From a bacterium (lineage in GTDB: Bacteria; Orphanbacterota; Orphanbacteria; Orphanbacterales; Orphanbacteraceae), in NCBI GenBank assembly GCA_025782575.1, contig JALGYY010000046.1:1-64000 (forward strand): a DNA stretch of 64,000 nt, in the 5' to 3' direction. Numbering within the stretch: position 1 is the stretch's first letter; the number at the start of each line of letters is the position of its first letter. The notes beneath the pieces are model-generated. The model searched no databases. It saw only the letters and a list, made by a program, of their open reading frames with translations, and had not been told where the DNA came from. The position numbers were made by a program, and so were the translations under genes. This document shows positions 1 to 64,000 of this stretch, one piece after another.

Positions 1-1
1 A

Positions 2-793
2 AAGAGATTCGTGGAGATCGAAAAAATCGTCGCCTCGCTGAAGATCGCTCCGAAGACCCGTGAGTCGATCCGGCCGATCGGACTGCAGGAACCGGGGGTC
101 GGGCGGGATCGAAGTGCCGATCACGAGGATCTCTTTCAGCCGAATCGAACACCTGAGAACTATCAAATTGATAGTAGTTTCATGGATGATCAGACGGATC
201 AGCTGGGGGGCGACTCTCCAGTCGATAGCTCGAAAAAGAGACTCGAACATCGCTACGAAATCCGATTCTCGGCGAGCGAAGAGTTCTGCCGGGATCTGGA
301 ACGTGCGAAGAGGGTCTGCTCCCGTAGTTGGAATCTGGAAGCGATCCTCGGACGAGCGATCAAGGACCTGCTGGAGAAGCGGGATCCTGAGCGGAAAGAG
401 GCGCGGCGGGAGAAGAGAAAGGTCAGAAAGCAGAGCAAGTTGGAGGGCCAGGCGCAGAGACTGGCGAAGGGCAATTCCCCAATCAAACCGGCAACCGTGA
501 GCGGCTCAAAAACAGCCGATAGGAAAGAATCCCCAGGCAAGGGAGCAGAGGGGCTGCCCGTTCGTTCCCGGCACATTCCGGCCCCTTTGCGGGACGCGGT
601 GTTCAACCGCGACAGAGGGCGCTGTACATTCACAAGTCCTATCGGCATCCGATGCGACTCGACCGCCCATCTGCAGATCGATCACATCACACCATTCTGC
701 CGGGGCGGGGAGCACTCCCTCGAGAATCTGCGTCTTCTCTGTGGGAAGCACAATCGACTGGCGGCGCGGGAGATGTCACTGACGAAACGATGA
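2..793 (+). CDS. HNH endonuclease (DUF222-like family), C-terminal part, 5' end outside window
   Basis: The frame is open to the first base, and the first residues (KRFVEIEKIVASL) match the segment that lies in mid-protein in DUF222-like HNH proteins, so the true start is upstream. A charged linker follows, then a helical segment (FSASEEFCRDLERAKRVC), a Lys/Arg-rich stretch and the C-terminal HNH domain from about residue 187. Visible metal and catalytic positions are RCTF, IDHI, the Asn of LENLRLLC and the closing CGKHN. Such proteins cut DNA nonspecifically and are often scattered as multicopy, mobile-like genes. It ends tail to tail with a decayed relative on the other strand (18-base overlap). 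Family assignment is firm, biological role unknown. Confidence 0.8.
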   Translation, partial: KRFVEIEKIVASLKIAPKTRESIRPIGLQEPGVGRDRSADHEDLFQPNRTPENYQIDSSFMDDQTDQLGGDSPVDSSKKRLEHRYEIRFSASEEFCRDLERAKRVCSRSWNLEAILGRAIKDLLEKRDPERKEARREKRKVRKQSKLEGQAQRLAKGNSPIKPATVSGSKTADRKESPGKGAEGLPVRSRHIPAPLRDAVFNRDRGRCTFTSPIGIRCDSTAHLQIDHITPFCRGGEHSLENLRLLCGKHNRLAAREMSLTKR

Positions 794-1356
794 GAGACGA
801 GGGAGTAGGACGGAAAACGAAAAGCGGTTCAAGTGGATCGTGGAAGAAACGCATACGTCTCCGGACAGCCCCATAAAGAGATCGTCCGATTCGGTGGGAG
901 GCTTGGGTGGTTCAATCCTTCCGGTGGGCTTCACATTGTCACGAATGGGAGCGGCCGGTTTGTCTTCCGCGAGAATGGCGTCGATCACCCGAAGTCTCTT
1001 TCCAATCACTCTTCGGAGAAGTCCACTCTTGTTTTTCGGAGTGAGGCTGTTCGAAATCTTTGCCACGGCACATAAGGACAATTCCCCCCGCTCGATCATC
1101 CTTCGATCTCGGGATAGAGAGCGATAGAACGAGCGGTTTTGATTCGGCGAAACGAGGCGGAGTCTGAGTAGCCGAGTCCCCGGCTCGCGAAGTCATGCAT
1201 CGAGGAATAGCCAAGCTCCAGGTAGAGTTGCCGACGCTCCACCTCAATCAACAGATGAATGATTCGGAGCGTAATCGAACGTTCGGTACGAACGAGATGC
1301 TTGAGATCGCGAATGAGATTCTGATCGGATAACGGCCGAAAGTGTCTGGTGTTCAT
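776..1356 (-). pseudogene. Decayed HNH/DUF222-like gene: N-terminal and middle parts only, with frameshift
   Basis: Reading leftward from ATG at 1356 (ribosome site GAAGGGG six bases upstream) gives the typical N-terminus of DUF222-like HNH proteins (LSDQNLIRDLKHLVRTER, then LYLELGYSSMHDFASRGLGYS). This frame stops at 1096-1098. The next family segment (IERGELSLCAVAKISNSLTP, later RDNVKPTGRIEPP) continues in another frame from ATG at 1099. One base is missing near 1096-1103, and the two pieces meet as an ATGA overlap. After about 845 similarity ends and no HNH domain follows, so nuclease activity is lost. The convergent 2-793 gene carries the C-terminal half but also the mid segment, so these are two copies and not one split gene. 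Confidence 0.72.
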
Positions 1357-1613
1357 GGCATTCCCCTTCGCTATTGAACCTCAATTTCGAGGGGCCGCTA
1401 TACTTGAAGAATTGATCGGTGGGATCGAGTGGTCACCTGCCTGTCGAGAGTCAGAATCATGACTCCTGTATCGCCGCGATCATTGCCGGACTGATAAATA
1501 ACCCGCCTGGCAGGCACCCCGACGTTTCGAGCCCCCGCCCACCAGCCAGGGGGGAGAGCTCGCCCAATATAAAAGATTGAGGATGTGACCCCATCTTCCC
1601 GGTCGTCCCCCCC
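1357..1613. other. Non-coding gap between HNH remnant and truA promoter
   Basis: About 250 bases without a credible gene. An 82-codon frame on the minus strand (1398-1646) has no ribosome site, no recognisable domain and runs through the truA promoter. I see no tRNA or repeat here. Confidence 0.5.
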
Positions 1614-1642
1614 TTGACCCTTCCCGGGACCTTTGCTACATT
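1614..1642 (+). promoter_or_regulatory. Sigma-70-like promoter for truA
   Basis: A -35 box TTGACC (1614-1619) and a -10 box TACATT (1637-1642) are separated by exactly 17 bases, and TGC precedes the -10 as an extended element. Transcription would start near 1649, about 60 bases before the proposed truA start. Confidence 0.65.
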
Positions 1643-1707
1643 TCATTTTTACCTAGTCCTAACAGCCCGTTTAACAGGCGCCGAGGGCGTTTGGGGAGGA
1701 CGAGGCA

Positions 1708-2520
1708 ATCGAACACCCCGTTCGAAGATTTCGTGTTCATCTATTCTATGACGGTACCCGGTTCGCAGGATGGCAGCTCCAACCTGAGCAGAGAACCGTT
1801 CAGGGCGAAGTGGAGAGGGGCCTGTCGGGGCTTCTGGGTCATGCTGTCCGCGTACATGGCTCCGGGCGTACCGATTCCGGCGTGCACGCTCTCTGCCAGG
1901 TCGCTCACTTCGACAGCCGGACCCCACTCCCTGCCAGGATCATTGAGAGGGCCCTTCCCGGGCGTCTCCCGGATGACATCGCGACTTTATACCTGGAGAG
2001 CGTCGGTTCCGAGTTCGATGCGAGGCGGGACGCCATCGCCCGTTCATACCGGTACAGGATTGTGCTGAGCCGAAATCCTCTTCTCCGCCTTCAGGCATGG
2101 GAGGTGCGCCAACCCCTCGATTTTCCTGCTATGGAGAAGGCGGCTGACCATCTGACGGGCGCGATCGACGGTACGTCTTTTGCCGCTTCCACTCGGAAGG
2201 GGGAGGACAATCGAATCGATGTGAAGAGCGCGGGCTGGTCCCGACATGGCGATGAAGTCTGGTTCGAGATCACCGCCAATCGTTTCGTGCACCGCTTTGT
2301 CAGAAATGTGGTCGGCACGATGATCGATATCGGCCGGGGCAAAATGGAGGCTGCCGAAATCCCGAGAATTCTCGCGGCGGTTGATCGCAAGCAGGCCGGC
2401 CCTGCCGCCCCCGCTCACGGTCTTTATCTGATGAATGTATACTATGAAACGGGGCCATCCGCCCCCCAGATTTCAGAAGGAGGATCCGATGAAGTTCTTT
2501 CTCGATACCGCCGCGCTTGA
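1708..2520 (+). CDS. truA: tRNA pseudouridine(38-40) synthase TruA, probable ATC start
   Basis: TruA isomerises uridines 38-40 of the tRNA anticodon arm to pseudouridine. The catalytic Asp sits in [11 protein letters not shown] (D56), preceded by the family N-terminus [21 protein letters not shown]; the C-terminus has [21 protein letters not shown]. The conserved N-terminus begins before any in-frame ATG, GTG or TTG: the first such codon is GTG at 1810, which would remove [11 protein letters not shown], and stops close the frame at 1672-1674. A strong ribosome site (GGGGAGG, 1693-1699) sits eight bases before ATC at 1708, giving 270 residues, the usual length. I therefore choose ATC; a sequencing error is the alternative. 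The 3' end overlaps the next gene by 32 bases. Confidence 0.85.
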
Positions 2521-3142
2521 CGACATCCGTGAGGCGGCCTCGATCGGCGTTCTCGACGGCGTGACCACCAACCCGACGCTCCTGTCGCGGGAGGGCTGTC
2601 CGCCGATGGAGCAACTCGCCCAGATCTGTGAAATCGTGCAGGGACCGGTAAACGGAGAGGTGATCGGAGACGATCATGAGACGATGATTCGGGAAGGCCG
2701 GAAGCTCCGTGAGATCGCCGACAATATTGTCGTCAAGATTCCGATGACGAAAGAAGGGCTGAAGGCGGTCCGGGTATTCTCCGATGAGGGGGTTCCGACG
2801 AACGTGACGCTCGTATTCTCTTCGAACCAGGCCCTGCTCGCCGCCAAAGCGGGAGCCTCCTATATCTCGCCGTTTCTGGGACGGCTTGACGATATCGGAC
2901 ATGTCGGGATGGATCTCATTCGGGAGATCATGGTGATTTACGAGAACTATGACATCATGACGGAAGTGCTGGCGGCGAGTATCCGTAGCCCTTTGCATGT
3001 TGTGGAGGCTGCCATGGCGGGCGCCAACATCGCGACCGTCCCGTTCGGGGTGATCGACAAAATGTTCCGTCATCCTCTGACTGACAGCGGAATCGAATCA
3101 TTCATGAATGACTGGAAAAAGCTGGGACACGACATTGGCTAG
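2489..3142 (+). CDS. tal: Transaldolase / fructose-6-phosphate aldolase-like (Tal/Fsa small family)
   Basis: A compact 217-residue class I aldolase of the TalC/Fsa subgroup, which transfers dihydroxyacetone units in the non-oxidative pentose phosphate pathway or cleaves fructose 6-phosphate. [16 protein letters not shown] and GVTTNPTLL are the family N-terminus; the Schiff-base lysine is K83 in [24 protein letters not shown] and [18 protein letters not shown] are the usual later motifs. The start at 2489 is set by AGAAGGAGGA seven bases upstream; an earlier ATG at 2435 in the same frame lies inside truA and has no ribosome site. Which of the two reactions dominates cannot be told from sequence alone; the length and K83 fit the TalC (transaldolase) type. 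Confidence 0.88.
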
Positions 3143-3194
3143 CGGTCCGAAAACAAATCGGTCTGACAGAGTCGTTCAAAACGAGCGTGGCGCC

Positions 3195-4391
3195 ATGGCG
3201 CGTGCTCTTTTTCTGCTGCTCTTTACTTTTGCGACCGGTGCGCTCGCCACTTACTTCTATCAGTCTACCCGGGAGGCGAGGGGGCCGGCGGCAGGTGCCG
3301 ACCCGGTCAGTCTGTCAGGAGGGCTGGCAGGCAATCAGTTGATCGAGTCTTCGCGTCGTAACGCGATCGTAGCGGCGGCCGAGCGTGTAAGCCCGTCAGT
3401 CGTTACGGTTTCGGCACTCAAAGTGAGGCTCGTCCGGTCAGGACCTTATCCGAATACACAGAATGAATTCTTCAACCAGTTTCTCCTCGATTTCTGGCCG
3501 AACCAGGTCTACCGGCAGGATGAGGCGAACATGGGTTCCGGCCTCATCGTGAACGACAAGGGTTACATCGTAACGAACAGTCACGTGGTCAAAGACGCAG
3601 AGCGGATTGAAGTCGTACTCGGTGATGGCCGGCAGTTCGAAGCGAAGTTGGTGGGTACTGACGCTACTTACGATCTGGCCGTGATCCGCATTGAAGGGGA
3701 GAACCTCCCCGTGGCCCCACTCGGTAACTCGGACGATCTCATGATCGGCGAGTGGGCGATCGCGATCGGGAATCCGTTCGGTTACCTGCTGAACAACACG
3801 GAGCCCTCCGTGACGGCCGGCGTGATCAGCGCCCTTCACAGGGACATAAACCCCGAAAAGGGGAACTCCGGCATTTACAAGGACATGATTCAAACCGATG
3901 CCGCAATCAATCCGGGAAACAGCGGAGGGCCGCTTGTAAACGGGGAGGGTGAGGTAATCGGAATCAATACTTTCATCTTTACCCGTGGCGGGGGATCGCT
4001 CGGTATCGGGTTCGCGACGCCGATCAAGGTTGTCCGGAGGATCGTGGCCGAGGTCGTGCAATACGGCGAGGTGCGGACTCCCTGGGTCGGCGTAAGGGTA
4101 GTCGATATAACGACCAGGTTGCAGCGCCTCTTGAATCTCCCATCCAAATCAGGTGTGGTCGTGTCGTATGTCGATCCCGGCAGCCCGGCCGAAGTGGGAG
4201 GGGTCGAGATCGGCGACATGATTTTCGGAATCGGCGGCGAGATAATTACGAAAGTGGATGATGCCCAGAGGGCTCTGCATGGAATCCAGGTGGGGGACCG
4301 GCTCCTGCTCGAGATCCTTCGGGAGGATGGGACTCGGGAGTTTAGTTTGGAGCTTAAGGAAAGCCCCCATCACCGGAGGGCCGTGCCTTGA
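3195..4391 (+). CDS. Periplasmic serine protease of the HtrA/DegP family
   Basis: A membrane-anchored or exported quality-control protease that cleaves misfolded envelope proteins. The first 20 residues (MARALFLLLFTFATGALATY) form a signal anchor; an earlier in-frame ATG at 3108 lies inside tal and would put a hydrophilic stretch in front of it. The trypsin-like domain shows a complete triad: H130 (VTNSHVV), D160 (YDLAVIRI) and S243 (NPGNSGGPL). One PDZ domain follows (GVVVSYVDPGSPAEVGGVEIGD, about residues 315-385). With 398 residues and a single PDZ it resembles DegS/HhoA-type members more than two-PDZ DegP. It sits between tal and purB; the purB start overlaps its stop. Confidence 0.9.
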   Translation: MARALFLLLFTFATGALATYFYQSTREARGPAAGADPVSLSGGLAGNQLIESSRRNAIVAAAERVSPSVVTVSALKVRLVRSGPYPNTQNEFFNQFLLDFWPNQVYRQDEANMGSGLIVNDKGYIVTNSHVVKDAERIEVVLGDGRQFEAKLVGTDATYDLAVIRIEGENLPVAPLGNSDDLMIGEWAIAIGNPFGYLLNNTEPSVTAGVISALHRDINPEKGNSGIYKDMIQTDAAINPGNSGGPLVNGEGEVIGINTFIFTRGGGSLGIGFATPIKVVRRIVAEVVQYGEVRTPWVGVRVVDITTRLQRLLNLPSKSGVVVSYVDPGSPAEVGGVEIGDMIFGIGGEIITKVDDAQRALHGIQVGDRLLLEILREDGTREFSLELKESPHHRRAVP

Positions 4392-5686
4392 TCGAAAGAT
4401 ATGCGCGCACCGGGATGAAGGAGATCTGGAGCGATAAGAGCCGATTTAAGCGCTGGCTCCGCATCGAGATCGCCGTGGCGGGTGAAATGGCGAAGCGTGG
4501 TGAAGTTCCCGTCAGCGCGATCGATACGATCCGGAAGAAAGCGTCGTTTGATGTCGCGCGGATCGGCGAAATCGAGAAGCGGACCCGCCACGATGTGATC
4601 GCATTTCTGGAATGCATTGAAGAGTCGGTCGGGCCGGACGCCAGGTGGCTCCATCTCGGCATGACCTCGAGCGATCTTCTCGATACGACTCTCGGGACTC
4701 AGATCCGGGATGCTTCGGCGATCCTGATGCAGGAGGGGGAGAATCTCGTAAGGGCGCTTGTCGAGCGTGCAAGGGGGGAGCGGGACCGGGTTGCCATCGG
4801 CCGGACCCACGGGATCTACGCCGAACCGATTACTTACGGCGTTAAGTTTGCGCTCTGGAAAGTGGAGGTGGAGCGGGGTCTCGCCCGTCTCGACGCCGCG
4901 TCTGTTGGCGCCGCCGTCGGAAAGATCTCGGGGGCGGTCGGTATGTTCGCCCATCTCGATCCGGAGATCGAAGAGGCGGTACTGGGTGAACTCGATCTCC
5001 AGGCGGAGCCGGTAGCGAGCCAGATCGTCCATCGTGACCGTCACGCGGCTTATCTCACGGCGATCGCTCTTCTCGGCGCTTCCCTGGAAAAGATCGCTAC
5101 CGAAATCCGGGGGCTTCAGCGAAGCGATGTGGGCGAGGTGCAGGAGCCGTTCCGAACGGGCCAGAAGGGTTCCTCCGCCATGCCCCACAAACGGAATCCG
5201 ATCGTCTGTGAGCGGGTCGCCGGCATGGCACGACTGCTAAGGGGAAACGCACTGGCTGCCATGGAAAATGTCGCCCTCTGGCATGAACGTGACATCTCCC
5301 ACTCTTCCGTCGAGCGGATCATCCTTCCTGATTCGACGATGCTCCTCGATTACATGCTTCATAAAATGACGGATGTGATTGCCGGACTCCGGATCATCGA
5401 AACCAACGTCCGGCGAAACCTGGATGAAGCACGATCGACATTCGGGTCGGGTGCGGTGCTTCTCGCTCTCGCCCGCAAGGGATTCGCGAGAAGCGAAGCA
5501 TACGGAATCGTGCAGACCCGCGCGCTGGAGGCGCTGGAGACGGGCCGGGAGCTGGAGGATCTCCTGCTGGCCGATTCCGCGATCCGCGAGCATCTTACCG
5601 AAGAAGAGATCCGGTCGGCGTTCGATGAAAAACTCCACACTCGAAACGTGGATGCGATATTTCGTCGCGCGGGGGTGACAGAGTGA
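4388..5686 (+). CDS. purB: Adenylosuccinate lyase
   Basis: Cleaves SAICAR in purine synthesis and adenylosuccinate to AMP, releasing fumarate. The N-terminus MIERYARTGMKEIWSD is canonical, which fixes the TTG start at 4388 overlapping the htrA stop as TTGA. The flexible-loop signature SSAMPHKRNP carries the catalytic serine around residues 262-263; HLGMTSSDLLDT and GRTHGIYAEP are the other conserved blocks. 432 residues is the normal bacterial length. It opens the purB-purL-purQ-purS-purF run; purL starts inside its stop codon (GTGA), so these genes are very probably cotranscribed and translationally coupled. Confidence 0.96.
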   Translation: MIERYARTGMKEIWSDKSRFKRWLRIEIAVAGEMAKRGEVPVSAIDTIRKKASFDVARIGEIEKRTRHDVIAFLECIEESVGPDARWLHLGMTSSDLLDTTLGTQIRDASAILMQEGENLVRALVERARGERDRVAIGRTHGIYAEPITYGVKFALWKVEVERGLARLDAASVGAAVGKISGAVGMFAHLDPEIEEAVLGELDLQAEPVASQIVHRDRHAAYLTAIALLGASLEKIATEIRGLQRSDVGEVQEPFRTGQKGSSAMPHKRNPIVCERVAGMARLLRGNALAAMENVALWHERDISHSSVERIILPDSTMLLDYMLHKMTDVIAGLRIIETNVRRNLDEARSTFGSGAVLLALARKGFARSEAYGIVQTRALEALETGRELEDLLLADSAIREHLTEEEIRSAFDEKLHTRNVDAIFRRAGVTE

Positions 5687-7983
5687 GGGAGATCCCTCTC
5701 GATATTTCGCTTAGCGACAATGAAAAGGACGAAGTGAAACGATTGCTCGGCCGGGCTCCGTCACCGGTGGAGCTTCAGCTCTTTGATGTTCTCTGGAGCG
5801 AGCACTGCTCGTACAAATCAAGCAAGCCGACTCTTAAAGAATATCTACCGACCAGCGGGCCGACCGTTCTTCAGGGTCCGGAGGAAGATGCGGGCATACT
5901 GCATTTCACCGAATGGCAGGGGGTGAAGTATGGAATCGTGATCGCCCACGAGAGCCATAATCATCCCTCCCAGATCCTTCCTGTAGAAGGGGCGGCGACG
6001 GGAATCGGCGGCGTGGTGCGCGATGTGATCTGCATGGGGGGGGAGCTGATCGGTGTTCTCGATCCTTTGCGATTCGGCGATCCAGAAGGGCCGAATGGCG
6101 CGCGAAGCCGGCGGATCGCTCAGGGAGTCGTGAAGGGGATCGCCCAGTATGGTAACGCCCTCGGCGTCCCGAATCTCGGCGGCGACCTCTTTTTCGATCG
6201 ATCGTTCGACAGCAATTGCCTGGTTAACGTAGTCGCTCTCGGGCTCGTCGAAGCGGACCGGGTAGTTCCGAGCGCCGTCCCTCGAAATCGAAAAGAGCCC
6301 TACGTTTTTATCCTGGTCGGCAAGCCGACCGATTCGAGTGGGTTCGGAGGCGCCACCATGGCCTCCAAAGATCTCGAAGAAGAAGGGGCGGAGAGCAAAG
6401 GGGCGGTACAGGTGCCAGACCCGTTTCTGAAAAGAGTGCTGAACGTCGCGCTTGCCGAACTGTTCGACACTGCCCATCGCCGGAGGATTCCGATCGGTTG
6501 CAAGGATCTCGGTGCGGGTGGGATCTCCTGCATGGCTTCGGAGATTGCCGAACGAGGGGGAGTGGGAGTGGAGATCGATCTCGATCTTGTGCCGCTTGCC
6601 GAAGAGATCCCGCCTCATGTTGCGGCTGTCGCCGAAACACAGGAGCGTTACGGGCTCGCGATCCCCGAGTCGTTCGTCGATGATGTGCTGGCGCTCTTCA
6701 ATGAGCAATACGATCTTCCCTCCATTTACAGAGGGGCGCAGGCGAAAGTAGTCGGCCGGTTCACCGAGGTGGAGCAGCTCAGGATTCTCTGGAAAGGAGA
6801 CCGGGTGTGTGATGCTTCGGTCGCAGCGATCACGACCGGGGCGGAGGCAGTTCGCCCGGAAGGCCCTTCTCCCGCGCCGGCACTGGAGCGGCACCATGAT
6901 TTTGACGGCGACCTGGGCGAGGCGCTTATGAAGATGCTCGGATCAAGCAATGGAGCCTCTGCGGAACCGCTCTTTCGGTCGTATGATACCGAGGTGATGG
7001 GGAACGCGGTCATTCGGCCGGGTGAAGCGGACGCGGCCGTCATTCTTCCGGTGCACGGTTGCCCGGTCGGGGCGGCGGTTACGGTGGACGGGAATCCCTG
7101 GATCGGCGCGCTCGATGCCCGTCTCGGAGGGGCCCACGCCATGACCGAAGCTGCTCGAAATCTGGCCGCGGTCGGAGCGACGCCTCTTGGCGTCACCGAT
7201 TGCCTGAACTACGGGAGCCCGGAAAACCCGGAGGTTTTTCGGCAGTTCGTCGAAGGGGTGCGGGGAATCAGGGAAGCGGCCGATGGAATCGGCCTCAGGG
7301 ACCATCCAGGATCCCCTATTCCCGTGGTGAGTGGCAATGTCAGCTTTTACAACCAATCCGATTCGGAAAACGCGGTCGCCCCTTCCCCGATCATCTGCAT
7401 GGTCGGGACGATAGTCGATGTATCGCAGGCAGTCACTTTGCGTCTCAAACAGCCCGGTCACGCCCTTTATCTCGTGGGGGAACGTTACGGCGAGCTCGGC
7501 GGCTCTCTCTATCATCATGTGATCCACGGTGATCGCGGGGGGAAGCCCCCTCCGGTCCGCTACGAAGAGGAACGTGCCGCCATCCATCTGGTCTCCACCT
7601 GGGGAGAAGAGGGATTGCTCTCCGCCGCCCACGACATCAGCCGGGGGGGGCTCCTCGCCGCTCTCGCTGAAATGGGGGCGGCTGAAGCTCCCCATCCGAT
7701 AGGAGCGACGATCAAAATCGATGATTTCGGGCAGGATCTTTCGATCGCAGAAAGGCTCTTTACCGAGTCAGGCGGTTTTCTCATTGAGGTGGGGCCTGGT
7801 GAAGAAGAGAGGTTTCGGAGAGAGGCCGGCGAGGCAGGAGTCCCCCTCTTTCGAATCGGGGAAGCGACCTCGGAGAGGCGGATTCGTATCCGTCTCGGGG
7901 ATGAAACCATAGTCGATCTGGAGTGTGAGTCTATTCGTCGCGTGCTGGACGAAGGGCTCGCAGCTCTTTTCACAGGAGTTTGA
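5683..7983 (+). CDS. purL: Phosphoribosylformylglycinamidine synthase subunit PurL (small type)
   Basis: The ATP-dependent synthase subunit of the FGAM synthase complex; it takes ammonia from PurQ to convert FGAR to FGAM. At 766 residues it is the small, stand-alone PurL that needs separate PurQ and PurS, both encoded next. The N-terminal catalytic block SEHCSYKSS (H41) and the ATP-binding SHNHPSQILPVEGAATG are clear, as are the two AIRS-like halves (GCKDLGAGGISCMASE and ISRGGLLAALAEMG). The start is GTG overlapping the purB stop. It stands before purQ with a one-base gap. Confidence 0.96.
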   Translation: MREIPLDISLSDNEKDEVKRLLGRAPSPVELQLFDVLWSEHCSYKSSKPTLKEYLPTSGPTVLQGPEEDAGILHFTEWQGVKYGIVIAHESHNHPSQILPVEGAATGIGGVVRDVICMGGELIGVLDPLRFGDPEGPNGARSRRIAQGVVKGIAQYGNALGVPNLGGDLFFDRSFDSNCLVNVVALGLVEADRVVPSAVPRNRKEPYVFILVGKPTDSSGFGGATMASKDLEEEGAESKGAVQVPDPFLKRVLNVALAELFDTAHRRRIPIGCKDLGAGGISCMASEIAERGGVGVEIDLDLVPLAEEIPPHVAAVAETQERYGLAIPESFVDDVLALFNEQYDLPSIYRGAQAKVVGRFTEVEQLRILWKGDRVCDASVAAITTGAEAVRPEGPSPAPALERHHDFDGDLGEALMKMLGSSNGASAEPLFRSYDTEVMGNAVIRPGEADAAVILPVHGCPVGAAVTVDGNPWIGALDARLGGAHAMTEAARNLAAVGATPLGVTDCLNYGSPENPEVFRQFVEGVRGIREAADGIGLRDHPGSPIPVVSGNVSFYNQSDSENAVAPSPIICMVGTIVDVSQAVTLRLKQPGHALYLVGERYGELGGSLYHHVIHGDRGGKPPPVRYEEERAAIHLVSTWGEEGLLSAAHDISRGGLLAALAEMGAAEAPHPIGATIKIDDFGQDLSIAERLFTESGGFLIEVGPGEEERFRREAGEAGVPLFRIGEATSERRIRIRLGDETIVDLECESIRRVLDEGLAALFTGV

Positions 7984-7984
7984 A

Positions 7985-8815
7985 ATGGAACGAGGTGGCG
8001 ACGTTGCGGTCATCCAGTTCCCGGGTGTCAACTGCGAGTTCGAAACTGCCCGTGCGATTCGCGGGCTCGGGCTCAGGGCGGAGGTTGTGCGATGGAATCT
8101 CGTAGACGGACTTCTCGACCGATTCGCCGGATTTATTCTTCCAGGAGGGTTTTCCTACCAGGACCGCGTCCGGGCTGGGGCCATTGCCTCGAGGGAGCCG
8201 ATCGTGGATCTCATCGCCCGGGCGGGGAAGGAGAAAAGGCCGATTCTGGGGATCTGCAACGGGGCGCAGATTCTGGTCGAGGCCGGCCTGATTCCGGGAA
8301 ACAGGAATGAAGTCGAGGTGGCGCTCGCTCCCAACCGGAGTGACCACCGGATCGGGTACTACTGCAACTGGATTCGTGTTCGAGTCGAACCGGGACCCTC
8401 TTTTCTATCGAGATGGCTCGACGAGAGAGAGATTCTTCCCCTTCCGATCGCCCACGCTGAAGGACGATTTGTGTCGGCTCATGACGGTTTGATGGACGGG
8501 CTCTTGCGATCGGGACAGATTCCGCTCCGTTATGTTGATGGAAATGGCGAGCCGGTCGACGAGCCGCCCTATTGTCCTAACGGGTCTGTGCATGGTGCGG
8601 CCGCGCTTTCGAACGACGCCGGGAATGTCGTAGCCATGATGCCCCATCCCGAGCGGGCGAGTTACCTGCACCAGCTGCCCGATCTGCTTGCGGGCTGCTG
8701 GGGCGACCGGAAGACCGCTCTCCGGACGGGCGAGCCGGGCGAGCTATTCGAGGCCGGTCCGGGCGCGCGCGTTCTCACGGCATTCTGTAACGCCGTCAAA
8801 GAGGTGGTCTCATGA
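7985..8815 (+). CDS. purQ: Phosphoribosylformylglycinamidine synthase, glutamine amidotransferase subunit PurQ
   Basis: Hydrolyses glutamine and channels ammonia to PurL. The class I amidotransferase nucleophile is C91 (GICNGAQIL) and the His/Glu pair is in MMPHPERA; VIQFPGVNCEFE and ILPGGFSYQDRVRAGAIA are PurQ-specific. The start is ATG at 7985, one base after the purL stop. It has 276 residues, longer than the roughly 230 of Bacillus PurQ, with the extra length in the C-terminal third. The purS start overlaps its stop (ATGA). Confidence 0.95.
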   Translation: MERGGDVAVIQFPGVNCEFETARAIRGLGLRAEVVRWNLVDGLLDRFAGFILPGGFSYQDRVRAGAIASREPIVDLIARAGKEKRPILGICNGAQILVEAGLIPGNRNEVEVALAPNRSDHRIGYYCNWIRVRVEPGPSFLSRWLDEREILPLPIAHAEGRFVSAHDGLMDGLLRSGQIPLRYVDGNGEPVDEPPYCPNGSVHGAAALSNDAGNVVAMMPHPERASYLHQLPDLLAGCWGDRKTALRTGEPGELFEAGPGARVLTAFCNAVKEVVS

Positions 8816-9339
8816 GTGAATCGTGTGCGCTGCTCGTTCGGCATCGCCATCAGGATCTCGACGCCCGCACTGCCGAAGATACGATCCGGAAACGTCTTGA
8901 AGAAGGGGAGCGGCTCCTGGGACTGGGCCGCGAGGAGTGCTGGGAGTTTATCTATCGAGAAGGCTCGGGGCTGCGGGAGAGACTTGAGGTCCTCGCCGAG
9001 AGCGCCAATCTTTTTGTAAACCCGAACAAGCATCTTTATCGATTCTCGGACGGATGGCAATCGGGGGCGCTCGAGCAGGGGGTTCTTCTTCTCGTTCGGA
9101 ACCAGCCGGATCTCGAAGGGCCTCTCGCTCTCGAAACGCTGCAGAAAGAGTATGGGTGTGAAGGGCTGCAAGAGGTCCGCTACGGCACTCTCTGGATCCT
9201 TCGGATCGCCGGTAGTATGAACGGGCCGCTGGGAGACGAGAGAGAGCTGGCGGAGCGATTCGCCATCACACGTTCCCGCGGGGACGGTCTTCTCGTGAAC
9301 CCTCACTTCCAGACCTGGGAATGGGAGATTGCCGAATGA
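8812..9339 (+). CDS. purS: PurS-like subunit of FGAM synthase, tandem-duplicated form
   Basis: PurS normally has about 80 residues and dimerises to bridge PurL and PurQ. This 175-residue protein, in the PurS position between purQ and purF with ATGA overlaps on both sides, reads as two PurS-like modules. The second (about 88-175) has LQEVRYGTLWILRI, matching the PurS strand VQDVRIGKYMELTI of Bacillus, and LLVNPHFQTWEWEI, matching LLANTVIEDYRYEV. The first (about 4-85) has a weaker start but ends VLAESANLFVNPNKHLYRF in the same pattern. It thus resembles a covalent PurS dimer, as in the N-terminal domain of large-type PurL. The alignment is by eye. Confidence 0.75.
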   Translation: MSESCALLVRHRHQDLDARTAEDTIRKRLEEGERLLGLGREECWEFIYREGSGLRERLEVLAESANLFVNPNKHLYRFSDGWQSGALEQGVLLLVRNQPDLEGPLALETLQKEYGCEGLQEVRYGTLWILRIAGSMNGPLGDERELAERFAITRSRGDGLLVNPHFQTWEWEIAE

Positions 9340-10754
9340 GCGGATGGCACGAAGAGTGCGGGGTGGTCGGTGTGTATGGCGCGGATAACGCCGCCGAGCT
9401 TGTCTGTCTAGGGCTTCATGCGCTTCAGCATCGAGGGCAGGAGGGGGCGGGCATCGTCTCTTTCGACGGCCGTGTGAATTCCTGCCGGGGCCTCGGTCTC
9501 GTCAGCGATCTGTTCGACAACGAAACTCTCGCTCGACTGAAAGGGCCGGTAGCGGTCGGCCACAATCGTTATTCGACGACCGGCTCCTGCACGGAGGAGA
9601 ATCTTCAGCCCCTGCTCGCACATTGGAAGGGACGGAAGATCGCCCTCTCCCATAACGGGAATCTGGTAAACGCCTGGGAACTTCGGCAGTCGATGGAGGA
9701 GAGCGGCGCCATCTTCCAGACGAGCATGGACAGCGAGGTGATCGTTCATCTGCTCGCCCGCGCCGCCGGTGCCAGTCTGATCGAGCGTGCCACAGAGGCG
9801 CTCGCCAAAGTATCGGGCGCCTTTTCGCTGGTACTCTGTGACGGCGAGACGATGATCGCCGCCCGCGATCCCCGTGGATTTCGGCCCCTTTGCATCGGGA
9901 AGCGAAGCGATGCCATCATAATCGCATCTGAATCATGCGCCCTCGATCTCGTCGGGGCGACCTATGTACGAGAAATCGAACCGGGGGAGATGATTGTGGT
10001 CGATCGGAAAGGGGTTCGGTCATTCCCCGCCGGTCATCCGCCGCCATCAAAACACTGTATCTTCGAGTATGTCTATTTCTCCCGGCCCGACTCAGTCGTC
10101 TTCGGGCATTCCGTCGATCCGATCAGACGCAGGCTCGGTCAGCGGCTCGCTGCGGAACATCCTGCCGAAGCAGACATTGTCATCGCCGTCCCCGACTCAT
10201 CGAACTCTGCTGCGCTCGGCTTTTCGGAGAAATCGGGGATTCCGTTCGAGATCGGTCTCATCAGGAATCACTATGTCGGTCGTACTTTTATCCAGCCCAC
10301 ACAGGGCCTTCGAGATCATCGTGTGCGGATCAAATACAATCCGGTGCGGGAAGTGCTCGACGGCAAGCGGGTCGTCATGGTCGATGATTCAATTGTTCGG
10401 GGAACGACGATGAGAAAGCTCGTCAAGATGCTCCGACGGGCGGGGGCACGAGAGGTACACCTGCGGATCAGCTCTCCCCCGATCCAGTACCCCTGCTATT
10501 ATGGGATCGATACACCGACGAGGGGGGAACTGATCGCCTCGTCCCACTCCGTAGACGAAATCCGCAAATATCTCCGCGTCGAAAGCGTCTTCTATCTCTC
10601 GCTCCCGAATCTGATCGCCGCCTCCCCCTCTTCGCTCGGATACTGTACCGCCTGCTTCAGCGGCGACTATGCTGTGCCATTCGAGAAAGTGCCGACCAAA
10701 GAGATCCTGGAAAAGGACTCTGCTGAGCCGGAAGGGGAGAAAGTGCGGGGATAA
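9336..10754 (+). CDS. purF: Amidophosphoribosyltransferase, iron-sulfur type
   Basis: First committed enzyme of purine synthesis: makes 5-phosphoribosylamine from PRPP and glutamine. The start at 9336 overlaps the purS stop (ATGA). The N-terminus MSGWHEECGVVGVYG implies a seven-residue propeptide removed to expose the nucleophile C8, as in Bacillus PurF. The four 4Fe-4S cysteines of that type are all visible (KHCIFEYVYFSRP, QYPCYYGID and LGYCTAC), and the PRPP motif is VVMVDDSIVRGTT. 472 residues is the family length. Oxygen-sensitive cluster chemistry is inferred from the family. Confidence 0.95.
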   Translation: MSGWHEECGVVGVYGADNAAELVCLGLHALQHRGQEGAGIVSFDGRVNSCRGLGLVSDLFDNETLARLKGPVAVGHNRYSTTGSCTEENLQPLLAHWKGRKIALSHNGNLVNAWELRQSMEESGAIFQTSMDSEVIVHLLARAAGASLIERATEALAKVSGAFSLVLCDGETMIAARDPRGFRPLCIGKRSDAIIIASESCALDLVGATYVREIEPGEMIVVDRKGVRSFPAGHPPPSKHCIFEYVYFSRPDSVVFGHSVDPIRRRLGQRLAAEHPAEADIVIAVPDSSNSAALGFSEKSGIPFEIGLIRNHYVGRTFIQPTQGLRDHRVRIKYNPVREVLDGKRVVMVDDSIVRGTTMRKLVKMLRRAGAREVHLRISSPPIQYPCYYGIDTPTRGELIASSHSVDEIRKYLRVESVFYLSLPNLIAASPSSLGYCTACFSGDYAVPFEKVPTKEILEKDSAEPEGEKVRG

Positions 10755-10940
10755 GGGGGGAGGAGCGGAAGCCCTTGCAGACCCACAAGGAACCCCCCGT
10801 TCCCAATCCTCGCACGTCCTTTCAAATAAACCTTGACGCCTCCTCCTCGATGTTGGACGATGTCGGCCCCTATTCGTAGCAATAGTACGAGATAGGTGAT
10901 TGTCTTTAGAAACCACTTGAAGCGGAGAGTGGGAAAGACC

Positions 10941-11876
10941 ATGGCAGGACTGAAGATACTGGTGATCGAAAGTCGCCCTGATATCGCGGCCTGGCTCGCC
11001 CGGGAGGGGGAGGCGAGGGAACTCGACCTGACGGTCGGAACCGGGGTAACGGAGGTCTGGAGCGAACTCCTCGCCGGTCGTTTCGACTGTGTGGCCGGAG
11101 CTTTCAATGGCGACGGCGCCCTTCTGGAGAGACTTCCCGAATCGATCCGTCCGAAGCGTATCCCGCTCCGGCCTGAATGGAATTCCGACTCCACACTCCG
11201 AGTTCGATGGTCCCAGCTTCTGAATGCCTGGACGGGTCATGGTGTGACGGTTACCGATACCAAATGGCTGAAAGAGCGATTCGATGACAAGATGGACGTC
11301 TGCCATCGGGAGTTCATCGAATCGCTCCGTCCGGTAATGGGCCAGCTCTCCGAACACGAAGCCGATCTCAGTGAGCATTCCCGGCGGGTCGGCATATTCG
11401 CGGCGCGAATCGGTCGCGCCCTCGGCCTCCCTTCTGAGAAGATCCGGGTCCTCATGGTGGGCGGGCTCGTTCATGACGTAGGCAAGATCAGAATCGATCC
11501 CGAGACATTGAACAAGCCGGGAGCGCTTACCGACGAAGAGTGGCTCTCCATTTTTTCCCATCCTGAATGGGGCGTTGAAATTGTCGAAGATCACGCGGAG
11601 GAAGAGGAAATTCTCGGCATGGTCAGACATCATCACGAACGGTTCGACGGTAAGGGTTACCCGCACAAGCTGCGAGCCGGCGAGATCCCGCCGCTGGCAA
11701 GGGTACTCGCCCTCGCCGACGCCTACGACGCCGTCACTCACGACCGGCCCTACAAAAAAGGGGTCTCCCATCGCCACGCCGTCAAAGAGATGCTGAAGAG
11801 CGCGGGGACCCAGTTCGATCCCGATGTGGTCCGCGGTTTTCTCGCGTCCCGCCTCGACCGGGTAAAGACCGCCTGA
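10941..11876 (+). CDS. HD-GYP domain protein with degenerate receiver-like N-terminus
   Basis: Probable cyclic-di-GMP phosphodiesterase. Residues 1-100 look like a response-regulator fold (LKILVIESRPDIAAWLARE) but the acidic pocket DD is replaced by ES, and the expected phospho-Asp position in FDCVAGAF is not an aspartate, so phosphorylation is unlikely. Residues about 140-305 form the HD-GYP domain with HD at 178-179 (GLVHDVGKI), HHERFDGKGYP at 231-241 and LADAYDAVTHDRPYK, all key residues present. The ATG at 10941 follows GGAAAG; an earlier ATG at 10896 in frame adds only Arg/Lys-rich residues. It stands alone after purF with 186 bases between. Confidence 0.85.
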   Translation: MAGLKILVIESRPDIAAWLAREGEARELDLTVGTGVTEVWSELLAGRFDCVAGAFNGDGALLERLPESIRPKRIPLRPEWNSDSTLRVRWSQLLNAWTGHGVTVTDTKWLKERFDDKMDVCHREFIESLRPVMGQLSEHEADLSEHSRRVGIFAARIGRALGLPSEKIRVLMVGGLVHDVGKIRIDPETLNKPGALTDEEWLSIFSHPEWGVEIVEDHAEEEEILGMVRHHHERFDGKGYPHKLRAGEIPPLARVLALADAYDAVTHDRPYKKGVSHRHAVKEMLKSAGTQFDPDVVRGFLASRLDRVKTA

Positions 11877-12142
11877 CATGGTCGTCGAGAGTGTGCGGAG
11901 ACCTTTCCCCCCTGCCTTATTATGCAAACCTCACTCTTGAATCGATTCTGACCGGTCAGTCGACTATTTCATCGGCGGCATAATCAGCTGGAAGTTCTGC
12001 ACAAGCTGTCGCCATTTGCAGTGAGTTGTGGAGTACGCGGGGGCATCATCTCCAGTCGCGCCTACCGGGGCGACTGAACCTGCAGCGACGAGTAAATGAA
12101 AGAGGAGGGAGGCAAACGACTTCCAATGTCCGGCTCTTCCCC
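11877..12142. other. Convergent intergenic region
   Basis: 266 bases between two genes meeting tail to tail. I see no convincing gene; a 60-codon plus-strand frame (12026-12208) lies partly over the end of the transporter gene. No clear U-tract terminator is visible. Confidence 0.45.
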
Positions 12143-14482
12143 CTAGGGGTGGAACGGAAAAAAGACGGGGACGAGAATCACCAGCAGCACAAGCAGAAGA
12201 ACGGTTAGAGGTGTCCCGATTTTGAGATAGTCTGTTGCCCGATACCCGCCGGCCCCCATGACTAGGAGACCGGCCTTTGCGCTGAACGGAGTCATGAACG
12301 CCACCGAGGCGGCGAGACCGATTCCCATCATGACCGTGTGTGGGCTGATCCCCATACGCTGGGCGGCCTGAAGCGCTACCGGTGTCAACAACACAACAGT
12401 CGGGGCACCGTCGAGGGCCTGGCTTAGCAGGCTCGAAAGGAAAATGAGCCCCGCCAGGACTGCGTATGGACCGTACGGCCCGGCCAACTCAATCACCGTA
12501 CTCGAGAGCAGCATCGCTCCCCCGGTCCGCTCCATGGCGATGCCGACCGGCAAAATTGCGGCGACAAGGAAGAGAGCTCTCCACTCAACTGTGCGATACG
12601 CCTCCTGCATGGTGATCGCACCGCTTGCCGCCACCAGCACCGCGGCGGCGAACGACGCTACGTGGACCGGCTGCCAGCCGGTAGCGACCATTAGGATCAT
12701 CAGAAGCAATCCGCCCACCGCGTAGGGCGCCTTCTTGTAGCGGCGCGGCGCCTGGGCCCTTTGTGACAGCGTGACGAAGTCGGGGCTCGCGCCGAAAATG
12801 CTGATCTTGGTCCATGGTCCTTGAAGAAGGAGAGCATCGCCGAAGCGGAGGGGGATCCTCGCGAGACCTGAATGGATCGGCCTACCCTCCCGCCAGAGGG
12901 CGAGCACCTGCAACCCGTATCTATCCGCGAATCTCAATTCCGAGAGAGTTTTACCGGCGGTGTTCGATCGGGGGGCGATGGCTGCCTCGACGAGGCCGTT
13001 GTCATCGCTCTGGATAACCGATTCGGTTACGTCCTGCCCGAGTTTTACGTTTCCGAGATGGATGAGACGACGGATGCGGTCCGGATCTCCAATGACCAAT
13101 AATTCATCATTTGGCCGGATTGTCTCCTTCGGATCGATGGCTAGAAACACGTCGCCCCCACGGAGGACTCCTGCGATGTTGAGTCCGGTCAGCTCACCCA
13201 TTCGGCTTTCTCCGATCGTCCTCCCTGCGAGCTCCGATGTCCCAGGCACACGGAGCAGAAAGATGTGTCCCTCGAGATCGCGGAACGTTGGCGGTCCACC
13301 GGCGGAGACTTCGAGATCACCGCGGCGGATGATCGACGCAACCTGCCGGGGGGGGGCGAGGATGAGGAGTTCGTCCCCTTCCAACAGTCTGCGATCGGCA
13401 AGTTCCATGTCGACGAGCTGCCCATCGCGGCGGATTCCCACGACGACGGCGCCGAGTGCTCCACGAAATCCGATGCCCCGAAGGGTCCTGTCTGCAAGTG
13501 GTGAGCCGGGGAGGATCACCGCAGTGAAACCGGCGAGACGATCGGCCGCTTTCGAGAGATCGCTTGTGGCGGTCACTTCCTCGATCTCGACGCCCCGTAC
13601 GCGGATCAGCTCCTCAAGGTCTGAATAGGAACCCTTGGCGAGCAACTGATCACCCCCCATGAGCACCGTGCTTCCATCGGGGGCAAGACGTTTTCGCCCC
13701 CCGCGAACGATGCCTACTATCTGCACTCCGAGAGTAGTGCCGAGTTTCGATTCGGAGAGGGTTTTGCCGTCCAGTTGCGAACGGATCGGAATACGGATCG
13801 AGAAGAGGTTCTCATTGAGTTCGTATGTTCGGGCGAGGTCGCGATAGGGGGAGGCGGTCGAGCCGGTGTCGCGAACGGGCAGAAGCCATTTCCCTGCAAT
13901 GGCCATGTAAAGGATTCCGCAGGCCAGTAACACCAACCCGAGCGGCGTGAAATCGAACAGGCCGAATGGCGCGAGACCACGTCCGCGCAGCATCTCGGAA
14001 GTCAGGATATTGGGCGGTGTGCCGACCAGAGTCAGCATCCCGCCCAATATCGCGCCGAACGCGAGCGGAAGAAACAGGCGCGAAGGGGACACACCGGATT
14101 TTCGGGAGATGCTCGAAACAGCAGGGAGGAGCATTGCTGTGGCGGCGATATTGTTCATGAACGCCGAGAGCGCAGCCGAGATGAGCATGATCGTGACGAG
14201 AAGTAGTATCTCGTTGGCGCCGGCCCAGCGGTTCACCCAACCCCCGACAACATCGGCGACGCCGGTTCGGCTCAACGCCCCGCTAACGAAGAAAATGGAG
14301 AGCATAGTGATAACCGCGGGTGAGGCGAAGCCAGAGAAAGCCTCTTCCGGAGTAATAAATCGCGCAAGAATGAGAAAGAGTAGCCCAAGAAATGCAGTCA
14401 AGTCGACTGGCAGCTTCTCGGTAACAAAGATGTACGCCATCGCGGCTAGAACGGTAAATAATATTCCGATTTCAACTGTCAC
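12143..14482 (-). CDS. SLC13/DASS-family permease with four TrkA_C (RCK_C) domains
   Basis: An inner-membrane anion or dicarboxylate carrier of the SLC13/ArsB-like superfamily. Residues about 1-205 hold the first transporter half, with FMNNIAATAMLLP and LVGTPPNIL (the NxxxT-type hairpin). A cytosolic block follows with four tandem TrkA_C modules at about 226-296, 315-385, 405-475 and 496-565, each with the pattern GxxL.e....lgv.vvgi.R.g and gD.Llv.g. The second half (about 590-779) has QALDGAPTVVLLTPVAL. Common relatives have two such modules. The start is GTG at 14482 without an obvious ribosome site. Sulfate, dicarboxylate or tellurite-type substrates are possible; the sequence does not decide. 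Confidence 0.87.
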   Translation of the reverse strand: MTVEIGILFTVLAAMAYIFVTEKLPVDLTAFLGLLFLILARFITPEEAFSGFASPAVITMLSIFFVSGALSRTGVADVVGGWVNRWAGANEILLLVTIMLISAALSAFMNNIAATAMLLPAVSSISRKSGVSPSRLFLPLAFGAILGGMLTLVGTPPNILTSEMLRGRGLAPFGLFDFTPLGLVLLACGILYMAIAGKWLLPVRDTGSTASPYRDLARTYELNENLFSIRIPIRSQLDGKTLSESKLGTTLGVQIVGIVRGGRKRLAPDGSTVLMGGDQLLAKGSYSDLEELIRVRGVEIEEVTATSDLSKAADRLAGFTAVILPGSPLADRTLRGIGFRGALGAVVVGIRRDGQLVDMELADRRLLEGDELLILAPPRQVASIIRRGDLEVSAGGPPTFRDLEGHIFLLRVPGTSELAGRTIGESRMGELTGLNIAGVLRGGDVFLAIDPKETIRPNDELLVIGDPDRIRRLIHLGNVKLGQDVTESVIQSDDNGLVEAAIAPRSNTAGKTLSELRFADRYGLQVLALWREGRPIHSGLARIPLRFGDALLLQGPWTKISIFGASPDFVTLSQRAQAPRRYKKAPYAVGGLLLMILMVATGWQPVHVASFAAAVLVAASGAITMQEAYRTVEWRALFLVAAILPVGIAMERTGGAMLLSSTVIELAGPYGPYAVLAGLIFLSSLLSQALDGAPTVVLLTPVALQAAQRMGISPHTVMMGIGLAASVAFMTPFSAKAGLLVMGAGGYRATDYLKIGTPLTVLLLVLLVILVPVFFPFHP

Positions 14483-14783
14483 GAAGAAAATCCCATTTCG
14501 AACTTCTGCAGGAGTGCAGCCGTCCGCACAAAGAAACTTGATTCGCCAGGATATTACAGGTCTTTAGACGGTAGCCCGGTGTTTTTCTTGATGATCTGAC
14601 GGCATGGATGGACGCTTTGCAAAGGGGGAACCGGCATCGTCGTAAAATCCCGGTCGCCCCGATCAGTCTCTGCCCACGCTGGTTGACGGCGAGAGGGAAG
14701 AGCCACCGCCTTTTCGCGCAGCCGAGAAACCCGCGGAGATTCTGAAATCCCCCGGGCGCTACACTACCCAGGATGCGCCAGGC
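14483..14783. other. Intergenic region upstream of the transporter gene
   Basis: 301 bases between two minus-strand genes. It should hold the promoter of the SLC13 gene, but I find only a weak TAATAT (minus strand, near 14551) without a matching -35. No repeat or RNA gene seen. Confidence 0.4.
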
Positions 14784-15344
14784 TCATCGGAAAAGCCCTT
14801 TGATGGCCCCCCAATCGGAACTTTCGGTTCCGGTGAGACCAACGACCACCCCGGCACCGATAGACGTTGAAAAACTCCCCCACTGAAAGCTCGTGTCGAA
14901 CCAGCCGGAGCTGGCCGGCTCGACACTAAGCTCCGCATACGGGTGCTCCGAAACTGCCTCCCAAGTAATCGTGCCGATTTTCGCTGGCAGAATCATGGGG
15001 ACTGAAGTCGTGTTATCAGTAAGAGAGATTACCGGGCATAGAGTCATGATGAAATCGGCTGACCACAACGGAGGGGGGAACGACTGGATACCAAATTCGT
15101 GTAGCTGCAATGAGGCGTCACACACCATGACCTGGACATGGTAAAGGGAGGCTGGTCCCGACACCCATATATCGACACCAACCAAGGCCCCTACGCTTAC
15201 GAATGCAGTATCCGGGCCGTTTCCCAGTGTTCCATCCAGATCGAGTTCGACGCCAAATGGCTGCGCTTGGGCGATCGGGGCCATTGCGGCTAGCATCATC
15301 CCCGTGATAAGTACCCGCACCCTCCTGGGGATGAGGACTCTCAT
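14784..15344 (-). CDS. Small secreted protein of unknown function with SWG-type C-terminal tail
   Basis: 186 residues with a signal peptide (Arg-rich start, hydrophobic LITGMMLAAMAPIA, probable cut after AQA). The mature part is a predicted beta protein rich in Ser/Thr/Val (VELDLDGTLGNGPD, SVGALVGVDIWVSGPASLYHVQVMV), which fits a cohesin-like or other immunoglobulin-like sandwich, but I do not recognise a family. It ends SSDWGAIKGLFR, the same kind of tail as the two secreted paralogues at 29448 and 30399 (DASWGDVKSLF). It is single and not obviously in an operon. Function not assigned; export is well supported. Confidence 0.7.
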   Translation of the reverse strand: MRVLIPRRVRVLITGMMLAAMAPIAQAQPFGVELDLDGTLGNGPDTAFVSVGALVGVDIWVSGPASLYHVQVMVCDASLQLHEFGIQSFPPPLWSADFIMTLCPVISLTDNTTSVPMILPAKIGTITWEAVSEHPYAELSVEPASSGWFDTSFQWGSFSTSIGAGVVVGLTGTESSDWGAIKGLFR

Positions 15345-15752
15345 TAGCGCAGGAATAGCGGTCGCGGTAACATCGGAGCTTCTCTCTCTTGGCTTCGGAT
15401 TATCGCGGCCGAGCGGACCGGCCCGTTAGTCCTCTTCACGACTCTGCTTCACCCACGGGAGACGAAATCAACCGGAAGATATGCTCAGTATATCACGCAA
15501 TCTGTCTATTCGGGGCTTGGCGGTATCGCCGAAACGGGGGATCGGACGCTTCGGATCGTGCGCGGGCCGATTGGAAGCATTTTCGGCGACCTGGACGAAA
15601 TCGAGGCTGCGATCGATCTGTTCCCCCCCCGCCCATGGAACCCATTGAAAACACTTGGAAAGCACTTGAATGAGCTTGATGGGTTTGATAGTTTTGCGCC
15701 GTATCGCCGGTGGGGACTCCGTGCGTGCTCGGGGTGGGAAGGGGATGGGTGT
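15345..15752. other. 408-base region between secreted-protein gene and radC
   Basis: The plus-strand frame used by radC stays open leftward through this region, and GTG at 15558 could lengthen RadC by 65 residues, but the added sequence has no similarity to RadC and turns into an unlikely RRWGLRACSGW run just before the true start. The stretch 15640-15690 is richer in TTG/TGAT and may hold the promoter of the radC-mre operon; I cannot place its boxes with confidence. Confidence 0.45.
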
Positions 15753-16442
15753 ATGGCGGAGTCCACGGACTCGATCCGGATGCTTCCGCGGTCCGAGCGG
15801 CCGAGGGAGCGGCTTTATCGCAAAGGTCCTTCGGCGCTTGCGGACCGCGAGTTGATCGCGATCCTGCTCGGTTCGGGAAGCAAAGGGAAGAGTGCTCTCA
15901 CACTCGCGAGCGACCTTCTGGTCAATCTTGGCAATTTGAGAGCTCTGGCACTGTCGGACCCTACGGTTCTTCTCGGGCAGGTGGGGGTCGGACCGGGGAA
16001 GGCGGCGCGGCTCTTTGCAGCGGTGGAACTCGGCCGACGGGTCGTCTCCTACCGAAATGGAGAGCGATTTACGATTCGGGGGCCCGAAGATGTGGCGACG
16101 CTTCTCATGGATGAGATGCGGAGCCTGGATCGGGAGGAGTTTCGAGTCCTCTTGCTGGATGCGAAGAACCGGGTCATCGATGCGGTGACCGTGTCTGTCG
16201 GCACGCTGACCGCGTCGCTTATCCACCCGAGGGAAGGGCTGAAGACGGCCATCATACGAAGTGCCGCGTCGGTCATTCTCGTCCACAACCATCCGACCGG
16301 GATCCCCACCCCGAGTCGTGAGGATGTGGAAGTGACTGAACGTTTCGTCGACGCGGGGCGGATCGTGGGAATCGAAATCCTCGATCACGTGATCATCGGA
16401 GACGGCCGATTCGAATCGCTTCGGGAAACAGGTTATTTTTAG
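15753..16442 (+). CDS. radC: RadC/JAB-domain protein
   Basis: A 229-residue member of the RadC family: an N-terminal helix-hairpin-helix-like part (RPRERLYRKGPSALADRELIA) and a C-terminal JAMM/MPN+ metalloprotein domain with the zinc motif in VHNHPTGIPTPSREDVE (HxHx7-8SxxD). RadC is historically called a DNA repair protein, but its biochemical role is unsettled; a role in recombination or natural transformation has been proposed. The ATG at 15753 follows AAGGGGA. It precedes mreB by 27 bases, a neighbourhood (radC-mreBCD) seen in many bacteria. Confidence 0.88.
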   Translation: MAESTDSIRMLPRSERPRERLYRKGPSALADRELIAILLGSGSKGKSALTLASDLLVNLGNLRALALSDPTVLLGQVGVGPGKAARLFAAVELGRRVVSYRNGERFTIRGPEDVATLLMDEMRSLDREEFRVLLLDAKNRVIDAVTVSVGTLTASLIHPREGLKTAIIRSAASVILVHNHPTGIPTPSREDVEVTERFVDAGRIVGIEILDHVIIGDGRFESLRETGYF

Positions 16443-16469
16443 GTGCTGAAGGCACCGTGGGAGTAACAC

Positions 16470-17492
16470 TTGCTCGATTCCCTGCTTCGTTACTTTACAA
16501 ATGATCTATCAATTGACCTCGGTACGGCAAATACACTGATTTACGTAAAGGGACGAGGCATCGTCCTGAACGAGCCGAGCGTCGCTGCGATCGACAAGGC
16601 GAGCGGAAAGATCATCGCCGTCGGCGCCGAGGCGAAGAGCATGCTCGGCCGGACGCCGGATGAGATTGTAGCGATCCGCCCTCTTAAAGACGGTGTGATC
16701 GCCGATTTCGAGACGACGGAAGCCCTTCTCCGCGAGCTGATCGGCAAAGTGATGAAACGCAAATTCCTGGTGCGTCCCCGCATCATGGTATGCGTCCCAT
16801 CGGGCATCACTGAAGTGGAGAAGCGAGCGGTCCGTGACTCTGCAGCGGCCGCCGGCGGGCGGGAAGTTTATCTTGTCGCCGAACCGATCGCGGCTGCTAT
16901 CGGCGTCGGGCTTCCGATCGCAAAACCGGCAGGTAATATGGTCATCGATATCGGCGGAGGAACGACCGAGATCGCCGTGATCGCCCTTTCGGGAATCGTA
17001 AACGCGGTCTCCGTCCGGGTCGGCGGCGATATGATGGACGAGTCGATCGTTCAGTACGTCAAGCGAACGTACAACCTGCTGATCGGGGAGCAGACCTCAG
17101 AACGGATCAAAATCGAGATCGGGTCGGCCTTCGACACGGGGGACGTCTCGACGATGGAGATTAAGGGCCGGGATCTTGTCGCCGGCGTTCCGAAGACGAT
17201 CGTCATCAAGGCCGAAGAGGTACGCGAAGCGATGCAGGAGCCGATCTCCGCCATCGTGGAAGCTCTCAAAAGGTCGCTCGAAATGACCCCCCCTGAGCTG
17301 GCGGCTGATATTGTGGACCGTGGAATCGTGCTCACCGGCGGTGGGGCGCTTCTCCGGGGGCTCGACATTCTTCTCCGCGAAGAAACCAATCTGCCCATCA
17401 ACATGGTCGAGGATCCCCTGACGGCAGTGGTCCTCGGGACCGGCAAGATTCTCGACAACCCGGAGGACTACGAAAAAGTCCTCATGAAGTAG
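16470..17492 (+). CDS. mreB: Rod shape-determining protein MreB
   Basis: Bacterial actin that forms membrane-bound filaments directing the elongasome. The actin-fold phosphate loops are clear ([24 protein letters not shown] and [13 protein letters not shown]) together with [15 protein letters not shown] and [15 protein letters not shown]. The N-terminus matches MreB when started at TTG 16470, preceded by GGGAG; 340 residues is normal. It is the first gene of mreB-mreC-mreD-mrdA-rodA, the standard order. Confidence 0.97.
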
Positions 17493-17498
17493 GTCGAG

Positions 17499-18293
17499 AT
17501 GCGCATCGGCTCCCGTTTTCATCCGGTACTCATATTATTGTTGCTGCTCGGCCTTCCCGGCTTGCTCGTAATCGCCAGCCGTTCCGGAATCGCTCCTCTC
17601 CGTTCGATCGCTGACAGTGCCCTCGCCCCGCTCGAAAGGGCGGTGGAATACACTCGCTCGTTCGCATCGATCAAGAACGACAACGAAGAGCTCCGTCTGC
17701 TCGCCACTCATCTGGCGATCGAAAATTTCTATCTCAAAGAATATCGATTTGAGAACCGTCGATTGAGAAGACTGCTGGAGTTCCGTGAAGAGACTCGCTA
17801 CGAATTGATTCCCGTTCGGGTCGTCGCCCGGACAGGGGGGAGAGGGGCGGAGACCTGGCGGATCGACAAGGGGGAGAGGGATCAGATTGAGCCGGGCATG
17901 GCTGTGGTAACTCACCGAGGTCTGGTGGGCGCTATCGACGAGGTGCTCCCTCATTCGTCGTCGATCCGTACGCTCCGGAATCAGGACATGCGGGTAAGCG
18001 CTGTCGATCAGCGGAGCCGGGTCGTCGGGATACTGGCCTGGCAGTTTCCACATGGATTCCGCCTGCTCGATGTTCCGTCCAATGCCGATCTCGTCGAGGG
18101 GGACGGGGTGATCAGTTCCGGGCTGGGTGGCGTATTCCCTCCCGGCCTCCCGCTCGGATCCGTATCCGAGGCGAGGGAGGTAAGAGGCGAGGTTTTTCGT
18201 CAGATTTCAATTGATCCCGAGGTCGACTTCGCACTTCTGGAAGAGGTCTACGTCGTTCGGGCTACCGATCTCAATCCGATCAACGAGGAATGA
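17499..18293 (+). CDS. mreC: Rod shape-determining protein MreC
   Basis: 264-residue bitopic protein linking MreB to the periplasmic wall synthases. It has one N-terminal membrane segment (LILLLLLGLPGLLVIAS), a coiled-coil stretch with IKNDNEELRLLATHLAIEN, and the periplasmic beta-barrel domain (VRVVARTGG, GMAVVTHRGLVGAIDEVLPHSS, DGVISSGLGGVFPPGLPLG). It starts six bases after mreB. Confidence 0.94.
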   Translation: MRIGSRFHPVLILLLLLGLPGLLVIASRSGIAPLRSIADSALAPLERAVEYTRSFASIKNDNEELRLLATHLAIENFYLKEYRFENRRLRRLLEFREETRYELIPVRVVARTGGRGAETWRIDKGERDQIEPGMAVVTHRGLVGAIDEVLPHSSSIRTLRNQDMRVSAVDQRSRVVGILAWQFPHGFRLLDVPSNADLVEGDGVISSGLGGVFPPGLPLGSVSEAREVRGEVFRQISIDPEVDFALLEEVYVVRATDLNPINEE

Positions 18294-18303
18294 GGGCCGC
18301 CGT

Positions 18304-18810
18304 TTGATCGCTATTCTGCGTGGCACACTGGTCGTCCTGACCCTGCATCTCTTTGAAACGACCTTGCTTTTCCGGCTCGGCCCTCCTTCACTACTCCCTG
18401 ACCTCCTGATCATGCTGACCGCTGTGACAGCGTCCCGTCTGACGACTGTTCGGGGGATCGCCGCGGGAATGGCGATCGGTCTGCTTCGCTCGTTCGCCGG
18501 TGGTGGGGGGGGCGGCGATGCGGCGACCGGTGCGCTGGCGTTCGGCGTCGCCGCCTGGTTTGCGGGGGCGGCCTCTCGCCGACTGGCAGGTGAGACAGCA
18601 GGAGGGCTCTTTCTCATTCTCGCAGGCACGGTCCTCGTTCACGATCTGGTCTATCTCGCAGGCCATCTTCGTTACGGTCTCTTCCCATTTGTTTCCCGAA
18701 TCGCTCTCGTGACCGTCCCGGCCGGGATCATCACTGCCATAGTCGGTGTGACCCTAAGTGAGATTCTGAGACGCCGTAGAAGAGCTAGGGGAGAGGTAGT
18801 CCCATCATGA
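18304..18810 (+). CDS. mreD: Rod shape-determining protein MreD
   Basis: 168-residue integral membrane partner of MreC in the elongasome. Five hydrophobic segments can be seen (for example LVVLTLHLFETTLLFRL, LAFGVAAWFAGAA, GLFLILAGTVLVHDLVYL), with the low sequence conservation usual for MreD and a hexaglycine run near residue 67. I start at TTG 18304, eleven bases after the mreC stop, because the GAGGAATGAG before it can serve as ribosome site and upstream frame overlaps mreC. The assignment leans on position in the mre operon and topology. Confidence 0.85.
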   Translation: MIAILRGTLVVLTLHLFETTLLFRLGPPSLLPDLLIMLTAVTASRLTTVRGIAAGMAIGLLRSFAGGGGGGDAATGALAFGVAAWFAGAASRRLAGETAGGLFLILAGTVLVHDLVYLAGHLRYGLFPFVSRIALVTVPAGIITAIVGVTLSEILRRRRRARGEVVPS

Positions 18811-20585
18811 TGAGAGAGATCGATCCGCGGGCGAGGGAAAAGGGGATCCTGCTCGGCGTCGTGCTTCTGGCGGGAGTGCTGCTCCTCATTGGGCGGCTCT
18901 TTCAGATGCAGGTGCTCGGGGCCGAGGAATATACCGCGAAAGCTGATGAGAATCGGATTCGTCCCGAACGTCTGACCGCTCTTCGCGGACGGATCTATGA
19001 CAGAACAGGCCTGATCCTCGCCGACAGCCGGCCTTCATTTTCCGTTTCGGTCATTCCCTATCAGATCAAGAGAGATCCAGAGGTGCTGAACCGTCTCGGC
19101 GCGCTGATCGACGTCGAACCGGAGGAGTTGAGAGAGCGTGTTCGCAGGGGATATTCGAGGCCGTACGAGCCTCGCGTTGTCGTCCGTGATGTTGACATCC
19201 GAACTGTTTCCATCGTCGAAGAGAGAACTCGAGAGCTGCCTGGAGTACTGATTGCAAGCGAACCGGTGAGACGCTATCCGCAGGGTGAGCGGTTCGCTCA
19301 TCTCCTCGGTTACCTGGGCGAGGTGTCGGAGCGCGAACTCCGGGAAGCGGCCACGAGCGGGAGTGGTCTCGGCGCCGGATCCCGTGTCGGCCGGACCGGT
19401 CTCGAGAAGCAATATGACCGGAGGCTCCGCGGCAAGGATGGTGTTCGATACGTTCAGGAGGATGCCCGGGGACGTACTCTCGGAACACTTCGGGAATCGG
19501 CGCCCGTTCCGGGGGAGGATCTCCGGCTCACGGTAGACGGTTCACTCCAGGCTCTGTCCGAATCGCTGCTCAAGAATTACATGGCCGGTGCTGTCGTGGC
19601 GCTCGATCCCCGCACGGGTGATATCCTCGTCCTCTCATCATGGCCTTCTTTCGACCCGAATCTGTTTGCGGTCTCGGTTTCGAGCGCCGACTGGGATTCA
19701 CTGACAGGTCATAAGCAGCACCCCCTTCTCAACCGGACAACGCAGGCGGCCTACCCACCCGGTTCGGTATTCAAGCTGATTACATCTCTGACCGGGCTGA
19801 TGGAAGGGCTGGTGAAACCGGAGACCAGGCTACTTCCCTGTCTCGGGTCCTATCGGTTCGGCAGGCGGGTCTTCCGCTGCTGGAAAGAAGAGGGGCATGG
19901 TTCGCTTCCTCTCCGGGATGCTCTTGCTCGATCCTGCGATGTCTACTATTACCAGATCGGTTCGAATATGGATCTTGATCGCTTCTCCGGCGTGGCCGGT
20001 GACTTCGGCTTCGGGAAGAAGACAGGGGTCGATCTGCCTACCGAGCGGAGCGGACTTGTTCCATCGAAAAAGTATATGAACGACCGGTACGGCCGCTCGG
20101 GGTGGGGACCAGGCTTCAAGCTGAACCACTCGATCGGCCAGGGGGAGATACTGACCACGCCGCTCCAGATTGCGCGCTACTTCGGCGCAATCGCAACCGG
20201 GAGTATTGTCAGGCCCCGGCTCCTCAAAGAGTCGATCGATCCTGACGGAAATCGGATTGACGGTCCGGAGAGCGTGGCTCGCGCTGTTTCATACACGGCC
20301 GATCTGTTGGACCCGGTTCGGCTGGGTATCATTGAAGTGGTCGAGGGTTTACGAGGTACGGGAGGTGCTGCGCGTGTTCCCGGTATCCGCGTAGCCGGGA
20401 AGACAGGGACGGCCCAGAACCCTCACGGGTTGGAACATGCCTGGTTCGTCGCGTACGCGCCGGCCGAGCAGCCTGAAATAGTTGTCTGCGTCTTTCTGGA
20501 GCAGGCAGGCCACGGTGGATCGGAAGCTGCTCCGATTGCCGGCGACCTCCTTCGTCTTTACTTTTCGCGAAAACGGGGAGCTTGA
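18807..20585 (+). CDS. mrdA: Penicillin-binding protein 2, elongasome transpeptidase
   Basis: Class B penicillin-binding protein that cross-links new peptidoglycan with RodA. It has one N-terminal membrane segment (GILLGVVLLAGVLLLIGRLF), a dimerisation/pedestal domain with GRIYDRTGLILADSRPSFSV, and a transpeptidase domain with active serine S320 in YPPGSVFKL, SCD in the second motif, and KTGTAQ as the third. 592 residues is typical. The start ATG at 18807 overlaps the mreD stop; rodA overlaps its stop. Confidence 0.96.
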   Translation: MMREIDPRAREKGILLGVVLLAGVLLLIGRLFQMQVLGAEEYTAKADENRIRPERLTALRGRIYDRTGLILADSRPSFSVSVIPYQIKRDPEVLNRLGALIDVEPEELRERVRRGYSRPYEPRVVVRDVDIRTVSIVEERTRELPGVLIASEPVRRYPQGERFAHLLGYLGEVSERELREAATSGSGLGAGSRVGRTGLEKQYDRRLRGKDGVRYVQEDARGRTLGTLRESAPVPGEDLRLTVDGSLQALSESLLKNYMAGAVVALDPRTGDILVLSSWPSFDPNLFAVSVSSADWDSLTGHKQHPLLNRTTQAAYPPGSVFKLITSLTGLMEGLVKPETRLLPCLGSYRFGRRVFRCWKEEGHGSLPLRDALARSCDVYYYQIGSNMDLDRFSGVAGDFGFGKKTGVDLPTERSGLVPSKKYMNDRYGRSGWGPGFKLNHSIGQGEILTTPLQIARYFGAIATGSIVRPRLLKESIDPDGNRIDGPESVARAVSYTADLLDPVRLGIIEVVEGLRGTGGAARVPGIRVAGKTGTAQNPHGLEHAWFVAYAPAEQPEIVVCVFLEQAGHGGSEAAPIAGDLLRLYFSRKRGA

Positions 20586-21808
20586 TGAGACTCTACAGGC
20601 GCCGCGTCTTCGTACGTGATTTCGACTGGATCCTCTTCCTGTCGGTCGCCGCGATTCTGATTTTCGGTCTCGTGGTGCTTTACAGCGCCGGGCGGACGAC
20701 AGGGAGTGAAGCCAGCTACCATTCTCGACAGCTTATCTGGATGGCGGCCGGCCTGATGGCCCTGCTTTTCGCTCTCGTGCTCCCTTTTCGAGCATTGGAC
20801 GGCCTGTCGATTCCGATCTACGGGGTCTCTATTCTGATGCTTCTCTTTCTCGTGTTCATGCCTGGCCGGGGAGCCGACCGATGGATCTCGCTCGGGTTTT
20901 TTCATCTACAACCATCCGAGGCGGCGAAGATCGGTCTCGTTCTCATGCTCGCCCGCGTTCTTTCTGACATCCCGCCGGGGCGCTGGCAGATTCGACGGAT
21001 GATCGCCCCCGCCCTCGTCGCCGGTGTCCCTTTCGTGCTGGTCATGAGACAGCCCGATCTCGGTACTTCGCTCGTGTTCGGATCGATTCTTCTTCCCATG
21101 CTCTTCTGGGCCGGACTGCCGATGAAGGCGATTCTGCTGGCCGTCTCTCCGGTAGTCGGCATGCTCGCCGCGTCCAATCTCTGGGCCTGGGTCGTCTTTC
21201 TGCTCATCCTGTTCGTCCTACTGATCGTACTTCGCGCTTCGGCAGGGTTTATCAGCGTCGCACTGGGGGCCAACATGCTTGTCGGAATAGCGGCGCCGAT
21301 TTTATGGAATGGTCTGCACAGTTATCAGCAGGCCCGAATTCTCACTTTTCTTGATCCCGGGCGCGATCCCCTGGGAGCGGGCTACCAGATTATTCAGTCG
21401 GCGGTGGCAATCGGATCGGGAGGATTTCTGGGGAAGGGTTTTCTTCAGGGAACACAGAAGGGGCTCTCGTTTCTGCCTGAACAGCATACGGATTTCATCT
21501 TCTCCGTGGTGGGGGAGGAATTCGGGTTCATCGGTTGCGCCGGTCTCCTCCTTCTCTACACGATCGTCCTGATCCGGATGCTGCAGATTGCCGTTCGAAC
21601 CCGCAATCGATTCGCTGCCCTTCTGGTAATCGGCTTTTTGGGGTTCCTTTCATTTCAGATAGTCGTTAATGTGGGTATGACGCTCGGCCTTGTGCCGGTG
21701 ACGGGGCTGCCACTTCCCCTCATGAGCTACGGCGGTTCGTCCCTCATCACTTCACTCTTCGCCATTGGAGCGGTACTCAGCGTCGGACTGCGAAGAACAC
21801 GCTACTGA
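20585..21808 (+). CDS. rodA: Peptidoglycan glycosyltransferase RodA
   Basis: SEDS-family polytopic membrane glycosyltransferase that polymerises lipid II in the elongasome. Ten or so membrane segments and the SEDS motifs are present (HLQPSEAAKIGLVLMLAR, QPDLGTSLVFGSILL, LPEQHTDFIFSVVGEEFGF, GLPLPLMSYGGSSLI). The ATG at 20585 shares a base with the mrdA stop; TTG three bases earlier would also work. 407 residues. Function with PBP2 is established for the family. Confidence 0.95.
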   Translation: MRLYRRRVFVRDFDWILFLSVAAILIFGLVVLYSAGRTTGSEASYHSRQLIWMAAGLMALLFALVLPFRALDGLSIPIYGVSILMLLFLVFMPGRGADRWISLGFFHLQPSEAAKIGLVLMLARVLSDIPPGRWQIRRMIAPALVAGVPFVLVMRQPDLGTSLVFGSILLPMLFWAGLPMKAILLAVSPVVGMLAASNLWAWVVFLLILFVLLIVLRASAGFISVALGANMLVGIAAPILWNGLHSYQQARILTFLDPGRDPLGAGYQIIQSAVAIGSGGFLGKGFLQGTQKGLSFLPEQHTDFIFSVVGEEFGFIGCAGLLLLYTIVLIRMLQIAVRTRNRFAALLVIGFLGFLSFQIVVNVGMTLGLVPVTGLPLPLMSYGGSSLITSLFAIGAVLSVGLRRTRY

Positions 21809-21831
21809 CAGGCGGAAACTCCGAGGAAATC

Positions 21832-22623
21832 ATGTTCCCGACAATCCTACAACTCGGTCCGATTCCCGTTCGCGCCTATGGAGTGATGATCGCCCTCTCG
21901 TTTTCCGTCGGGATCTGGCTCGGCATGAAGCGATCCAAACCGCGCGGCGTTGATCCGGTCGTCTTTACCGATCTTTGCGTAGCGATCCTGATCTCCTCGA
22001 TTATCGGTGCCCGGCTCGCCTACGTCATTCCCTTCTGGGATGAGTACGGCAAGAACGTGATGTCGATCTTCCAGGTCTGGGAGGGGGGACTCACGCTTTA
22101 CGGCGGGATCGGCGGAGCCATTGTCGGGTCTGTTCTCTTCGCCCGTTACAAGCGAATCTCTTTCTGGACCGTCAGCGACATCTGCTCCCCTCTGGTGGCG
22201 CTCGGCATAGGAATCACCAGAATCGGCTGCTTCCTGAACGGCTGCTGCTACGGCACGCCCACCTCGTTCATGACCGGTATCGTATTCCCCGGTGGTTGCG
22301 CCGCCGGCCATGAGTATCCGGGCGTTCGTATTCACCCGACCCAGCTCTATGACTCCGCGTTCGGCTTTCTCCTCTTTGCGTTTCTGCTGCTCATCGAAAA
22401 GAAGATCAAAGGGGATGGGAGGATCTTTCTGCTGTTCATGATCCTTTATGGATTGAACCGCTATTTTCAGGACATGCTCCGCTACTACGATCCGCGGGCT
22501 CTCATACATGTAGGGGGCTGGTCGCTTTCAGGGACGCAGGCAGTCAGCATCGGACTCATCGCCGCCGGACTTCTTCTCTGGAAGAGCCGGGGACCGCGCC
22601 GCAATCAGAAGGTCAGGGCATGA
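21832..22623 (+). CDS. lgt: Prolipoprotein diacylglyceryl transferase
   Basis: Transfers diacylglycerol from phosphatidylglycerol to the lipobox cysteine, the first step of lipoprotein maturation. The 263-residue protein is polytopic with LGPIPVRAYGVMIALSF, ARLAYVIPFWDEY, VWEGGLTLYGGIGGAIVG (Arg/Gly/His region variant) and the signature ITRIGCFLNGCCYGTPTS, a GCCYG form used by one Lgt branch; YGLNRYFQDMLRYYD closes it. The many lipoproteins in this window depend on it. It lies between rodA and aroE; aroE overlaps its stop. Confidence 0.92.
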   Translation: MFPTILQLGPIPVRAYGVMIALSFSVGIWLGMKRSKPRGVDPVVFTDLCVAILISSIIGARLAYVIPFWDEYGKNVMSIFQVWEGGLTLYGGIGGAIVGSVLFARYKRISFWTVSDICSPLVALGIGITRIGCFLNGCCYGTPTSFMTGIVFPGGCAAGHEYPGVRIHPTQLYDSAFGFLLFAFLLLIEKKIKGDGRIFLLFMILYGLNRYFQDMLRYYDPRALIHVGGWSLSGTQAVSIGLIAAGLLLWKSRGPRRNQKVRA

Positions 22624-23465
22624 ACGGCCCCATCGACGGCAAGACGAGGATTCTGGGGGTCCTCGGAGAGTCGATCGACTACACCGCTTCACCGGCGATT
22701 CAGAACGCCGCTCTCGATCATTTTAAGATGAACTATCTGTATCTCGCGTTTTCGATCGAATCGAAACGGCTTGGCGCCTGGATCGAAACGGTGAGAGATA
22801 TGAACATGCCCGGATTGAACGTGACAATTCCTCACAAGGAAACGATCGTGAAACTTCTGGATGAAGTCTCCCCACTCGCGGAGAAACTGGGGGCGGTCAA
22901 TACAGTCGTACACCGGGAGGGAATCCTGCGGGGAGAGAATACGGATTGCTTCGGTTTCGAGCAGCTCCTCCAGTCACTGTCGATTCGCTCGCCACGAAGC
23001 GCTCTCGTGATCGGTGCGGGTGGGGCGAGCCGGGCGGCGATCCATACACTCAGTCAGCGGGAGGAAATGAGCATCCGGCTCACCTGCCGGAAACCGACTC
23101 GCGGGAAACGTCTCGTGAGCGCGCTCGGCGTCGAACAGTCGGTCGAGGTCGTCCCCTGGGACAAACGAGCCGGAATTGAGGCTGATCTGCTGGTCAACGC
23201 TACCCCGCTCGGCCAGAAAGCGAGAGATCCCCTCCCCGTTCCTCCCCAGGTGGTGAGGCACGCGAAGTGGATCGCCGATCTCGTCGTGCGGCCGCAGGGG
23301 ACCAAGTTGGTGTCGCTCGGCCGATCCTATGGAGCCGAGGCGCGGGACGGATCGACCATGCTGGTGGAACAGGGACGGGAATCGTTCCAGCTCTGGTTCG
23401 GGAAGCGGCCGCCCGCCGCCGTGATGGAAGAGGCGCTCAAGAGAGTCGCAAGAGATGGCCGATGA
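22620..23465 (+). CDS. aroE: Shikimate dehydrogenase (NADP+)
   Basis: Reduces 3-dehydroshikimate in the chorismate pathway. The catalytic Lys/Asp pair is present (NVTIPHKETIV, GENTDCFGF), as are the dinucleotide loop ALVIGAGGASRAAIH, the NATPLG block and the C-terminal GSTMLVEQGRESFQLW. The shikimate-binding loop reads DYTASPAIQN where most enzymes have HSLSPxIHN, so one of the paired serines is threonine. 281 residues; start ATG overlaps the lgt stop (ATGA). Confidence 0.93.
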   Translation: MNGPIDGKTRILGVLGESIDYTASPAIQNAALDHFKMNYLYLAFSIESKRLGAWIETVRDMNMPGLNVTIPHKETIVKLLDEVSPLAEKLGAVNTVVHREGILRGENTDCFGFEQLLQSLSIRSPRSALVIGAGGASRAAIHTLSQREEMSIRLTCRKPTRGKRLVSALGVEQSVEVVPWDKRAGIEADLLVNATPLGQKARDPLPVPPQVVRHAKWIADLVVRPQGTKLVSLGRSYGAEARDGSTMLVEQGRESFQLWFGKRPPAAVMEEALKRVARDGR

Positions 23466-23471
23466 CCGGGG

Positions 23472-24167
23472 GTGCGGGACGTGTGGAATGTAGTGGCCGA
23501 TTTCTTCTTTCCGCCGTTCTGCCTGATCTGTCGGGAGAAGACCGATCGGCGAGGGGAACTTGTTTGCCCAGATTGCTGGGAACTCTCACTCGCCGATGAG
23601 GGAGAGCCGTTCGGGGTAACCTCGGAGGGTGTAGTGGATTGGCGGGAACCGGGGGCGCTTTATACCAGATGCGCCTACACATGGAACGATCAGCTCGGCA
23701 AGATCGTACATGCGTTCAAATATGGGGGATACACGAGACTGGCGGCGGCGCTCGGCGAGCGCCTGGCGGCCATGACCAGACTGGATCCCCACTTCGAATC
23801 AGTCGAGCTTCTCATTCCTGTCCCGCTCGCCCGCGCCAGGCGGAGAGAACGGGGCTACAACCAGGCGGAACGAATCGCATGGGAAGTCTGGAAAGGGTCA
23901 AAGGCGGAATGGGCGCCCGGGATTGTGAGCCGCCGGGGGCGATCCCGGTCACAGACAAGGCTCGGGCCGTTGGAGCGGCGACGAAACGTTGTCGACGCGT
24001 TCCGAGTCAGGCGGTCGGACCGTCTGGTGGGACGAAGTGTTCTTGTGGTGGACGATGTCGTCACGACGGGAGCGACCGCCCACTCCCTTGCGACAGTTCT
24101 GCTCCTCGCCGGCGCTTCGCGCGTGTCGATCGCCGCGCCGGTTCAGGCTTCGCCCGAACTCTCCTGA
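23472..24167 (+). CDS. comF: ComF-family phosphoribosyltransferase-like protein
   Basis: 231 residues with an N-terminal zinc-finger pair (FCLICREKTDRRG and LVCPDC) and a phosphoribosyltransferase fold with RERGYNQAERIAWE and the PRPP loop VLVVDDVVTTGATAHS. ComF is needed for DNA uptake in naturally competent bacteria; its substrate is not known. The start is GTG at 23472; GTG at 23481 is also possible. Its stop overlaps the proposed CTG start of the next gene as CTGA. Confidence 0.88.
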   Translation: MRDVWNVVADFFFPPFCLICREKTDRRGELVCPDCWELSLADEGEPFGVTSEGVVDWREPGALYTRCAYTWNDQLGKIVHAFKYGGYTRLAAALGERLAAMTRLDPHFESVELLIPVPLARARRRERGYNQAERIAWEVWKGSKAEWAPGIVSRRGRSRSQTRLGPLERRRNVVDAFRVRRSDRLVGRSVLVVDDVVTTGATAHSLATVLLLAGASRVSIAAPVQASPELS

Positions 24168-25633
24168 TCGCTTGTCTTCTGCTGGCGAGTCCTCTGCTCG
24201 CACTCGAGGAAGAGGAAATTCCCGCGGGCGACTGGATCCGGCAGGCGGCGATTCGTCTGAACGAACTGGACCCGTTCACGATCGCCGATCTCTGGACCGG
24301 GCCGCTCACAAGGGGCGCGCTTGCAAGGGAAGTGCTTCGTATCCGAAGCGAGTCCGTCGGGCCGGGGCCTTCCGATGGGTACCTTCTGGAACTGGAAGAG
24401 GAGCTGGCATACGAGTTAGATGCGCTCCGGTCGGGCGGTAGTCCGGAGAGAGAGGCCTTCCTGCGTGGGGAAATCCTGCTCGACGCGAAGGACCGCCGGA
24501 ATCGGGCCATCCGAGGAATCACTCACGTCGACATCGCTGTTCGGCTCCATTCCCGGTTCTTCTGGCATCAGCGAATCGAAGTCGACAGTGACGGCAGGGG
24601 GGATTCCGATTTTCTCGGCCAGGTATGGCAAGACCGATGGACCGGGCAGTTCGTTCTCGCCTATGGAGCGATTCGCCTGGACCATGGTGAGATACTGATC
24701 GGTCGCCGAAATCCAGCCTGGGGGGTGGGGAGGGAAGGATCGCTCATCCTGCAGGCGGCGAGCCCTTCGTTCGATCAGGTGGGGGGACGGTTTCGCTTCG
24801 GTGCTCTTCGTCTGGAGGCGTTTGTTGCGCCGCTCGACGACCTTACTGTGGAGCAGGATGGACAAAGGGTGACCTCTCGCCGCTTCCTATCCGCTCACCG
24901 ACTGGCCATCCGTTTCTCCGACCGTTTCCGGCTCGGCCTGACCGAGACTGTTCTCTATGGTGGGGAGGATCGAACTTTCGATTGGGGGTATGGAAATCCC
25001 CTTCTACTTTATTATGCCGTTCAATGGAATCGTAAGCGGGACGACAATCCTTTCTGGGCGATAGACGCCTACTGGAACATGCTCGAAGAACTCGATGTAT
25101 GGGGGGAATTTCTGGTGGACGATTTCCAGTATGATCTGGAAACCGAGCCGAATCAGATCGCCTGGCTTTGCGGCGGTTCGCTCAAGAATCTATCCCGCCT
25201 GCCAGGCGTGTTTGCCGACATCGAATATGTTCGTGTAAACAATTGGACGTACGGCCACAGGCTGCCCTGGAATCGCTACACATATGGGAACGGAATGCTC
25301 GGCCATCCGATCGGTCCGGATGCGGATCGTACGACCGTTCATATCGGGCGGCGTTTCGGGCGATCGTTCGACCTGCTGCTTCGCTATCGTTATGAGAGAC
25401 AGGGGGAGGGGAACATCGATGATCCCCGTGACAGCGCGGTTCCGTTCGGCAGCACTTTTCTTACCGGCTCTGTAGAGACGACCCGGTCGGCCGGAATCAG
25501 GCTCGAAGCCCATCCGGACTCGGGCAGGCGGGTCTTCGCTGATCTCGATCTGACCGAGGGAGACTGGACACTATCGAGCGGCGGGCTGGTTCGGTTCGGC
25601 CGCACGATTCCCCTGCCACCAGGGGGGCGGTAG
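24164..25633 (+). CDS. Outer-membrane beta-barrel of the capsule-assembly Wzi family, unusual start
   Basis: A 489-residue exported protein. After a hydrophobic leader (LIACLLLASPLLA) come short helices (GDWIRQAAIRLNELDP) and a long run of alternating amphipathic strands typical of a porin-like barrel; FLGQVWQDRWTGQFVLAYGAIR, EILIGRRNPAWGVG, GGEDRTFDWGYGNP and WGEFLVDDFQYDLE match the Wzi pattern. Wzi binds capsular polysaccharide at the cell surface. No in-frame ATG, GTG or TTG lies near the leader; CTG at 24164 overlaps the comF stop, like other NTGA junctions here. The Arg residues just upstream (RRAGSGFARTL) would improve the signal peptide, so translation may begin earlier at an unidentified codon. 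Confidence 0.75.
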   Translation: MIACLLLASPLLALEEEEIPAGDWIRQAAIRLNELDPFTIADLWTGPLTRGALAREVLRIRSESVGPGPSDGYLLELEEELAYELDALRSGGSPEREAFLRGEILLDAKDRRNRAIRGITHVDIAVRLHSRFFWHQRIEVDSDGRGDSDFLGQVWQDRWTGQFVLAYGAIRLDHGEILIGRRNPAWGVGREGSLILQAASPSFDQVGGRFRFGALRLEAFVAPLDDLTVEQDGQRVTSRRFLSAHRLAIRFSDRFRLGLTETVLYGGEDRTFDWGYGNPLLLYYAVQWNRKRDDNPFWAIDAYWNMLEELDVWGEFLVDDFQYDLETEPNQIAWLCGGSLKNLSRLPGVFADIEYVRVNNWTYGHRLPWNRYTYGNGMLGHPIGPDADRTTVHIGRRFGRSFDLLLRYRYERQGEGNIDDPRDSAVPFGSTFLTGSVETTRSAGIRLEAHPDSGRRVFADLDLTEGDWTLSSGGLVRFGRTIPLPPGGR

Positions 25634-25637
25634 AAGA

Positions 25638-27407
25638 TCAGGGGGTGTCTGCGGTGTAAATCTTCAGGCGGTTCCCCGGGAAAATAGTGGTCCTCAGCCC
25701 GAGGCCGTTCCAGCGTGCAACCTCTTCGGCCGGCACGCCGTAGCGCCGTCCGATCCGATCGAGCGATTCTCCCCGTCGAACCACATGGATGATCGGCCCT
25801 TTCCGGGAAAGTTCGAGTCCGAAGTTGGCTGCTTTTCCGGCGGTCAGGAAAAGGGATAGGTTTTCCCCGGCACGAATCCTGGATGAGCGGGAGATGCCGT
25901 TCCAGTTCCTGAGTTCCGAAAGGCCGATATCGAAGCGGACGGCGATCTCACTGAGAGTATCGCCCGACCTGACCAGATAGCGGTAGCGGGTTCGATCGCC
26001 GCTGTTTTCCGGGGGGGGCGGGGTACCAGCCCGGGCCTTTCGGCTTTCGCCGGCAGGTGGCGGCGCCACAGCCATATTGGTTCTCCTCGGGATCAGAAGC
26101 TTCTGGCCCGCGCGAATCCTGTGGGAATTTCGAATTTTGTTCATGTCGGTAATGGCCCGGCTGCTCGTTCCGAAGCGGCCGGCGATTTCCGAAATGGTAT
26201 CGCCGTTCCGTACACGGTACTGCTCCCATGTGACCCTCTTCTCACGAGGGAGTGTGAGCAGGCATTTCTGGACACGTGATCCGGTCCCCGGCGGAACATG
26301 GACGAAGTAGGAGGGCCTGGTCGGGGGGGTGACCGACCGCCTGATTGCCGGATTCATCGCTTCGATATCTTCGAGGATGGCGCCTGAACAGTGGGCGATC
26401 GCTTCGAGGCTTGTCGCCCCGTGAATTTCGATCGTCTCGTATTCGATCGCCGGGTCATGGACGAAGAAGAAGCCATACTGCTCCGGGTTCCGGCCGATCT
26501 CGAGGGCTGCAAGAAACTTGGGGACGTAATCCCTCGTCTGCCTGGGGAGCCTGCTCAGGAGCCAGAAATCCCGCGTCCCGCTTCGGCGAATCTCTCTTCT
26601 CACACGCGCTTCTCCACAATTATAAGCGGCGAGAACCAGATACCAATCGCCGAGAGACTCGTACAGATCCTTCAGGTGACGGGCGGCGGCAAGTGTCGCT
26701 TTTTCCGTATCCCGCCTGTCGTCATACCACCAGTCGCTCTTAAGACCGTAGAGCCTTCCTGTTCCGCTGATGAACTGCCATGTCCCGACGGCGTGCGACC
26801 GGGAGTAGGCGTTCGGGTTCATCCCGCTCTCGATCATGGCAAGGAAAAGGAGATCGGTCGGGATTCCTTCATCGCCTAGAATTTTTTCGATCATCCCTTT
26901 GTACTGCCCGGAGCGAGCGAGCCAGCGATCGAAACTCGTCCGACCCCGTCCCTGAAAGTAATCGAGCCATCGTTCCACCTTGGCGTTCCGAGTGAAGGGA
27001 ACCGAAAACGCGGGTGTTTCTTTAGCGGGAGGGGGAGGGGGGGATATGTCGATCTCGGTAAGGTGGGAGATGCACCTTTCCCGGTAGTAGATGAGCTTGG
27101 CTTCGAGAAGAGCGGCTGAACGGCGCAATCGGTAGTCACCGGCGTTCCTTGCTCCGTCCTCGATCAATCGATCGAGCGTTCTTTCGAACGTGGTAGCCGC
27201 CGCCTGCCAGGAGCCGGCGCGATACAGGTCGATTCCCCTTTGGTAGAGAGCCTCCGCTTCATCGAGGGCGGCGGGGGCGATGTCAGAAATCTCACGCCCC
27301 TTGCCGGTGATCGGCGTTCCCGGCGGAGTGGCCGGTGATCGAACAGCACAGCCGAAGATTCCAGGGGAGATCAGAACGAGGAGACTGAGCGCCAGCTTGG
27401 TTCGCAT
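25638..27407 (-). CDS. MltD-like membrane-bound lytic transglycosylase with three LysM domains
   Basis: Cleaves peptidoglycan glycan strands from the outer-membrane face. A lipoprotein-type leader ends in GIFGC (C20). A TPR-like helix pair (about 45-85) precedes the SLT domain with catalytic E193 (FLAMIESGMNPNAYS), GTWQFISGTGRLYGL and LAAYNCGEARVRR. Three LysM peptidoglycan-binding modules follow at about 396-440, 476-520 and 540-584. The order and length (589) fit MltD. It meets the Wzi-like gene tail to tail with four bases between. Confidence 0.93.
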   Translation of the reverse strand: MRTKLALSLLVLISPGIFGCAVRSPATPPGTPITGKGREISDIAPAALDEAEALYQRGIDLYRAGSWQAAATTFERTLDRLIEDGARNAGDYRLRRSAALLEAKLIYYRERCISHLTEIDISPPPPPAKETPAFSVPFTRNAKVERWLDYFQGRGRTSFDRWLARSGQYKGMIEKILGDEGIPTDLLFLAMIESGMNPNAYSRSHAVGTWQFISGTGRLYGLKSDWWYDDRRDTEKATLAAARHLKDLYESLGDWYLVLAAYNCGEARVRREIRRSGTRDFWLLSRLPRQTRDYVPKFLAALEIGRNPEQYGFFFVHDPAIEYETIEIHGATSLEAIAHCSGAILEDIEAMNPAIRRSVTPPTRPSYFVHVPPGTGSRVQKCLLTLPREKRVTWEQYRVRNGDTISEIAGRFGTSSRAITDMNKIRNSHRIRAGQKLLIPRRTNMAVAPPPAGESRKARAGTPPPPENSGDRTRYRYLVRSGDTLSEIAVRFDIGLSELRNWNGISRSSRIRAGENLSLFLTAGKAANFGLELSRKGPIIHVVRRGESLDRIGRRYGVPAEEVARWNGLGLRTTIFPGNRLKIYTADTP

Positions 27408-27446
27408 CCTTACACCAGCTTTCGCTGCGAGGGATCGATCACGGGA

Positions 27447-29351
27447 CTAAAAAGCATCGCCCAGTTCTCCTCGATTATAGGCCCGCTCCAGTGCCTGGAG
27501 CCACTCCTCAGCCGCCTTCAGCTCCGGGTCGTAACGAAGGGCGAGCTTCAGCTCCCGGACTACGCTCGCATACTCTTTCCGCCACTGGAGAATGCGCGCC
27601 TTTCCGTAGTGTGCCAGAGCGAGTGACGGGTCTAGCTCGGCTGCCTTCTCGAGATCGCTCCAGGCACCTTCATAGTTCCCGGTTTCAATTCGAAGATTCC
27701 CCCGATTGAGCCAGGCATGAGCGAACCCTGAGTCTGCGTCGATCGCTTTCTGATAGCACTCGGCCGCTCGGAGCGTGTCACTCCTGTTCTCCACGATCGT
27801 ACCCAGATTGTTCCACGCAGGGGAATAGGTCGGGTCGACCGTGAGGATCCTAACATAGAGGCTCTCTTCCTGTGCTTGATTCCCTTCATCGCGATAGCAA
27901 TCGGCAAGACGGATCATGACATCTACGTTTACCGGATCGATTCGGAGAGCTTCCAGGAATCCGGTCTTTGCCTGCTCCAATCGGCCCGCCAGATAGTGGG
28001 AGCGCGAAGTGATTGTCAGCTCGTGTGCCAGATGAGTGTCCCGAGGATCTGATCGTACGTCCTTCTGGGTTCTCTTTTTCGGAGTCACATATCCAAGCGC
28101 TTCCAGAGTATTCTTCTGCTCTTCCGAAAGATCGGCCTCGGTCTTCTCTTCCTCCATGGTTGGCTGAGCCTCTCGGACCCGTTTCAGCATCCGTCCGAGG
28201 CGAGTTGCTTCGGCACGCTCCGTCTCCACGAGATCATGTAATTCATGGGGATCGCGGCCCAGATGGAACAGCTCTCTCCTCGTCCCTTCGACCAGTTTCC
28301 AGTCCCCGCTTCGGACGGAGTGGAGCGGTGCCCAGCCGTAGCCATAATAACCGTAGTAGCTTTCAGCATAGAGCGGGCGATCGGGGTCGGGCGGTTCGCC
28401 CCTTATGCCAGGAACAAGGCTCTTACCCTGCCATTCCTTTTCGCGGGGAAGAGAGAGCAGTTCCGCCACAGTTGGCAGAAAATCGACGGTTTCGGCCGGC
28501 CAATCGACCAGGACCGGTCCCGAGCCGTTCGGCAGTCGAATGATCCAGGGAATGGCGAGGGTCGTTTCGAACAGCAGTAGGCCGTGCTCCGATTCGTCGT
28601 GAGCGCCGAGCCCTTCCCCATGGTCGGAGAGGACGATTACGATCGTATGATCGAGCTCTCCCGTCGACTCCAGTTCTCGCAGTATGCGGCCGAGTTCTCT
28701 GTCCGCCCGGAAGACCTCCGCGCCGTAGTCCGAAGAGGCGGCTTTTCCCGCAGGGCCATCCCCTTTGTAGGGGGCGTGAGGGTCATAGTAGTGCACCCAT
28801 CCGAACCAGGGGGTTTTCCGTTCCCCCAGATCAAGCCATTCGAGAAAGGCGTCCGTAACCCGGTGGGCGGATCGTTCCCATTGGCCATGCAGGCCCATCT
28901 CCGCCCCATCTCCACGGCCCCAGTCGTCGTCAAATGTTTCGAAGCCCTGGTCGATTCGAAAGCTCCTGTGAAGCACCAGGCTGCCTACGAATGCGCCGGT
29001 CCGGTATCCGCGGGCGCCCAGCCGTTCCGCCAGTGTGTTGCTTTCGTCCGGCAAGATTCGTCCATTGTGGCGAACGCCGTGGGATGCGGGGTAGAGTCCG
29101 GTGAAGAGTGTGGCATGGGAGGCGAGGGTAGTGGGGACGGCGGTCTGTGCGCTGGTGAAGAGAATGCCGTTTCGAGCGAGTCGATCGAGGTGGGGCGTGC
29201 GTGCCGTCTGGTCTCCGTACGCTCCCACAGCATCCTGTCGGAGCGTGTCGATCGTCACGAGCAATAGATTCAGTCCTGGTTCGCCCGAGCGGGGCGAACA
29301 GGCGAGTGACCCGATCAGCAGCAAAAGAAGTGCGCGGTACATGAACCGCAT
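27447..29351 (-). CDS. Sulfatase-family lipoprotein with C-terminal TPR domain
   Basis: A predicted lipoprotein (LLLLLIGSLAC at the start) with an alkaline-phosphatase-superfamily domain of about residues 25-410: metal ligands in TIDTLRQD and VLSDHGEGLGAHD. The usual sulfatase nucleophile motif (C/S)xPxR is absent; the aligned site reads VPTTLASHATLFTGLYP, so a threonine may act, as in phosphoglycerol or phosphoethanolamine transferases. From about residue 450 on come TPR repeats (NNLGTIVENRSDTLRAAECY, LNRGNLRIETGNYEGAW). I start at ATG 29351 because the leader begins there; an earlier ATG at 29432 adds a hydrophilic stretch that crosses a terminator. Substrate unknown. Confidence 0.85.
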   Translation of the reverse strand: MRFMYRALLLLLIGSLACSPRSGEPGLNLLLVTIDTLRQDAVGAYGDQTARTPHLDRLARNGILFTSAQTAVPTTLASHATLFTGLYPASHGVRHNGRILPDESNTLAERLGARGYRTGAFVGSLVLHRSFRIDQGFETFDDDWGRGDGAEMGLHGQWERSAHRVTDAFLEWLDLGERKTPWFGWVHYYDPHAPYKGDGPAGKAASSDYGAEVFRADRELGRILRELESTGELDHTIVIVLSDHGEGLGAHDESEHGLLLFETTLAIPWIIRLPNGSGPVLVDWPAETVDFLPTVAELLSLPREKEWQGKSLVPGIRGEPPDPDRPLYAESYYGYYGYGWAPLHSVRSGDWKLVEGTRRELFHLGRDPHELHDLVETERAEATRLGRMLKRVREAQPTMEEEKTEADLSEEQKNTLEALGYVTPKKRTQKDVRSDPRDTHLAHELTITSRSHYLAGRLEQAKTGFLEALRIDPVNVDVMIRLADCYRDEGNQAQEESLYVRILTVDPTYSPAWNNLGTIVENRSDTLRAAECYQKAIDADSGFAHAWLNRGNLRIETGNYEGAWSDLEKAAELDPSLALAHYGKARILQWRKEYASVVRELKLALRYDPELKAAEEWLQALERAYNRGELGDAF

Positions 29352-29386
29352 GTTAGCGCGAACAGTGCCCAACGGGCAAAAGGAAA

Positions 29387-29412
29387 CCCCCGGCCGGCGA
29401 TTCGGCCAGGGG
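29387..29412 (-). terminator. Rho-independent terminator after secreted-protein gene A
   Basis: On the minus strand an approximately ten-pair GC-rich stem (CCCC-GGCCG paired with CGGCC-GGGG, one mismatch) with a six-base loop is followed by TTTCCTTTT. It separates this gene from the downstream sulfatase gene. Confidence 0.75.
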
Positions 29413-29447
29413 TGAATCCGGTTTTCGATCAAGCCGCTTCTTCAGAT

Positions 29448-30176
29448 CTACTTGAATAGGCTTTTCACATCGCCCCAGGAGGCGTCTTCCGTGGCTGTGA
29501 TGCTGTACCAACTGGCATCCATCATGAAGTCGACCGGACCTATGCCGTCACTGAAGTACAGCGGCGGGCAGTACTGGGTCCGACTTGGCCTACCGTAGTA
29601 CACGCTGTTGCCGGTCCCGGCACCGATGCCGAGGCAATTCGGTCCACCGGCTGCATTCGACTCGTTGTCGTCCGTACCGAGGTACGGAAGAGTGCCGGCA
29701 TCGAATGTCGCGCTAATGACCGCCATATTTCCGCTGACGCAGCCGAGGCCTGGGAGCAGGTTCCAGCGCTCAACCGGATCACTGTTGGCGAGCGATCCCA
29801 GGGAGGCTCCGACCTTACAGCCAATGGAATCGGCCTCAAAAAGGTTATAGCTGACTGTGAAACCACGTTTGGGGGAGGTGAAGCGCCAGTACCAGAAGCC
29901 TTGCGTGTTGCAGATGATCGCGCCAGGTAGTTTGCCGCAGTCGCCGACCAGATCGAAAATGACGCCAACCTCGTCGCCGGCGGCGAATCCGCTGTAAAGC
30001 CAGATCCATCCGGAACAGAGATTGTAGTAAATTATGGAGCAGTTGCCGGCGCCGGCACCGCCCACCTTGATATCTTCCACACCAGTCTGCACGGCACTCC
30101 TAGGCAGGTTGACATCAGCGAACAGACTCAGGGCGAGCGTCAGGCTAAGGAGTGTAATCAGAAGCAGCTTCTTCAT
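29448..30176 (-). CDS. Cys-rich secreted protein A of unknown function, SWG-type C-terminal tail
   Basis: 242 residues with a clear signal peptide (MKKLLLITLLSLTLALSLFA). The mature part is rich in Gly, Trp and Tyr, and has about eight cysteines (NCSIIYYNLCSGWIW, LVGDCGKLPG, LGCVSG, NCLGIGAGTGN, QYCPP), which suggests disulfides in an extracellular beta protein. It ends EDASWGDVKSLFK. It is a close paralogue of the neighbour at 30399. A ribosome site GGAGG precedes ATG, with its own promoter (30274-30303) and terminator (29387-29412), so it is likely well expressed as a single transcript. I do not recognise a functional family. Confidence 0.8.
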   Translation of the reverse strand: MKKLLLITLLSLTLALSLFADVNLPRSAVQTGVEDIKVGGAGAGNCSIIYYNLCSGWIWLYSGFAAGDEVGVIFDLVGDCGKLPGAIICNTQGFWYWRFTSPKRGFTVSYNLFEADSIGCKVGASLGSLANSDPVERWNLLPGLGCVSGNMAVISATFDAGTLPYLGTDDNESNAAGGPNCLGIGAGTGNSVYYGRPSRTQYCPPLYFSDGIGPVDFMMDASWYSITATEDASWGDVKSLFK

Positions 30177-30273
30177 GAGTTTGAATCCTCCCTGGAAAGA
30201 GCAATTCGCTAAGAAGCGCGTTCCGGGAAGTCGCGTCTCGATTGATGCAGGTGATTTCGTTTAACCGGGTAAT

Positions 30274-30303
30274 GTATTAGCATATCCAGGAAATTGTTGT
30301 CAA
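30274..30303 (-). promoter_or_regulatory. Sigma-70-like promoter for secreted-protein gene A
   Basis: On the minus strand TTGACA (30298-30303) and TAATAC (30274-30279) are 18 bases apart with TGC before the -10. Transcription would start about 90 bases before the ATG at 30176. Confidence 0.65.
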
Positions 30304-30339
30304 TCATCCTCCCCAAATGTCCCAACAGGCAAAAGGAAA

Positions 30340-30366
30340 CCCCCGGCCGGTAAAACCGGCCAAGGG
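30340..30366 (-). terminator. Rho-independent terminator after secreted-protein gene B
   Basis: A perfect seven-pair stem GGCCGGT/ACCGGCC with an AAA loop (30345-30361), extended by a C/G run, followed on the minus strand by GTTTCCTTTT. It lies between gene B and the promoter of gene A. Confidence 0.75.
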
Positions 30367-30398
30367 TGAATCCTCTTGATCGATCAGCTTCTTCAGAT

Positions 30399-31127
30399 TT
30401 ACCTGAAGAGGCTCTTAACATCGCCCCAGGAGGCGTCTTCCGTGGCGTTAGTCCCGCAGATCCAACCGGCATCCATCATGATGTCGACCGGACCAATGGC
30501 GTCGCCGAAGTACTGCGGCGGGCAGTACTGTGTTGCGCCTGGATTACCGTAGAACACGCTGTTGCCTGTTCCGGCACCGATGCCGAGGCAATTCGGTCCA
30601 CCAGCTGCATTCGACTGGTTGTTGTCCGTACCCATGTACGGAAGCGTACCGGCATCGAACGTAGCGCAGATCACGGCTTGGTCACCGGTCACACAGCCGA
30701 GGCCTGGAAGCAGATTCCAGCGTTCGGCCGGATCCGAGAACGCGAGTCCACCCGTCTGTGCGGTCTTGCAACCATTGGCGTCAACCTCAAAGAGGCCGTA
30801 GCTAACGGTGAAGCCGTAAGTCGGGCTGGTGAAACGCCAGTACCAGAAGCCATGAGTCATGCAGCAAGTCTCGCCAGGGAGCTTGCCACAGTCGGCTACC
30901 AGATCGAAAATGACGCCAACTTCGTCACCGGCGGCGAATCCGCTATAGATCCAGATCCAGCCGGAGCAGAGGTTGTAGTAAATGATGGAACATGTGCCAG
31001 CGCCAGCACCGGCGGCCTTGATGTCTTCAGCACCAGTCTGCAGAGCAGTCTTGGTCTTGTTGACATCAGCGATCACACCCATGGCGAGCGCGAGGCTCAG
31101 AAAAGAAACTAGAAGCAGCTTCTTCAT
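30399..31127 (-). CDS. Cys-rich secreted protein B of unknown function, SWG-type C-terminal tail
   Basis: 242 residues, paralogue of protein A with the same length, signal peptide (MKKLLLVSFLSLALAMGVIA) and Cys pattern (TCSIIYYNLCSGWIW, DCGKLPGETCC, GCVTGD, NCLGIGAGTGN, QYCPPQYF) plus extra cysteines (ETCC, ICGTN). It ends EDASWGDVKSLFR. AAGGAGG precedes ATG. Two candidate promoters lie upstream, giving 5' leaders of about 150 and 270 bases. No function assigned; extracellular or surface location inferred. Confidence 0.8.
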   Translation of the reverse strand: MKKLLLVSFLSLALAMGVIADVNKTKTALQTGAEDIKAAGAGAGTCSIIYYNLCSGWIWIYSGFAAGDEVGVIFDLVADCGKLPGETCCMTHGFWYWRFTSPTYGFTVSYGLFEVDANGCKTAQTGGLAFSDPAERWNLLPGLGCVTGDQAVICATFDAGTLPYMGTDNNQSNAAGGPNCLGIGAGTGNSVFYGNPGATQYCPPQYFGDAIGPVDIMMDAGWICGTNATEDASWGDVKSLFR

Positions 31128-31286
31128 GAGTTTGGAACCTCCTTGAAAAAGTTTGTCCTTACCGAAGCGACACCTGTCGCCTCGACCTCAAACCTAGCGA
31201 ATCTCCTCCTGATTGGGGTCCTGAGGATCTTCGCAATTCGGGAAGCTGCAACTCGCGAAAGCAGAATTTCTGCTTCCACGTGGAGA

Positions 31287-31316
31287 ATCGTATCATGAGA
31301 AGGGGTGCCCTGTCAA
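31287..31316 (-). promoter_or_regulatory. Proximal sigma-70-like promoter for secreted-protein gene B
   Basis: Minus strand: consensus TTGACA (31311-31316) and TACGAT (31287-31292), spacer 18, with TGA directly before the -10. The leader to ATG 31127 would be about 150 bases. Confidence 0.65.
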
Positions 31317-31402
31317 CCCTCTCAGTCCTCAAAACCGGGTATTTTGTTCCCGGCTGAGAGCCGGACGGGATAGGAGTGCACAAGTGATCAATATCAGGTG
31401 AA

Positions 31403-31431
31403 ATCATAGCACGCAGAGGTGAAAAGGTCAA
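31403..31431 (-). promoter_or_regulatory. Distal sigma-70-like promoter for secreted-protein gene B
   Basis: Minus strand: TTGACC (31426-31431) and TATGAT (31403-31408), spacer exactly 17, extended -10 TGC. It would give a leader of about 270 bases. Confidence 0.6.
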
Positions 31432-31681
31432 GAGTGTAACCGGATGGTGCGATTGAAGTTATCTTTCAAAAGAGCTATTTTTCAATGAATTAGGCTTTTT
31501 GGCTCCCGGATGGTTTGAAAGGGCGAATCTGCGGTCCCCGCCTGATCCCCCGCAAAAGAAGCATTTCCGCCCGATCCGATCATGATTCCGTGCTTGCCGG
31601 TACCTCCAGTCTCCTTCAATTCTGGCGTAATCGGTCGATCTGTGATAGGTAGACAGTGACCCCATGGAGGTGTGACTCGGT

Positions 31682-32668
31682 ATGAGAATCAAGCAAGTTG
31701 TCCTATTGACCGTTCTAATCGTTTTCTCAGTAGCCGGCGAAGCCGGAGCGAAGGACATCACCGTTCCCGGTGACTGGGCGACCCTGAGCGAGGCCCTGGA
31801 GCAAATCGCTGATGGAGACCGGATTCTGCTCGGTTCGGGAGAGTATGAAATCGAGTGGGCACCGGCTGAGCCGATCGGATTCAGCCTGATCGGCGAAGAA
31901 GGAGCGGAGAAAACGACGGTACGGGGCAAGAGTGAGCACTATGCCCTGATCGAGGCCAACGGTGGAGGGAAGACGATCCATCTGAGCGGGATCAGCTTCG
32001 ATCATCAGCTATCGGAGAAAGCCTACGCCGTTCTTCTCACTTCGGCCCAGGTGGAGATCAATGACTGCCGTTTCCTTGGCGGAGCGGGTATCAAAGTGGA
32101 TTCCTGCCAGGGAACCATAGAGGGAAGCCTCTTCCGGCATTGCTTCGACGGCCTGACGCTGTTCAATTCTCCCATTCTTGTGAGGGAGAACCTGTTCTTC
32201 GATATCGGGCAGCGGGGGATTGCCTGCCGGGCGTCTGAGGCTCAGATCTATCGGAACACCTTCAATCGCATTTTTGGTACGGGCATTACGATCGTCGGGA
32301 AGCGCCGCTTCCCCCAGGTTGGCGGCAGCCCGGAAAACCGGAATGTGTTTCTGCAGATCAGTCAATACTGCATCTCCAATGATTCACGAAACGAGATCGA
32401 CGCGACCCACAATTACTGGGGAGCGACAAGGACATCGACGATGGACCAGCTCGGTTATCCGGCGAATATCGATGGTATCTTCGATCACTGGGATGGCGAA
32501 AACCGTGTGAACGGTATGGTCAACTACAGTAACTGGCTGCCGTCTGCGGATCCCGACGGGAAATCGCAAGACGTCGAATTACCATTCGGGGTGGGAGTGG
32601 CCGGTGTGGCGGTAGGCCTGCTTCTGATCGTACTATTCCTGAGAATGAGGCGCTCGAACTCGTCCTAG
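31682..32668 (+). CDS. Exported right-handed beta-helix protein with C-terminal membrane anchor
   Basis: 328 residues: signal peptide (MRIKQVVLLTVLIVFSVAGEAGA), then a parallel beta-helix of the DUF1565/NosD type (ITVPGDWATLSEALEQIADGDRILLGSGEY, then short repeating turns with IEINDCRFLGGAGIKVDS-like spacing), the typical close DATHNYWGATRTSTMDQLG, and a C-terminal membrane segment (VGVAGVAVGLLLIVLFLRMRR). Such folds bind or modify polysaccharides, but no catalytic residues can be identified. ATG at 31682 follows GGAGGTG. It is convergent with the protease-like gene after it. Confidence 0.8.
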   Translation: MRIKQVVLLTVLIVFSVAGEAGAKDITVPGDWATLSEALEQIADGDRILLGSGEYEIEWAPAEPIGFSLIGEEGAEKTTVRGKSEHYALIEANGGGKTIHLSGISFDHQLSEKAYAVLLTSAQVEINDCRFLGGAGIKVDSCQGTIEGSLFRHCFDGLTLFNSPILVRENLFFDIGQRGIACRASEAQIYRNTFNRIFGTGITIVGKRRFPQVGGSPENRNVFLQISQYCISNDSRNEIDATHNYWGATRTSTMDQLGYPANIDGIFDHWDGENRVNGMVNYSNWLPSADPDGKSQDVELPFGVGVAGVAVGLLLIVLFLRMRRSNSS

Positions 32669-32685
32669 CTGCGGCCGGATCCGGA

Positions 32686-35061
32686 CTAGCGTATCAGTAC
32701 GACTTTTCTTGTTTCGAGTACTTCATTCCCCCCTCTTAAACGAATGAAGTAGACACCCTGGGGAAGATCCTCTCCCGCATCATTCTTGCCGTACCAGGTG
32801 ATCGGGTCCGTCCGAATCCCCTCCAATGCGTGGAACGGAGCGAAGTGCCGAACACGGCGTCCCGCGATGTTGAACACATCAAGTTCTACGCGAACCTCCT
32901 TGAATGCCGCTCGCGTTGCCAGCACGCCTTGTGGGGCACCATCGGTCGGGGGCGGAAGATTGTCAGGTCTGTCCCCGCCATCGCTCCCCGGCTTTCCGCC
33001 GCCCCCCGAGCGCTCAGCTGGCTCCCCTCGGGGAACACGGTAGGAAATGACGGTCTGATGCCTGAATGGATTGGGTGTAATCGTCGAGAGAAACTCACCC
33101 CGTTTGATCGGAGACGGCGCCTCGAGTTCCGAGGACCAGTCCCATTCGAGTCCGAGCCCGCGGACAACCAGGCGATAGGTGAACCTCTCGCCCGGTCTTG
33201 CCTGGTGGTCGTAGAGTTCATATGCCCGATTGTCGACCAACCGGAACTGATCGACCACCTCGGCGTTCCCTTCCAGATCCTCCCTGTAGAGAGTCGCCTG
33301 AGAGCCGAAGGCTCCGCCGAAAACCTTGAAACTGATACGGATATCGCCGTCGAAATCAGGTTGTACATCGAAACCGTGAATGGCGATCGCTTTTACAAAG
33401 AGATCGAACTGCTCCTCGAAGCGATCGAATGACTCATTTCCGGCATCATTAACCGCCCGGAGAGTGATCCTGTGCTGGCCCCCGGGAAGGGACTCGGGGA
33501 CGAACGTATGTTCCAGGCTCTTGGACAACTCAGGCCACCCTCCTTCGGGATCGGCGAAGAACCAGTTGCCGTCGTCAATCTTGAATATGATGTGCTCGAT
33601 CCGGTTGAACGTAATTGAATGGCGCCTGGTGTTTGTTGCCGAGCCGATAACCCGATTGGGGAGAGGGACCTCTTCCACGCGTACATGGATTTCTGGAAAT
33701 GTAGTGGTGATCGTATCGGGCAGTACCCCTCGCCCTGTGTGCTGGCGGATGAACGGATAGGTGTCGAGCACATCCGGAATGCCGTCATCGTCCTCATCCG
33801 CCCATCCCAGCATGGCGCGGGTGTACTCGCAGAGTGCGTCGGCGGGACTCGCCATGGCGCAACGGGTCCGGCGCTGAGCGCAGACCCAGTCCCTGTTCTG
33901 ACTGTTTCGATTCTGGACGGCCAGGTAACCTGATACTGCTCTGCATGGACTGGAGGTTCCGCCGGGAGGATACTCATCGAGCGCGTAGTAGAGGTGGGCT
34001 GCTTCATGAATCAGGAGGCCGGAGAGAGTCAGGTTTCCGACCCTCCCGTCCGAACCGGCGGGTGCGACTAGGAACGGGCCGCCCAGATGGGCGAATGCCG
34101 CATAATTCGTCCCCGTGAACTGGTCGACGTTCGGCAGGAAGATTGTAACGGCCCACTCCGCTTCCAAACGCGTCCTGAGCGAGTCCATATATTCGTACAC
34201 AGGTCCGAAGGGAGTTTCTTTTGTCTCCCAGTCGTAGCCCATATTCCCCATCAACTCGTTCACCCACTCTGCCTGATCGAGATGGGGTGGTGTGGTTCTG
34301 AAATTCCGTAGCGTTTCGATGTCGTTCTGGAAATCATAGATAAAGATTGTCCGAGGATAAGATCCCATCTGACTGGCGAGAAAACCGAAGGCGGCCCGTA
34401 CCTCCTCGTGAATCCTCTGGCGATCCTGGGTGGCGTGCACGGTTCCCGGTCTGTTGGGAAGGACGATTCCCACTGCGTTTCGTCCCATGAGCCATTCAGA
34501 GGTTTGTAAAATACTCGCCCCCGAAGCACGTCCGTAAACCCGGCTGGAGTCCGCGGTCTGCTTCGCCGAGCCATCCGATGAATGCTCTTCAGAATAAAAC
34601 ACTTTGCAGCCGGCTGAGCTCTCCAGCCAGGACTTGTCCACCGGCGGACTGAAAGAGCTGGATTCCCCTTCGTGATTGAAGGAGCCGATAATGTCGAGTT
34701 CAGACTGGGTCGCGGTCTTGAGACGGGCCGTCGAAACAGGCCGTCGATGAAATTCGGCTACCCGTTTGTCGTTCCGGATCATTCGTTCGAGTTCTTCGGG
34801 AACCTGACCGATGATAATGCCCGAGGGGTAGACGTGCGGGAGCCAGGCGCCTCGATCGGAATACTCATCGATGAAATCGTAGACCGTTTGCATCTGGAGA
34901 GGGTGAAGAATGATAAGGCCGTCGGATATTGTGGATTCGAATGCGGCCGCCGGTAGAGGGGAGATCAAGAGGATCAGAATAGTGGCCAGCAGAAAAGCCG
35001 CGAACCCCCGCGATGGCCGGGAATCGCGCCTGACGACCACGGGAAATAAGCGATTCAGCAT
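32686..35061 (-). CDS. Secreted zinc-metallopeptidase-like protein with C-terminal sorting-type domain
   Basis: 791 residues with a signal peptide (FLLATILILLISPLPAAA). Mid-protein IHEAAHLYYALDEYPPG has the HExxH zinc motif plus a distal Asp/Glu-Tyr as in M64-like metzincins; CEYTRAMLGWADEDDDGIPDVLD has a calcium-loop-like run. Immunoglobulin-like segments follow, and the last ~90 residues are a FlgD/type-9-like domain (VELDVFNIAGRRVRHF ending LETRKVVLIR) interrupted by a Gly/Pro-rich insertion. The ATG at 35061 with GGGAG upstream is preferred over 35118. Extracellular protease activity is inferred from the zinc motif only. Confidence 0.78.
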   Translation of the reverse strand: MLNRLFPVVVRRDSRPSRGFAAFLLATILILLISPLPAAAFESTISDGLIILHPLQMQTVYDFIDEYSDRGAWLPHVYPSGIIIGQVPEELERMIRNDKRVAEFHRRPVSTARLKTATQSELDIIGSFNHEGESSSFSPPVDKSWLESSAGCKVFYSEEHSSDGSAKQTADSSRVYGRASGASILQTSEWLMGRNAVGIVLPNRPGTVHATQDRQRIHEEVRAAFGFLASQMGSYPRTIFIYDFQNDIETLRNFRTTPPHLDQAEWVNELMGNMGYDWETKETPFGPVYEYMDSLRTRLEAEWAVTIFLPNVDQFTGTNYAAFAHLGGPFLVAPAGSDGRVGNLTLSGLLIHEAAHLYYALDEYPPGGTSSPCRAVSGYLAVQNRNSQNRDWVCAQRRTRCAMASPADALCEYTRAMLGWADEDDDGIPDVLDTYPFIRQHTGRGVLPDTITTTFPEIHVRVEEVPLPNRVIGSATNTRRHSITFNRIEHIIFKIDDGNWFFADPEGGWPELSKSLEHTFVPESLPGGQHRITLRAVNDAGNESFDRFEEQFDLFVKAIAIHGFDVQPDFDGDIRISFKVFGGAFGSQATLYREDLEGNAEVVDQFRLVDNRAYELYDHQARPGERFTYRLVVRGLGLEWDWSSELEAPSPIKRGEFLSTITPNPFRHQTVISYRVPRGEPAERSGGGGKPGSDGGDRPDNLPPPTDGAPQGVLATRAAFKEVRVELDVFNIAGRRVRHFAPFHALEGIRTDPITWYGKNDAGEDLPQGVYFIRLRGGNEVLETRKVVLIR

Positions 35062-35171
35062 TTCGTTTTCTCCCGTAAGGCTGTGGGAGCTAGCTACGGG
35101 CCTACCCGTAAACAACATACGAAGATATCGGACCGATCGTCAACCCCGGGGGACCTTGATGGCTGCCATTA

Positions 35172-35180
35172 TGCTACAAT
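35172..35180 (+). promoter_or_regulatory. Extended -10 element upstream of sulfatase-like gene
   Basis: TGCTACAAT ends about 32 bases before the ATG at 35212; a TTGATG lies upstream but only 13 bases away, too close for a normal -35, so recognition would rest on the TGn extension. Confidence 0.4.
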
Positions 35181-35211
35181 GCGCGGGGCCCGATCTCCAG
35201 TCGTGGGTGTG

Positions 35212-36582
35212 ATGAGCCGAATACTTTTTACAGCTACGATGCTCCTGCTGTTCGTCTCGTGCGGCGCGGTGCCCGAGAGACGTGTCGACTTCGTGTTCCT
35301 GATTACGCTGGACACCACGCGGGCCGACCGGCTCGGATGTTACGGCAATCGAAGCGCTTCCACTCCGTCACTTGACCGTCTGGCAGCACAGGGTCTCCTC
35401 TTTGAGACGTGTATTGCTCCCGTTCCGACCACCCTTTCTTCCCATGTGTCGATTCTCAGCTCTCTCTATCCGAGAAGCCACCACATTCCCCGAAACGGAT
35501 TTCGGGTGCCCGAAGACCTCGAAATGCTTCCGAAGATACTCGGTGCGAAGGGCTTTCGGACCGCCGCGTTCATAGGAGCCTACCCCCTTCACAGCGACTT
35601 CGGTCTACACAGGGGATTCGATGTCTACGATGATGATCTCGATGAGTCACCGGCGGGAGGAGAGGTGGAGCGGAGAGCGGACGCAGTGACGTCCCGGGCA
35701 ATCTCCTGGCTCGCGTCAGTGCAGGATGATCCGTTCTTCTTATGGGTCCACCTTTTTGATCCCCACTGGCCGTATGATCCTCCTGAGCCGTTTGATCGGC
35801 TGGGGCGTCTCCCGCCCGGTCGTTTCGATACAGCGGACCTGGATGATCTGATGGATATCCGTTTTCGCCGGCGTCCTTATGATGACGGGGATCATGCCGC
35901 TTTCCTGGCCGCATATGATGGCGAGCTCGCTTTTCTCGATCGCCGACTCGGTGAACTCCTTGACTCGATTCCACGCGACAAAAGGGAGAGAATGCTGATC
36001 GTCGTGGCGGCTGATCATGGAGAGAGCTTCGGTGAACACAATTACTATTTCGATCATGGTGATTTCGTCTGGGATAACGAAATCCGGGTCCCTCTCATTC
36101 TGTCCGGACCGGGGCTGTTCCCCGATGCGTCCGTCATAACAGAACCGGTCGAGCTGATCGATCTGGCACCCACTATTCTGGAGGCGGCCGGGATCAGGAT
36201 TCCTCGCGCATTCGAGGGGAGGAGCCTCCTATCCGCAGCCGACCGCCCCCTTGAGGCGAAGCCTGCCGTCAGCGAGGCGAGCAAGCCCTGGAATGTGGAA
36301 GTGGAATCAGAGTGGCAGAATCGGTACAAGGCAAAGGCGGTTCGAACCGATGAATGGAAGTACATGCTCATCCCATTCACGGGACGGAAAGAGCTCTATC
36401 ACCTGGCCAGCGATCCGGGAGAAACCCGAAACGTCATCCGTCGCCACCCTGAAGTCGCTGACCGAATGGAGGAGGAGCTGACGGATTGGATCCGCCGACG
36501 AGATCCGGGATTTCAGATCGGCGATCTGACCGGGCAGAAAGAGGTTCGAGAAAAACTGAAAGCCTTACAGTACGTAAAATGA
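35212..36582 (+). CDS. Sulfatase-family lipoprotein
   Basis: 456 residues; leader TATMLLLFVSCG suggests lipidation. Alkaline-phosphatase-superfamily fold with LITLDTTRADRLGCYGN (metal ligands), VAADHGESFGEHNYYFDHG (second metal pair) and a C-terminal YHLASDPGETRNVI typical of sulfatases. As in the TPR-fused relative at 27447, the (C/S)xPxR site is replaced: VPTTLSSHVSILSSLYP. This argues against a formylglycine sulfatase and fits a phospho- or other transferase or hydrolase. The next gene starts inside its stop (ATGA), so the two lipoproteins are coupled. It opens the glycan cluster. Confidence 0.85.
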   Translation: MSRILFTATMLLLFVSCGAVPERRVDFVFLITLDTTRADRLGCYGNRSASTPSLDRLAAQGLLFETCIAPVPTTLSSHVSILSSLYPRSHHIPRNGFRVPEDLEMLPKILGAKGFRTAAFIGAYPLHSDFGLHRGFDVYDDDLDESPAGGEVERRADAVTSRAISWLASVQDDPFFLWVHLFDPHWPYDPPEPFDRLGRLPPGRFDTADLDDLMDIRFRRRPYDDGDHAAFLAAYDGELAFLDRRLGELLDSIPRDKRERMLIVVAADHGESFGEHNYYFDHGDFVWDNEIRVPLILSGPGLFPDASVITEPVELIDLAPTILEAAGIRIPRAFEGRSLLSAADRPLEAKPAVSEASKPWNVEVESEWQNRYKAKAVRTDEWKYMLIPFTGRKELYHLASDPGETRNVIRRHPEVADRMEEELTDWIRRRDPGFQIGDLTGQKEVREKLKALQYVK

Positions 36583-37904
36583 TGCAACTGATACTGATTC
36601 TAATCGGAGCTATGGCGATCCTGTCCGGTTGCGGCGACACCCCGCTCCCGGAGAGAGTCGTTCTGCTCGGTCTCGACGCCGCCGATCCTCTCGTGATCGA
36701 GGTCCTCCGGGAGCGGGGGGAGCTCCCCCATTTCGATCGGCTGATCGGTGAAGGCGTATCGTGCCGTCTCCGAGTGAAAGAACCCATCTTCTCACCCATC
36801 ATCTGGACCAGCATTCTGACAGGATTCAAACCGGAGAATCATGGCATCAACAGTTTCACTCTCGCGTCCGGCCAGGAGGGAGGGGTGCGCATCCCTGTGA
36901 CGTCCAACATGCGGAGGAGGAGGGCCGTGTGGGACATCATTGGTAGTGGAGACCGGACCGTGGGCGTGGTCGGCCACTGGGTCACCTGGCCCGCCGAACC
37001 GGTGAACGGTTTTCTACTCTCCAACTACACCTGGCCCCCGAGCACCGAGTATGAAAAGGAGTGGGCCCCTTCAGCGGACTGGGATACCGTCGGCCTCCGG
37101 AGCTGGCCTGACGGAGTCGAACAGGGAGTGCTCGATGCCGTGGATGAGGAGCGCTTTCTCGGTGAGCGGCATTTCAAGGGAGCCGGTATGCTGGATCCTG
37201 CCCTTACTCACTATCTGCGGAAAGATCTTCGCTATCTGAACGCCGGCCTCGCCCTGTTCGACCGGGAGAATCCCGATTTCTTTACTTTGTATATGGAGGG
37301 AATCGATTTCTTCCAGCACAGACTCTGGTTGATGCATTCGTATTATGAGAATCAACGATTCGGCGCTTCGCTGAATGGGCTTCCCGAACCGGAATCTCCC
37401 CTGCCCGCTCGGTTTCTCGGTCGCATTGGGCCGATGGTCGCCGACTCCTACCGGCTCGCCGATCGATTGATCGGCTTGATTCTCGACCGGCTGGACCTGG
37501 AGAAGGACGTTTTGATCGTCGTTTCCGATCACGGGTTCCGATCCTACCCGGAGGGAACGAAGCTGCATGTGGGGGACGATAAGTACGAAGAGCTCCCCTT
37601 CTGGCACAGCGATACGGGCGTTCTCTATGCCGCGGGGCCTCCGTTCAAGAGAGGGAAGCGGGGCGTTATCATCCGGCCGGAAGACGTAACCCTTATCGTG
37701 CTCGCCGCATTCGGCATCTCCCGCGGAGCGGACATGGACGGCGAGGCACCCGAAGCGATCTTCAGTCGTCCGTTTCTGCGGGCCCATCCGATCGAGTCGA
37801 TCAGCACATATGAGACGGGAGCGAGGGGGGACGAAGCCCCGATCGAATCTCCCTATGATGAGAGCATCAGGGAGATGCTCCGGAGCCTCGGTTACCTTGA
37901 CTAG
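36579..37904 (+). CDS. Alkaline-phosphatase-superfamily phosphodiesterase-like lipoprotein
   Basis: 441 residues with a perfect lipobox (AILSGCG). Type I phosphodiesterase/nucleotide-pyrophosphatase-like: VVLLGLDAADPLVIEVLRERGELPHF, IIWTSILTGFKPENHGI with the Thr-type nucleophile region, EGIDFFQHRLW, and VIVVSDHGFRSYPEG carrying metal ligands. The C-terminus MLRSLGYLD is also common in these families. It overlaps the sulfatase-like gene and precedes the DUF2723 protein by 11 bases. Likely substrate is a surface or lipid-linked phosphodiester; unproven. Confidence 0.82.
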   Translation: MMQLILILIGAMAILSGCGDTPLPERVVLLGLDAADPLVIEVLRERGELPHFDRLIGEGVSCRLRVKEPIFSPIIWTSILTGFKPENHGINSFTLASGQEGGVRIPVTSNMRRRRAVWDIIGSGDRTVGVVGHWVTWPAEPVNGFLLSNYTWPPSTEYEKEWAPSADWDTVGLRSWPDGVEQGVLDAVDEERFLGERHFKGAGMLDPALTHYLRKDLRYLNAGLALFDRENPDFFTLYMEGIDFFQHRLWLMHSYYENQRFGASLNGLPEPESPLPARFLGRIGPMVADSYRLADRLIGLILDRLDLEKDVLIVVSDHGFRSYPEGTKLHVGDDKYEELPFWHSDTGVLYAAGPPFKRGKRGVIIRPEDVTLIVLAAFGISRGADMDGEAPEAIFSRPFLRAHPIESISTYETGARGDEAPIESPYDESIREMLRSLGYLD

Positions 37905-37915
37905 CCGGGTGAATC

Positions 37916-40501
37916 ATGGGGTTTGACCGGCGTTATGCGGCGGGGTCTGCGATCCTTCTTATCGCGCTCGCTCTCTACCTGGGAACACTGTCACGTGGCA
38001 TCCAGCCGGGGGACGGTCCGGAACTGACCGTCTCATCGGCGCATCTGGGCATTCCCCACCCTTCGGGTTACCCCACATACACCATGGTCGGGAGGTTGTT
38101 CAGTCTGATACCGGCCGGGTCACAGGCTGTCCGGGCCAATCTGTTCGCGGCGGTCTGTGGCGCGGGCGCCGTAACGGTTTTCGGAATCTGGCTGCTTCGG
38201 ATTTCGGGGAGCCTGATCGGCGCGCTCTTCGCTGCGGGCGCCCTGGCGACATCACTTACGCTCTGGAGAGAATCGACCTCCGCCGAAGTGTACTCGCTCT
38301 CGGCCCTTTTTCTGACCCTGCTTCTCGCCTCCCTGCCGGAGCGCCGGGGAGACGGTCGGTTTCCGCTGTTCTGCTATCTGTGGGGACTCGCCCTCACGAA
38401 TCATCTCTCTCTGGTTTTTCTGTTTATTCCGTTCGCTGTTTTCGGATTCACCCGTGCCCGTCCGAACAGGAGTCAGTTTTTCGGAGGGGTAATCCTCTTC
38501 CTTCTCGGCCTGACACCCTATCTCTATCTCCCCATTCGAAGCGCCCAGGCTCCGCTCTGGAACTGGGGATTCCCTGCCCAACTCGATCCGTTTCTCGTCC
38601 ATGTTCTGGGCCAGGGCTACTGGGGATACCTGGCCGAAGGGGATTCATGGAGCCGTCTCGTCGAATGGACCGGCGGATTTCGGAGGGAGGCCACGTGGGC
38701 GGGGCTGCTGCTTGTACCGGCCGGCGCGTTCGTCATGCGACGCCAGGCGAGAGATCTCCTTCTGCTTGTTTTTGGCGGCACGCTCTTGAGCCTCGCCTAC
38801 ACGCTTCATTTTCATATAAACGATCCGGAAGCCTATTTTCTCCCCGTGACGATCCTGTTGCTTGTTCCTGTGCCGTTTGCCGTCAGGTATCTGGGGCGGC
38901 CCCGGATCGTGGCCGTAGTTCTTGTTCTGTTTCTCGGAGCGCAGTTCCTGTCGAATCGTGCGGAGTGTGACCGGCGGACGCAGAGAGTCCTTGATGAATA
39001 CATAAACAATCTGCTGATGACTTTCGATGTGGGTGGAACTGTTATCGTGGAAGGTGACAATGAAACATTCGGCCTGCTCTACGCAATGGAAGGGGATGGT
39101 CGCCGGACTGATCTCACTCTCTGGAACTCCGTTCTCGATCTGATGCCCGAGGGGCCGCTCTTCCATGACGTCGTTCTGACTGAGCGTGCGCCCGGTTGGA
39201 AGAGAAAGGCGATTCGTTCCGCGATTGCAGAAGGGCGGCCGGTCTACACGACGGTTGAAAGCGACATGATCCGGGCAGAAGGATTCGAACTTCGGCCGCA
39301 AGGCCTTTCGTTTCAATACGAACGATTCGGTGAACCCCGGACAGGCGATTCAGATTCCCTCTGGTCTCTCTATGGAAGAGAGAGTGTCGGTCGCGTGGAT
39401 CACCGGTCCGGCTACCTCACTCGGATTCTGGCATCGCTCTATCCGATCCAGGAGAGCCGGAATCTACAGGAAACAGGGGAGCTGGAAGAGGCGGCACGTT
39501 TGCTTCGTGAGGCGGAGGAGAGGGGGGAGGGGATCGGGGTCGTCTGGAACAGTGTCGGCCTCGCCCACGAGCGGGCGGGCGACAGGGAAGAGGCGATACG
39601 TCTCTTTCAAAAGGCGGCGGAAGTGGCGCGGGACGGGAAGCCCCGCTTCAACCTCGCCCGGTTATTCTTCGATGACGGGCGGATGGACGAGGCGGAACGG
39701 GAGGTTCGTTGGGTCGTGGAGAAAGACCCGTCCCTCCGCTACGCCGGATCGCTTTTGCTCGGCGCGATACTTGTTGATGCCGGAAGAACCGGCGAGGCGG
39801 CCGGAACCTATCGGGCCGCGTGGCGGGAACGGCCGGGTGAAACCGCTCCTCTGTTAGGACTGGCTGAAGTTTCACTCCGGAACGGCCATGTAGATGAGGC
39901 GCGTGAGCACTTTCGAGCGGCCGGCCGCATCCGGCCGGGTGCCGTCCGTGACGGTGAGTACCGGATTGCCACATACTTTGAATCGGAGGGGCGGCTCGAA
40001 GAAGCAGCAGCTGTTTATCGTTCGCTCGCCGGTGAGTCGATCTACGATCTCGGGGCGTTTCTTTCGCTCGCCATGGTCCGCGCCGAATCGGGCGCAGTGT
40101 CAGAGGCCGATTCACTTTTCGATTACGCACTCGCTATTGATCAGGGAGGTGCGGCGTACAACGCATACGCCTGGTCACTGGCGATGCGTGGAGAGAGGTT
40201 GAACGACGCAATCGAATTGGTCCGCGAGTCCAGGATGCGGGATCCGGACGATCCATACGCTGCCGACACGGAGGGATGGATTCTTCATCTCCTCGCGGAC
40301 GATGCGGCAGCGGTGAAGTCGCTCCGTGAGGCGAAGCGGCTCGGGCTCTCCACCGCCGGTCTTGATTATCGGCTGGGCATCGTACTCATCGGCCTGAACG
40401 GGCTCGGTGAGGGGCGTGCTCTTCTGACGCAGGCGCTTCTGGAAGATCCGGCATCGACTCATGCGTCCGAGGCGTACCGCCTTCTCGATCAGTCCGAATG
40501 A
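37916..40501 (+). CDS. DUF2723 membrane protein with C-terminal TPR arm (GT-C-like)
   Basis: 861 residues. The first ~350 are polytopic and carry the DUF2723 signature (GTLSRGIQPGDGPELTVSSAHLGIPHPSGYPTY cut into its parts GDGPEL and HPSGYPTYTM, TSLTLWRESTSAEVYSL, ALTNHLSLVFLF), related to protein O-mannosyltransferases; acidic residues sit in the first outer loop. A soluble part of about 140 residues follows, then eight or so TPR-like repeats (WNSVGLAHERAGDREEAIRLF, LGLAEVSLRNGHVDEAREHF). A lipid-linked-sugar transferase with a TPR substrate arm is plausible. Transfer activity is inference. Confidence 0.82.
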   Translation: MGFDRRYAAGSAILLIALALYLGTLSRGIQPGDGPELTVSSAHLGIPHPSGYPTYTMVGRLFSLIPAGSQAVRANLFAAVCGAGAVTVFGIWLLRISGSLIGALFAAGALATSLTLWRESTSAEVYSLSALFLTLLLASLPERRGDGRFPLFCYLWGLALTNHLSLVFLFIPFAVFGFTRARPNRSQFFGGVILFLLGLTPYLYLPIRSAQAPLWNWGFPAQLDPFLVHVLGQGYWGYLAEGDSWSRLVEWTGGFRREATWAGLLLVPAGAFVMRRQARDLLLLVFGGTLLSLAYTLHFHINDPEAYFLPVTILLLVPVPFAVRYLGRPRIVAVVLVLFLGAQFLSNRAECDRRTQRVLDEYINNLLMTFDVGGTVIVEGDNETFGLLYAMEGDGRRTDLTLWNSVLDLMPEGPLFHDVVLTERAPGWKRKAIRSAIAEGRPVYTTVESDMIRAEGFELRPQGLSFQYERFGEPRTGDSDSLWSLYGRESVGRVDHRSGYLTRILASLYPIQESRNLQETGELEEAARLLREAEERGEGIGVVWNSVGLAHERAGDREEAIRLFQKAAEVARDGKPRFNLARLFFDDGRMDEAEREVRWVVEKDPSLRYAGSLLLGAILVDAGRTGEAAGTYRAAWRERPGETAPLLGLAEVSLRNGHVDEAREHFRAAGRIRPGAVRDGEYRIATYFESEGRLEEAAAVYRSLAGESIYDLGAFLSLAMVRAESGAVSEADSLFDYALAIDQGGAAYNAYAWSLAMRGERLNDAIELVRESRMRDPDDPYAADTEGWILHLLADDAAAVKSLREAKRLGLSTAGLDYRLGIVLIGLNGLGEGRALLTQALLEDPASTHASEAYRLLDQSE

Positions 40502-40536
40502 GCGCCCGGGCCGAGCCGGATGATCGGGGATGCCGG

Positions 40537-41835
40537 CTAGGAAGACCGCCAGATGACGACTTTGTTCTTTCCTGATTTCTTTGCCAGGTAAAGTGCCTGA
40601 TCCGCTTTTTCGAGAAGGTCCTTCCGAAGCGCTTCCGGCTCTCCCTTGGTTCCGGTCTGGTCCGGGTAGACGGCAATCCCGATCGATGTGGTCAGGCTGA
40701 TCTTCTTCTTCCCGTCCAGCGGCACGGCCAGCTCGCTGACGAGAACCCGGATTCGTTCGCAGATCTGCTCCGCCTGATCCTTCGCGGCGCCCGGGAGCAG
40801 CAGGGCGAATTCTTCCCCTCCATAACGGGTGACCAGATCGATCTTTCTCACATGATCGTTCAGCAACCGCCCCACCGATGCGAGTACCCGATCCCCCACC
40901 GGATGACCATGGGTATTGTTGATTTCGCTGAAGTTGTCGAGATCGACCATCACGAGTGAAAGAGGGATCTCGTCACGGTTCGCACGGTCGAGTTCTCTCA
41001 GAATCTGCTCTTCAAAAAAGCGCCGGGTGAACACGCCGGTGAGCACATCGATATAAATCAGTTCTTCAAGAGCTCTCGCGTTACTCACCCGGCCGGCGGC
41101 GACGAGGGCCAGGAGGGAAAGAAGGCCGCGGTCCTGCTCGGAGAGGGAATCGGCGGAAGTGAGGAGAAGGTGGACTGCGCCGAGCGTCTTACCTCCTGCT
41201 CGCAGCGGGAGCGAGGCGATTGAACGGGCGCTTCCTCGCAACTGACGGGCGAGCGCAGGCTCGTCCCTGATGTCCGGGACGTAAATCGGATCCCCCCCCT
41301 GTTCGAAGTGTTCGCGGAACTGCTCGGCAATCCGGGGAGGTGCGGTCCCGTCGAGCGAACGCAGACCGCCATCCTCATAGAGATAGAATCGAATCTCCTG
41401 TGTGGAGAACTGAGCGCTCATATAGTCACCGACTTCGGCGAGAGCGCTCTGGAGGTCATCGTCGGATGTGCGGGTTACGATTCCGGTGATGAGGGACTCG
41501 AAAGCCTGGTTGTCGCCGGGGATCCCTGCGGGAAAAGACGGGCGGAACGGAAACTCGTACCTGTGTGGCGTACTGTCCGGCGGCTCGATCGTGATCGTCT
41601 GGAGCGATTCTCTGCTGAAGTAAACAGCCCCCGCCGATTCCTGATCTTCTGCTCCCCGCGTATAGAGTCCGTCGCCGCAAAGAGCCTCGAGCGCCAGGAT
41701 CGCTGTTCTCCAGAGTCCGCGCGGATCATCCTTCTGCAGCGCCTCTCGGATCAGTTGCTGGAGTGACTCATCCAGCCGGTCGACCGGCAGAACAGTTGCC
41801 AGGAGCTCACGATAGTCGGATTGTTCGGTGCTCAT
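40537..41835 (-). CDS. Diguanylate cyclase with GAF domain
   Basis: 432 residues: N-terminal helical part, a GAF-like sensor (about 130-250, including LAEVGDYMSAQFSTQEIRFY and GKTLGAVHLLLTSADS), then a GGDEF domain with intact active site RYGGEEFALLLPG and the guanine-binding DLDNFSEINNTHGHPVGD. It should make cyclic-di-GMP. No RxxD inhibitory site is obvious five residues before GGEEF. It is transcribed alone, convergent to the DUF2723 gene, and may balance the HD-GYP protein at 10941. Confidence 0.9.
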   Translation of the reverse strand: MSTEQSDYRELLATVLPVDRLDESLQQLIREALQKDDPRGLWRTAILALEALCGDGLYTRGAEDQESAGAVYFSRESLQTITIEPPDSTPHRYEFPFRPSFPAGIPGDNQAFESLITGIVTRTSDDDLQSALAEVGDYMSAQFSTQEIRFYLYEDGGLRSLDGTAPPRIAEQFREHFEQGGDPIYVPDIRDEPALARQLRGSARSIASLPLRAGGKTLGAVHLLLTSADSLSEQDRGLLSLLALVAAGRVSNARALEELIYIDVLTGVFTRRFFEEQILRELDRANRDEIPLSLVMVDLDNFSEINNTHGHPVGDRVLASVGRLLNDHVRKIDLVTRYGGEEFALLLPGAAKDQAEQICERIRVLVSELAVPLDGKKKISLTTSIGIAVYPDQTGTKGEPEALRKDLLEKADQALYLAKKSGKNKVVIWRSS

Positions 41836-41866
41836 CTGCTTTCCCTAGGTGTGATATACCGAATAT

Positions 41867-41896
41867 ATTTTACCATGCAGAACAGGCATCTCGCAA
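41867..41896 (-). promoter_or_regulatory. Candidate promoter for the diguanylate cyclase gene
   Basis: Minus strand: TTGCGA (41891-41896), 18-base spacer, TAAAAT (41867-41872) with TGG before it. The ATG at 41835 would follow a leader of about 25 bases with an AGGGA ribosome site. Confidence 0.5.
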
Positions 41897-41995
41897 GCAG
41901 GGTCGATGGCGGCTACCGACCGGGCGTGGTAATCTTGCCTCCATATTCTGCTCAGTTTTCTGCTGTGGCCTTCGGAGAGAGGCCCTGCAAGACCA

Positions 41996-43531
41996 GTGAC
42001 GGAGGTGACAGCGATTTCGCTCCATCGTAATGAAGTCCTCTTCCTGGCGCTTCTAGCGGCCGCATTTCTTCTTCATGCGGTCTATTTCAACTACACTGTC
42101 GATGACGCCTACATCAGTTTCCGGTATGCCGCGAACTGGGTCGCAGGTGATGGTCTCGTGTACAACCCCGGTGAGCGTGTGGAGGGCTACACTAACTTCC
42201 TCTGGACGGCCCTCTCCGCCGCTGCCCTTCGCCTCGGGGCCGATCAGGAGGACTTTGCCCGCTGGGCCGGCCTTCTCGCCGGAATGGGGTGTCTCATATT
42301 TTCCTACGGGGAACTCCGTCGCCGGATCTCCCCTCATCCGCTCCTCTTTCTGCTGCCGATCTCCCTCGCAGCTAACGGCGTCTTCGTGGTCTGGTCCGGC
42401 GCCGGGCTGGAAACCAGTCTCTTCGCGTTCCTGATGCTTGCCGGCACAATGGCCGCCGCCGGCCGAGAAGATAGCAGGTCGATTTACGTCTCCGCCGTTC
42501 TCTTTGCTGTTGCCACATTGACCCGGCCCGAAGGGGCGTTCATTTTTGTGATTGTCGCTCTCGACCGGTTCTTCTTCACACCAGGGTCGAGAGGTTCCGT
42601 GATCAAGGCGGTTCTGCTGTTCGGCGCTCTCACTCTGCCGTTCGAACTGCTGCGGCATGCTTACTACGGAGAGTGGCTCCCCAATACCTGGTATGCCAAA
42701 TCGGGTGGAGGGCCGGCCGCTTTCGCCAGGGGACTGCGGTACCTTGGCAACTATTTCGGGCCTTTCGGAGGCTGGACCATGCTCGCCCCGCTCCCCCTTA
42801 TTTTCTTTATTCGATTGAGAGAATGGGAACGTACCGTCCTGATCGTGCTGTTTGCCTATTTCGCCTACATTGTCCTGATCGGAGGAGATGGCCTGCCCTA
42901 CTTTCGATTTGTCGCCCCCGTCCTTCCCCTTCTTGCCATGCTCGCCGTATCCGGGCTCTGCCGGTTGTATCACATTCAGGATGGAATCAGCCTGCTCCGG
43001 GTGGCGCTTTTCGCGATCCTTCTCGCCCTCCCCATATACAGTTCATTTCGGGGAGAGACTTACCAGTTTCTCGTCGACGACCGGCTGCGCATCGAACTTC
43101 ACTGGAAGGTGATCGGAAAGTGGCTTGCCGAGACTGGCGCGCCGGGAGAAACGATCGCGGTCACCACGGCCGGCGCGATTCCCTACTTCTCGGGCCTTCC
43201 CACTGTGGATATGCTCGGAATAACCGATAAACATATAGCACGTCGGAAGATGCCCGAAATGGGCTCGGGGATTGCCGGCCACGAAAAGCATGATATGGCA
43301 TATGTTCTTTCAAAAGAGCCGACGTACCTGCTGCACTATACATTTCTATTACCCGAACCGGTATTCACGACAGGACAGTTTCGTTCGCCGTGGAATCCAG
43401 GACTCGAGGAACTGCTCCAAAGTGAAGAATTCAATCGAGATTACAGGGGCGAGAGTGCGCAGATCGGAAAGATGTATGTTGTCTACTTCAAACGGGTGCC
43501 GGCGGATCGCCCCGGCCGGGAAGAGAGATAG
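41996..43531 (+). CDS. GT-C membrane glycosyltransferase, AftB-like arabinofuranosyltransferase family
   Basis: 511 residues, about ten membrane segments. The first outer loop has the family signature VDDAYISFRYAANWVAG and NPGERVEGYTNFLW with the DD/E acidic residues of polyprenyl-phosphate-sugar-dependent GT-C enzymes; LTRPEGAFI and YYGEWLPNTWYAK are further family motifs. Related to mycobacterial AftB, but sugar and acceptor cannot be predicted. The start is GTG at 41996; GTG at 42005 is possible. It heads a short run with the GT9 and GT2 genes. Confidence 0.85.
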   Translation: MTEVTAISLHRNEVLFLALLAAAFLLHAVYFNYTVDDAYISFRYAANWVAGDGLVYNPGERVEGYTNFLWTALSAAALRLGADQEDFARWAGLLAGMGCLIFSYGELRRRISPHPLLFLLPISLAANGVFVVWSGAGLETSLFAFLMLAGTMAAAGREDSRSIYVSAVLFAVATLTRPEGAFIFVIVALDRFFFTPGSRGSVIKAVLLFGALTLPFELLRHAYYGEWLPNTWYAKSGGGPAAFARGLRYLGNYFGPFGGWTMLAPLPLIFFIRLREWERTVLIVLFAYFAYIVLIGGDGLPYFRFVAPVLPLLAMLAVSGLCRLYHIQDGISLLRVALFAILLALPIYSSFRGETYQFLVDDRLRIELHWKVIGKWLAETGAPGETIAVTTAGAIPYFSGLPTVDMLGITDKHIARRKMPEMGSGIAGHEKHDMAYVLSKEPTYLLHYTFLLPEPVFTTGQFRSPWNPGLEELLQSEEFNRDYRGESAQIGKMYVVYFKRVPADRPGREER

Positions 43532-43533
43532 GA

Positions 43534-44658
43534 GTGTGCAGTTTGATCGTTAACTCTGACTGTCGTCACTTCCGAGGGGAGAAGCCATGCGTATTTCGCC
43601 GACTCTGTGACGGTTGTGATGAGTACGATCCGATGGGCGTGAAGATCCTAATCATCAAGCTTGCAGCGATGGGTGACGTACTCCGGACGACGCCGATCCT
43701 CACGGCTCTCCGTGCCCGATTCGAGCCATGCCATATCACGTGGGTGGTCCGGCCTGAATCCACCGGGCTTCTGGAAGGACTTCCGGAGATCGACCGGCTC
43801 CTGCCGCTGAACATGGATACGGTAATTCGCCTTGGGGTCGAGGAGTTTGACCACGCCTACTGCTTCGACAAGGAGCCCGCGGCGATCGGACTGGCTGCCC
43901 GGGTCCGTTCACCACGAAAATACGGATTTCTGATGGACGAAAAAGGAAGCCTCGTTCCCGCGGACAAGAACGCCGAGTATGCCTATCAACTCGGGTTTGA
44001 TGATGATCTTAAATACTTCAGGAATAAGAAAACTTATCAGCAGATCCTCTTCGAAATGGGGGGGATGGAGTTTCGAGGCGAGGGCTATCGGTTCGAGATC
44101 GATGGGGCCGCGCGGGAATGGGCAACTTCGACCTATGACACGCTGGGTGTCAGTCCGGGGGAACGGTTGGTCGGAATCAATGTCGGGTCGGGAGATCAGT
44201 TTGCGTATAAAGGTTGGCGGGTCGATGGATTTGCCGAACTGGCCGGCCGAATCCACGGGGAACTGGGCATGCGAATCGTTCTTCTCGGCGGGGAACGGGA
44301 ACGGGAACGGGTCCGGGCGATCATCGAGCAGGCCGACTGTCGCGGTCTGATCGATCCGGGCGCGACGCCTTCGCTCCACAGATTCGCCGCGCTGGTCAGC
44401 CGTTGCCGCCTCGTAGTAACGGGAGACACATTGGCCATGCACATGGCCCTCGCCACCGGTCTTCCGGTAGTCGTTATCTTCGGTTCCACCTGCGCACAGG
44501 AAATCGAAGTCTACGGCCGAGGTCGTAAAATCGTACCAACAGTCGATTGCCACCCCTGTTACAAAAAAACCTGCGACCTGGAAAAGACCTGTGTCGACTC
44601 GATTTCGACAGAAACTGTATTTCAGGGGATCAAGGATCTCCTGGAGGAACTCGATTGA
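43534..44658 (+). CDS. Glycosyltransferase family 9 (heptosyltransferase-like) with Cys-rich ends
   Basis: 374 residues with the GT9 fold of LPS heptosyltransferases: KILIIKLAAMGDVLRTTPIL at the start of the first Rossmann half, VGINVGSGDQFAYKGWRVDGFAEL, and VVTGDTLAMHMALATGLPVV in the second. In front lies an extension with spaced cysteines (DCRHFRGEKPC, LCDGCDEY) and the C-terminus adds DCHPCYKKTCDLEKTC; together they could bind metal or an iron-sulfur cluster. TTG at 43543, eight bases after GGAG, is as likely a start as GTG 43534. It is followed by the GT2 gene with a TTGA overlap. Donor sugar unknown. Confidence 0.87.
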   Translation: MCSLIVNSDCRHFRGEKPCVFRRLCDGCDEYDPMGVKILIIKLAAMGDVLRTTPILTALRARFEPCHITWVVRPESTGLLEGLPEIDRLLPLNMDTVIRLGVEEFDHAYCFDKEPAAIGLAARVRSPRKYGFLMDEKGSLVPADKNAEYAYQLGFDDDLKYFRNKKTYQQILFEMGGMEFRGEGYRFEIDGAAREWATSTYDTLGVSPGERLVGINVGSGDQFAYKGWRVDGFAELAGRIHGELGMRIVLLGGERERERVRAIIEQADCRGLIDPGATPSLHRFAALVSRCRLVVTGDTLAMHMALATGLPVVVIFGSTCAQEIEVYGRGRKIVPTVDCHPCYKKTCDLEKTCVDSISTETVFQGIKDLLEELD

Positions 44659-45374
44659 AGATCATCGTAATGATCCCCACGTACGACGAGCGGGAAAACA
44701 TCGTAGACCTGCTGGAGGCGATCGCGGAACTGAAGATCGACGGTCTGGAGGCGCTGGTGGTGGATGACGATTCGCCGGACGGCACATCGTCCGTCGTATC
44801 CGAGTTTGCTTCCGCTCATCCCTGGGTGACACTCCTCACGAGAAAGACCGATAAAGGGAGAGGGCACGCAGGACGGGCGGGATACTTGAAGGCGCTGGAG
44901 GACGGTGCTGATCTCATCCTGGAGATGGATGCCGATCTTTCCCACCACCCCCGATATATTCCCGACCTGATTGCCGCTGCTGACGAGAATGACGTCGTCC
45001 TCGGATCCCGTTTCGTCGGAGGTGGAGAGGATGCGGATCGCGCCCCCTGGCGTAAAATCATCACTGTGTTGGCGAACTTCTATATTCGTGTCATCCTTCG
45101 CATACCGGTGCATGATTGCAATTCGGGATTCCGTTGCTTTCGGAGGAGCGCTCTCGAGCGGATCGAACCGGCTACCCTTCGTTCGGCAGGCCCCGCAATC
45201 GTGCAGGAGGTTCTCTTTCGAGCGGAGAGAAGAGACCTTCGGGTAAAGGAAGTTCCCGTGATCTTCACCGATCGCGTGCGAGGGAGTTCCAAGCTCGGTT
45301 TCCGGCAGCTCTATCAAGGATATGTGGCCGTGCTTCGGCTGAGGATGGGAGAACTGTTAGGGAGGGGCCGGTGA
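44655..45374 (+). CDS. GT2 polyprenol-phosphate glycosyltransferase (Dpm1-like)
   Basis: 239 residues, soluble or membrane-associated GT2 of the dolichol/polyprenol-phosphate mannose synthase type: IVMIPTYDERENI, VVDDDSPDGTSSVV, MDADLSHHPRYIPDLI (DxD), VLGSRFVGGG, DCNSGFRCFRRSAL and FTDRVRGSSKLGF. It has no C-terminal membrane domain. It would load a sugar onto a polyprenyl phosphate, the donor for GT-C enzymes. The start is TTG at 44655 overlapping the GT9 stop (TTGA). Confidence 0.9.
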   Translation: MKIIVMIPTYDERENIVDLLEAIAELKIDGLEALVVDDDSPDGTSSVVSEFASAHPWVTLLTRKTDKGRGHAGRAGYLKALEDGADLILEMDADLSHHPRYIPDLIAAADENDVVLGSRFVGGGEDADRAPWRKIITVLANFYIRVILRIPVHDCNSGFRCFRRSALERIEPATLRSAGPAIVQEVLFRAERRDLRVKEVPVIFTDRVRGSSKLGFRQLYQGYVAVLRLRMGELLGRGR

Positions 45375-45615
45375 TACGAATCCGCCGCATCATCTACGTG
45401 AGTTTCGGCGAGCAACAATGGTAGAGTTCTTCCGTCGGCATGGTTTTAAACCGTTGCATGTGGTCGCCCGGGTTCCTAAACCGGACCGTCTTGATTCGCC
45501 GCGCGGCGCGAGCGATCGGTGCCTGAACGCAATGTTCGATCTGCTCGACCGGGGCGCGTTGTACGCCGGTCTACCGGGAGGCAATATCGGCGTCTACGGG
45601 AGAAAGATCGGTTGA
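45371..45615 (+). other. Small coupled ORF pair of unknown nature, possible frameshifted gene
   Basis: GTG at 45371 overlaps the GT2 stop (GTGA) and opens a 17-codon frame (IRIRRIIYVSFGEQQW), ending at 45424. A second frame starts at ATG 45418 and codes for 65 residues (MVEFFRRHGFKPLHVVARV, later GALYAGLPGGNIGVYGRKIG), ending in a TTGA overlap with the next gene. The two segments read like the start of one Rossmann-type glycosyltransferase with a single-base shift near 45418, but a small real gene at 45418-45615 is equally possible. No family recognised. Confidence 0.45.
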
Positions 45616-48149
45616 ACCCGTTTCGGGGTTTTTTGTTTGCGGCACTCGTTATCTTCGCGGGAGTCGTCTCTCTTCGACACGTATCCAGTGCCGATCTCGG
45701 TATCCATATCCGCACGGGGGAACGAATTGTCACCGAGCGGGCCATCCCTTCAACGGATCATTTCAGCTTTACAGCAGACGGAAACGATTGGCACATCAAT
45801 CAATGGCTGGCTCAGATTCTTCTTTACGGCGTAGATGAAACTTGGGGGGCTCGGGGCCTCGTCGCTCTCAGGATGCTCCTGGTGGTGGGGACATTCGGTC
45901 TTCTCGTCTGGGGCTGCACGCTCGGGGAAAGTCGATCGGAATTACTGGGAGGGGCGCTGCTGGTTGCCGCGCTCCTCGCGTCCGCGCCGCGGATCCTCAT
46001 GCGACCGTTCCTGTTTTCAGTAATCCTCCTTGCACTCGTGGCGGTTCTTTTCGAGCGCTATCGTCGCGGGAATTCGCGCAGGCTGACAATCCTCATCCCT
46101 CTCTTTGCGTTGTGGGGAACGCTCCATCCGGGATTCCTGTACGGTGCGGGGTTTTTAGGCTGTGCCGTCCTTGGTGAATGGCTGCGTGCTCGCGTTCCTG
46201 TTCTACGCGGCGCGATTCCGCCGCTCGACGCTCCCCGCTTCCGTCATCTTGTTATTGTCTCCGTACTTTCGATTGCCGCGCCGATCCTGATTGCAGCCGC
46301 CACGAACCCGCACGGTATCGAATCTGTCCTTCTCCCCCTGGGTCTTATGAAGAGTGATTTCTTTCTCCAGATTATCGACGAATACCAGAGGGCTGATCCG
46401 GTACGGGACCGCTGGTTCTTTGTGCTGCTAATCGTCTCAGGAATCTCACTGATTATCCCCCACCGAAAACGGCTCTCCATGGACGGAACGGAGCTGCTGC
46501 TTCTCTGTCTGTTCGGCATCTTTGCGGTGAAGACAGTTCGGGTCATCTTTCTCTTCAGTCTGTTGGCAGCCCCTCTGGCTGCTCGAAACCTGTCGCCCCT
46601 TGCGAACCGGCTTCTCCCCCCGAATAGAATCCCCGCAAGATGGGGGACGCTCGTCGCCGCTCTTTCTATCCTGTTCTTTGCGTGGTGGTGGAGTGGTCAC
46701 GACCCCCTTCATGGCCGAGGCATGGACGAACGAAACTATCCGATCGCAGCGTTTCGATTTATCGAGCAGAACGAGCTTCCCGGCGAGATCTTCCATCCCG
46801 ATCGATGGGGGGGTGCGTTCACCTGGTACTTCTGGCCGGAACGAAAGAATTTCATCGATGGCCGCCTGGAAGTCTTCGGCGAACGGTTCTGGAAAGATAC
46901 TTATTTTCGAGTGCTCGGGTGTGGGCCGGCGTGGGAAGAGACTCTCGATCTGTATGGGATCAATACGATTATTTTGCGAATCGGTTCTGCTTCGGGCCGG
47001 GATCGGATCGGCGCGCGACTTCTCCGGCATCCCGATTGGGCACTCGTCTACTTCGATGATCAACTAATGATCCATTGTCGTCGGTCCGCCCTCGCGGAGA
47101 GCGGAAGTCCGGTCATTCCGTTGGAATCGCTTGATCCGGAGATGGTCAGCTTACCGGAGTCGATCCAAGAGGAAAGGGACGCTTCGGAGGCGCTCGCTCT
47201 CGCGCTGGGCGCATTCCCTTCGACCAGGGCGTTCGATCTCAGTTGGGCAATTCTGAGCGAAAGAGGGGAGTGGGCGGAGATCGCAGGCAGCAGCGGACTC
47301 CATCGGATTTCACGCCCGGCCGACAGGATCAGATTCTTCAGGATACGTGGCGAGGCCCGCTTCCGAATCGGTGACCGTGCCGGAGCGAGAGCGGATTGGA
47401 TCGAAGCGCGCGGCAGCTCGTTCGCAATGGAAGATCTTGAACTTCTGCGTGCCCTCGAAGATCAGTCCCTTGATCGATTGGCGGACAGATTCGGGGACAG
47501 GCCGGATGAGCTCTTCCGGATGGCCTCTCTTCTGCTCGATGGACAGGAACCGTCGGTCGCATCCACGATTTTTCGGCGGGCCCAGCTCGCAGGTGGGGGA
47601 GAGGGATACTACAAAAACGCTCTTGCCTGGTCCCTTCTCGAATCCGGTCAGAATACTGAAGAGGCGCTTCGGCTCGCCAGAGAGACGGTTCATGCGAATC
47701 CATCGGACGGCTACGGTCGGGGCACTCTGGCGCGGGCTCTCCGTGCATCGGGTGATCCGGATGGTGCCGAACGTGAAATGAATGAAGCGATCCGGTTGTT
47801 GGTGGGAGTCGATTTCCGTGCCGCGGCAACGGAGCTCTCCCGGTTGGCGCTCTTCCTGGAGGAGCGGGGTGATGATCGTCTGGGAGACGCGATGGAAGCC
47901 GCGATCCGGGCTCTTCAGATCGACTCAAAAACGGAATATCGCCCCTGGCTTGTGAGGCTCCTGATGGAAAGAGGGGGTGAAGATCGGCTCGATGGGATCA
48001 TGGAAGAGATGGCGTACAACCTGGGGCTCGGCATTCATATCGAATTCGCCGAAGAGATGGGGCATGGTGACATCGTGGAGGAACTGAAAGAGCGGTTCCT
48101 GTTCGATTACCAGGGGCTGCCCGAAGGATCAGAGGGGAGGAAGTACTGA
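45612..48149 (+). CDS. Large GT-C-like membrane protein with C-terminal TPR-like repeats
   Basis: 845 residues. About ten membrane segments fill the first ~400 residues; the first outer loop reads SSADLGIHIRTGERI, IPSTDHFSFTADGNDWHINQWL, a pattern of unclassified polytopic proteins resembling GT-C glycosyltransferases. A soluble domain (PDRWGGAFTWYFWPERKNFIDGR) follows, then TPR-like helices (LLESGQNTEEALRLARETV, GRGTLARALRASGDPDGAEREM). The start is TTG at 45612 (TTGA overlap). Position right after GT9 and GT2 suggests use of a lipid-linked sugar, with no direct proof. Confidence 0.75.
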   Translation: MNPFRGFLFAALVIFAGVVSLRHVSSADLGIHIRTGERIVTERAIPSTDHFSFTADGNDWHINQWLAQILLYGVDETWGARGLVALRMLLVVGTFGLLVWGCTLGESRSELLGGALLVAALLASAPRILMRPFLFSVILLALVAVLFERYRRGNSRRLTILIPLFALWGTLHPGFLYGAGFLGCAVLGEWLRARVPVLRGAIPPLDAPRFRHLVIVSVLSIAAPILIAAATNPHGIESVLLPLGLMKSDFFLQIIDEYQRADPVRDRWFFVLLIVSGISLIIPHRKRLSMDGTELLLLCLFGIFAVKTVRVIFLFSLLAAPLAARNLSPLANRLLPPNRIPARWGTLVAALSILFFAWWWSGHDPLHGRGMDERNYPIAAFRFIEQNELPGEIFHPDRWGGAFTWYFWPERKNFIDGRLEVFGERFWKDTYFRVLGCGPAWEETLDLYGINTIILRIGSASGRDRIGARLLRHPDWALVYFDDQLMIHCRRSALAESGSPVIPLESLDPEMVSLPESIQEERDASEALALALGAFPSTRAFDLSWAILSERGEWAEIAGSSGLHRISRPADRIRFFRIRGEARFRIGDRAGARADWIEARGSSFAMEDLELLRALEDQSLDRLADRFGDRPDELFRMASLLLDGQEPSVASTIFRRAQLAGGGEGYYKNALAWSLLESGQNTEEALRLARETVHANPSDGYGRGTLARALRASGDPDGAEREMNEAIRLLVGVDFRAAATELSRLALFLEERGDDRLGDAMEAAIRALQIDSKTEYRPWLVRLLMERGGEDRLDGIMEEMAYNLGLGIHIEFAEEMGHGDIVEELKERFLFDYQGLPEGSEGRKY

Positions 48150-49192
48150 TGAACTACAGGTTGCTGGGGGCGAGCGGACTCCGGGTGTCCGAGCTCTGTC
48201 TTGGTACGATGACTTTCGGAGAAGAATGGGGATGGGGCGCCAACAAAGAGGAGAGTCGAAAGATATTTGATCTCTATACGGACCGAGGGGGAAATTTCCT
48301 GGATACCGCCAATCGTTACACGGACGGGACAAGTGAGAAGTACGTAGGGGAGTTCATCAAGGGCTCACGCGAACAATTCGTGGTGGCCACCAAGTACACC
48401 CTCTTCACCGATCCCGACGATCCGAATGCCGCAGGAAACCATCGGAAGAATATGATGCAGGCGGTAAACGCGAGTCTCCGTCGTCTTGAAACTGAATACA
48501 TCGATCTTTACTGGGTACATGCGTGGGACTTTCTCACCCCGGCGGAGGAAGTGATGCGCGGGTTGGACGACCTCGTCCGATCAGGCAAGGTACTTTATAT
48601 AGGTGTGTCCGACACGCCGGCGTGGGTCGTGTCTCGAGCCAACATGCTGGCGGAGCTTAGGGGGTGGTCCCGGTTCGTCGGTCTACAGATCGAATACAGC
48701 CTCGCCGAGCGGACTGTGGAACGGGAGCTGATTCCCATGGCTCGTACGCTCGACCTGGCTGTGGCCGCCTGGGCGCCGCTGGCGGCAGGCGTACTGAGTG
48801 CCAAATATCTGGACGGCCGGAAACCCGAGGAGGCGAGCCGGCTGGCGGCGGAGAGCGATCGACTCTCCGAGCGCAATCTGGCGATCGCCCGGGTGGTCAA
48901 GAGTGTGGCTGACGAGATCGACGTCACTCCTTCACAGGTGGCGGTGAACTGGCTCCGTCAGCAGCCGGGTGTGGTGATCCCGATTATCGGCGCCAGAAGG
49001 GCGTGGCAGGTGGAGGAGAACCTGGGCGCCCTCGAATTCGAGATTCCGGAAGCTCAGATGGTCCGCCTGGAAGAAGGGAGCCGCATTCCTCTCGGATTCC
49101 CTCATGATTTCCTGATGAAGGAGAACATCCGTGAGATGGTCCGAGGGCCGAAGCACCCCAAGATCCGCGCCCACAGGGACTATACAGCCTAG
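48149..49192 (+). CDS. Aldo/keto reductase
   Basis: 347-residue NADPH-dependent (beta/alpha)8 oxidoreductase of the AKR superfamily, YghZ/potassium-channel-beta-like branch. The tetrad is complete: D52 and Y57 (FLDTANRYTDG), K82 (VATKYTLF), H124 (DLYWVHAWD); cofactor residues lie in VVIPIIGARRAWQVEENL. ATG shares a base with the previous stop. It could act on a sugar intermediate of the cluster or be a general carbonyl reductase. Confidence 0.92.
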   Translation: MNYRLLGASGLRVSELCLGTMTFGEEWGWGANKEESRKIFDLYTDRGGNFLDTANRYTDGTSEKYVGEFIKGSREQFVVATKYTLFTDPDDPNAAGNHRKNMMQAVNASLRRLETEYIDLYWVHAWDFLTPAEEVMRGLDDLVRSGKVLYIGVSDTPAWVVSRANMLAELRGWSRFVGLQIEYSLAERTVERELIPMARTLDLAVAAWAPLAAGVLSAKYLDGRKPEEASRLAAESDRLSERNLAIARVVKSVADEIDVTPSQVAVNWLRQQPGVVIPIIGARRAWQVEENLGALEFEIPEAQMVRLEEGSRIPLGFPHDFLMKENIREMVRGPKHPKIRAHRDYTA

Positions 49193-49244
49193 CAGCCGGC
49201 CGGGGCTTGTGCTACCTTCTCAGGATTCCTGAGGAGAAGTGCCG

Positions 49245-51878
49245 ATGACCACGCCCGAATTACCAAAGACATACGAACCGAATGCGGTCGAAAAGAAGTG
49301 GCAGGACTGGTGGGCGGATCATGACGTTTTTCGCACGGAAGTCCGGACGGATAAGAAACCGTTTGTCCTGTTTATCCCCCCGCCCAACGTGACAGGCGCC
49401 CTGCACATGGGCCATGTACTGAACTACACGATCCAGGACGTTTTGACGCGGTGGCGACGCCTCCAGGGGCGCGAAGCGCTCTGGCTTCCCGGTATGGACC
49501 ATGCGGGGATCGCCACGCAGAATGTGGTGGAGAAAAAGCTGCACGAAGAAGGACTCTCCCGCCATGACCTGGGGAGAGAGAAGTTCGTCGAACGTGTGTG
49601 GGAATGGAAAAAGGAGCATGGCGACAAGATCTTCGAGCAATTCCGCAAGCTCGGCGCTTCATTCGATCTCAATCGATTCCGTTTTACTTTAGATGAAGGG
49701 TATTCGCGCTCCGTTCTCGAAGTATTCGTTCGACTGCACGAGAAAGGGCTCGTTTACAGGGGAGATTATATAACCAGCTGGTGTCCCCGCTGCCATACGG
49801 TTCTTTCCGATGAGGAAGTCGATCACAAGGATCGAAACGGCTCACTCTGGCATATCCGCTACACCCTCGAAGATGGTTCAGGTGACCTGGTCGTCGCGAC
49901 GACGAGGCCGGAAACGATGCTCGGGGATACTGGAATCGCGATTCACCCGGAGAGTGAGAAAACCAGGCACCTGAAGGGCAAGATCGCCATTCTCCCTCTG
50001 CTCAACCGAAAAATCCCTCTTGTGGAAGATGATCGGGTCGATCCTAAATTCGGTACCGGCTGTGTCAAGCTGACGCCGGCTCATGATCCGCTCGATTTTG
50101 AAATTGGAAAGACACATGGACTCGATCCGATTCGAATCTTCGATGAAAACGCTGTGGTGAAAGAGGGGATCGGGCGGTTCGGCGGAATGTCGAGAGAGCT
50201 GGCGCGGAAAGAAGTGCTGAAGGATCTGGAAGAGCAGGGTTTTCTGGTCAAAACCGAAAAACACGCCCACGCCGTCGGGCAATGCTATCGCTGCGATACC
50301 GTGGTCGAGCCGTGGCTCTCGGAGCAGTGGTTCGTGGCAATGAAGGAGCTCGCGGCTCCTGCTCTCGAAGTCGTTCGAGACGGCCGGGTCGAAATCATTC
50401 CGAAGCGCTGGGAAGGCGTCTACTACCACTGGCTCGAGAACATTCGTGACTGGTGCGTCTCCCGGCAGCTCTGGTGGGGTCACAGAATCCCGGCTTGGTA
50501 CTGCACATCATGCGAAACCGTTCATGTATCCATTGACCAGCCGTCCGAGTGTACCGGGTGCGGCGCCGAAGAGTTTCGACAGGACGAAGATGTGCTTGAT
50601 ACGTGGGCGAGTTCGTGGCTCTGGCCGTTCGCGACTCTCGGCTGGCCCGAGAAGACGAAGGAACTGGGCTACTTCTTCCCATCCGACATTCTTGTCACAG
50701 GGAGCGAGATCATTTTTTTCTGGGTCGCCCGGATGATCATGTCATCGCTCGAGTTCATGGGGGAAGTGCCATTCCGTCAGGTATTTCTTCATGGAATCGT
50801 GCGGGACAGCAAAGGGCGGAAGCTCTCCAAATCACTCGGGAACTCACCCGATACGCTGAAGATTCTCGCAAAGTACGGTGCCGACGCTGTCCGATTCGCG
50901 ACAGTCCTTACCACGGCCCCCGGGCAGGATCAGATCTTCTCCGAGGAGAGGCTGGAAACCGGTCGCCGATTCGCGAACAAGATTTGGAACGCCACTCGTT
51001 ACGTTCTTCCCCACACAGGCCAGGTGGAGGGGCTAACAAGAGAGCCCGGGACGCTCAACCTGCCTGAACGCTGGATTCTATCCCGGCTGACGAGGACGAA
51101 GCGGGCGATGACCGAGCATCTCGAGGGGGCTCGATTGAACGATGCCGCCTATGGAATCTATGATTTCTTCTGGCACGACTACTGCGACTGGTTTCTCGAA
51201 ATCTCCAAGCCCGTGTTCGAAGAGAAGGAAGGTGGAGTGGAGACCAGGGAGGTGCTGCTCCATGTGATTCAGGAATCGATTGTTCTCCTTTCTCCCTTTA
51301 TGCCCCACATGGCCGAGGAACTGGGCGGTTATCTGGGGCTTAAGAACCGGTGTGTCTCCCTGGCGAATTGGGATGACGGAGGAGCCGGTTTCATAGATGA
51401 GGAGGCCGAGGGTGAAATGCAGGCGGTCCAGGAGCTGGTCTGCGCCGTTCGAACCATTCGATCGGAGTCGAATGTTCCTCCCCGCGAAGAGGTGCGGGTG
51501 GCCGTTCGGTTTCTGGATGATTCGGTCAGGGGACCCGTTCTGGCACAAGCGGGGATGGTGCGTGCCCTTGCCCGTGTAGGGAATCTCGAACTGGACGCCA
51601 CTGACAGGCCCAAAGGCTCGATCGCCCAGGTGTCAGCAAAGATGGAGGTCTTCGTGCCGCTCGAAGGGCTGGTCGACCTCGAAAAAGAGCGGGAACGGCT
51701 TTCGAGGGAAATCGAACGACTGACCGGTGATATCGACCGGATCGGAAAGAAGCTGGCAAACGAGAATTACGTCAAACGGGCCCCGGCCGATGTAGTCGAA
51801 AAGGATCGGGACCGTGAAAGGCGCGGCAAGGAGATGCTGACCAGGATCAAAGATAACCTGGAGAGCCTTTCCGACTGA
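49245..51878 (+). CDS. valS: Valyl-tRNA synthetase
   Basis: Class I synthetase that charges tRNA-Val and edits mischarged threonine. Motifs: PPNVTGALHMGHVLNY (HIGH form), the CP1 editing domain with ATTRPETMLGDTGIAIHP, the ISWCPRC-like SWCPRCHTVLSDEEV, the WCVSRQLWWGHRIP block, and KLSKSLGNSPDTL (KMSKS form). The anticodon domain and the C-terminal coiled coil arm (LVDLEKERERLSREIERL) complete it at 877 residues. ATG at 49245 follows GAGGAGAAG. Confidence 0.97.
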   Translation: MTTPELPKTYEPNAVEKKWQDWWADHDVFRTEVRTDKKPFVLFIPPPNVTGALHMGHVLNYTIQDVLTRWRRLQGREALWLPGMDHAGIATQNVVEKKLHEEGLSRHDLGREKFVERVWEWKKEHGDKIFEQFRKLGASFDLNRFRFTLDEGYSRSVLEVFVRLHEKGLVYRGDYITSWCPRCHTVLSDEEVDHKDRNGSLWHIRYTLEDGSGDLVVATTRPETMLGDTGIAIHPESEKTRHLKGKIAILPLLNRKIPLVEDDRVDPKFGTGCVKLTPAHDPLDFEIGKTHGLDPIRIFDENAVVKEGIGRFGGMSRELARKEVLKDLEEQGFLVKTEKHAHAVGQCYRCDTVVEPWLSEQWFVAMKELAAPALEVVRDGRVEIIPKRWEGVYYHWLENIRDWCVSRQLWWGHRIPAWYCTSCETVHVSIDQPSECTGCGAEEFRQDEDVLDTWASSWLWPFATLGWPEKTKELGYFFPSDILVTGSEIIFFWVARMIMSSLEFMGEVPFRQVFLHGIVRDSKGRKLSKSLGNSPDTLKILAKYGADAVRFATVLTTAPGQDQIFSEERLETGRRFANKIWNATRYVLPHTGQVEGLTREPGTLNLPERWILSRLTRTKRAMTEHLEGARLNDAAYGIYDFFWHDYCDWFLEISKPVFEEKEGGVETREVLLHVIQESIVLLSPFMPHMAEELGGYLGLKNRCVSLANWDDGGAGFIDEEAEGEMQAVQELVCAVRTIRSESNVPPREEVRVAVRFLDDSVRGPVLAQAGMVRALARVGNLELDATDRPKGSIAQVSAKMEVFVPLEGLVDLEKERERLSREIERLTGDIDRIGKKLANENYVKRAPADVVEKDRDRERRGKEMLTRIKDNLESLSD

Positions 51879-52006
51879 TCGAATGTTACCCGGCCCCGTA
51901 AGCGAATCGTGGATGCTCCGCGACTCTCACTATGGAGCGGGGGACTCCACCGTGATAGAGTAATTCCCCAAGGACAGTTCTCCATACGATGGGAGGAGCA
52001 CGAAAG
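51879..52006. other. Short intergenic region with ribosome site
   Basis: 128 bases containing GGGAGGAG eight bases before ATG 52007 and GC-rich inverted segments near 51915-51950; no promoter boxes I can trust. Confidence 0.4.
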
Positions 52007-53368
52007 ATGTCTCCATCAATCCGGTTCTCGATTGCAATTCTGGTTCTAGCTACGCTCTGCTCCATTCAGGCCTCCGCGGACACACCGATTGCAGTCACGG
52101 TCTATAACAATGACCTCGGGGTGATCCGGGAGAGGAGGACGATCGAGATCGGCCGAGGAGAATCGGTTTATTCCTTTACAGACGTGGCGGCGCTGATCGA
52201 CCCGACCTCGGTCCATCTGAGAGCGATGGGGGGTGGCGGTCTCGAGGTTCTGGAGCAGAATTTCGAATACGATCTTCTTTCGAGTGAGAAACTCTATCGC
52301 AAGTATTTCGAGAAACGGGTCGAGGTTTATGTGAAGGAGGGAGAGGTCCTTACGGGCACTCTTCTTTCGGTCGCCGGCGGATCGTTCGTGATTCGGAGCG
52401 AAAGGGAAGAGAAACTCGTCGTCGTCGCCTCGGGGAGCGTGCAGCATGTGGAGTTGCTCGGCACGGCCGAGGGATTCGTCACCCGCCCCACTCTCGTCTG
52501 GACGATTCAGAATGACGGGAACGCCACGCGAGAGGTGGAGATCGAGTATCTCACCCGTGGCCTCTCCTGGCATGCCGAGTATGTAGCCCTCGCAGACGAG
52601 GAGAGCCGATCGATCGATTTCGCCGGATGGGTTTCCGTAGACAATCGATCGGGAGCGGATTACGAGGATGCTCGTCTCAAGCTGATCGCGGGCGATGTGA
52701 ATCGTGCGGCAAGGTATATGCCAACCATAGATATAACATCGTCCCACGCCCGCGCCGCCAAAGGTCCTCAGGTGACCGAGAGGGAGCTCTTCGAGTATCA
52801 CCTCTATGAAATCGGCCGGCCGACCACGATTCGGAATCAACAGGTGAAGCAGATCTCGTTTCTGGCGAATACGAGAGTCCCGGTTCACAAAGAGTTTCTG
52901 TACGAGCCGCGAAAACAGAGCGACAAAATCCAGGTCATTCTGGAGCTGAAAAACAGCAAGGAAGACGGCCTTGGAATCGCTCTTCCTGCTGGAAAAGTGA
53001 GAGTATTTCAGGATGACGGCCAGGGCGGTTCGGAGTTCATCGGGGAAGATCGAATCGATCATACGCCTCGGAATGAGAAGATGCGCCTCCTGATCGGTTA
53101 TGCTTTCGACCTGGTGGCGGAAAGAAAGATCCTCGATACGAAACGTCTCGGAAAGAGCGGGCAGCGCCAGACAGTCGAGATTAAACTTCGCAATCGGAAA
53201 GACGATGAGGTGGAGATCAAAGTGTTGGAGTGGCTCGGAGGCGATTGGACGATTGAAAACGAGACTCACAGCCATCGAAAAGAGGACGCTCATAAAGCCG
53301 AGTGGAAAGTGGCCGTTCCCGCGGACGGGGAAACCGTGATCAGCTACACGGTCCGGATCGATTGGTAA
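52007..53368 (+). CDS. Exported DUF4139-domain protein
   Basis: 453 residues with a signal peptide (FSIAILVLATLCSIQASA). IAVTVYNNDLGVIRERRTIEI and the mid-protein EYLTRGLSWHAEYVAL with NRSGADYEDARLKLIAGDVN are the DUF4139 signature; later segments are beta-rich. The molecular role of this family is unknown. It probably acts in the periplasm. An earlier ATG/GTG at 51989 precedes the ribosome site and was rejected. The small RodZ-like gene follows after 16 bases. Confidence 0.82.
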   Translation: MSPSIRFSIAILVLATLCSIQASADTPIAVTVYNNDLGVIRERRTIEIGRGESVYSFTDVAALIDPTSVHLRAMGGGGLEVLEQNFEYDLLSSEKLYRKYFEKRVEVYVKEGEVLTGTLLSVAGGSFVIRSEREEKLVVVASGSVQHVELLGTAEGFVTRPTLVWTIQNDGNATREVEIEYLTRGLSWHAEYVALADEESRSIDFAGWVSVDNRSGADYEDARLKLIAGDVNRAARYMPTIDITSSHARAAKGPQVTERELFEYHLYEIGRPTTIRNQQVKQISFLANTRVPVHKEFLYEPRKQSDKIQVILELKNSKEDGLGIALPAGKVRVFQDDGQGGSEFIGEDRIDHTPRNEKMRLLIGYAFDLVAERKILDTKRLGKSGQRQTVEIKLRNRKDDEVEIKVLEWLGGDWTIENETHSHRKEDAHKAEWKVAVPADGETVISYTVRIDW

Positions 53369-53384
53369 CAGCGGAGTAGTGGAT

Positions 53385-53753
53385 ATGGAATCGATCGGTG
53401 AAAGACTGCGAGCGGTACGGGAAGACCGGAAGATCACTCTTCAGGAAGCCGCCGCCAGAACGAGAATCCATGAACGCTATCTGGAAGCTCTCGAAGACGA
53501 ACGGTATGGCGTTCTTCCGGCCAGTACCTACGTATCCGCCTTTCTTCGCACCTATGCGCGCTTTCTCGGAATCGACGAAGATGAGGCGCTCAGTCTGTAC
53601 CACCGAGACAAGACCGAGCGGGATGAAGACGAGACACTCTGGACAGATGACCCCGTGGAGGTGCCTGAGACGCCTCCTCGTAAGGTTGTGATCGCGGTTT
53701 CGGCCGTTATCGTCGTTGTCGCTGCAGTGGTCTATTACTATGTGCTTCGCTGA
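53385..53753 (+). CDS. Short RodZ-like protein: HTH domain and membrane segment
   Basis: 122 residues: an N-terminal helix-turn-helix of the RodZ/HTH_25 type ([37 protein letters not shown], seen as the blocks [17 protein letters not shown] and [12 protein letters not shown]), a short acidic linker, and a C-terminal membrane helix ([20 protein letters not shown]). The periplasmic DUF4115 domain of full RodZ is missing. RodZ links MreB to the membrane through this HTH. ATG 53385 is preferred over GTG 53379 for spacing to CGGAG. It is far from the mre operon here. Confidence 0.8.
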
Positions 53754-53764
53754 GGCCACCTGCC

Positions 53765-55753
53765 ATGTCTCACGCTTTCGACCTTCATTCCAGTTACGAT
53801 CCTCACGGCGATCAACCCCAGGCGATCCGCGAGTTGAGCGAAGCTCTCGAGCGGGGGGATACCGACCAGACGCTTCTCGGAGTGACCGGTTCAGGTAAGA
53901 CGTTTACGATTGCCAATGTCATTGCGAAATGGAAACGGCCGACCCTCGTCATCTCCCACAACAAGACTCTGGCCGCACAGCTTTACGGCGAATTCCGGAA
54001 CTACTTCCCGAACAATGCAGTCGAATATTTTGTCAGCTACTATGATTATTACCAGCCCGAAGCATACGTACCTCAGACCGATACCTACATAGAGAAAGAC
54101 GCTTCGATCAACGATGATATCGATCGTCTCCGGCTCAGGGCGACAGCCAGTCTGCTTGAGCGGGATGATGTCATTATCGTCTCCTCCGTTTCCTGTATCT
54201 ATGGACTCGGTTCGCCGGATAATTTCAAGAATCTACTTCTCTACGTGCAGGTTGGTGAAGAACTCGGCCGCGATACGATGCTACGGCGACTCGTTGAGAT
54301 TCAGTATCAACGGAACGACACGGTGCTGGAGCGGGGCTGTTTTCGCGTGAGGGGCGATACGGTCGAGGTATGGCCCGCCTATGGGGAGAGCGTGATACGC
54401 GTTTCGTTCTTCGGTGACGAGGTGGAGAAGATCACCGAGCTCGATCCGATCAAGATGAGCATCGAAAGAGAGTTCCCCTACCTGCCGATCTACCCCGCGC
54501 GCCACCATGTAACGCCTCAGGAAAAACTGGAACCGGCCATCGGCCGGATTGAAGCGGAGCTCGAGTGGCGGCTGAACGAGTTGGAGGCGCAGGAAAAGCT
54601 CGTGGAGGCGCAGCGTCTTCGGATGAGGACGAGATTCGATATCGAGATGCTGAGAGAGGTGGGGATGTGTTCGGGGATCGAGAACTACTCCCGTCACCTG
54701 GCGGGACGCGAAGAAGGGGAGAGGCCACTCTGTCTTATCGACTATTTCCCGGACGACTTTCTGCTCGTGGTCGATGAATCACACGTGACGATTCCCCAGG
54801 TGCGAGCCATGTATAACGGTGATCGATCGCGGAAGGAAAAGCTGGTGGAGTACGGATTCCGGCTCCCTTCCGCTCTTGATAACCGCCCGCTCAAATTCGA
54901 TGAATTTTCGAAGCTCGTCCCCCGCGTGATCTATGTGTCAGCAACTCCGGCCGAGTATGAGATGGAAGAGTCGGGCGGTGTGCTTGTGGAGCAGGTGATC
55001 CGGCCGACAGGTCTGCTCGATCCCGAAATCGAGATTCGTCCCGTAGAGGGACAGGTTGACGATCTGATGGAGGAGATCAGGAGACAGACCGAAGACGGTC
55101 AGCGCGTCCTTGTGACTACCCTTACAAAAAGAATGGCGGAGGATTTGACCGATTATCTAGTGAAGGCGGGGATCAGGGTCCGCTATCTTCACTCCGATAT
55201 CGGCGCGATCGAGCGGGTCGAGATCATTCGATCCCTTCGAACGGGAGAATTCGATTGTCTCGTAGGGATCAATCTGCTCCGTGAAGGGCTGGACATGCCG
55301 GAAGTCGGTCTGGTGGCGATTCTGGACGCCGACCGTGAAGGATTTCTCCGTTCGGAGACCTCACTGATACAGACGGCGGGGCGGGCGGCCCGGAACGTGA
55401 GGGGGAAAGTGATACTTTACGCATCGACTGTCACTCGTTCGATTCAAGCCGCGGTACGCGAGACGAATCGGAGAAGGGAGATGCAGGTCGACTATAATAG
55501 GGAGCACGGCATCACGCCCCGGTCGATCCGGAAGAGTATCAGCGAAGTACTTCTCTCAACCGAGGTGGCGGACTCCAGAATACGTGCTCCCAAAGAACAG
55601 AAAGGCCTCCCCCTGGTTCGTCCTGACATGTCACAGGAGGAGCTCATTATCGCACTCGAAGATGAAATGCTTACCGCGGCTAACGAGCTGGAATTTGAAC
55701 GGGCCGCTTCGCTCAGGGATCGCATTTTTGAACTACGGTCGGGGACCTCATGA
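53765..55753 (+). CDS. uvrB: UvrABC excinuclease subunit B
   Basis: DNA-damage verification helicase of nucleotide excision repair. Walker A GVTGSGKT at 39-46, the beta-hairpin region [33 protein letters not shown], the [14 protein letters not shown] block, [23 protein letters not shown] and the C-terminal UVR motif ([22 protein letters not shown]) are all present. 662 residues, full length. The nadC start overlaps its stop (ATGA), heading a four-gene operon. Confidence 0.97.
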
Positions 55754-56619
55754 ACGAAGACGCCGAAAAAGAACGTATCGATTTCATGTTGCAGTCACTG
55801 ATCGGGCGGGCCCTCGATGAGGATCGCGTCGACCGGGATGTGACGACGTTGTCCTCCGTCCCGGAGTCTTCCCGCTCTCGGGCGACTGTCCTCTTCAGAA
55901 GCGCCGGGATTCTCGCCGGGACGATTCCCTGCGAGGGATCTTTCCACGCAATCGATCGATCCCTCATCGTTCGCTGGATGAAACGGGATGGGGAATCTGT
56001 AGGGGCGAAGGAGAGTGTCGCGACCATCGAGGGATCGACTCGATCCATATTGAGGGGGGAGCGGACGGCACTCAATTTTCTGATGCAGCTCTCCGGCGTT
56101 GCAACTCTTACAGGACGATTCGTTGAGGCCGTCCGTGGAAAGAGTGTGGAGATTCTCGATACACGCAAGACGACGCCCGGTTTTCGGGTTCTCGAGAAGC
56201 GGGCGGTCGTCGCGGGTGGAGGGGTCAATCATCGTTCGGATCTCGCCGAGATGGCCCTTTTGAAAGAGAATCACATCGCCGCCGCGGGAGGGATCGATCG
56301 GGCGGTCCGGGGTATTCGTGAAAGATTTCCCGGCGTACCGATCGAAGTGGAGGTCGAGACGATCGATCAGCTTCGGCAGGTGCTTGCATTGGAAGTGAAC
56401 CGGGTCATGCTCGATAATTTCAGTGATGAAGATACGAGACGGGCGGTCGCCCTCGTCCGGTCAACCGAGATCCGGAAACCTTATGTCGAGGCGAGCGGCG
56501 GCATGACGCTCGAACGGGTTTCAGTAGTCGCCTCGCTCGGTGTGGACGGAATCTCCATCGGATCGCTCACCCACTCCGCCCCCGCCTGCGATGTATCTCT
56601 CCTTCTGGAGGGGCCATGA
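55750..56619 (+). CDS. nadC: Nicotinate-nucleotide pyrophosphorylase (carboxylating)
   Basis: Converts quinolinate and PRPP to nicotinate mononucleotide in NAD synthesis. Motifs: [79 protein letters not shown] and [11 protein letters not shown]. 289 residues. It overlaps uvrB and birA by ATGA on both sides. Confidence 0.96.
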
Positions 56620-57617
56620 AACCGCCCGATCGCCAACCTGGTTCGGACGAGGATGCATTCGATGAAGCGGTGCTGGCACTGTTCGAGCCTCTTCAATGGA
56701 AGAACCTGGACGAGTTGGCCGTTTCTACCGGTTCTGACAATGAGCGGGTAGCCGGGGCGATCGCCCGCCTGGAAGAAGCGGGCTATGTCTGGGAAAAACA
56801 CCCCGCCCGCGGCCTGCTTATTTCAAGGAGGAGCAGCTATCTCCTTCATAGCGAAGTAACTCCCTATCTGGAAACCAGGACATTCGGCAGGACCATCTAT
56901 TTCTTTCGTACGGTACAGTCAACTAATGATTCCCTGCTCCGAGGCCCGTACAGCGAATCACCTCCGGGGTCTGTTGTCGTAGCCGAGGAGCAATCGAAAG
57001 GGAGGGGGCGGCTCGGCCGGGAGTGGACTGCACCCCCGTTCCAGGCGCTCCAGTTCTCCATTCGACTGGAGCCGTCCGGGGGGGGCGAGGCGGCGGCACT
57101 TTCCACACTCTGCGCCGGAATCGCCGTTGCGGAAGCGGTTCAGAAAGAGACGGGAATCGAGCTTCTCGTTCGATGGCCGAACGATCTCGTCTACGAGGAG
57201 CAGAAGGTGTGCGGAATTCTTTCAGAGTATAGGACATCGGTCCGATCGCTGGTGGTCGGCATCGGTCTCAATGTGAATCAAGAGAAGAAGGATGTGCCCG
57301 ATGGGGGGACATCGCTTCGGGCGATCGCCGGAGGAGGGGCGTACAATCGCGGCCCGCTTCTGGCGGTCATTCTGAACCTGTTGGAATCGTGGTTCGATCG
57401 CCTGGAGAGTGAGGGATTCGAGGCGATTCGCCTGGAGGCGGAAAGGCTCTCTTCCCTCATTGGAAAAAGAGTTACTTTGAATCTCGGTGACAGAACTCTG
57501 ACTGAGTGGGCTACAGGCATCGGACCTCGCGGCGGCATTGTCCTCGGAAAAGGGAGTGACGCGAAAGAGTACCGCGTGGGTGAGGTGACACGTGTCCTCT
57601 CGTGGGAGGGGCCCTGA
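56616..57617 (+). CDS. birA: Biotin--[acetyl-CoA-carboxylase] ligase with N-terminal HTH
   Basis: Attaches biotin to the carboxyl carrier protein. The catalytic centre has TVQSTNDSLL, AEEQSKGRGRLGREW (biotinyl-AMP loop) and RWPNDLVYEEQKVCGIL with GIGLNVNQ. A winged-helix-like N-terminal part (about 18-75, LDELAVSTGSDNERVAGAIARLEEAGYV seen as VAGAIARLEEAGY) suggests the bifunctional form that also represses biotin genes, none of which are in this window. 333 residues. Confidence 0.94.
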   Translation: MKPPDRQPGSDEDAFDEAVLALFEPLQWKNLDELAVSTGSDNERVAGAIARLEEAGYVWEKHPARGLLISRRSSYLLHSEVTPYLETRTFGRTIYFFRTVQSTNDSLLRGPYSESPPGSVVVAEEQSKGRGRLGREWTAPPFQALQFSIRLEPSGGGEAAALSTLCAGIAVAEAVQKETGIELLVRWPNDLVYEEQKVCGILSEYRTSVRSLVVGIGLNVNQEKKDVPDGGTSLRAIAGGGAYNRGPLLAVILNLLESWFDRLESEGFEAIRLEAERLSSLIGKRVTLNLGDRTLTEWATGIGPRGGIVLGKGSDAKEYRVGEVTRVLSWEGP

Positions 57618-57618
57618 A

Positions 57619-58377
57619 ATGCGATTGGCGTTGAACGTGGGAAACACGAACACGGTGGTCGCTCTCTTCGATGACAAGACTGTTTTCAGGGTGGGTAGCG
57701 TGCCGACCGCCACCATGGACACAGTTTTCCGGGCGGCCCAGTTTCTGGACTGCGTCTGGCGCGCCTCCGGTCTCCTCGATGGACCGGAGGGATCGATCAT
57801 CGCCTCGGTCGTGCCCGGCGTGACCGATCTTCTTGCCGAAGCGCTCAAGGACCTCTCCGGCTTTCCGCCCCGAATTGTCGATCACGAAATGGATCTCGGG
57901 ATCATCCTCGCGGTCGAGCGGCCGGAGGAAGTGGGAGCTGACCGACTGGTCAATGCGGCGGAGGCTTATGCGTTGCATGGCAAAGCGACTGTGGTTGTTG
58001 ACCTCGGGACGGCGACGACGTTCGAAGTTGTCGACGAAGAAGGCCGATTCCTAGGGGGGGCGATCGCTCCCGGTATCGAAACCGGAAGGGCCGCTCTATC
58101 TGCCGGAACGGAGCAGCTCTTCGAGCCGAATCTGCAGTTTCCGATAGGAGTGATCGGTCGGAGTACGGAAGAGGCGATCCGATCGGGGCTTCTCTGGGGA
58201 AGCGTGTCTCTTATCGAGGGAATGCTCGATCGCTACCGAGAAGAGATCGGTGAGTGCCTTGTGATTGTCACAGGAGGTCTCGGGGGATTGATCAAGCACC
58301 ATCTATCAGGCGCCGACTACTATGAACCGGATCTTACTTTGACGGGGCTGAAGAGACTGGATGAGAGAAACCGCTGA
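57619..58377 (+). CDS. coaX: Type III pantothenate kinase
   Basis: Phosphorylates pantothenate, first step of CoA synthesis. 252 residues with GADRLVNAAEAY, VVVDLGTATTFEVVD and GGAIAPGIETGRAAL. The first phosphate-binding motif, normally DxGNT, reads LNVGNTNTVV with Asn at position 6 instead of Asp. The start ATG 57619 lies one base after the birA stop. Its 3' end overlaps the convergent 3D-domain gene by 44 bases. Confidence 0.92.
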   Translation: MRLALNVGNTNTVVALFDDKTVFRVGSVPTATMDTVFRAAQFLDCVWRASGLLDGPEGSIIASVVPGVTDLLAEALKDLSGFPPRIVDHEMDLGIILAVERPEEVGADRLVNAAEAYALHGKATVVVDLGTATTFEVVDEEGRFLGGAIAPGIETGRAALSAGTEQLFEPNLQFPIGVIGRSTEEAIRSGLLWGSVSLIEGMLDRYREEIGECLVIVTGGLGGLIKHHLSGADYYEPDLTLTGLKRLDERNR

Positions 58378-58903
58378 GAGAACCGATGTCACCCGTTACC
58401 ATTGCAATCGTGAGCTCTTTCCTTCCGAACTGAATCGCCTCGTCTCTCGATGGGAACCAGATGTCCGCCCGTCTGGAGTAGCGCTTGTTCATGGTGTCTT
58501 CCACGACGAAGATACCTTGTCCTTTTATGAACACGCGATCTCCATAGGCGAAAGGGGCGTCCGGCGTGTAACGCCGGATCAGGTCGCGCGAAAGGGCGAT
58601 GATTCCCGGTCTCACATCGGTCAACGATGCGGTAAGAAATGGAGTATCGTCGGTCTGTCCTACAGTCGAGGAGTAGGCGGTGACCACCACGTCGAGCGGT
58701 GGTAGAAGGGAAATGCGGAGTTCCGACTGCAGATAGTAGTCGCCTGATTCCGGGCGATCTCCTGAACTGAACGTGGGGAGTCCGGCGGCAGAGGAAGGCC
58801 GGATGGTATCTCCCCCGGAGAGAACGAGGGGCAGGATTACCGCCATGGTCAGCCAGGCGTCCCGACCGGCCCGAAAACGCCAAATTGATCCCTGAGCAAA
58901 CAC
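58334..58903 (-). CDS. Exported 3D-domain (double-psi beta-barrel) cell-wall protein
   Basis: 189 residues. The C-terminal ~115 match the 3D domain of MltA/YabE-type wall hydrolases: VVVTAYSSTVGQTDDTPFLTA seen as VVTAYSSTVGQTDD, GIIALSRDLIRRYTPDAPF, YGDRVFIKGQGIFVVEDTMN and RADIWFPSRDEAIQFGR, with the three conserved Asp. The leader RAGRDAWLTMAVILPLVLSG fits export. I choose GTG at 58903 because AGCGGAGG lies ten bases upstream and Arg residues then precede the hydrophobic core; ATG at 58846 would drop them. A strong promoter lies 145 bases upstream. Probably a peptidoglycan-active enzyme. Confidence 0.82.
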   Translation of the reverse strand: MFAQGSIWRFRAGRDAWLTMAVILPLVLSGGDTIRPSSAAGLPTFSSGDRPESGDYYLQSELRISLLPPLDVVVTAYSSTVGQTDDTPFLTASLTDVRPGIIALSRDLIRRYTPDAPFAYGDRVFIKGQGIFVVEDTMNKRYSRRADIWFPSRDEAIQFGRKELTIAMVTGDIGSLSGFSHPVSSAPSK

Positions 58904-59327
58904 CGTACGCGAACCTCCGCTAAAAGTTGGAAAACCAACCGGATACGGTTGGCATGTTAAGAACAAGAAAAGCTGAATTGTGCAACCTGATGGATTTTAG
59001 GCGGTTAGCGATTCTCCCTTCGGGCGGTGTGCCCGCCCTTCGTTGACCCAGAAAAGTATAGCGCAAGCTTACGGACCTGTCAAGAGTTCTCATGAATACG
59101 GGCGCCGTAGGTGGTTGTATTTAAATACGTTATAAAGATTGTGTCCAACCGGTTACTCACTCCATTCAGTCGGCTGTTCTCTTATCGGGGGTCTGACCGC
59201 GCAAGTTGCCCTTATTCTTTCTCGTTTTTCACGCCGATGAGTGGAAGGGGAGCGACCGTCCCCCTATACTCTTCGCTCGGACATCCAGAGGGACGACTAC
59301 CGGGCCATGCCCCGGAAGGAATGATTG
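58904..59327. other. Divergent intergenic region with long leader and AT-rich island
   Basis: 424 bases. The minus-strand half is the leader of the 3D-domain gene and contains a six-pair hairpin GGGCGG/CCGCCC near 59021-59041. The plus-strand half has an AT-rich island with the perfect palindrome GTATTTAAATAC (59118-59129) followed by TATAAA, in front of the spermidine-synthase-like gene. No tRNA or small gene found. Confidence 0.5.
59055..59083 (-). promoter_or_regulatory. Sigma-70-like promoter for the 3D-domain gene
   Basis: Minus strand: consensus TTGACA (59078-59083), spacer exactly 17, TATACT (59055-59060). The transcript would have a leader of about 145 bases before GTG 58903. Confidence 0.75.
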
Positions 59328-62300
59328 ATGACGCGAACGGAATCAGGAACGAGTCTCGGCAGGCTGCCGATCAGGTTACTGTATACGCTCGTATTCGCAT
59401 CCGGCATGACCGCTCTGAACTATCAGGTCGTCTGGATGAGGATGCTGTCCGACGCGCTTGGTGTGACGGTACTCGCCGTAGTCAGCGTTCTTTCTGTCTT
59501 CATGGGGGGGCTCGCTCTCGGAAGCTATGTGTTCGGTCGACTGGTCGATCGATCGGATAATCCGATCCGGATTTATGCTCTTCTCGAAATCGGTATCGGG
59601 ATCTCCGCCGTTCTGCTGCTCCCCCTCCTCTCCTCGCTGACCACTCTCTTCGACCACCTCCAGAGGGAGTACGCCTTCGGTTTCACCGCGCGCATGACAG
59701 CTCGCGTACTCTACTCGGCCGCCGTGCTTCTGATTCCTACGTTTTTTATGGGGGGGACCTTCCCCGCCCTCTGTCGCTATCTGATCGGGAGGGAAAGAGC
59801 CGGTGCGGGCCGTATCATCGGGAACCTCTATGGTATCAATACGCTTGGGGCAATGGCGGGCGCCCTTCTCGCAGGCTTCTTCATGATCGAGACCTTCGGC
59901 ATTCGGAGTTCCATTCACATAACCGCGGTGGGCAATCTGGTCGTCGGCCTGGTCGCTCTCGGGAGCTTACCCCGGGGAACCTATGAGACCGGCCAGGCCG
60001 CGGGCGGTTCCGGACGTTCTCTCTCATACGGCTCGACCGACTTGCCGGCCGGCGTCGTACCGATCGTAATGGCCGTTACTCTGCTGGCGGGGTTCACATC
60101 TCTCGGGTACGAAGTTTTCTGGTCAAAAGCGCTTGTGTTTTTCGTTGGGAATTCCACATATTCCGTATCGATCACTCTAGCGAGCTTTCTCTTCGGCATT
60201 TCTCTCGGAAGCCTCATATTTACAAAAATGGAGACCCGTTTCCGAAACCCGTTCGCGTCACTCGGATTTCTGCAGATCGCCATCGGCCTCTCCGCCTCAC
60301 TGACAGTGCCTGTCCTCTGCCATCTCTTCTACGATGCTGACTGGCTTCCACTCTATGTCTACTTCGAAACGAGCGCCTATGAATCGGTGTCCTGGGTTTC
60401 CAACCTGCTCCGAATCGCGTTCACCAGCCTGCTCGTCATGATAATTCCAACCACACTCATGGGGGTCGCCTTCCCCCTGGCTACCAGTATCTGTGCGCAC
60501 GCGCAAAAAAATCTCGGCCGCTCGGTCGGATCGCTTTATGCGGCCAGTACACTCGGTTCGATTCTGGGGTCCGCCCTCGCCGGCACCCTGATCATCTCCC
60601 TGCTCGGTCTCCAGAAGGGGATTCTGTTTCTTTCGGGGGTGAACCTGGTACTGGGTGTGTGGGTGCTGTTTCGGGGGCGTGGTTCGAAGTGGGTCGGCAT
60701 GGGCATACTGGTAGCCGGGTTGATTCTGCTGGTTCGCTTCGGAAGCGCGCTCACACTGCCGAATGGTTTCCTGAGTGAAGATGAGCGGGGAGGAGAGACC
60801 ATCTATTTCTATGAAGAGGGGATGTCGGGCATCGTCAAAGTGTATGGGAAACCGAGCGGGAACCGTCTCATGAGCGTGGATGGGGGAGTGATCGGAGCGA
60901 GTTCCGGCGACCTCGTTCAGAAGCAGCGTATCTTAGCGCACCTGCCCGCCCTTCTACATCCTGCGCCGCGAAGCGCTCTGGCTGTCGGGCTCGGGAGCGG
61001 AATCACACTCGGCTCACTCGGCCTTCATCCGGAACTGGAGCAGATTGACTGCGTTGAAATCGTTCCCGAGGTCGTGGAAGGGGCTGCTCACTTCGAGCAG
61101 GAGAACAGAGGGATCCTTCACGATCCCCGTGTGCGGATCATCGTTGATGACGGCGTGAACTATTTGAGAACGACCAATTCCAGCTATGACGTCATCTCCT
61201 CCGACGCGAAGTTGAACCATGCTTTCGTCGGCAATGCGGCGGTGTATGCCAAAAAATACTATACCCATTGCCTCGACCGCCTGGCACCGGGTGGGATCAT
61301 GTGTCAGTGGGTACCCCTCCTCCTTCCGCCCGAAGAATGGAAAACGGTGGCACGTACTTTTCTCGATGTCTTTCCCTACGCTTCGCTCTGGTTCTTCGAG
61401 CCGAAACACGCCATTCTGGTCGGATCCAATCAGGAATTGACGATTGATCCGGAAGGGATTGCGAAGAGGCTTTCGATGGAACCGGTCCATAAAGACCTCG
61501 CTGAGTTTCATCTCGCATCCGTTCCGGCGATCGTGGCGTCATTCGTAACAGCGACCGATGGGCTCGCCTTGCTTGTTGGGGAAGGGGCAATCAATACGTT
61601 CGATCGCCCGGTGCTCGAGTTCCGGCTCCCTCGGGCATTCGCGAAGCAGGCGGGGAGTAGTGTCGAAGCGACCAATCTGGAGTTGATCTTTGCAGAGGCC
61701 GGCGACGTTCGTCCGTTTCTATCGGCGGGAGATCCAGTAGACAGGCAGCTTCGTCATGAACTCGCTGCGTCCCTGCTGGCGAACGAGGAGTACTGGAAAG
61801 GGCTCATTGAAACCACGCGGCAGAACCAGGCGGTCGCGGGAAGCATTCACTTTCGGCGGGCGGCCGAAATCGCCCCGGCTGATCCGAGAGTCAATCTCTA
61901 TCTCCAGAGGATCCGGGATGAGGCGGAAGGACTTCGAGCCCATCTCTCCACCGGGAGTGAAGATCCGGTACAGCGATTCCGGTTGGGGGTTCACCTTTTT
62001 CAAGGGGGGCAATACGGGTCGGCCATGCGGGAGTTCGAGGCGGCGGTCGAGCGGAATCCTGACTATGGTGAGGCGCTGCTGAACCTGGGGGCGGCTGCCG
62101 ATCGACTCGGTGACATCGAAAAAGCGATCAGATCATGGGAGAGGGCGATCGAAGTGGCGCCCCAACTCCGGCAGGCTTACCTGAATCTGGCCAGCGCTCT
62201 TCGAAACGGGGGGGACCCCGCTGCGGCAGCCGAGCTGATCAACCGCTGTTTCGAGAACACGGGCGACCACGGCGCGACCTACTATCAGTCCGCGTTGACG

Positions 62301-62414
62301 AAAGTCGCGCTCGGCGATCGGGATGGGGCGCGAAGCGATGCGGAACGGGCCTTGGTGCTTGCGCCCGGTAACACCCGATTTCAAGCTCTGGTCGATGAAC
62401 TGGACGGGCCGTGA
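59328..62414 (+). CDS. Membrane-fused spermidine-synthase-like protein with C-terminal TPR
   Basis: 1028 residues in three parts. Residues ~15-460 are polytopic with two related halves (FASGMTALNYQVVWMRML and LAGFTSLGYEVFWSKALV; FFMGGTFPALCRYL and TLMGVAFPLATSI), the membrane domain often fused to spermidine synthases. Residues ~480-740 hold a methyltransferase-fold domain (ALAVGLGSGITLGSLGLHP, VEIVPEVVEGA, VIVDDGVNYLR-like RIIVDDGVNYLR, YDVISSDAKLN). The last ~200 have TPR repeats (LLNLGAAADRLGDIEKAIRSW). ATG 59328 follows GGAAGGA. Polyamine transfer is unproven; the substrate may be different. Confidence 0.85.
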   Translation: MTRTESGTSLGRLPIRLLYTLVFASGMTALNYQVVWMRMLSDALGVTVLAVVSVLSVFMGGLALGSYVFGRLVDRSDNPIRIYALLEIGIGISAVLLLPLLSSLTTLFDHLQREYAFGFTARMTARVLYSAAVLLIPTFFMGGTFPALCRYLIGRERAGAGRIIGNLYGINTLGAMAGALLAGFFMIETFGIRSSIHITAVGNLVVGLVALGSLPRGTYETGQAAGGSGRSLSYGSTDLPAGVVPIVMAVTLLAGFTSLGYEVFWSKALVFFVGNSTYSVSITLASFLFGISLGSLIFTKMETRFRNPFASLGFLQIAIGLSASLTVPVLCHLFYDADWLPLYVYFETSAYESVSWVSNLLRIAFTSLLVMIIPTTLMGVAFPLATSICAHAQKNLGRSVGSLYAASTLGSILGSALAGTLIISLLGLQKGILFLSGVNLVLGVWVLFRGRGSKWVGMGILVAGLILLVRFGSALTLPNGFLSEDERGGETIYFYEEGMSGIVKVYGKPSGNRLMSVDGGVIGASSGDLVQKQRILAHLPALLHPAPRSALAVGLGSGITLGSLGLHPELEQIDCVEIVPEVVEGAAHFEQENRGILHDPRVRIIVDDGVNYLRTTNSSYDVISSDAKLNHAFVGNAAVYAKKYYTHCLDRLAPGGIMCQWVPLLLPPEEWKTVARTFLDVFPYASLWFFEPKHAILVGSNQELTIDPEGIAKRLSMEPVHKDLAEFHLASVPAIVASFVTATDGLALLVGEGAINTFDRPVLEFRLPRAFAKQAGSSVEATNLELIFAEAGDVRPFLSAGDPVDRQLRHELAASLLANEEYWKGLIETTRQNQAVAGSIHFRRAAEIAPADPRVNLYLQRIRDEAEGLRAHLSTGSEDPVQRFRLGVHLFQGGQYGSAMREFEAAVERNPDYGEALLNLGAAADRLGDIEKAIRSWERAIEVAPQLRQAYLNLASALRNGGDPAAAAELINRCFENTGDHGATYYQSALTKVALGDRDGARSDAERALVLAPGNTRFQALVDELDGP

Positions 62415-62430
62415 CCCGCCTGGCCGGCCG

Positions 62431-63087
62431 TCAATTGCCAATTTCTCTGCCGAGTGTATCGATCACGGCAATTAGATCCCGTACATAGAACTCGGACTGC
62501 GGATCGATCGGTATTCGACCCAGGCTGTCGACCTGTGCGTTAGCGGAATCGTATTCGGTGAGTGCCACGTACGCCTGCGCAAGAATGAGCCGGAGATCCA
62601 TCCAGTCAAAACCGGGATCGTGATCGAAAACGTATCGGATCTCCCTGTCGAGTGCTTCATTCGCCGCATCGATGGCGCCGCTGTTGTCTCTCGGCTCCAT
62701 CGCTCGGAGGACGGGCGCCTTGCCGGCATAAGGATCGGGGGAGTCATGACCCCCCGCGATCGCGGAGTCGAATCGATCGTCGGAGGCCTGGAGCGAATCT
62801 TCACGCGCAAGAGTCCAGCCGAGACCGGTGTGCGCCTCGGCGTGAGCCGCGTCCAGATCGAGGGCCTCTCGAAACCGGGATTTAGCGGTGGATAGCGTTC
62901 CGCTCTCGAAAGATTCCCACCCTTCCGCTGTCAGTTCGGCAGCTGTCGGCGCGCTATCATCATCATCGTCGCCGCTCCCCGTGGGGGTATTGTCGTCGCC
63001 GCAGCCTGCGATCAGGACCGCTAGAAACGTGCTGAACGCCAGAGCGGCTATCGTCCTCTGCATACGTGGCAGCCAAGAGTCGATCAT
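62431..63087 (-). CDS. TPR-containing lipoprotein
   Basis: 218 residues with a textbook lipobox (LIAGCGDD), an acidic Gly/Asp tether (GSGDDDDDS) and a few TPR-like helices (AEGWESFESGTLSTAKSRFREAL, HTGLGWTLAREDSL, YVALTEYDSANAQVDSL). It likely sits in the periplasm or at the outer membrane as a protein-interaction scaffold. ATG at 63087 has AAAGGAA upstream; ATG 63063 lacks one. Downstream, it is convergent with the spermidine-synthase-like gene; upstream lies the secreted protein with a sorting domain, 15 bases away, so these two may form an operon. Confidence 0.82.
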   Translation of the reverse strand: MIDSWLPRMQRTIAALAFSTFLAVLIAGCGDDNTPTGSGDDDDDSAPTAAELTAEGWESFESGTLSTAKSRFREALDLDAAHAEAHTGLGWTLAREDSLQASDDRFDSAIAGGHDSPDPYAGKAPVLRAMEPRDNSGAIDAANEALDREIRYVFDHDPGFDWMDLRLILAQAYVALTEYDSANAQVDSLGRIPIDPQSEFYVRDLIAVIDTLGREIGN

Positions 63088-63102
63088 TCCAAAGTTTCCT
63101 TT

Positions 63103-64000
63103 CTATCGAAGGAGGAGCATCTTTCTGGTTTCACTTCCCCCCATTGTATCCAAACGGTACAGGTAGAATCCACTCCCTACGTGCCGGCCGCCGGAATCGG
63201 TCCCATCCCATCGAATCGAGTGGATTCCGCCGTCAAGCGGTTGATCGATCAGAGTCCGAATCTCCCGGCCGGAGAGGGCGAGAATTTTCAAGCTGACCGG
63301 ACCGGCAGAGCCTGTCTCGAAGGGGATCACCGTAACCGGGTTGAATGGGTTGGGCGCATTGGCCCCGAGCCGGACGACGCGGGGCGGGACGACCATGCTC
63401 GATGCGCCCGGTTCTGCAGAGAGAACGAACGTACCGAACTCCGTTATGCGAACAAATGCCTCCCGGTTCACCTGATCGATCGATGTTTCCAGGCTTTCGC
63501 CCGATCGACGGCGAATGACAATCGCTTCCGGTGGCACGTTTTCCAGTTCGGAATCGAGATAACTCCAGCGGATCAGCGCTTCCGTTTCCGGCGCCTGTCG
63601 CCCGGACATGATCGTGAACGCGTTCGACTTGCTGTCTGAGGACTTCAGCGAGCCGGTCCCGGCTATCTTCCGAATGCCGTCCGTTTCAGCCGGGAAGATA
63701 AGAACCATCTCGCCGGCCCGGTCACGGATACCGGTGACCGAAAGATGGAATCGGCCATCAGGGCTAGTCAGCGCGAGATCTCCTGCCCCGACCACTCCTG
63801 CCGCGATCGCGCTCGATGTGACTGTGCCGTTACCCGATCGATCGTCCGCTTCCCCTTCGATCGCGTAGATCCCCCCGCCAGGTAATTCATACGTGCCGGA
63901 CCAGAGGTTTTCCGACATGTCGAGAAGAGTCATGAGGAGAGGTTCTCCGCCTACTGTCAGGCCGACACTGCTGCTGTCGAGCACCTCTGATCCTCCAAGG
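63103..64000 (-). CDS. Secreted protein with FlgD/type-9-like C-terminal domain, 5' end outside window
   Basis: The minus-strand frame is open to the right edge, so the N-terminus is missing; a GTG at 63984 is internal and not a credible start. The visible ~298 residues are beta-rich domains (LWSGTYELPGGGIYAIEG, GEMVLIFPAETDGI) and then the C-terminal domain: LGANAPNPFNPVTVIPFE, VSLKILALSGREIRTLI, IRWDGTDSGGRHVGSGFYLYRL, ending SETRKMLLLR. This domain type directs secretion or surface attachment in FCB-group bacteria. The catalytic or binding part lies outside the window. Confidence 0.8.
   Translation of the reverse strand, partial: LGGSEVLDSSSVGLTVGGEPLLMTLLDMSENLWSGTYELPGGGIYAIEGEADDRSGNGTVTSSAIAAGVVGAGDLALTSPDGRFHLSVTGIRDRAGEMVLIFPAETDGIRKIAGTGSLKSSDSKSNAFTIMSGRQAPETEALIRWSYLDSELENVPPEAIVIRRRSGESLETSIDQVNREAFVRITEFGTFVLSAEPGASSMVVPPRVVRLGANAPNPFNPVTVIPFETGSAGPVSLKILALSGREIRTLIDQPLDGGIHSIRWDGTDSGGRHVGSGFYLYRLDTMGGSETRKMLLLR

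What the first reader, a model, noticed from the sequence alone, without database searches (positions are those of the whole stretch)
35212..49192. TPR-armed glycan or glycoprotein assembly cluster
Within 14 kb lie two metal-dependent sulfatase/phosphodiesterase-like lipoproteins, a DUF2723 (PMT-like) protein with TPR arm, an AftB-like GT-C, a GT9, a Dpm1-like GT2, and a second large GT-C-like protein with TPR arm. The Dpm1-like enzyme would make polyprenyl-phosphate sugar, the donor type GT-C enzymes use. Two membrane transferases ending in TPR domains suggest protein acceptors or docking to a partner. There are no O-antigen polymerase, flippase or ligase genes, so it does not look like a standard LPS or capsule locus.
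Basis: inference. Interest (0 to 1): 0.65.

Follow-up and report, generated by a model that had tools for sequence, protein, structure and literature searches.

The report
Eisenbacteria outer-side glycan assembly genes
A stretch of an uncultured bacterium's genome carries a conserved set of membrane sugar-transferring enzymes, one of them related to the human protein-mannosylating enzyme TMEM260, next to unusual phosphate-chemistry enzymes; it probably decorates surface proteins or envelope glycans with sugars, but the acceptor is not known.

Summary
The genes are there. The host groups with Candidatus Eisenbacteria. GT9 and the Dpm1-like GT2 lie here in only two genera. Gene order over the whole ~45 kb is conserved, so synteny alone is weak evidence. 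Better evidence: DUF2723 paralogues elsewhere also sit beside AP genes (3/6, 3/6, 4/7, 4/6 loci against 6-8% expected), and a second conserved locus links AP, GT2, a YfhO GT-C and DUF2723. The AP enzymes are not canonical formylglycine sulfatases: 40 of 42 checked have Thr at the nucleophile position, none the C/S-x-P-x-R motif. The AftB-like protein keeps AftB's catalytic aspartate. Both TPR arms are modelled well; the membrane domains are not. Best reading: an extracytoplasmic, lipid-phosphate-sugar-dependent glycosylation module. A protein acceptor is plausible (TMEM260/TMTC precedent; at least 148 T9SS C-terminal domains in the genome) but unproven; a glycosylation-motif test gave no signal. 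New variant of a known kind.

The parts
35212..36582 (+). AP1: alkaline-phosphatase-superfamily lipoprotein (sulfatase fold, Thr at the nucleophile position)
   Evidence: PF00884 E 8.5e-39; lipobox FVSC in the translation; Thr aligned to the sulfatase Cys/Ser and no C/S-x-P-x-R; 7 of 7 genomes
36579..37904 (+). AP2: type I phosphodiesterase-like lipoprotein, start overlaps the AP1 stop
   Evidence: PF01663 E 1.6e-22; overlapping start; 7 of 7 genomes
37916..40501 (+). DUF2723/TMEM260-like GT-C with C-terminal TPR arm (~residues 500-860)
   Evidence: PF11028 80.6 bits against a cut-off of 24.2, plus TPR families; invariant GDGPEL...HPSGYP; TPR arm mostly pLDDT 70-93; 7 of 7 genomes
40537..41835 (-).
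   Evidence: PF00990 E 5.7e-45; same place and strand in G001-G004 and G006
41996..43531 (+). AftB-like GT-C
   Evidence: Solved AftB 9dlf, profile E 4.7e-13; invariant DD at 36-37 aligned with AftB D61-D62; D62 catalytic per PMC12041299
43534..44658 (+). GT9 (heptosyltransferase-like), accessory
   Evidence: PF01075 E 1.9e-17; adjacent only in G000 and G001
44655..45374 (+). Dpm1-like GT2 without membrane domain (TTG start overlapping the GT9 stop), accessory
   Evidence: PF00535; 5mlz E 3.9e-29; start; at this locus only in G000 and G001
45519..48149 (+). Large polytopic GT-C-like protein with TPR arm (~600-820)
   Evidence: At least 7 hydrophobic segments; TPR arm mostly pLDDT 73-91, Z 15 to OGT TPR; no Pfam or NCBIfam hit for the membrane part; homologue beside two YfhO genes in G018
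48149..49192 (+). Aldo/keto reductase, overlapping start, probably accessory
   Evidence: PF00248 E 1.1e-76; not found next to the locus in relatives
32686..35118 (-). Divergent exported protein with T9SS-type C-terminal tail; possible acceptor (speculative)
   Evidence: C-terminal matches to NF033707 and TIGR04183, weak; 7 of 7 genomes
27447..29432 (-). Third AP lipoprotein nearby, with its own TPR arm (Thr at the nucleophile position)
   Evidence: PF00884 E 3.7e-42 plus TPR

Best explanation
Two neighbouring operons encode part of an extracytoplasmic glycosylation pathway. A sugar is loaded on polyprenyl phosphate in the cytoplasm by a Dpm1-like GT2 (encoded here in two genera, elsewhere in the genome in the others) and flipped across the membrane by an unidentified flippase. 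The DUF2723/TMEM260-like, AftB-like and probably the third GT-C-like enzyme then use it on the periplasmic side. Their TPR arms would hold the acceptor or a partner, most likely exported proteins such as T9SS cargo with Ig-like C-terminal domains. The Thr-type AP lipoproteins act on the same product or carrier by phosphodiester chemistry (hydrolysis, or transfer of a phospho-group) and not as formylglycine sulfatases. Shown: enzyme families, gene layout, catalytic Asp of the AftB-like protein, Thr in the AP proteins, TPR arms, conservation, repeated AP-DUF2723 linkage. Inferred: direction of the pathway, donor, acceptor, chemistry of the AP enzymes.
For: Families. Core kept in six relatives with tight or overlapping genes. 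AP within 4 kb of 3/6, 3/6, 4/7 and 4/6 DUF2723 loci in four genomes, expected 6-8%, P 0.0002-0.01 per genome. One AftB-like paralogue lies 0.3-0.5 kb from an AP gene in each of the four genomes tested (G000-G003). A second conserved locus with AP, GT2, a YfhO protein weakly matching PgfM2, and DUF2723, its GT2 83-87% identical between genera. TMEM260/TMTC TPR precedent (PMC11292533). SprA-like translocon and at least 148 T9SS C-terminal domain matches in the genome.
Against: No flippase in the locus. GT2 not core. Synteny of the whole region is high, so conservation is weak evidence of one pathway. AP2-DUF2723 adjacency was not seen among the listed matches outside the family (lists cut), nor AP genes beside the more distant GT-C-TPR homologues in 13 fetched regions. 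Glycosylation motif not specifically enriched in exported proteins. Membrane domains modelled with low confidence.
Confidence: 0.5

Rival explanations
1. The genes belong to two or more unrelated pathways and are neighbours only because gene order is conserved over the whole region in this family: AP1-AP2-DUF2723 is one unit, AftB-like and the third GT-C-like gene another, GT9-GT2 an insertion.
For: mreB to uvrB is collinear in relatives; the GGDEF gene separates the two operons; GT9-GT2 present in 2 of 7; G001 carries the large GT-C-like gene on another contig.
Against: AP-DUF2723 linkage recurs at independent loci; DUF2723, AftB-like and Dpm1-like enzymes use, or are related to enzymes that use, the same type of donor.
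Confidence: 0.27
2. The module modifies an envelope glycolipid or polysaccharide (LPS core or capsule side branches) instead of proteins, in the manner of Gtr three-component systems or mycobacterial arabinan assembly.
For: GT9 is heptosyltransferase-like; AftB acts on a polysaccharide (PMC12041299); three-component systems combine a polyprenyl-phosphate-sugar synthase, a flippase and a GT-C (PMC11127046); a Wzi-like capsule protein lies at 23639-25633.
Against: No polymerase, ligase or flippase in the locus; TPR arms rather than carbohydrate-binding domains; the TMEM260 family member of known function acts on proteins (PMC11292533).
Confidence: 0.2
3. The AP proteins are sulfatases or phosphodiesterases for scavenging external glycans and the cluster is catabolic.
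For: About 45 PF00884 genes in the genome.
Against: None of 42 proteins checked has the C/S-x-P-x-R sulfatase motif; no glycoside hydrolase or transporter among the cluster's genes.
Confidence: 0.03

Closest known systems
TMEM260 / TMTC protein O-mannosyltransferases (CAZy GT117 / GT105)
   Same: TMEM260-like GT-C domain followed by TPR arm (on the non-cytoplasmic side in the known enzymes); polyprenyl-phosphate sugar donor expected
   Different: Bacterial; acceptor and sugar unknown; sits in an operon with two AP lipoproteins; no activity data
Mycobacterial arabinofuranosyltransferase AftB
   Same: Sequence relationship over ~250 residues including the catalytic DD
   Different: Shorter (511 against 669 aa), different periplasmic part, no arabinan genes seen nearby; sugar unknown
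Gtr-type three-component periplasmic glycosylation systems
   Same: GT2 lipid-phosphate-sugar synthase plus GT-C
   Different: No flippase in the locus; several GT-Cs; GT2 not always present
Streptococcal Pgf protein glycosylation (PgfS, PgfM1, PgfM2)
   Same: GT2 followed by large YfhO/PMT-like membrane protein, as at the second locus
   Different: The window genes themselves are DUF2723 and AftB-like, not YfhO; AP enzymes are not part of Pgf
General O-glycosylation of Bacteroidota
   Same: T9SS-bearing organism; core-initiating machinery unidentified in Bacteroidota (PMC12871550), where a TMEM260 relative is a reasonable candidate
   Different: No D-S/T-x motif signal specific to exported proteins here; no LFG-like locus in the window

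Membership tests
TMEM260-like (PF11028) | Match above the curated cut-off | tested here: met
   80.6 bits against 24.2
TMEM260-like (PF11028) | Acidic motif in the first loop | tested here: met
   GD33GPE36L invariant in the two orthologues aligned; loop position inferred from hydropathy
TMEM260 (GT117) protein O-mannosyltransferase | C-terminal TPR arm | tested here: met
   TPR families and AF2 model
TMEM260 (GT117) protein O-mannosyltransferase | Transfers mannose from lipid phosphate to Ser/Thr of Ig-like domains | not testable with these tools
   Needs biochemistry
AftB | Sequence relationship and catalytic Asp of the DD motif | tested here: met
   E 4.7e-13 to 9dlf; DD invariant in 6 of 6
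AftB | NCBIfam AftB equivalog cut-off (NF041481) | tested here: not met
   46.7 bits against 1050: AftB-like, not AftB
Formylglycine (S1) sulfatase | C/S-x-P-x-R nucleophile motif | tested here: not met
   AP1 has T-L-S-S-H; 0 of 42 proteins of this genome have the motif
Polyprenyl-phosphate sugar synthase (Dpm1-like GT2) | Sequence relationship to a solved Dpm synthase | tested here: met
   5mlz E 3.9e-29
GT-C superfamily, 45519-48149 | GT-C fold | tested here: inconclusive
   Membrane part modelled with low confidence, mostly pLDDT under 50; the structural rows cover only the TPR arm
Gtr three-component system | Flippase in the gene set | tested here: not met
   None among the genes of the locus

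The most novel reading that the evidence does not exclude
A bacterial TMEM260-type protein O-glycosylation system in which TPR-armed GT-C enzymes glycosylate Ig-like C-terminal domains of T9SS cargo, with dedicated Thr-type AP lipoproteins that add or remove phospho-groups on the glycan, formally resembling the GPI pathway's mix of lipid-phosphate-sugar synthase, GT-C transferases and AP-superfamily phosphotransferases.
Probability: 0.12. Interest if true: 0.8.

Novelty: new variant of a known kind. Interest (0 to 1): 0.42.

Why it matters
The machinery that starts Bacteroidota-type O-glycosylation has not been identified (PMC12871550), and bacterial TMEM260 relatives appear little studied: no paper in the held library contains 'DUF2723', and of two that contain 'GT117' only one concerns this enzyme. 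A conserved locus pairing a TMEM260 relative with AP-superfamily lipoproteins in a T9SS-bearing phylum gives specific genes to test. It also shows that a large set of 'sulfatase' annotations in this lineage should not be read as sulfatases.

Tried and rejected
Sulfatase reading of AP1: rejected by motif. GT2 as the core of the cluster: rejected by relatives. AP2-DUF2723 adjacency as a widespread unit: not seen among listed matches in 290 genomes apart from the same family (lists truncated). Distant GT-C-TPR homologues with AP neighbours: none in 13 fetched regions, though one homologue sits with two YfhO genes. Bacteroidota D[ST][AILMVT] motif: modest excess in exported (1.3x), AP (1.5x) and cytosolic proteins (1.4x) alike, so no specific signal (rough ORFs, small sets). 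AF2 models from 2-3 sequences: only TPR arms usable; the structural comparison returned TPR superhelices. Solved-structure search with AP2: no match. Genome-contig scan with the single sequence found nothing; with the alignment, two Candidatus Eisenbacteria records. Promoter scan: no more sites than in shuffles.

Full report
WHAT IS THERE. The interval holds nine genes. Operon 1: AP1 (35212-36582), AP2 (36579-37904, start overlapping the AP1 stop) and a DUF2723/TMEM260-like GT-C with TPR arm (37916-40501, 11 bp later). Operon 2: AftB-like GT-C (41996-43531), GT9 (43534-44658), GT2 (start probably TTG 44655, overlapping the GT9 stop), a large polytopic protein with TPR arm (45519-48149) and an aldo/keto reductase (overlapping start, 48149-49192). 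valS follows. 'Operon' is inferred from spacing; no transcript data exist.

HOST. The two named records with relatives of the large GT-C-like protein are Candidatus Eisenbacteria MAGs; the window's genome groups with six others in one family. The genome encodes a SprA-like T9SS translocon and at least 148 matches to the T9SS C-terminal domain.

CONSERVATION. By tblastn of window proteins on fetched regions, AP1, AP2 and DUF2723-TPR are together in all seven genomes (in G004 and G006 the DUF2723 gene spans a contig break). The antisense GGDEF gene and AftB-like gene follow in six (the G005 contig ends before them). The large GT-C-like gene follows in five; in G001 it lies on another contig. GT9 is in this place in G000 and G001 only. 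So is GT2: in G001 it appears to span the break between contigs C59 and C25, with valS next. In the other four informative genomes the AftB-like gene abuts the large GT-C-like gene. However, mreB-PBP2-rodA-lgt upstream and valS-uvrB downstream are collinear too, so staying together says little by itself.

LINKAGE THAT IS NOT EXPLAINED BY SYNTENY. In four genomes, DUF2723 genes have a PF00884 gene within 4 kb at 3/6, 3/6, 4/7 and 4/6 loci, where 6-8% of the genome lies that near (binomial P 0.005, 0.01, 0.0005, 0.0002). Orthologous loci across genomes are not independent, so the P values must not be multiplied. For AftB-like paralogues the per-genome counts are not significant (P 0.05-0.3), though one is about 0.3-0.5 kb from an AP gene in each genome. 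A second locus, seen in four genera, has GT2, a YfhO membrane protein with a weak match to streptococcal PgfM2, and, depending on the genome, AP and DUF2723 neighbours; its GT2 is 83-87% identical between three genera.

AP ENZYMES. AP1 aligns with choline-sulfatase and other S1 sulfatases, but the formylglycine Cys/Ser position is Thr and the Pro and Arg of the motif are Ser and His. Of 42 PF00884 proteins of this genome checked (two of them in the window), 40 have Thr, one Ser, one Glu; none has C/S-x-P-x-R. TLPSH-like motifs resemble the Thr site of nucleotide pyrophosphatase/phosphodiesterases (from general knowledge). Hydrolase or transferase cannot be decided from sequence.

TRANSFERASES. 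The AftB-like family has an invariant DD (D36-D37) aligned with AftB D61-D62; D62 is catalytically essential in AftB (PMC12041299). The GT2 resembles a solved dolichol-phosphate-mannose synthase but lacks a membrane domain. DUF2723 keeps GDGPEL and HPSGYP. Both TPR arms are modelled with good confidence, the membrane parts are not. The TPR arm of the large protein is closest to O-GlcNAc transferase TPRs (Z 15), which for repeat proteins says only that it is a TPR superhelix.

HOW IT MAY WORK. Lipid-phosphate-linked sugar, made in the cytoplasm and flipped, is used by two or three GT-C enzymes on the periplasmic side. TMEM260 and TMTC TPR domains are thought to recruit Ig-like domains (PMC11292533); T9SS C-terminal domains are Ig-like (PMC11285876 abstract) and abundant here, so they are candidate acceptors. 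This step is inference. The AP lipoproteins would act on a phosphodiester of the carrier or product. A frequency test for the Bacteroidota O-glycosylation motif gave no specific signal.

VERDICT.

Noticed in passing
G000 genome-wide (45 matches); window 27447-29432 and 35212-36582: About 45 PF00884 genes in this genome and 29-44 in three relatives; of 42 checked here almost all have Thr at the nucleophile position: a large expansion of sulfatase-fold proteins that are not canonical sulfatases.
   Followed up: partly
window 40537-41835 (-): GAF-GGDEF diguanylate cyclase antisense between the two operons, kept in the same place in all relatives whose contigs reach it; 161 bp between its start and the AftB-like start.
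   Followed up: partly
L224 8822-12096, L223 3406-6968, L222 3477-6757: Second conserved glycosylation locus: GT2 (83-87% identical between genera, unusually conserved) followed by a YfhO/PgfM2-like membrane protein, with AP and DUF2723 genes close by.
   Followed up: partly
G000:C21:304609-310431 (SprA-like) and 148 C-terminal domain matches: A T9SS with a very large cargo set in Candidatus Eisenbacteria.
   Followed up: no
window 29448-30176 and 30399-31127 (-): Tandem pair of very similar 242-aa exported proteins without any Pfam or NCBIfam match; relatives showed one copy at this place.
   Followed up: no
window 59325-62414 (+): Fused MFS-like membrane domain, spermidine-synthase domain and TPR arm in one 1029-aa protein.
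   Followed up: no
window 23639-25633 (+): Wzi-like capsule assembly protein 10 kb upstream, conserved in G001.
   Followed up: no
L270 4710-12069: In G018 a homologue of the large TPR-armed protein lies directly beside two YfhO genes, indirect support for a glycosyltransferase role.
   Followed up: partly
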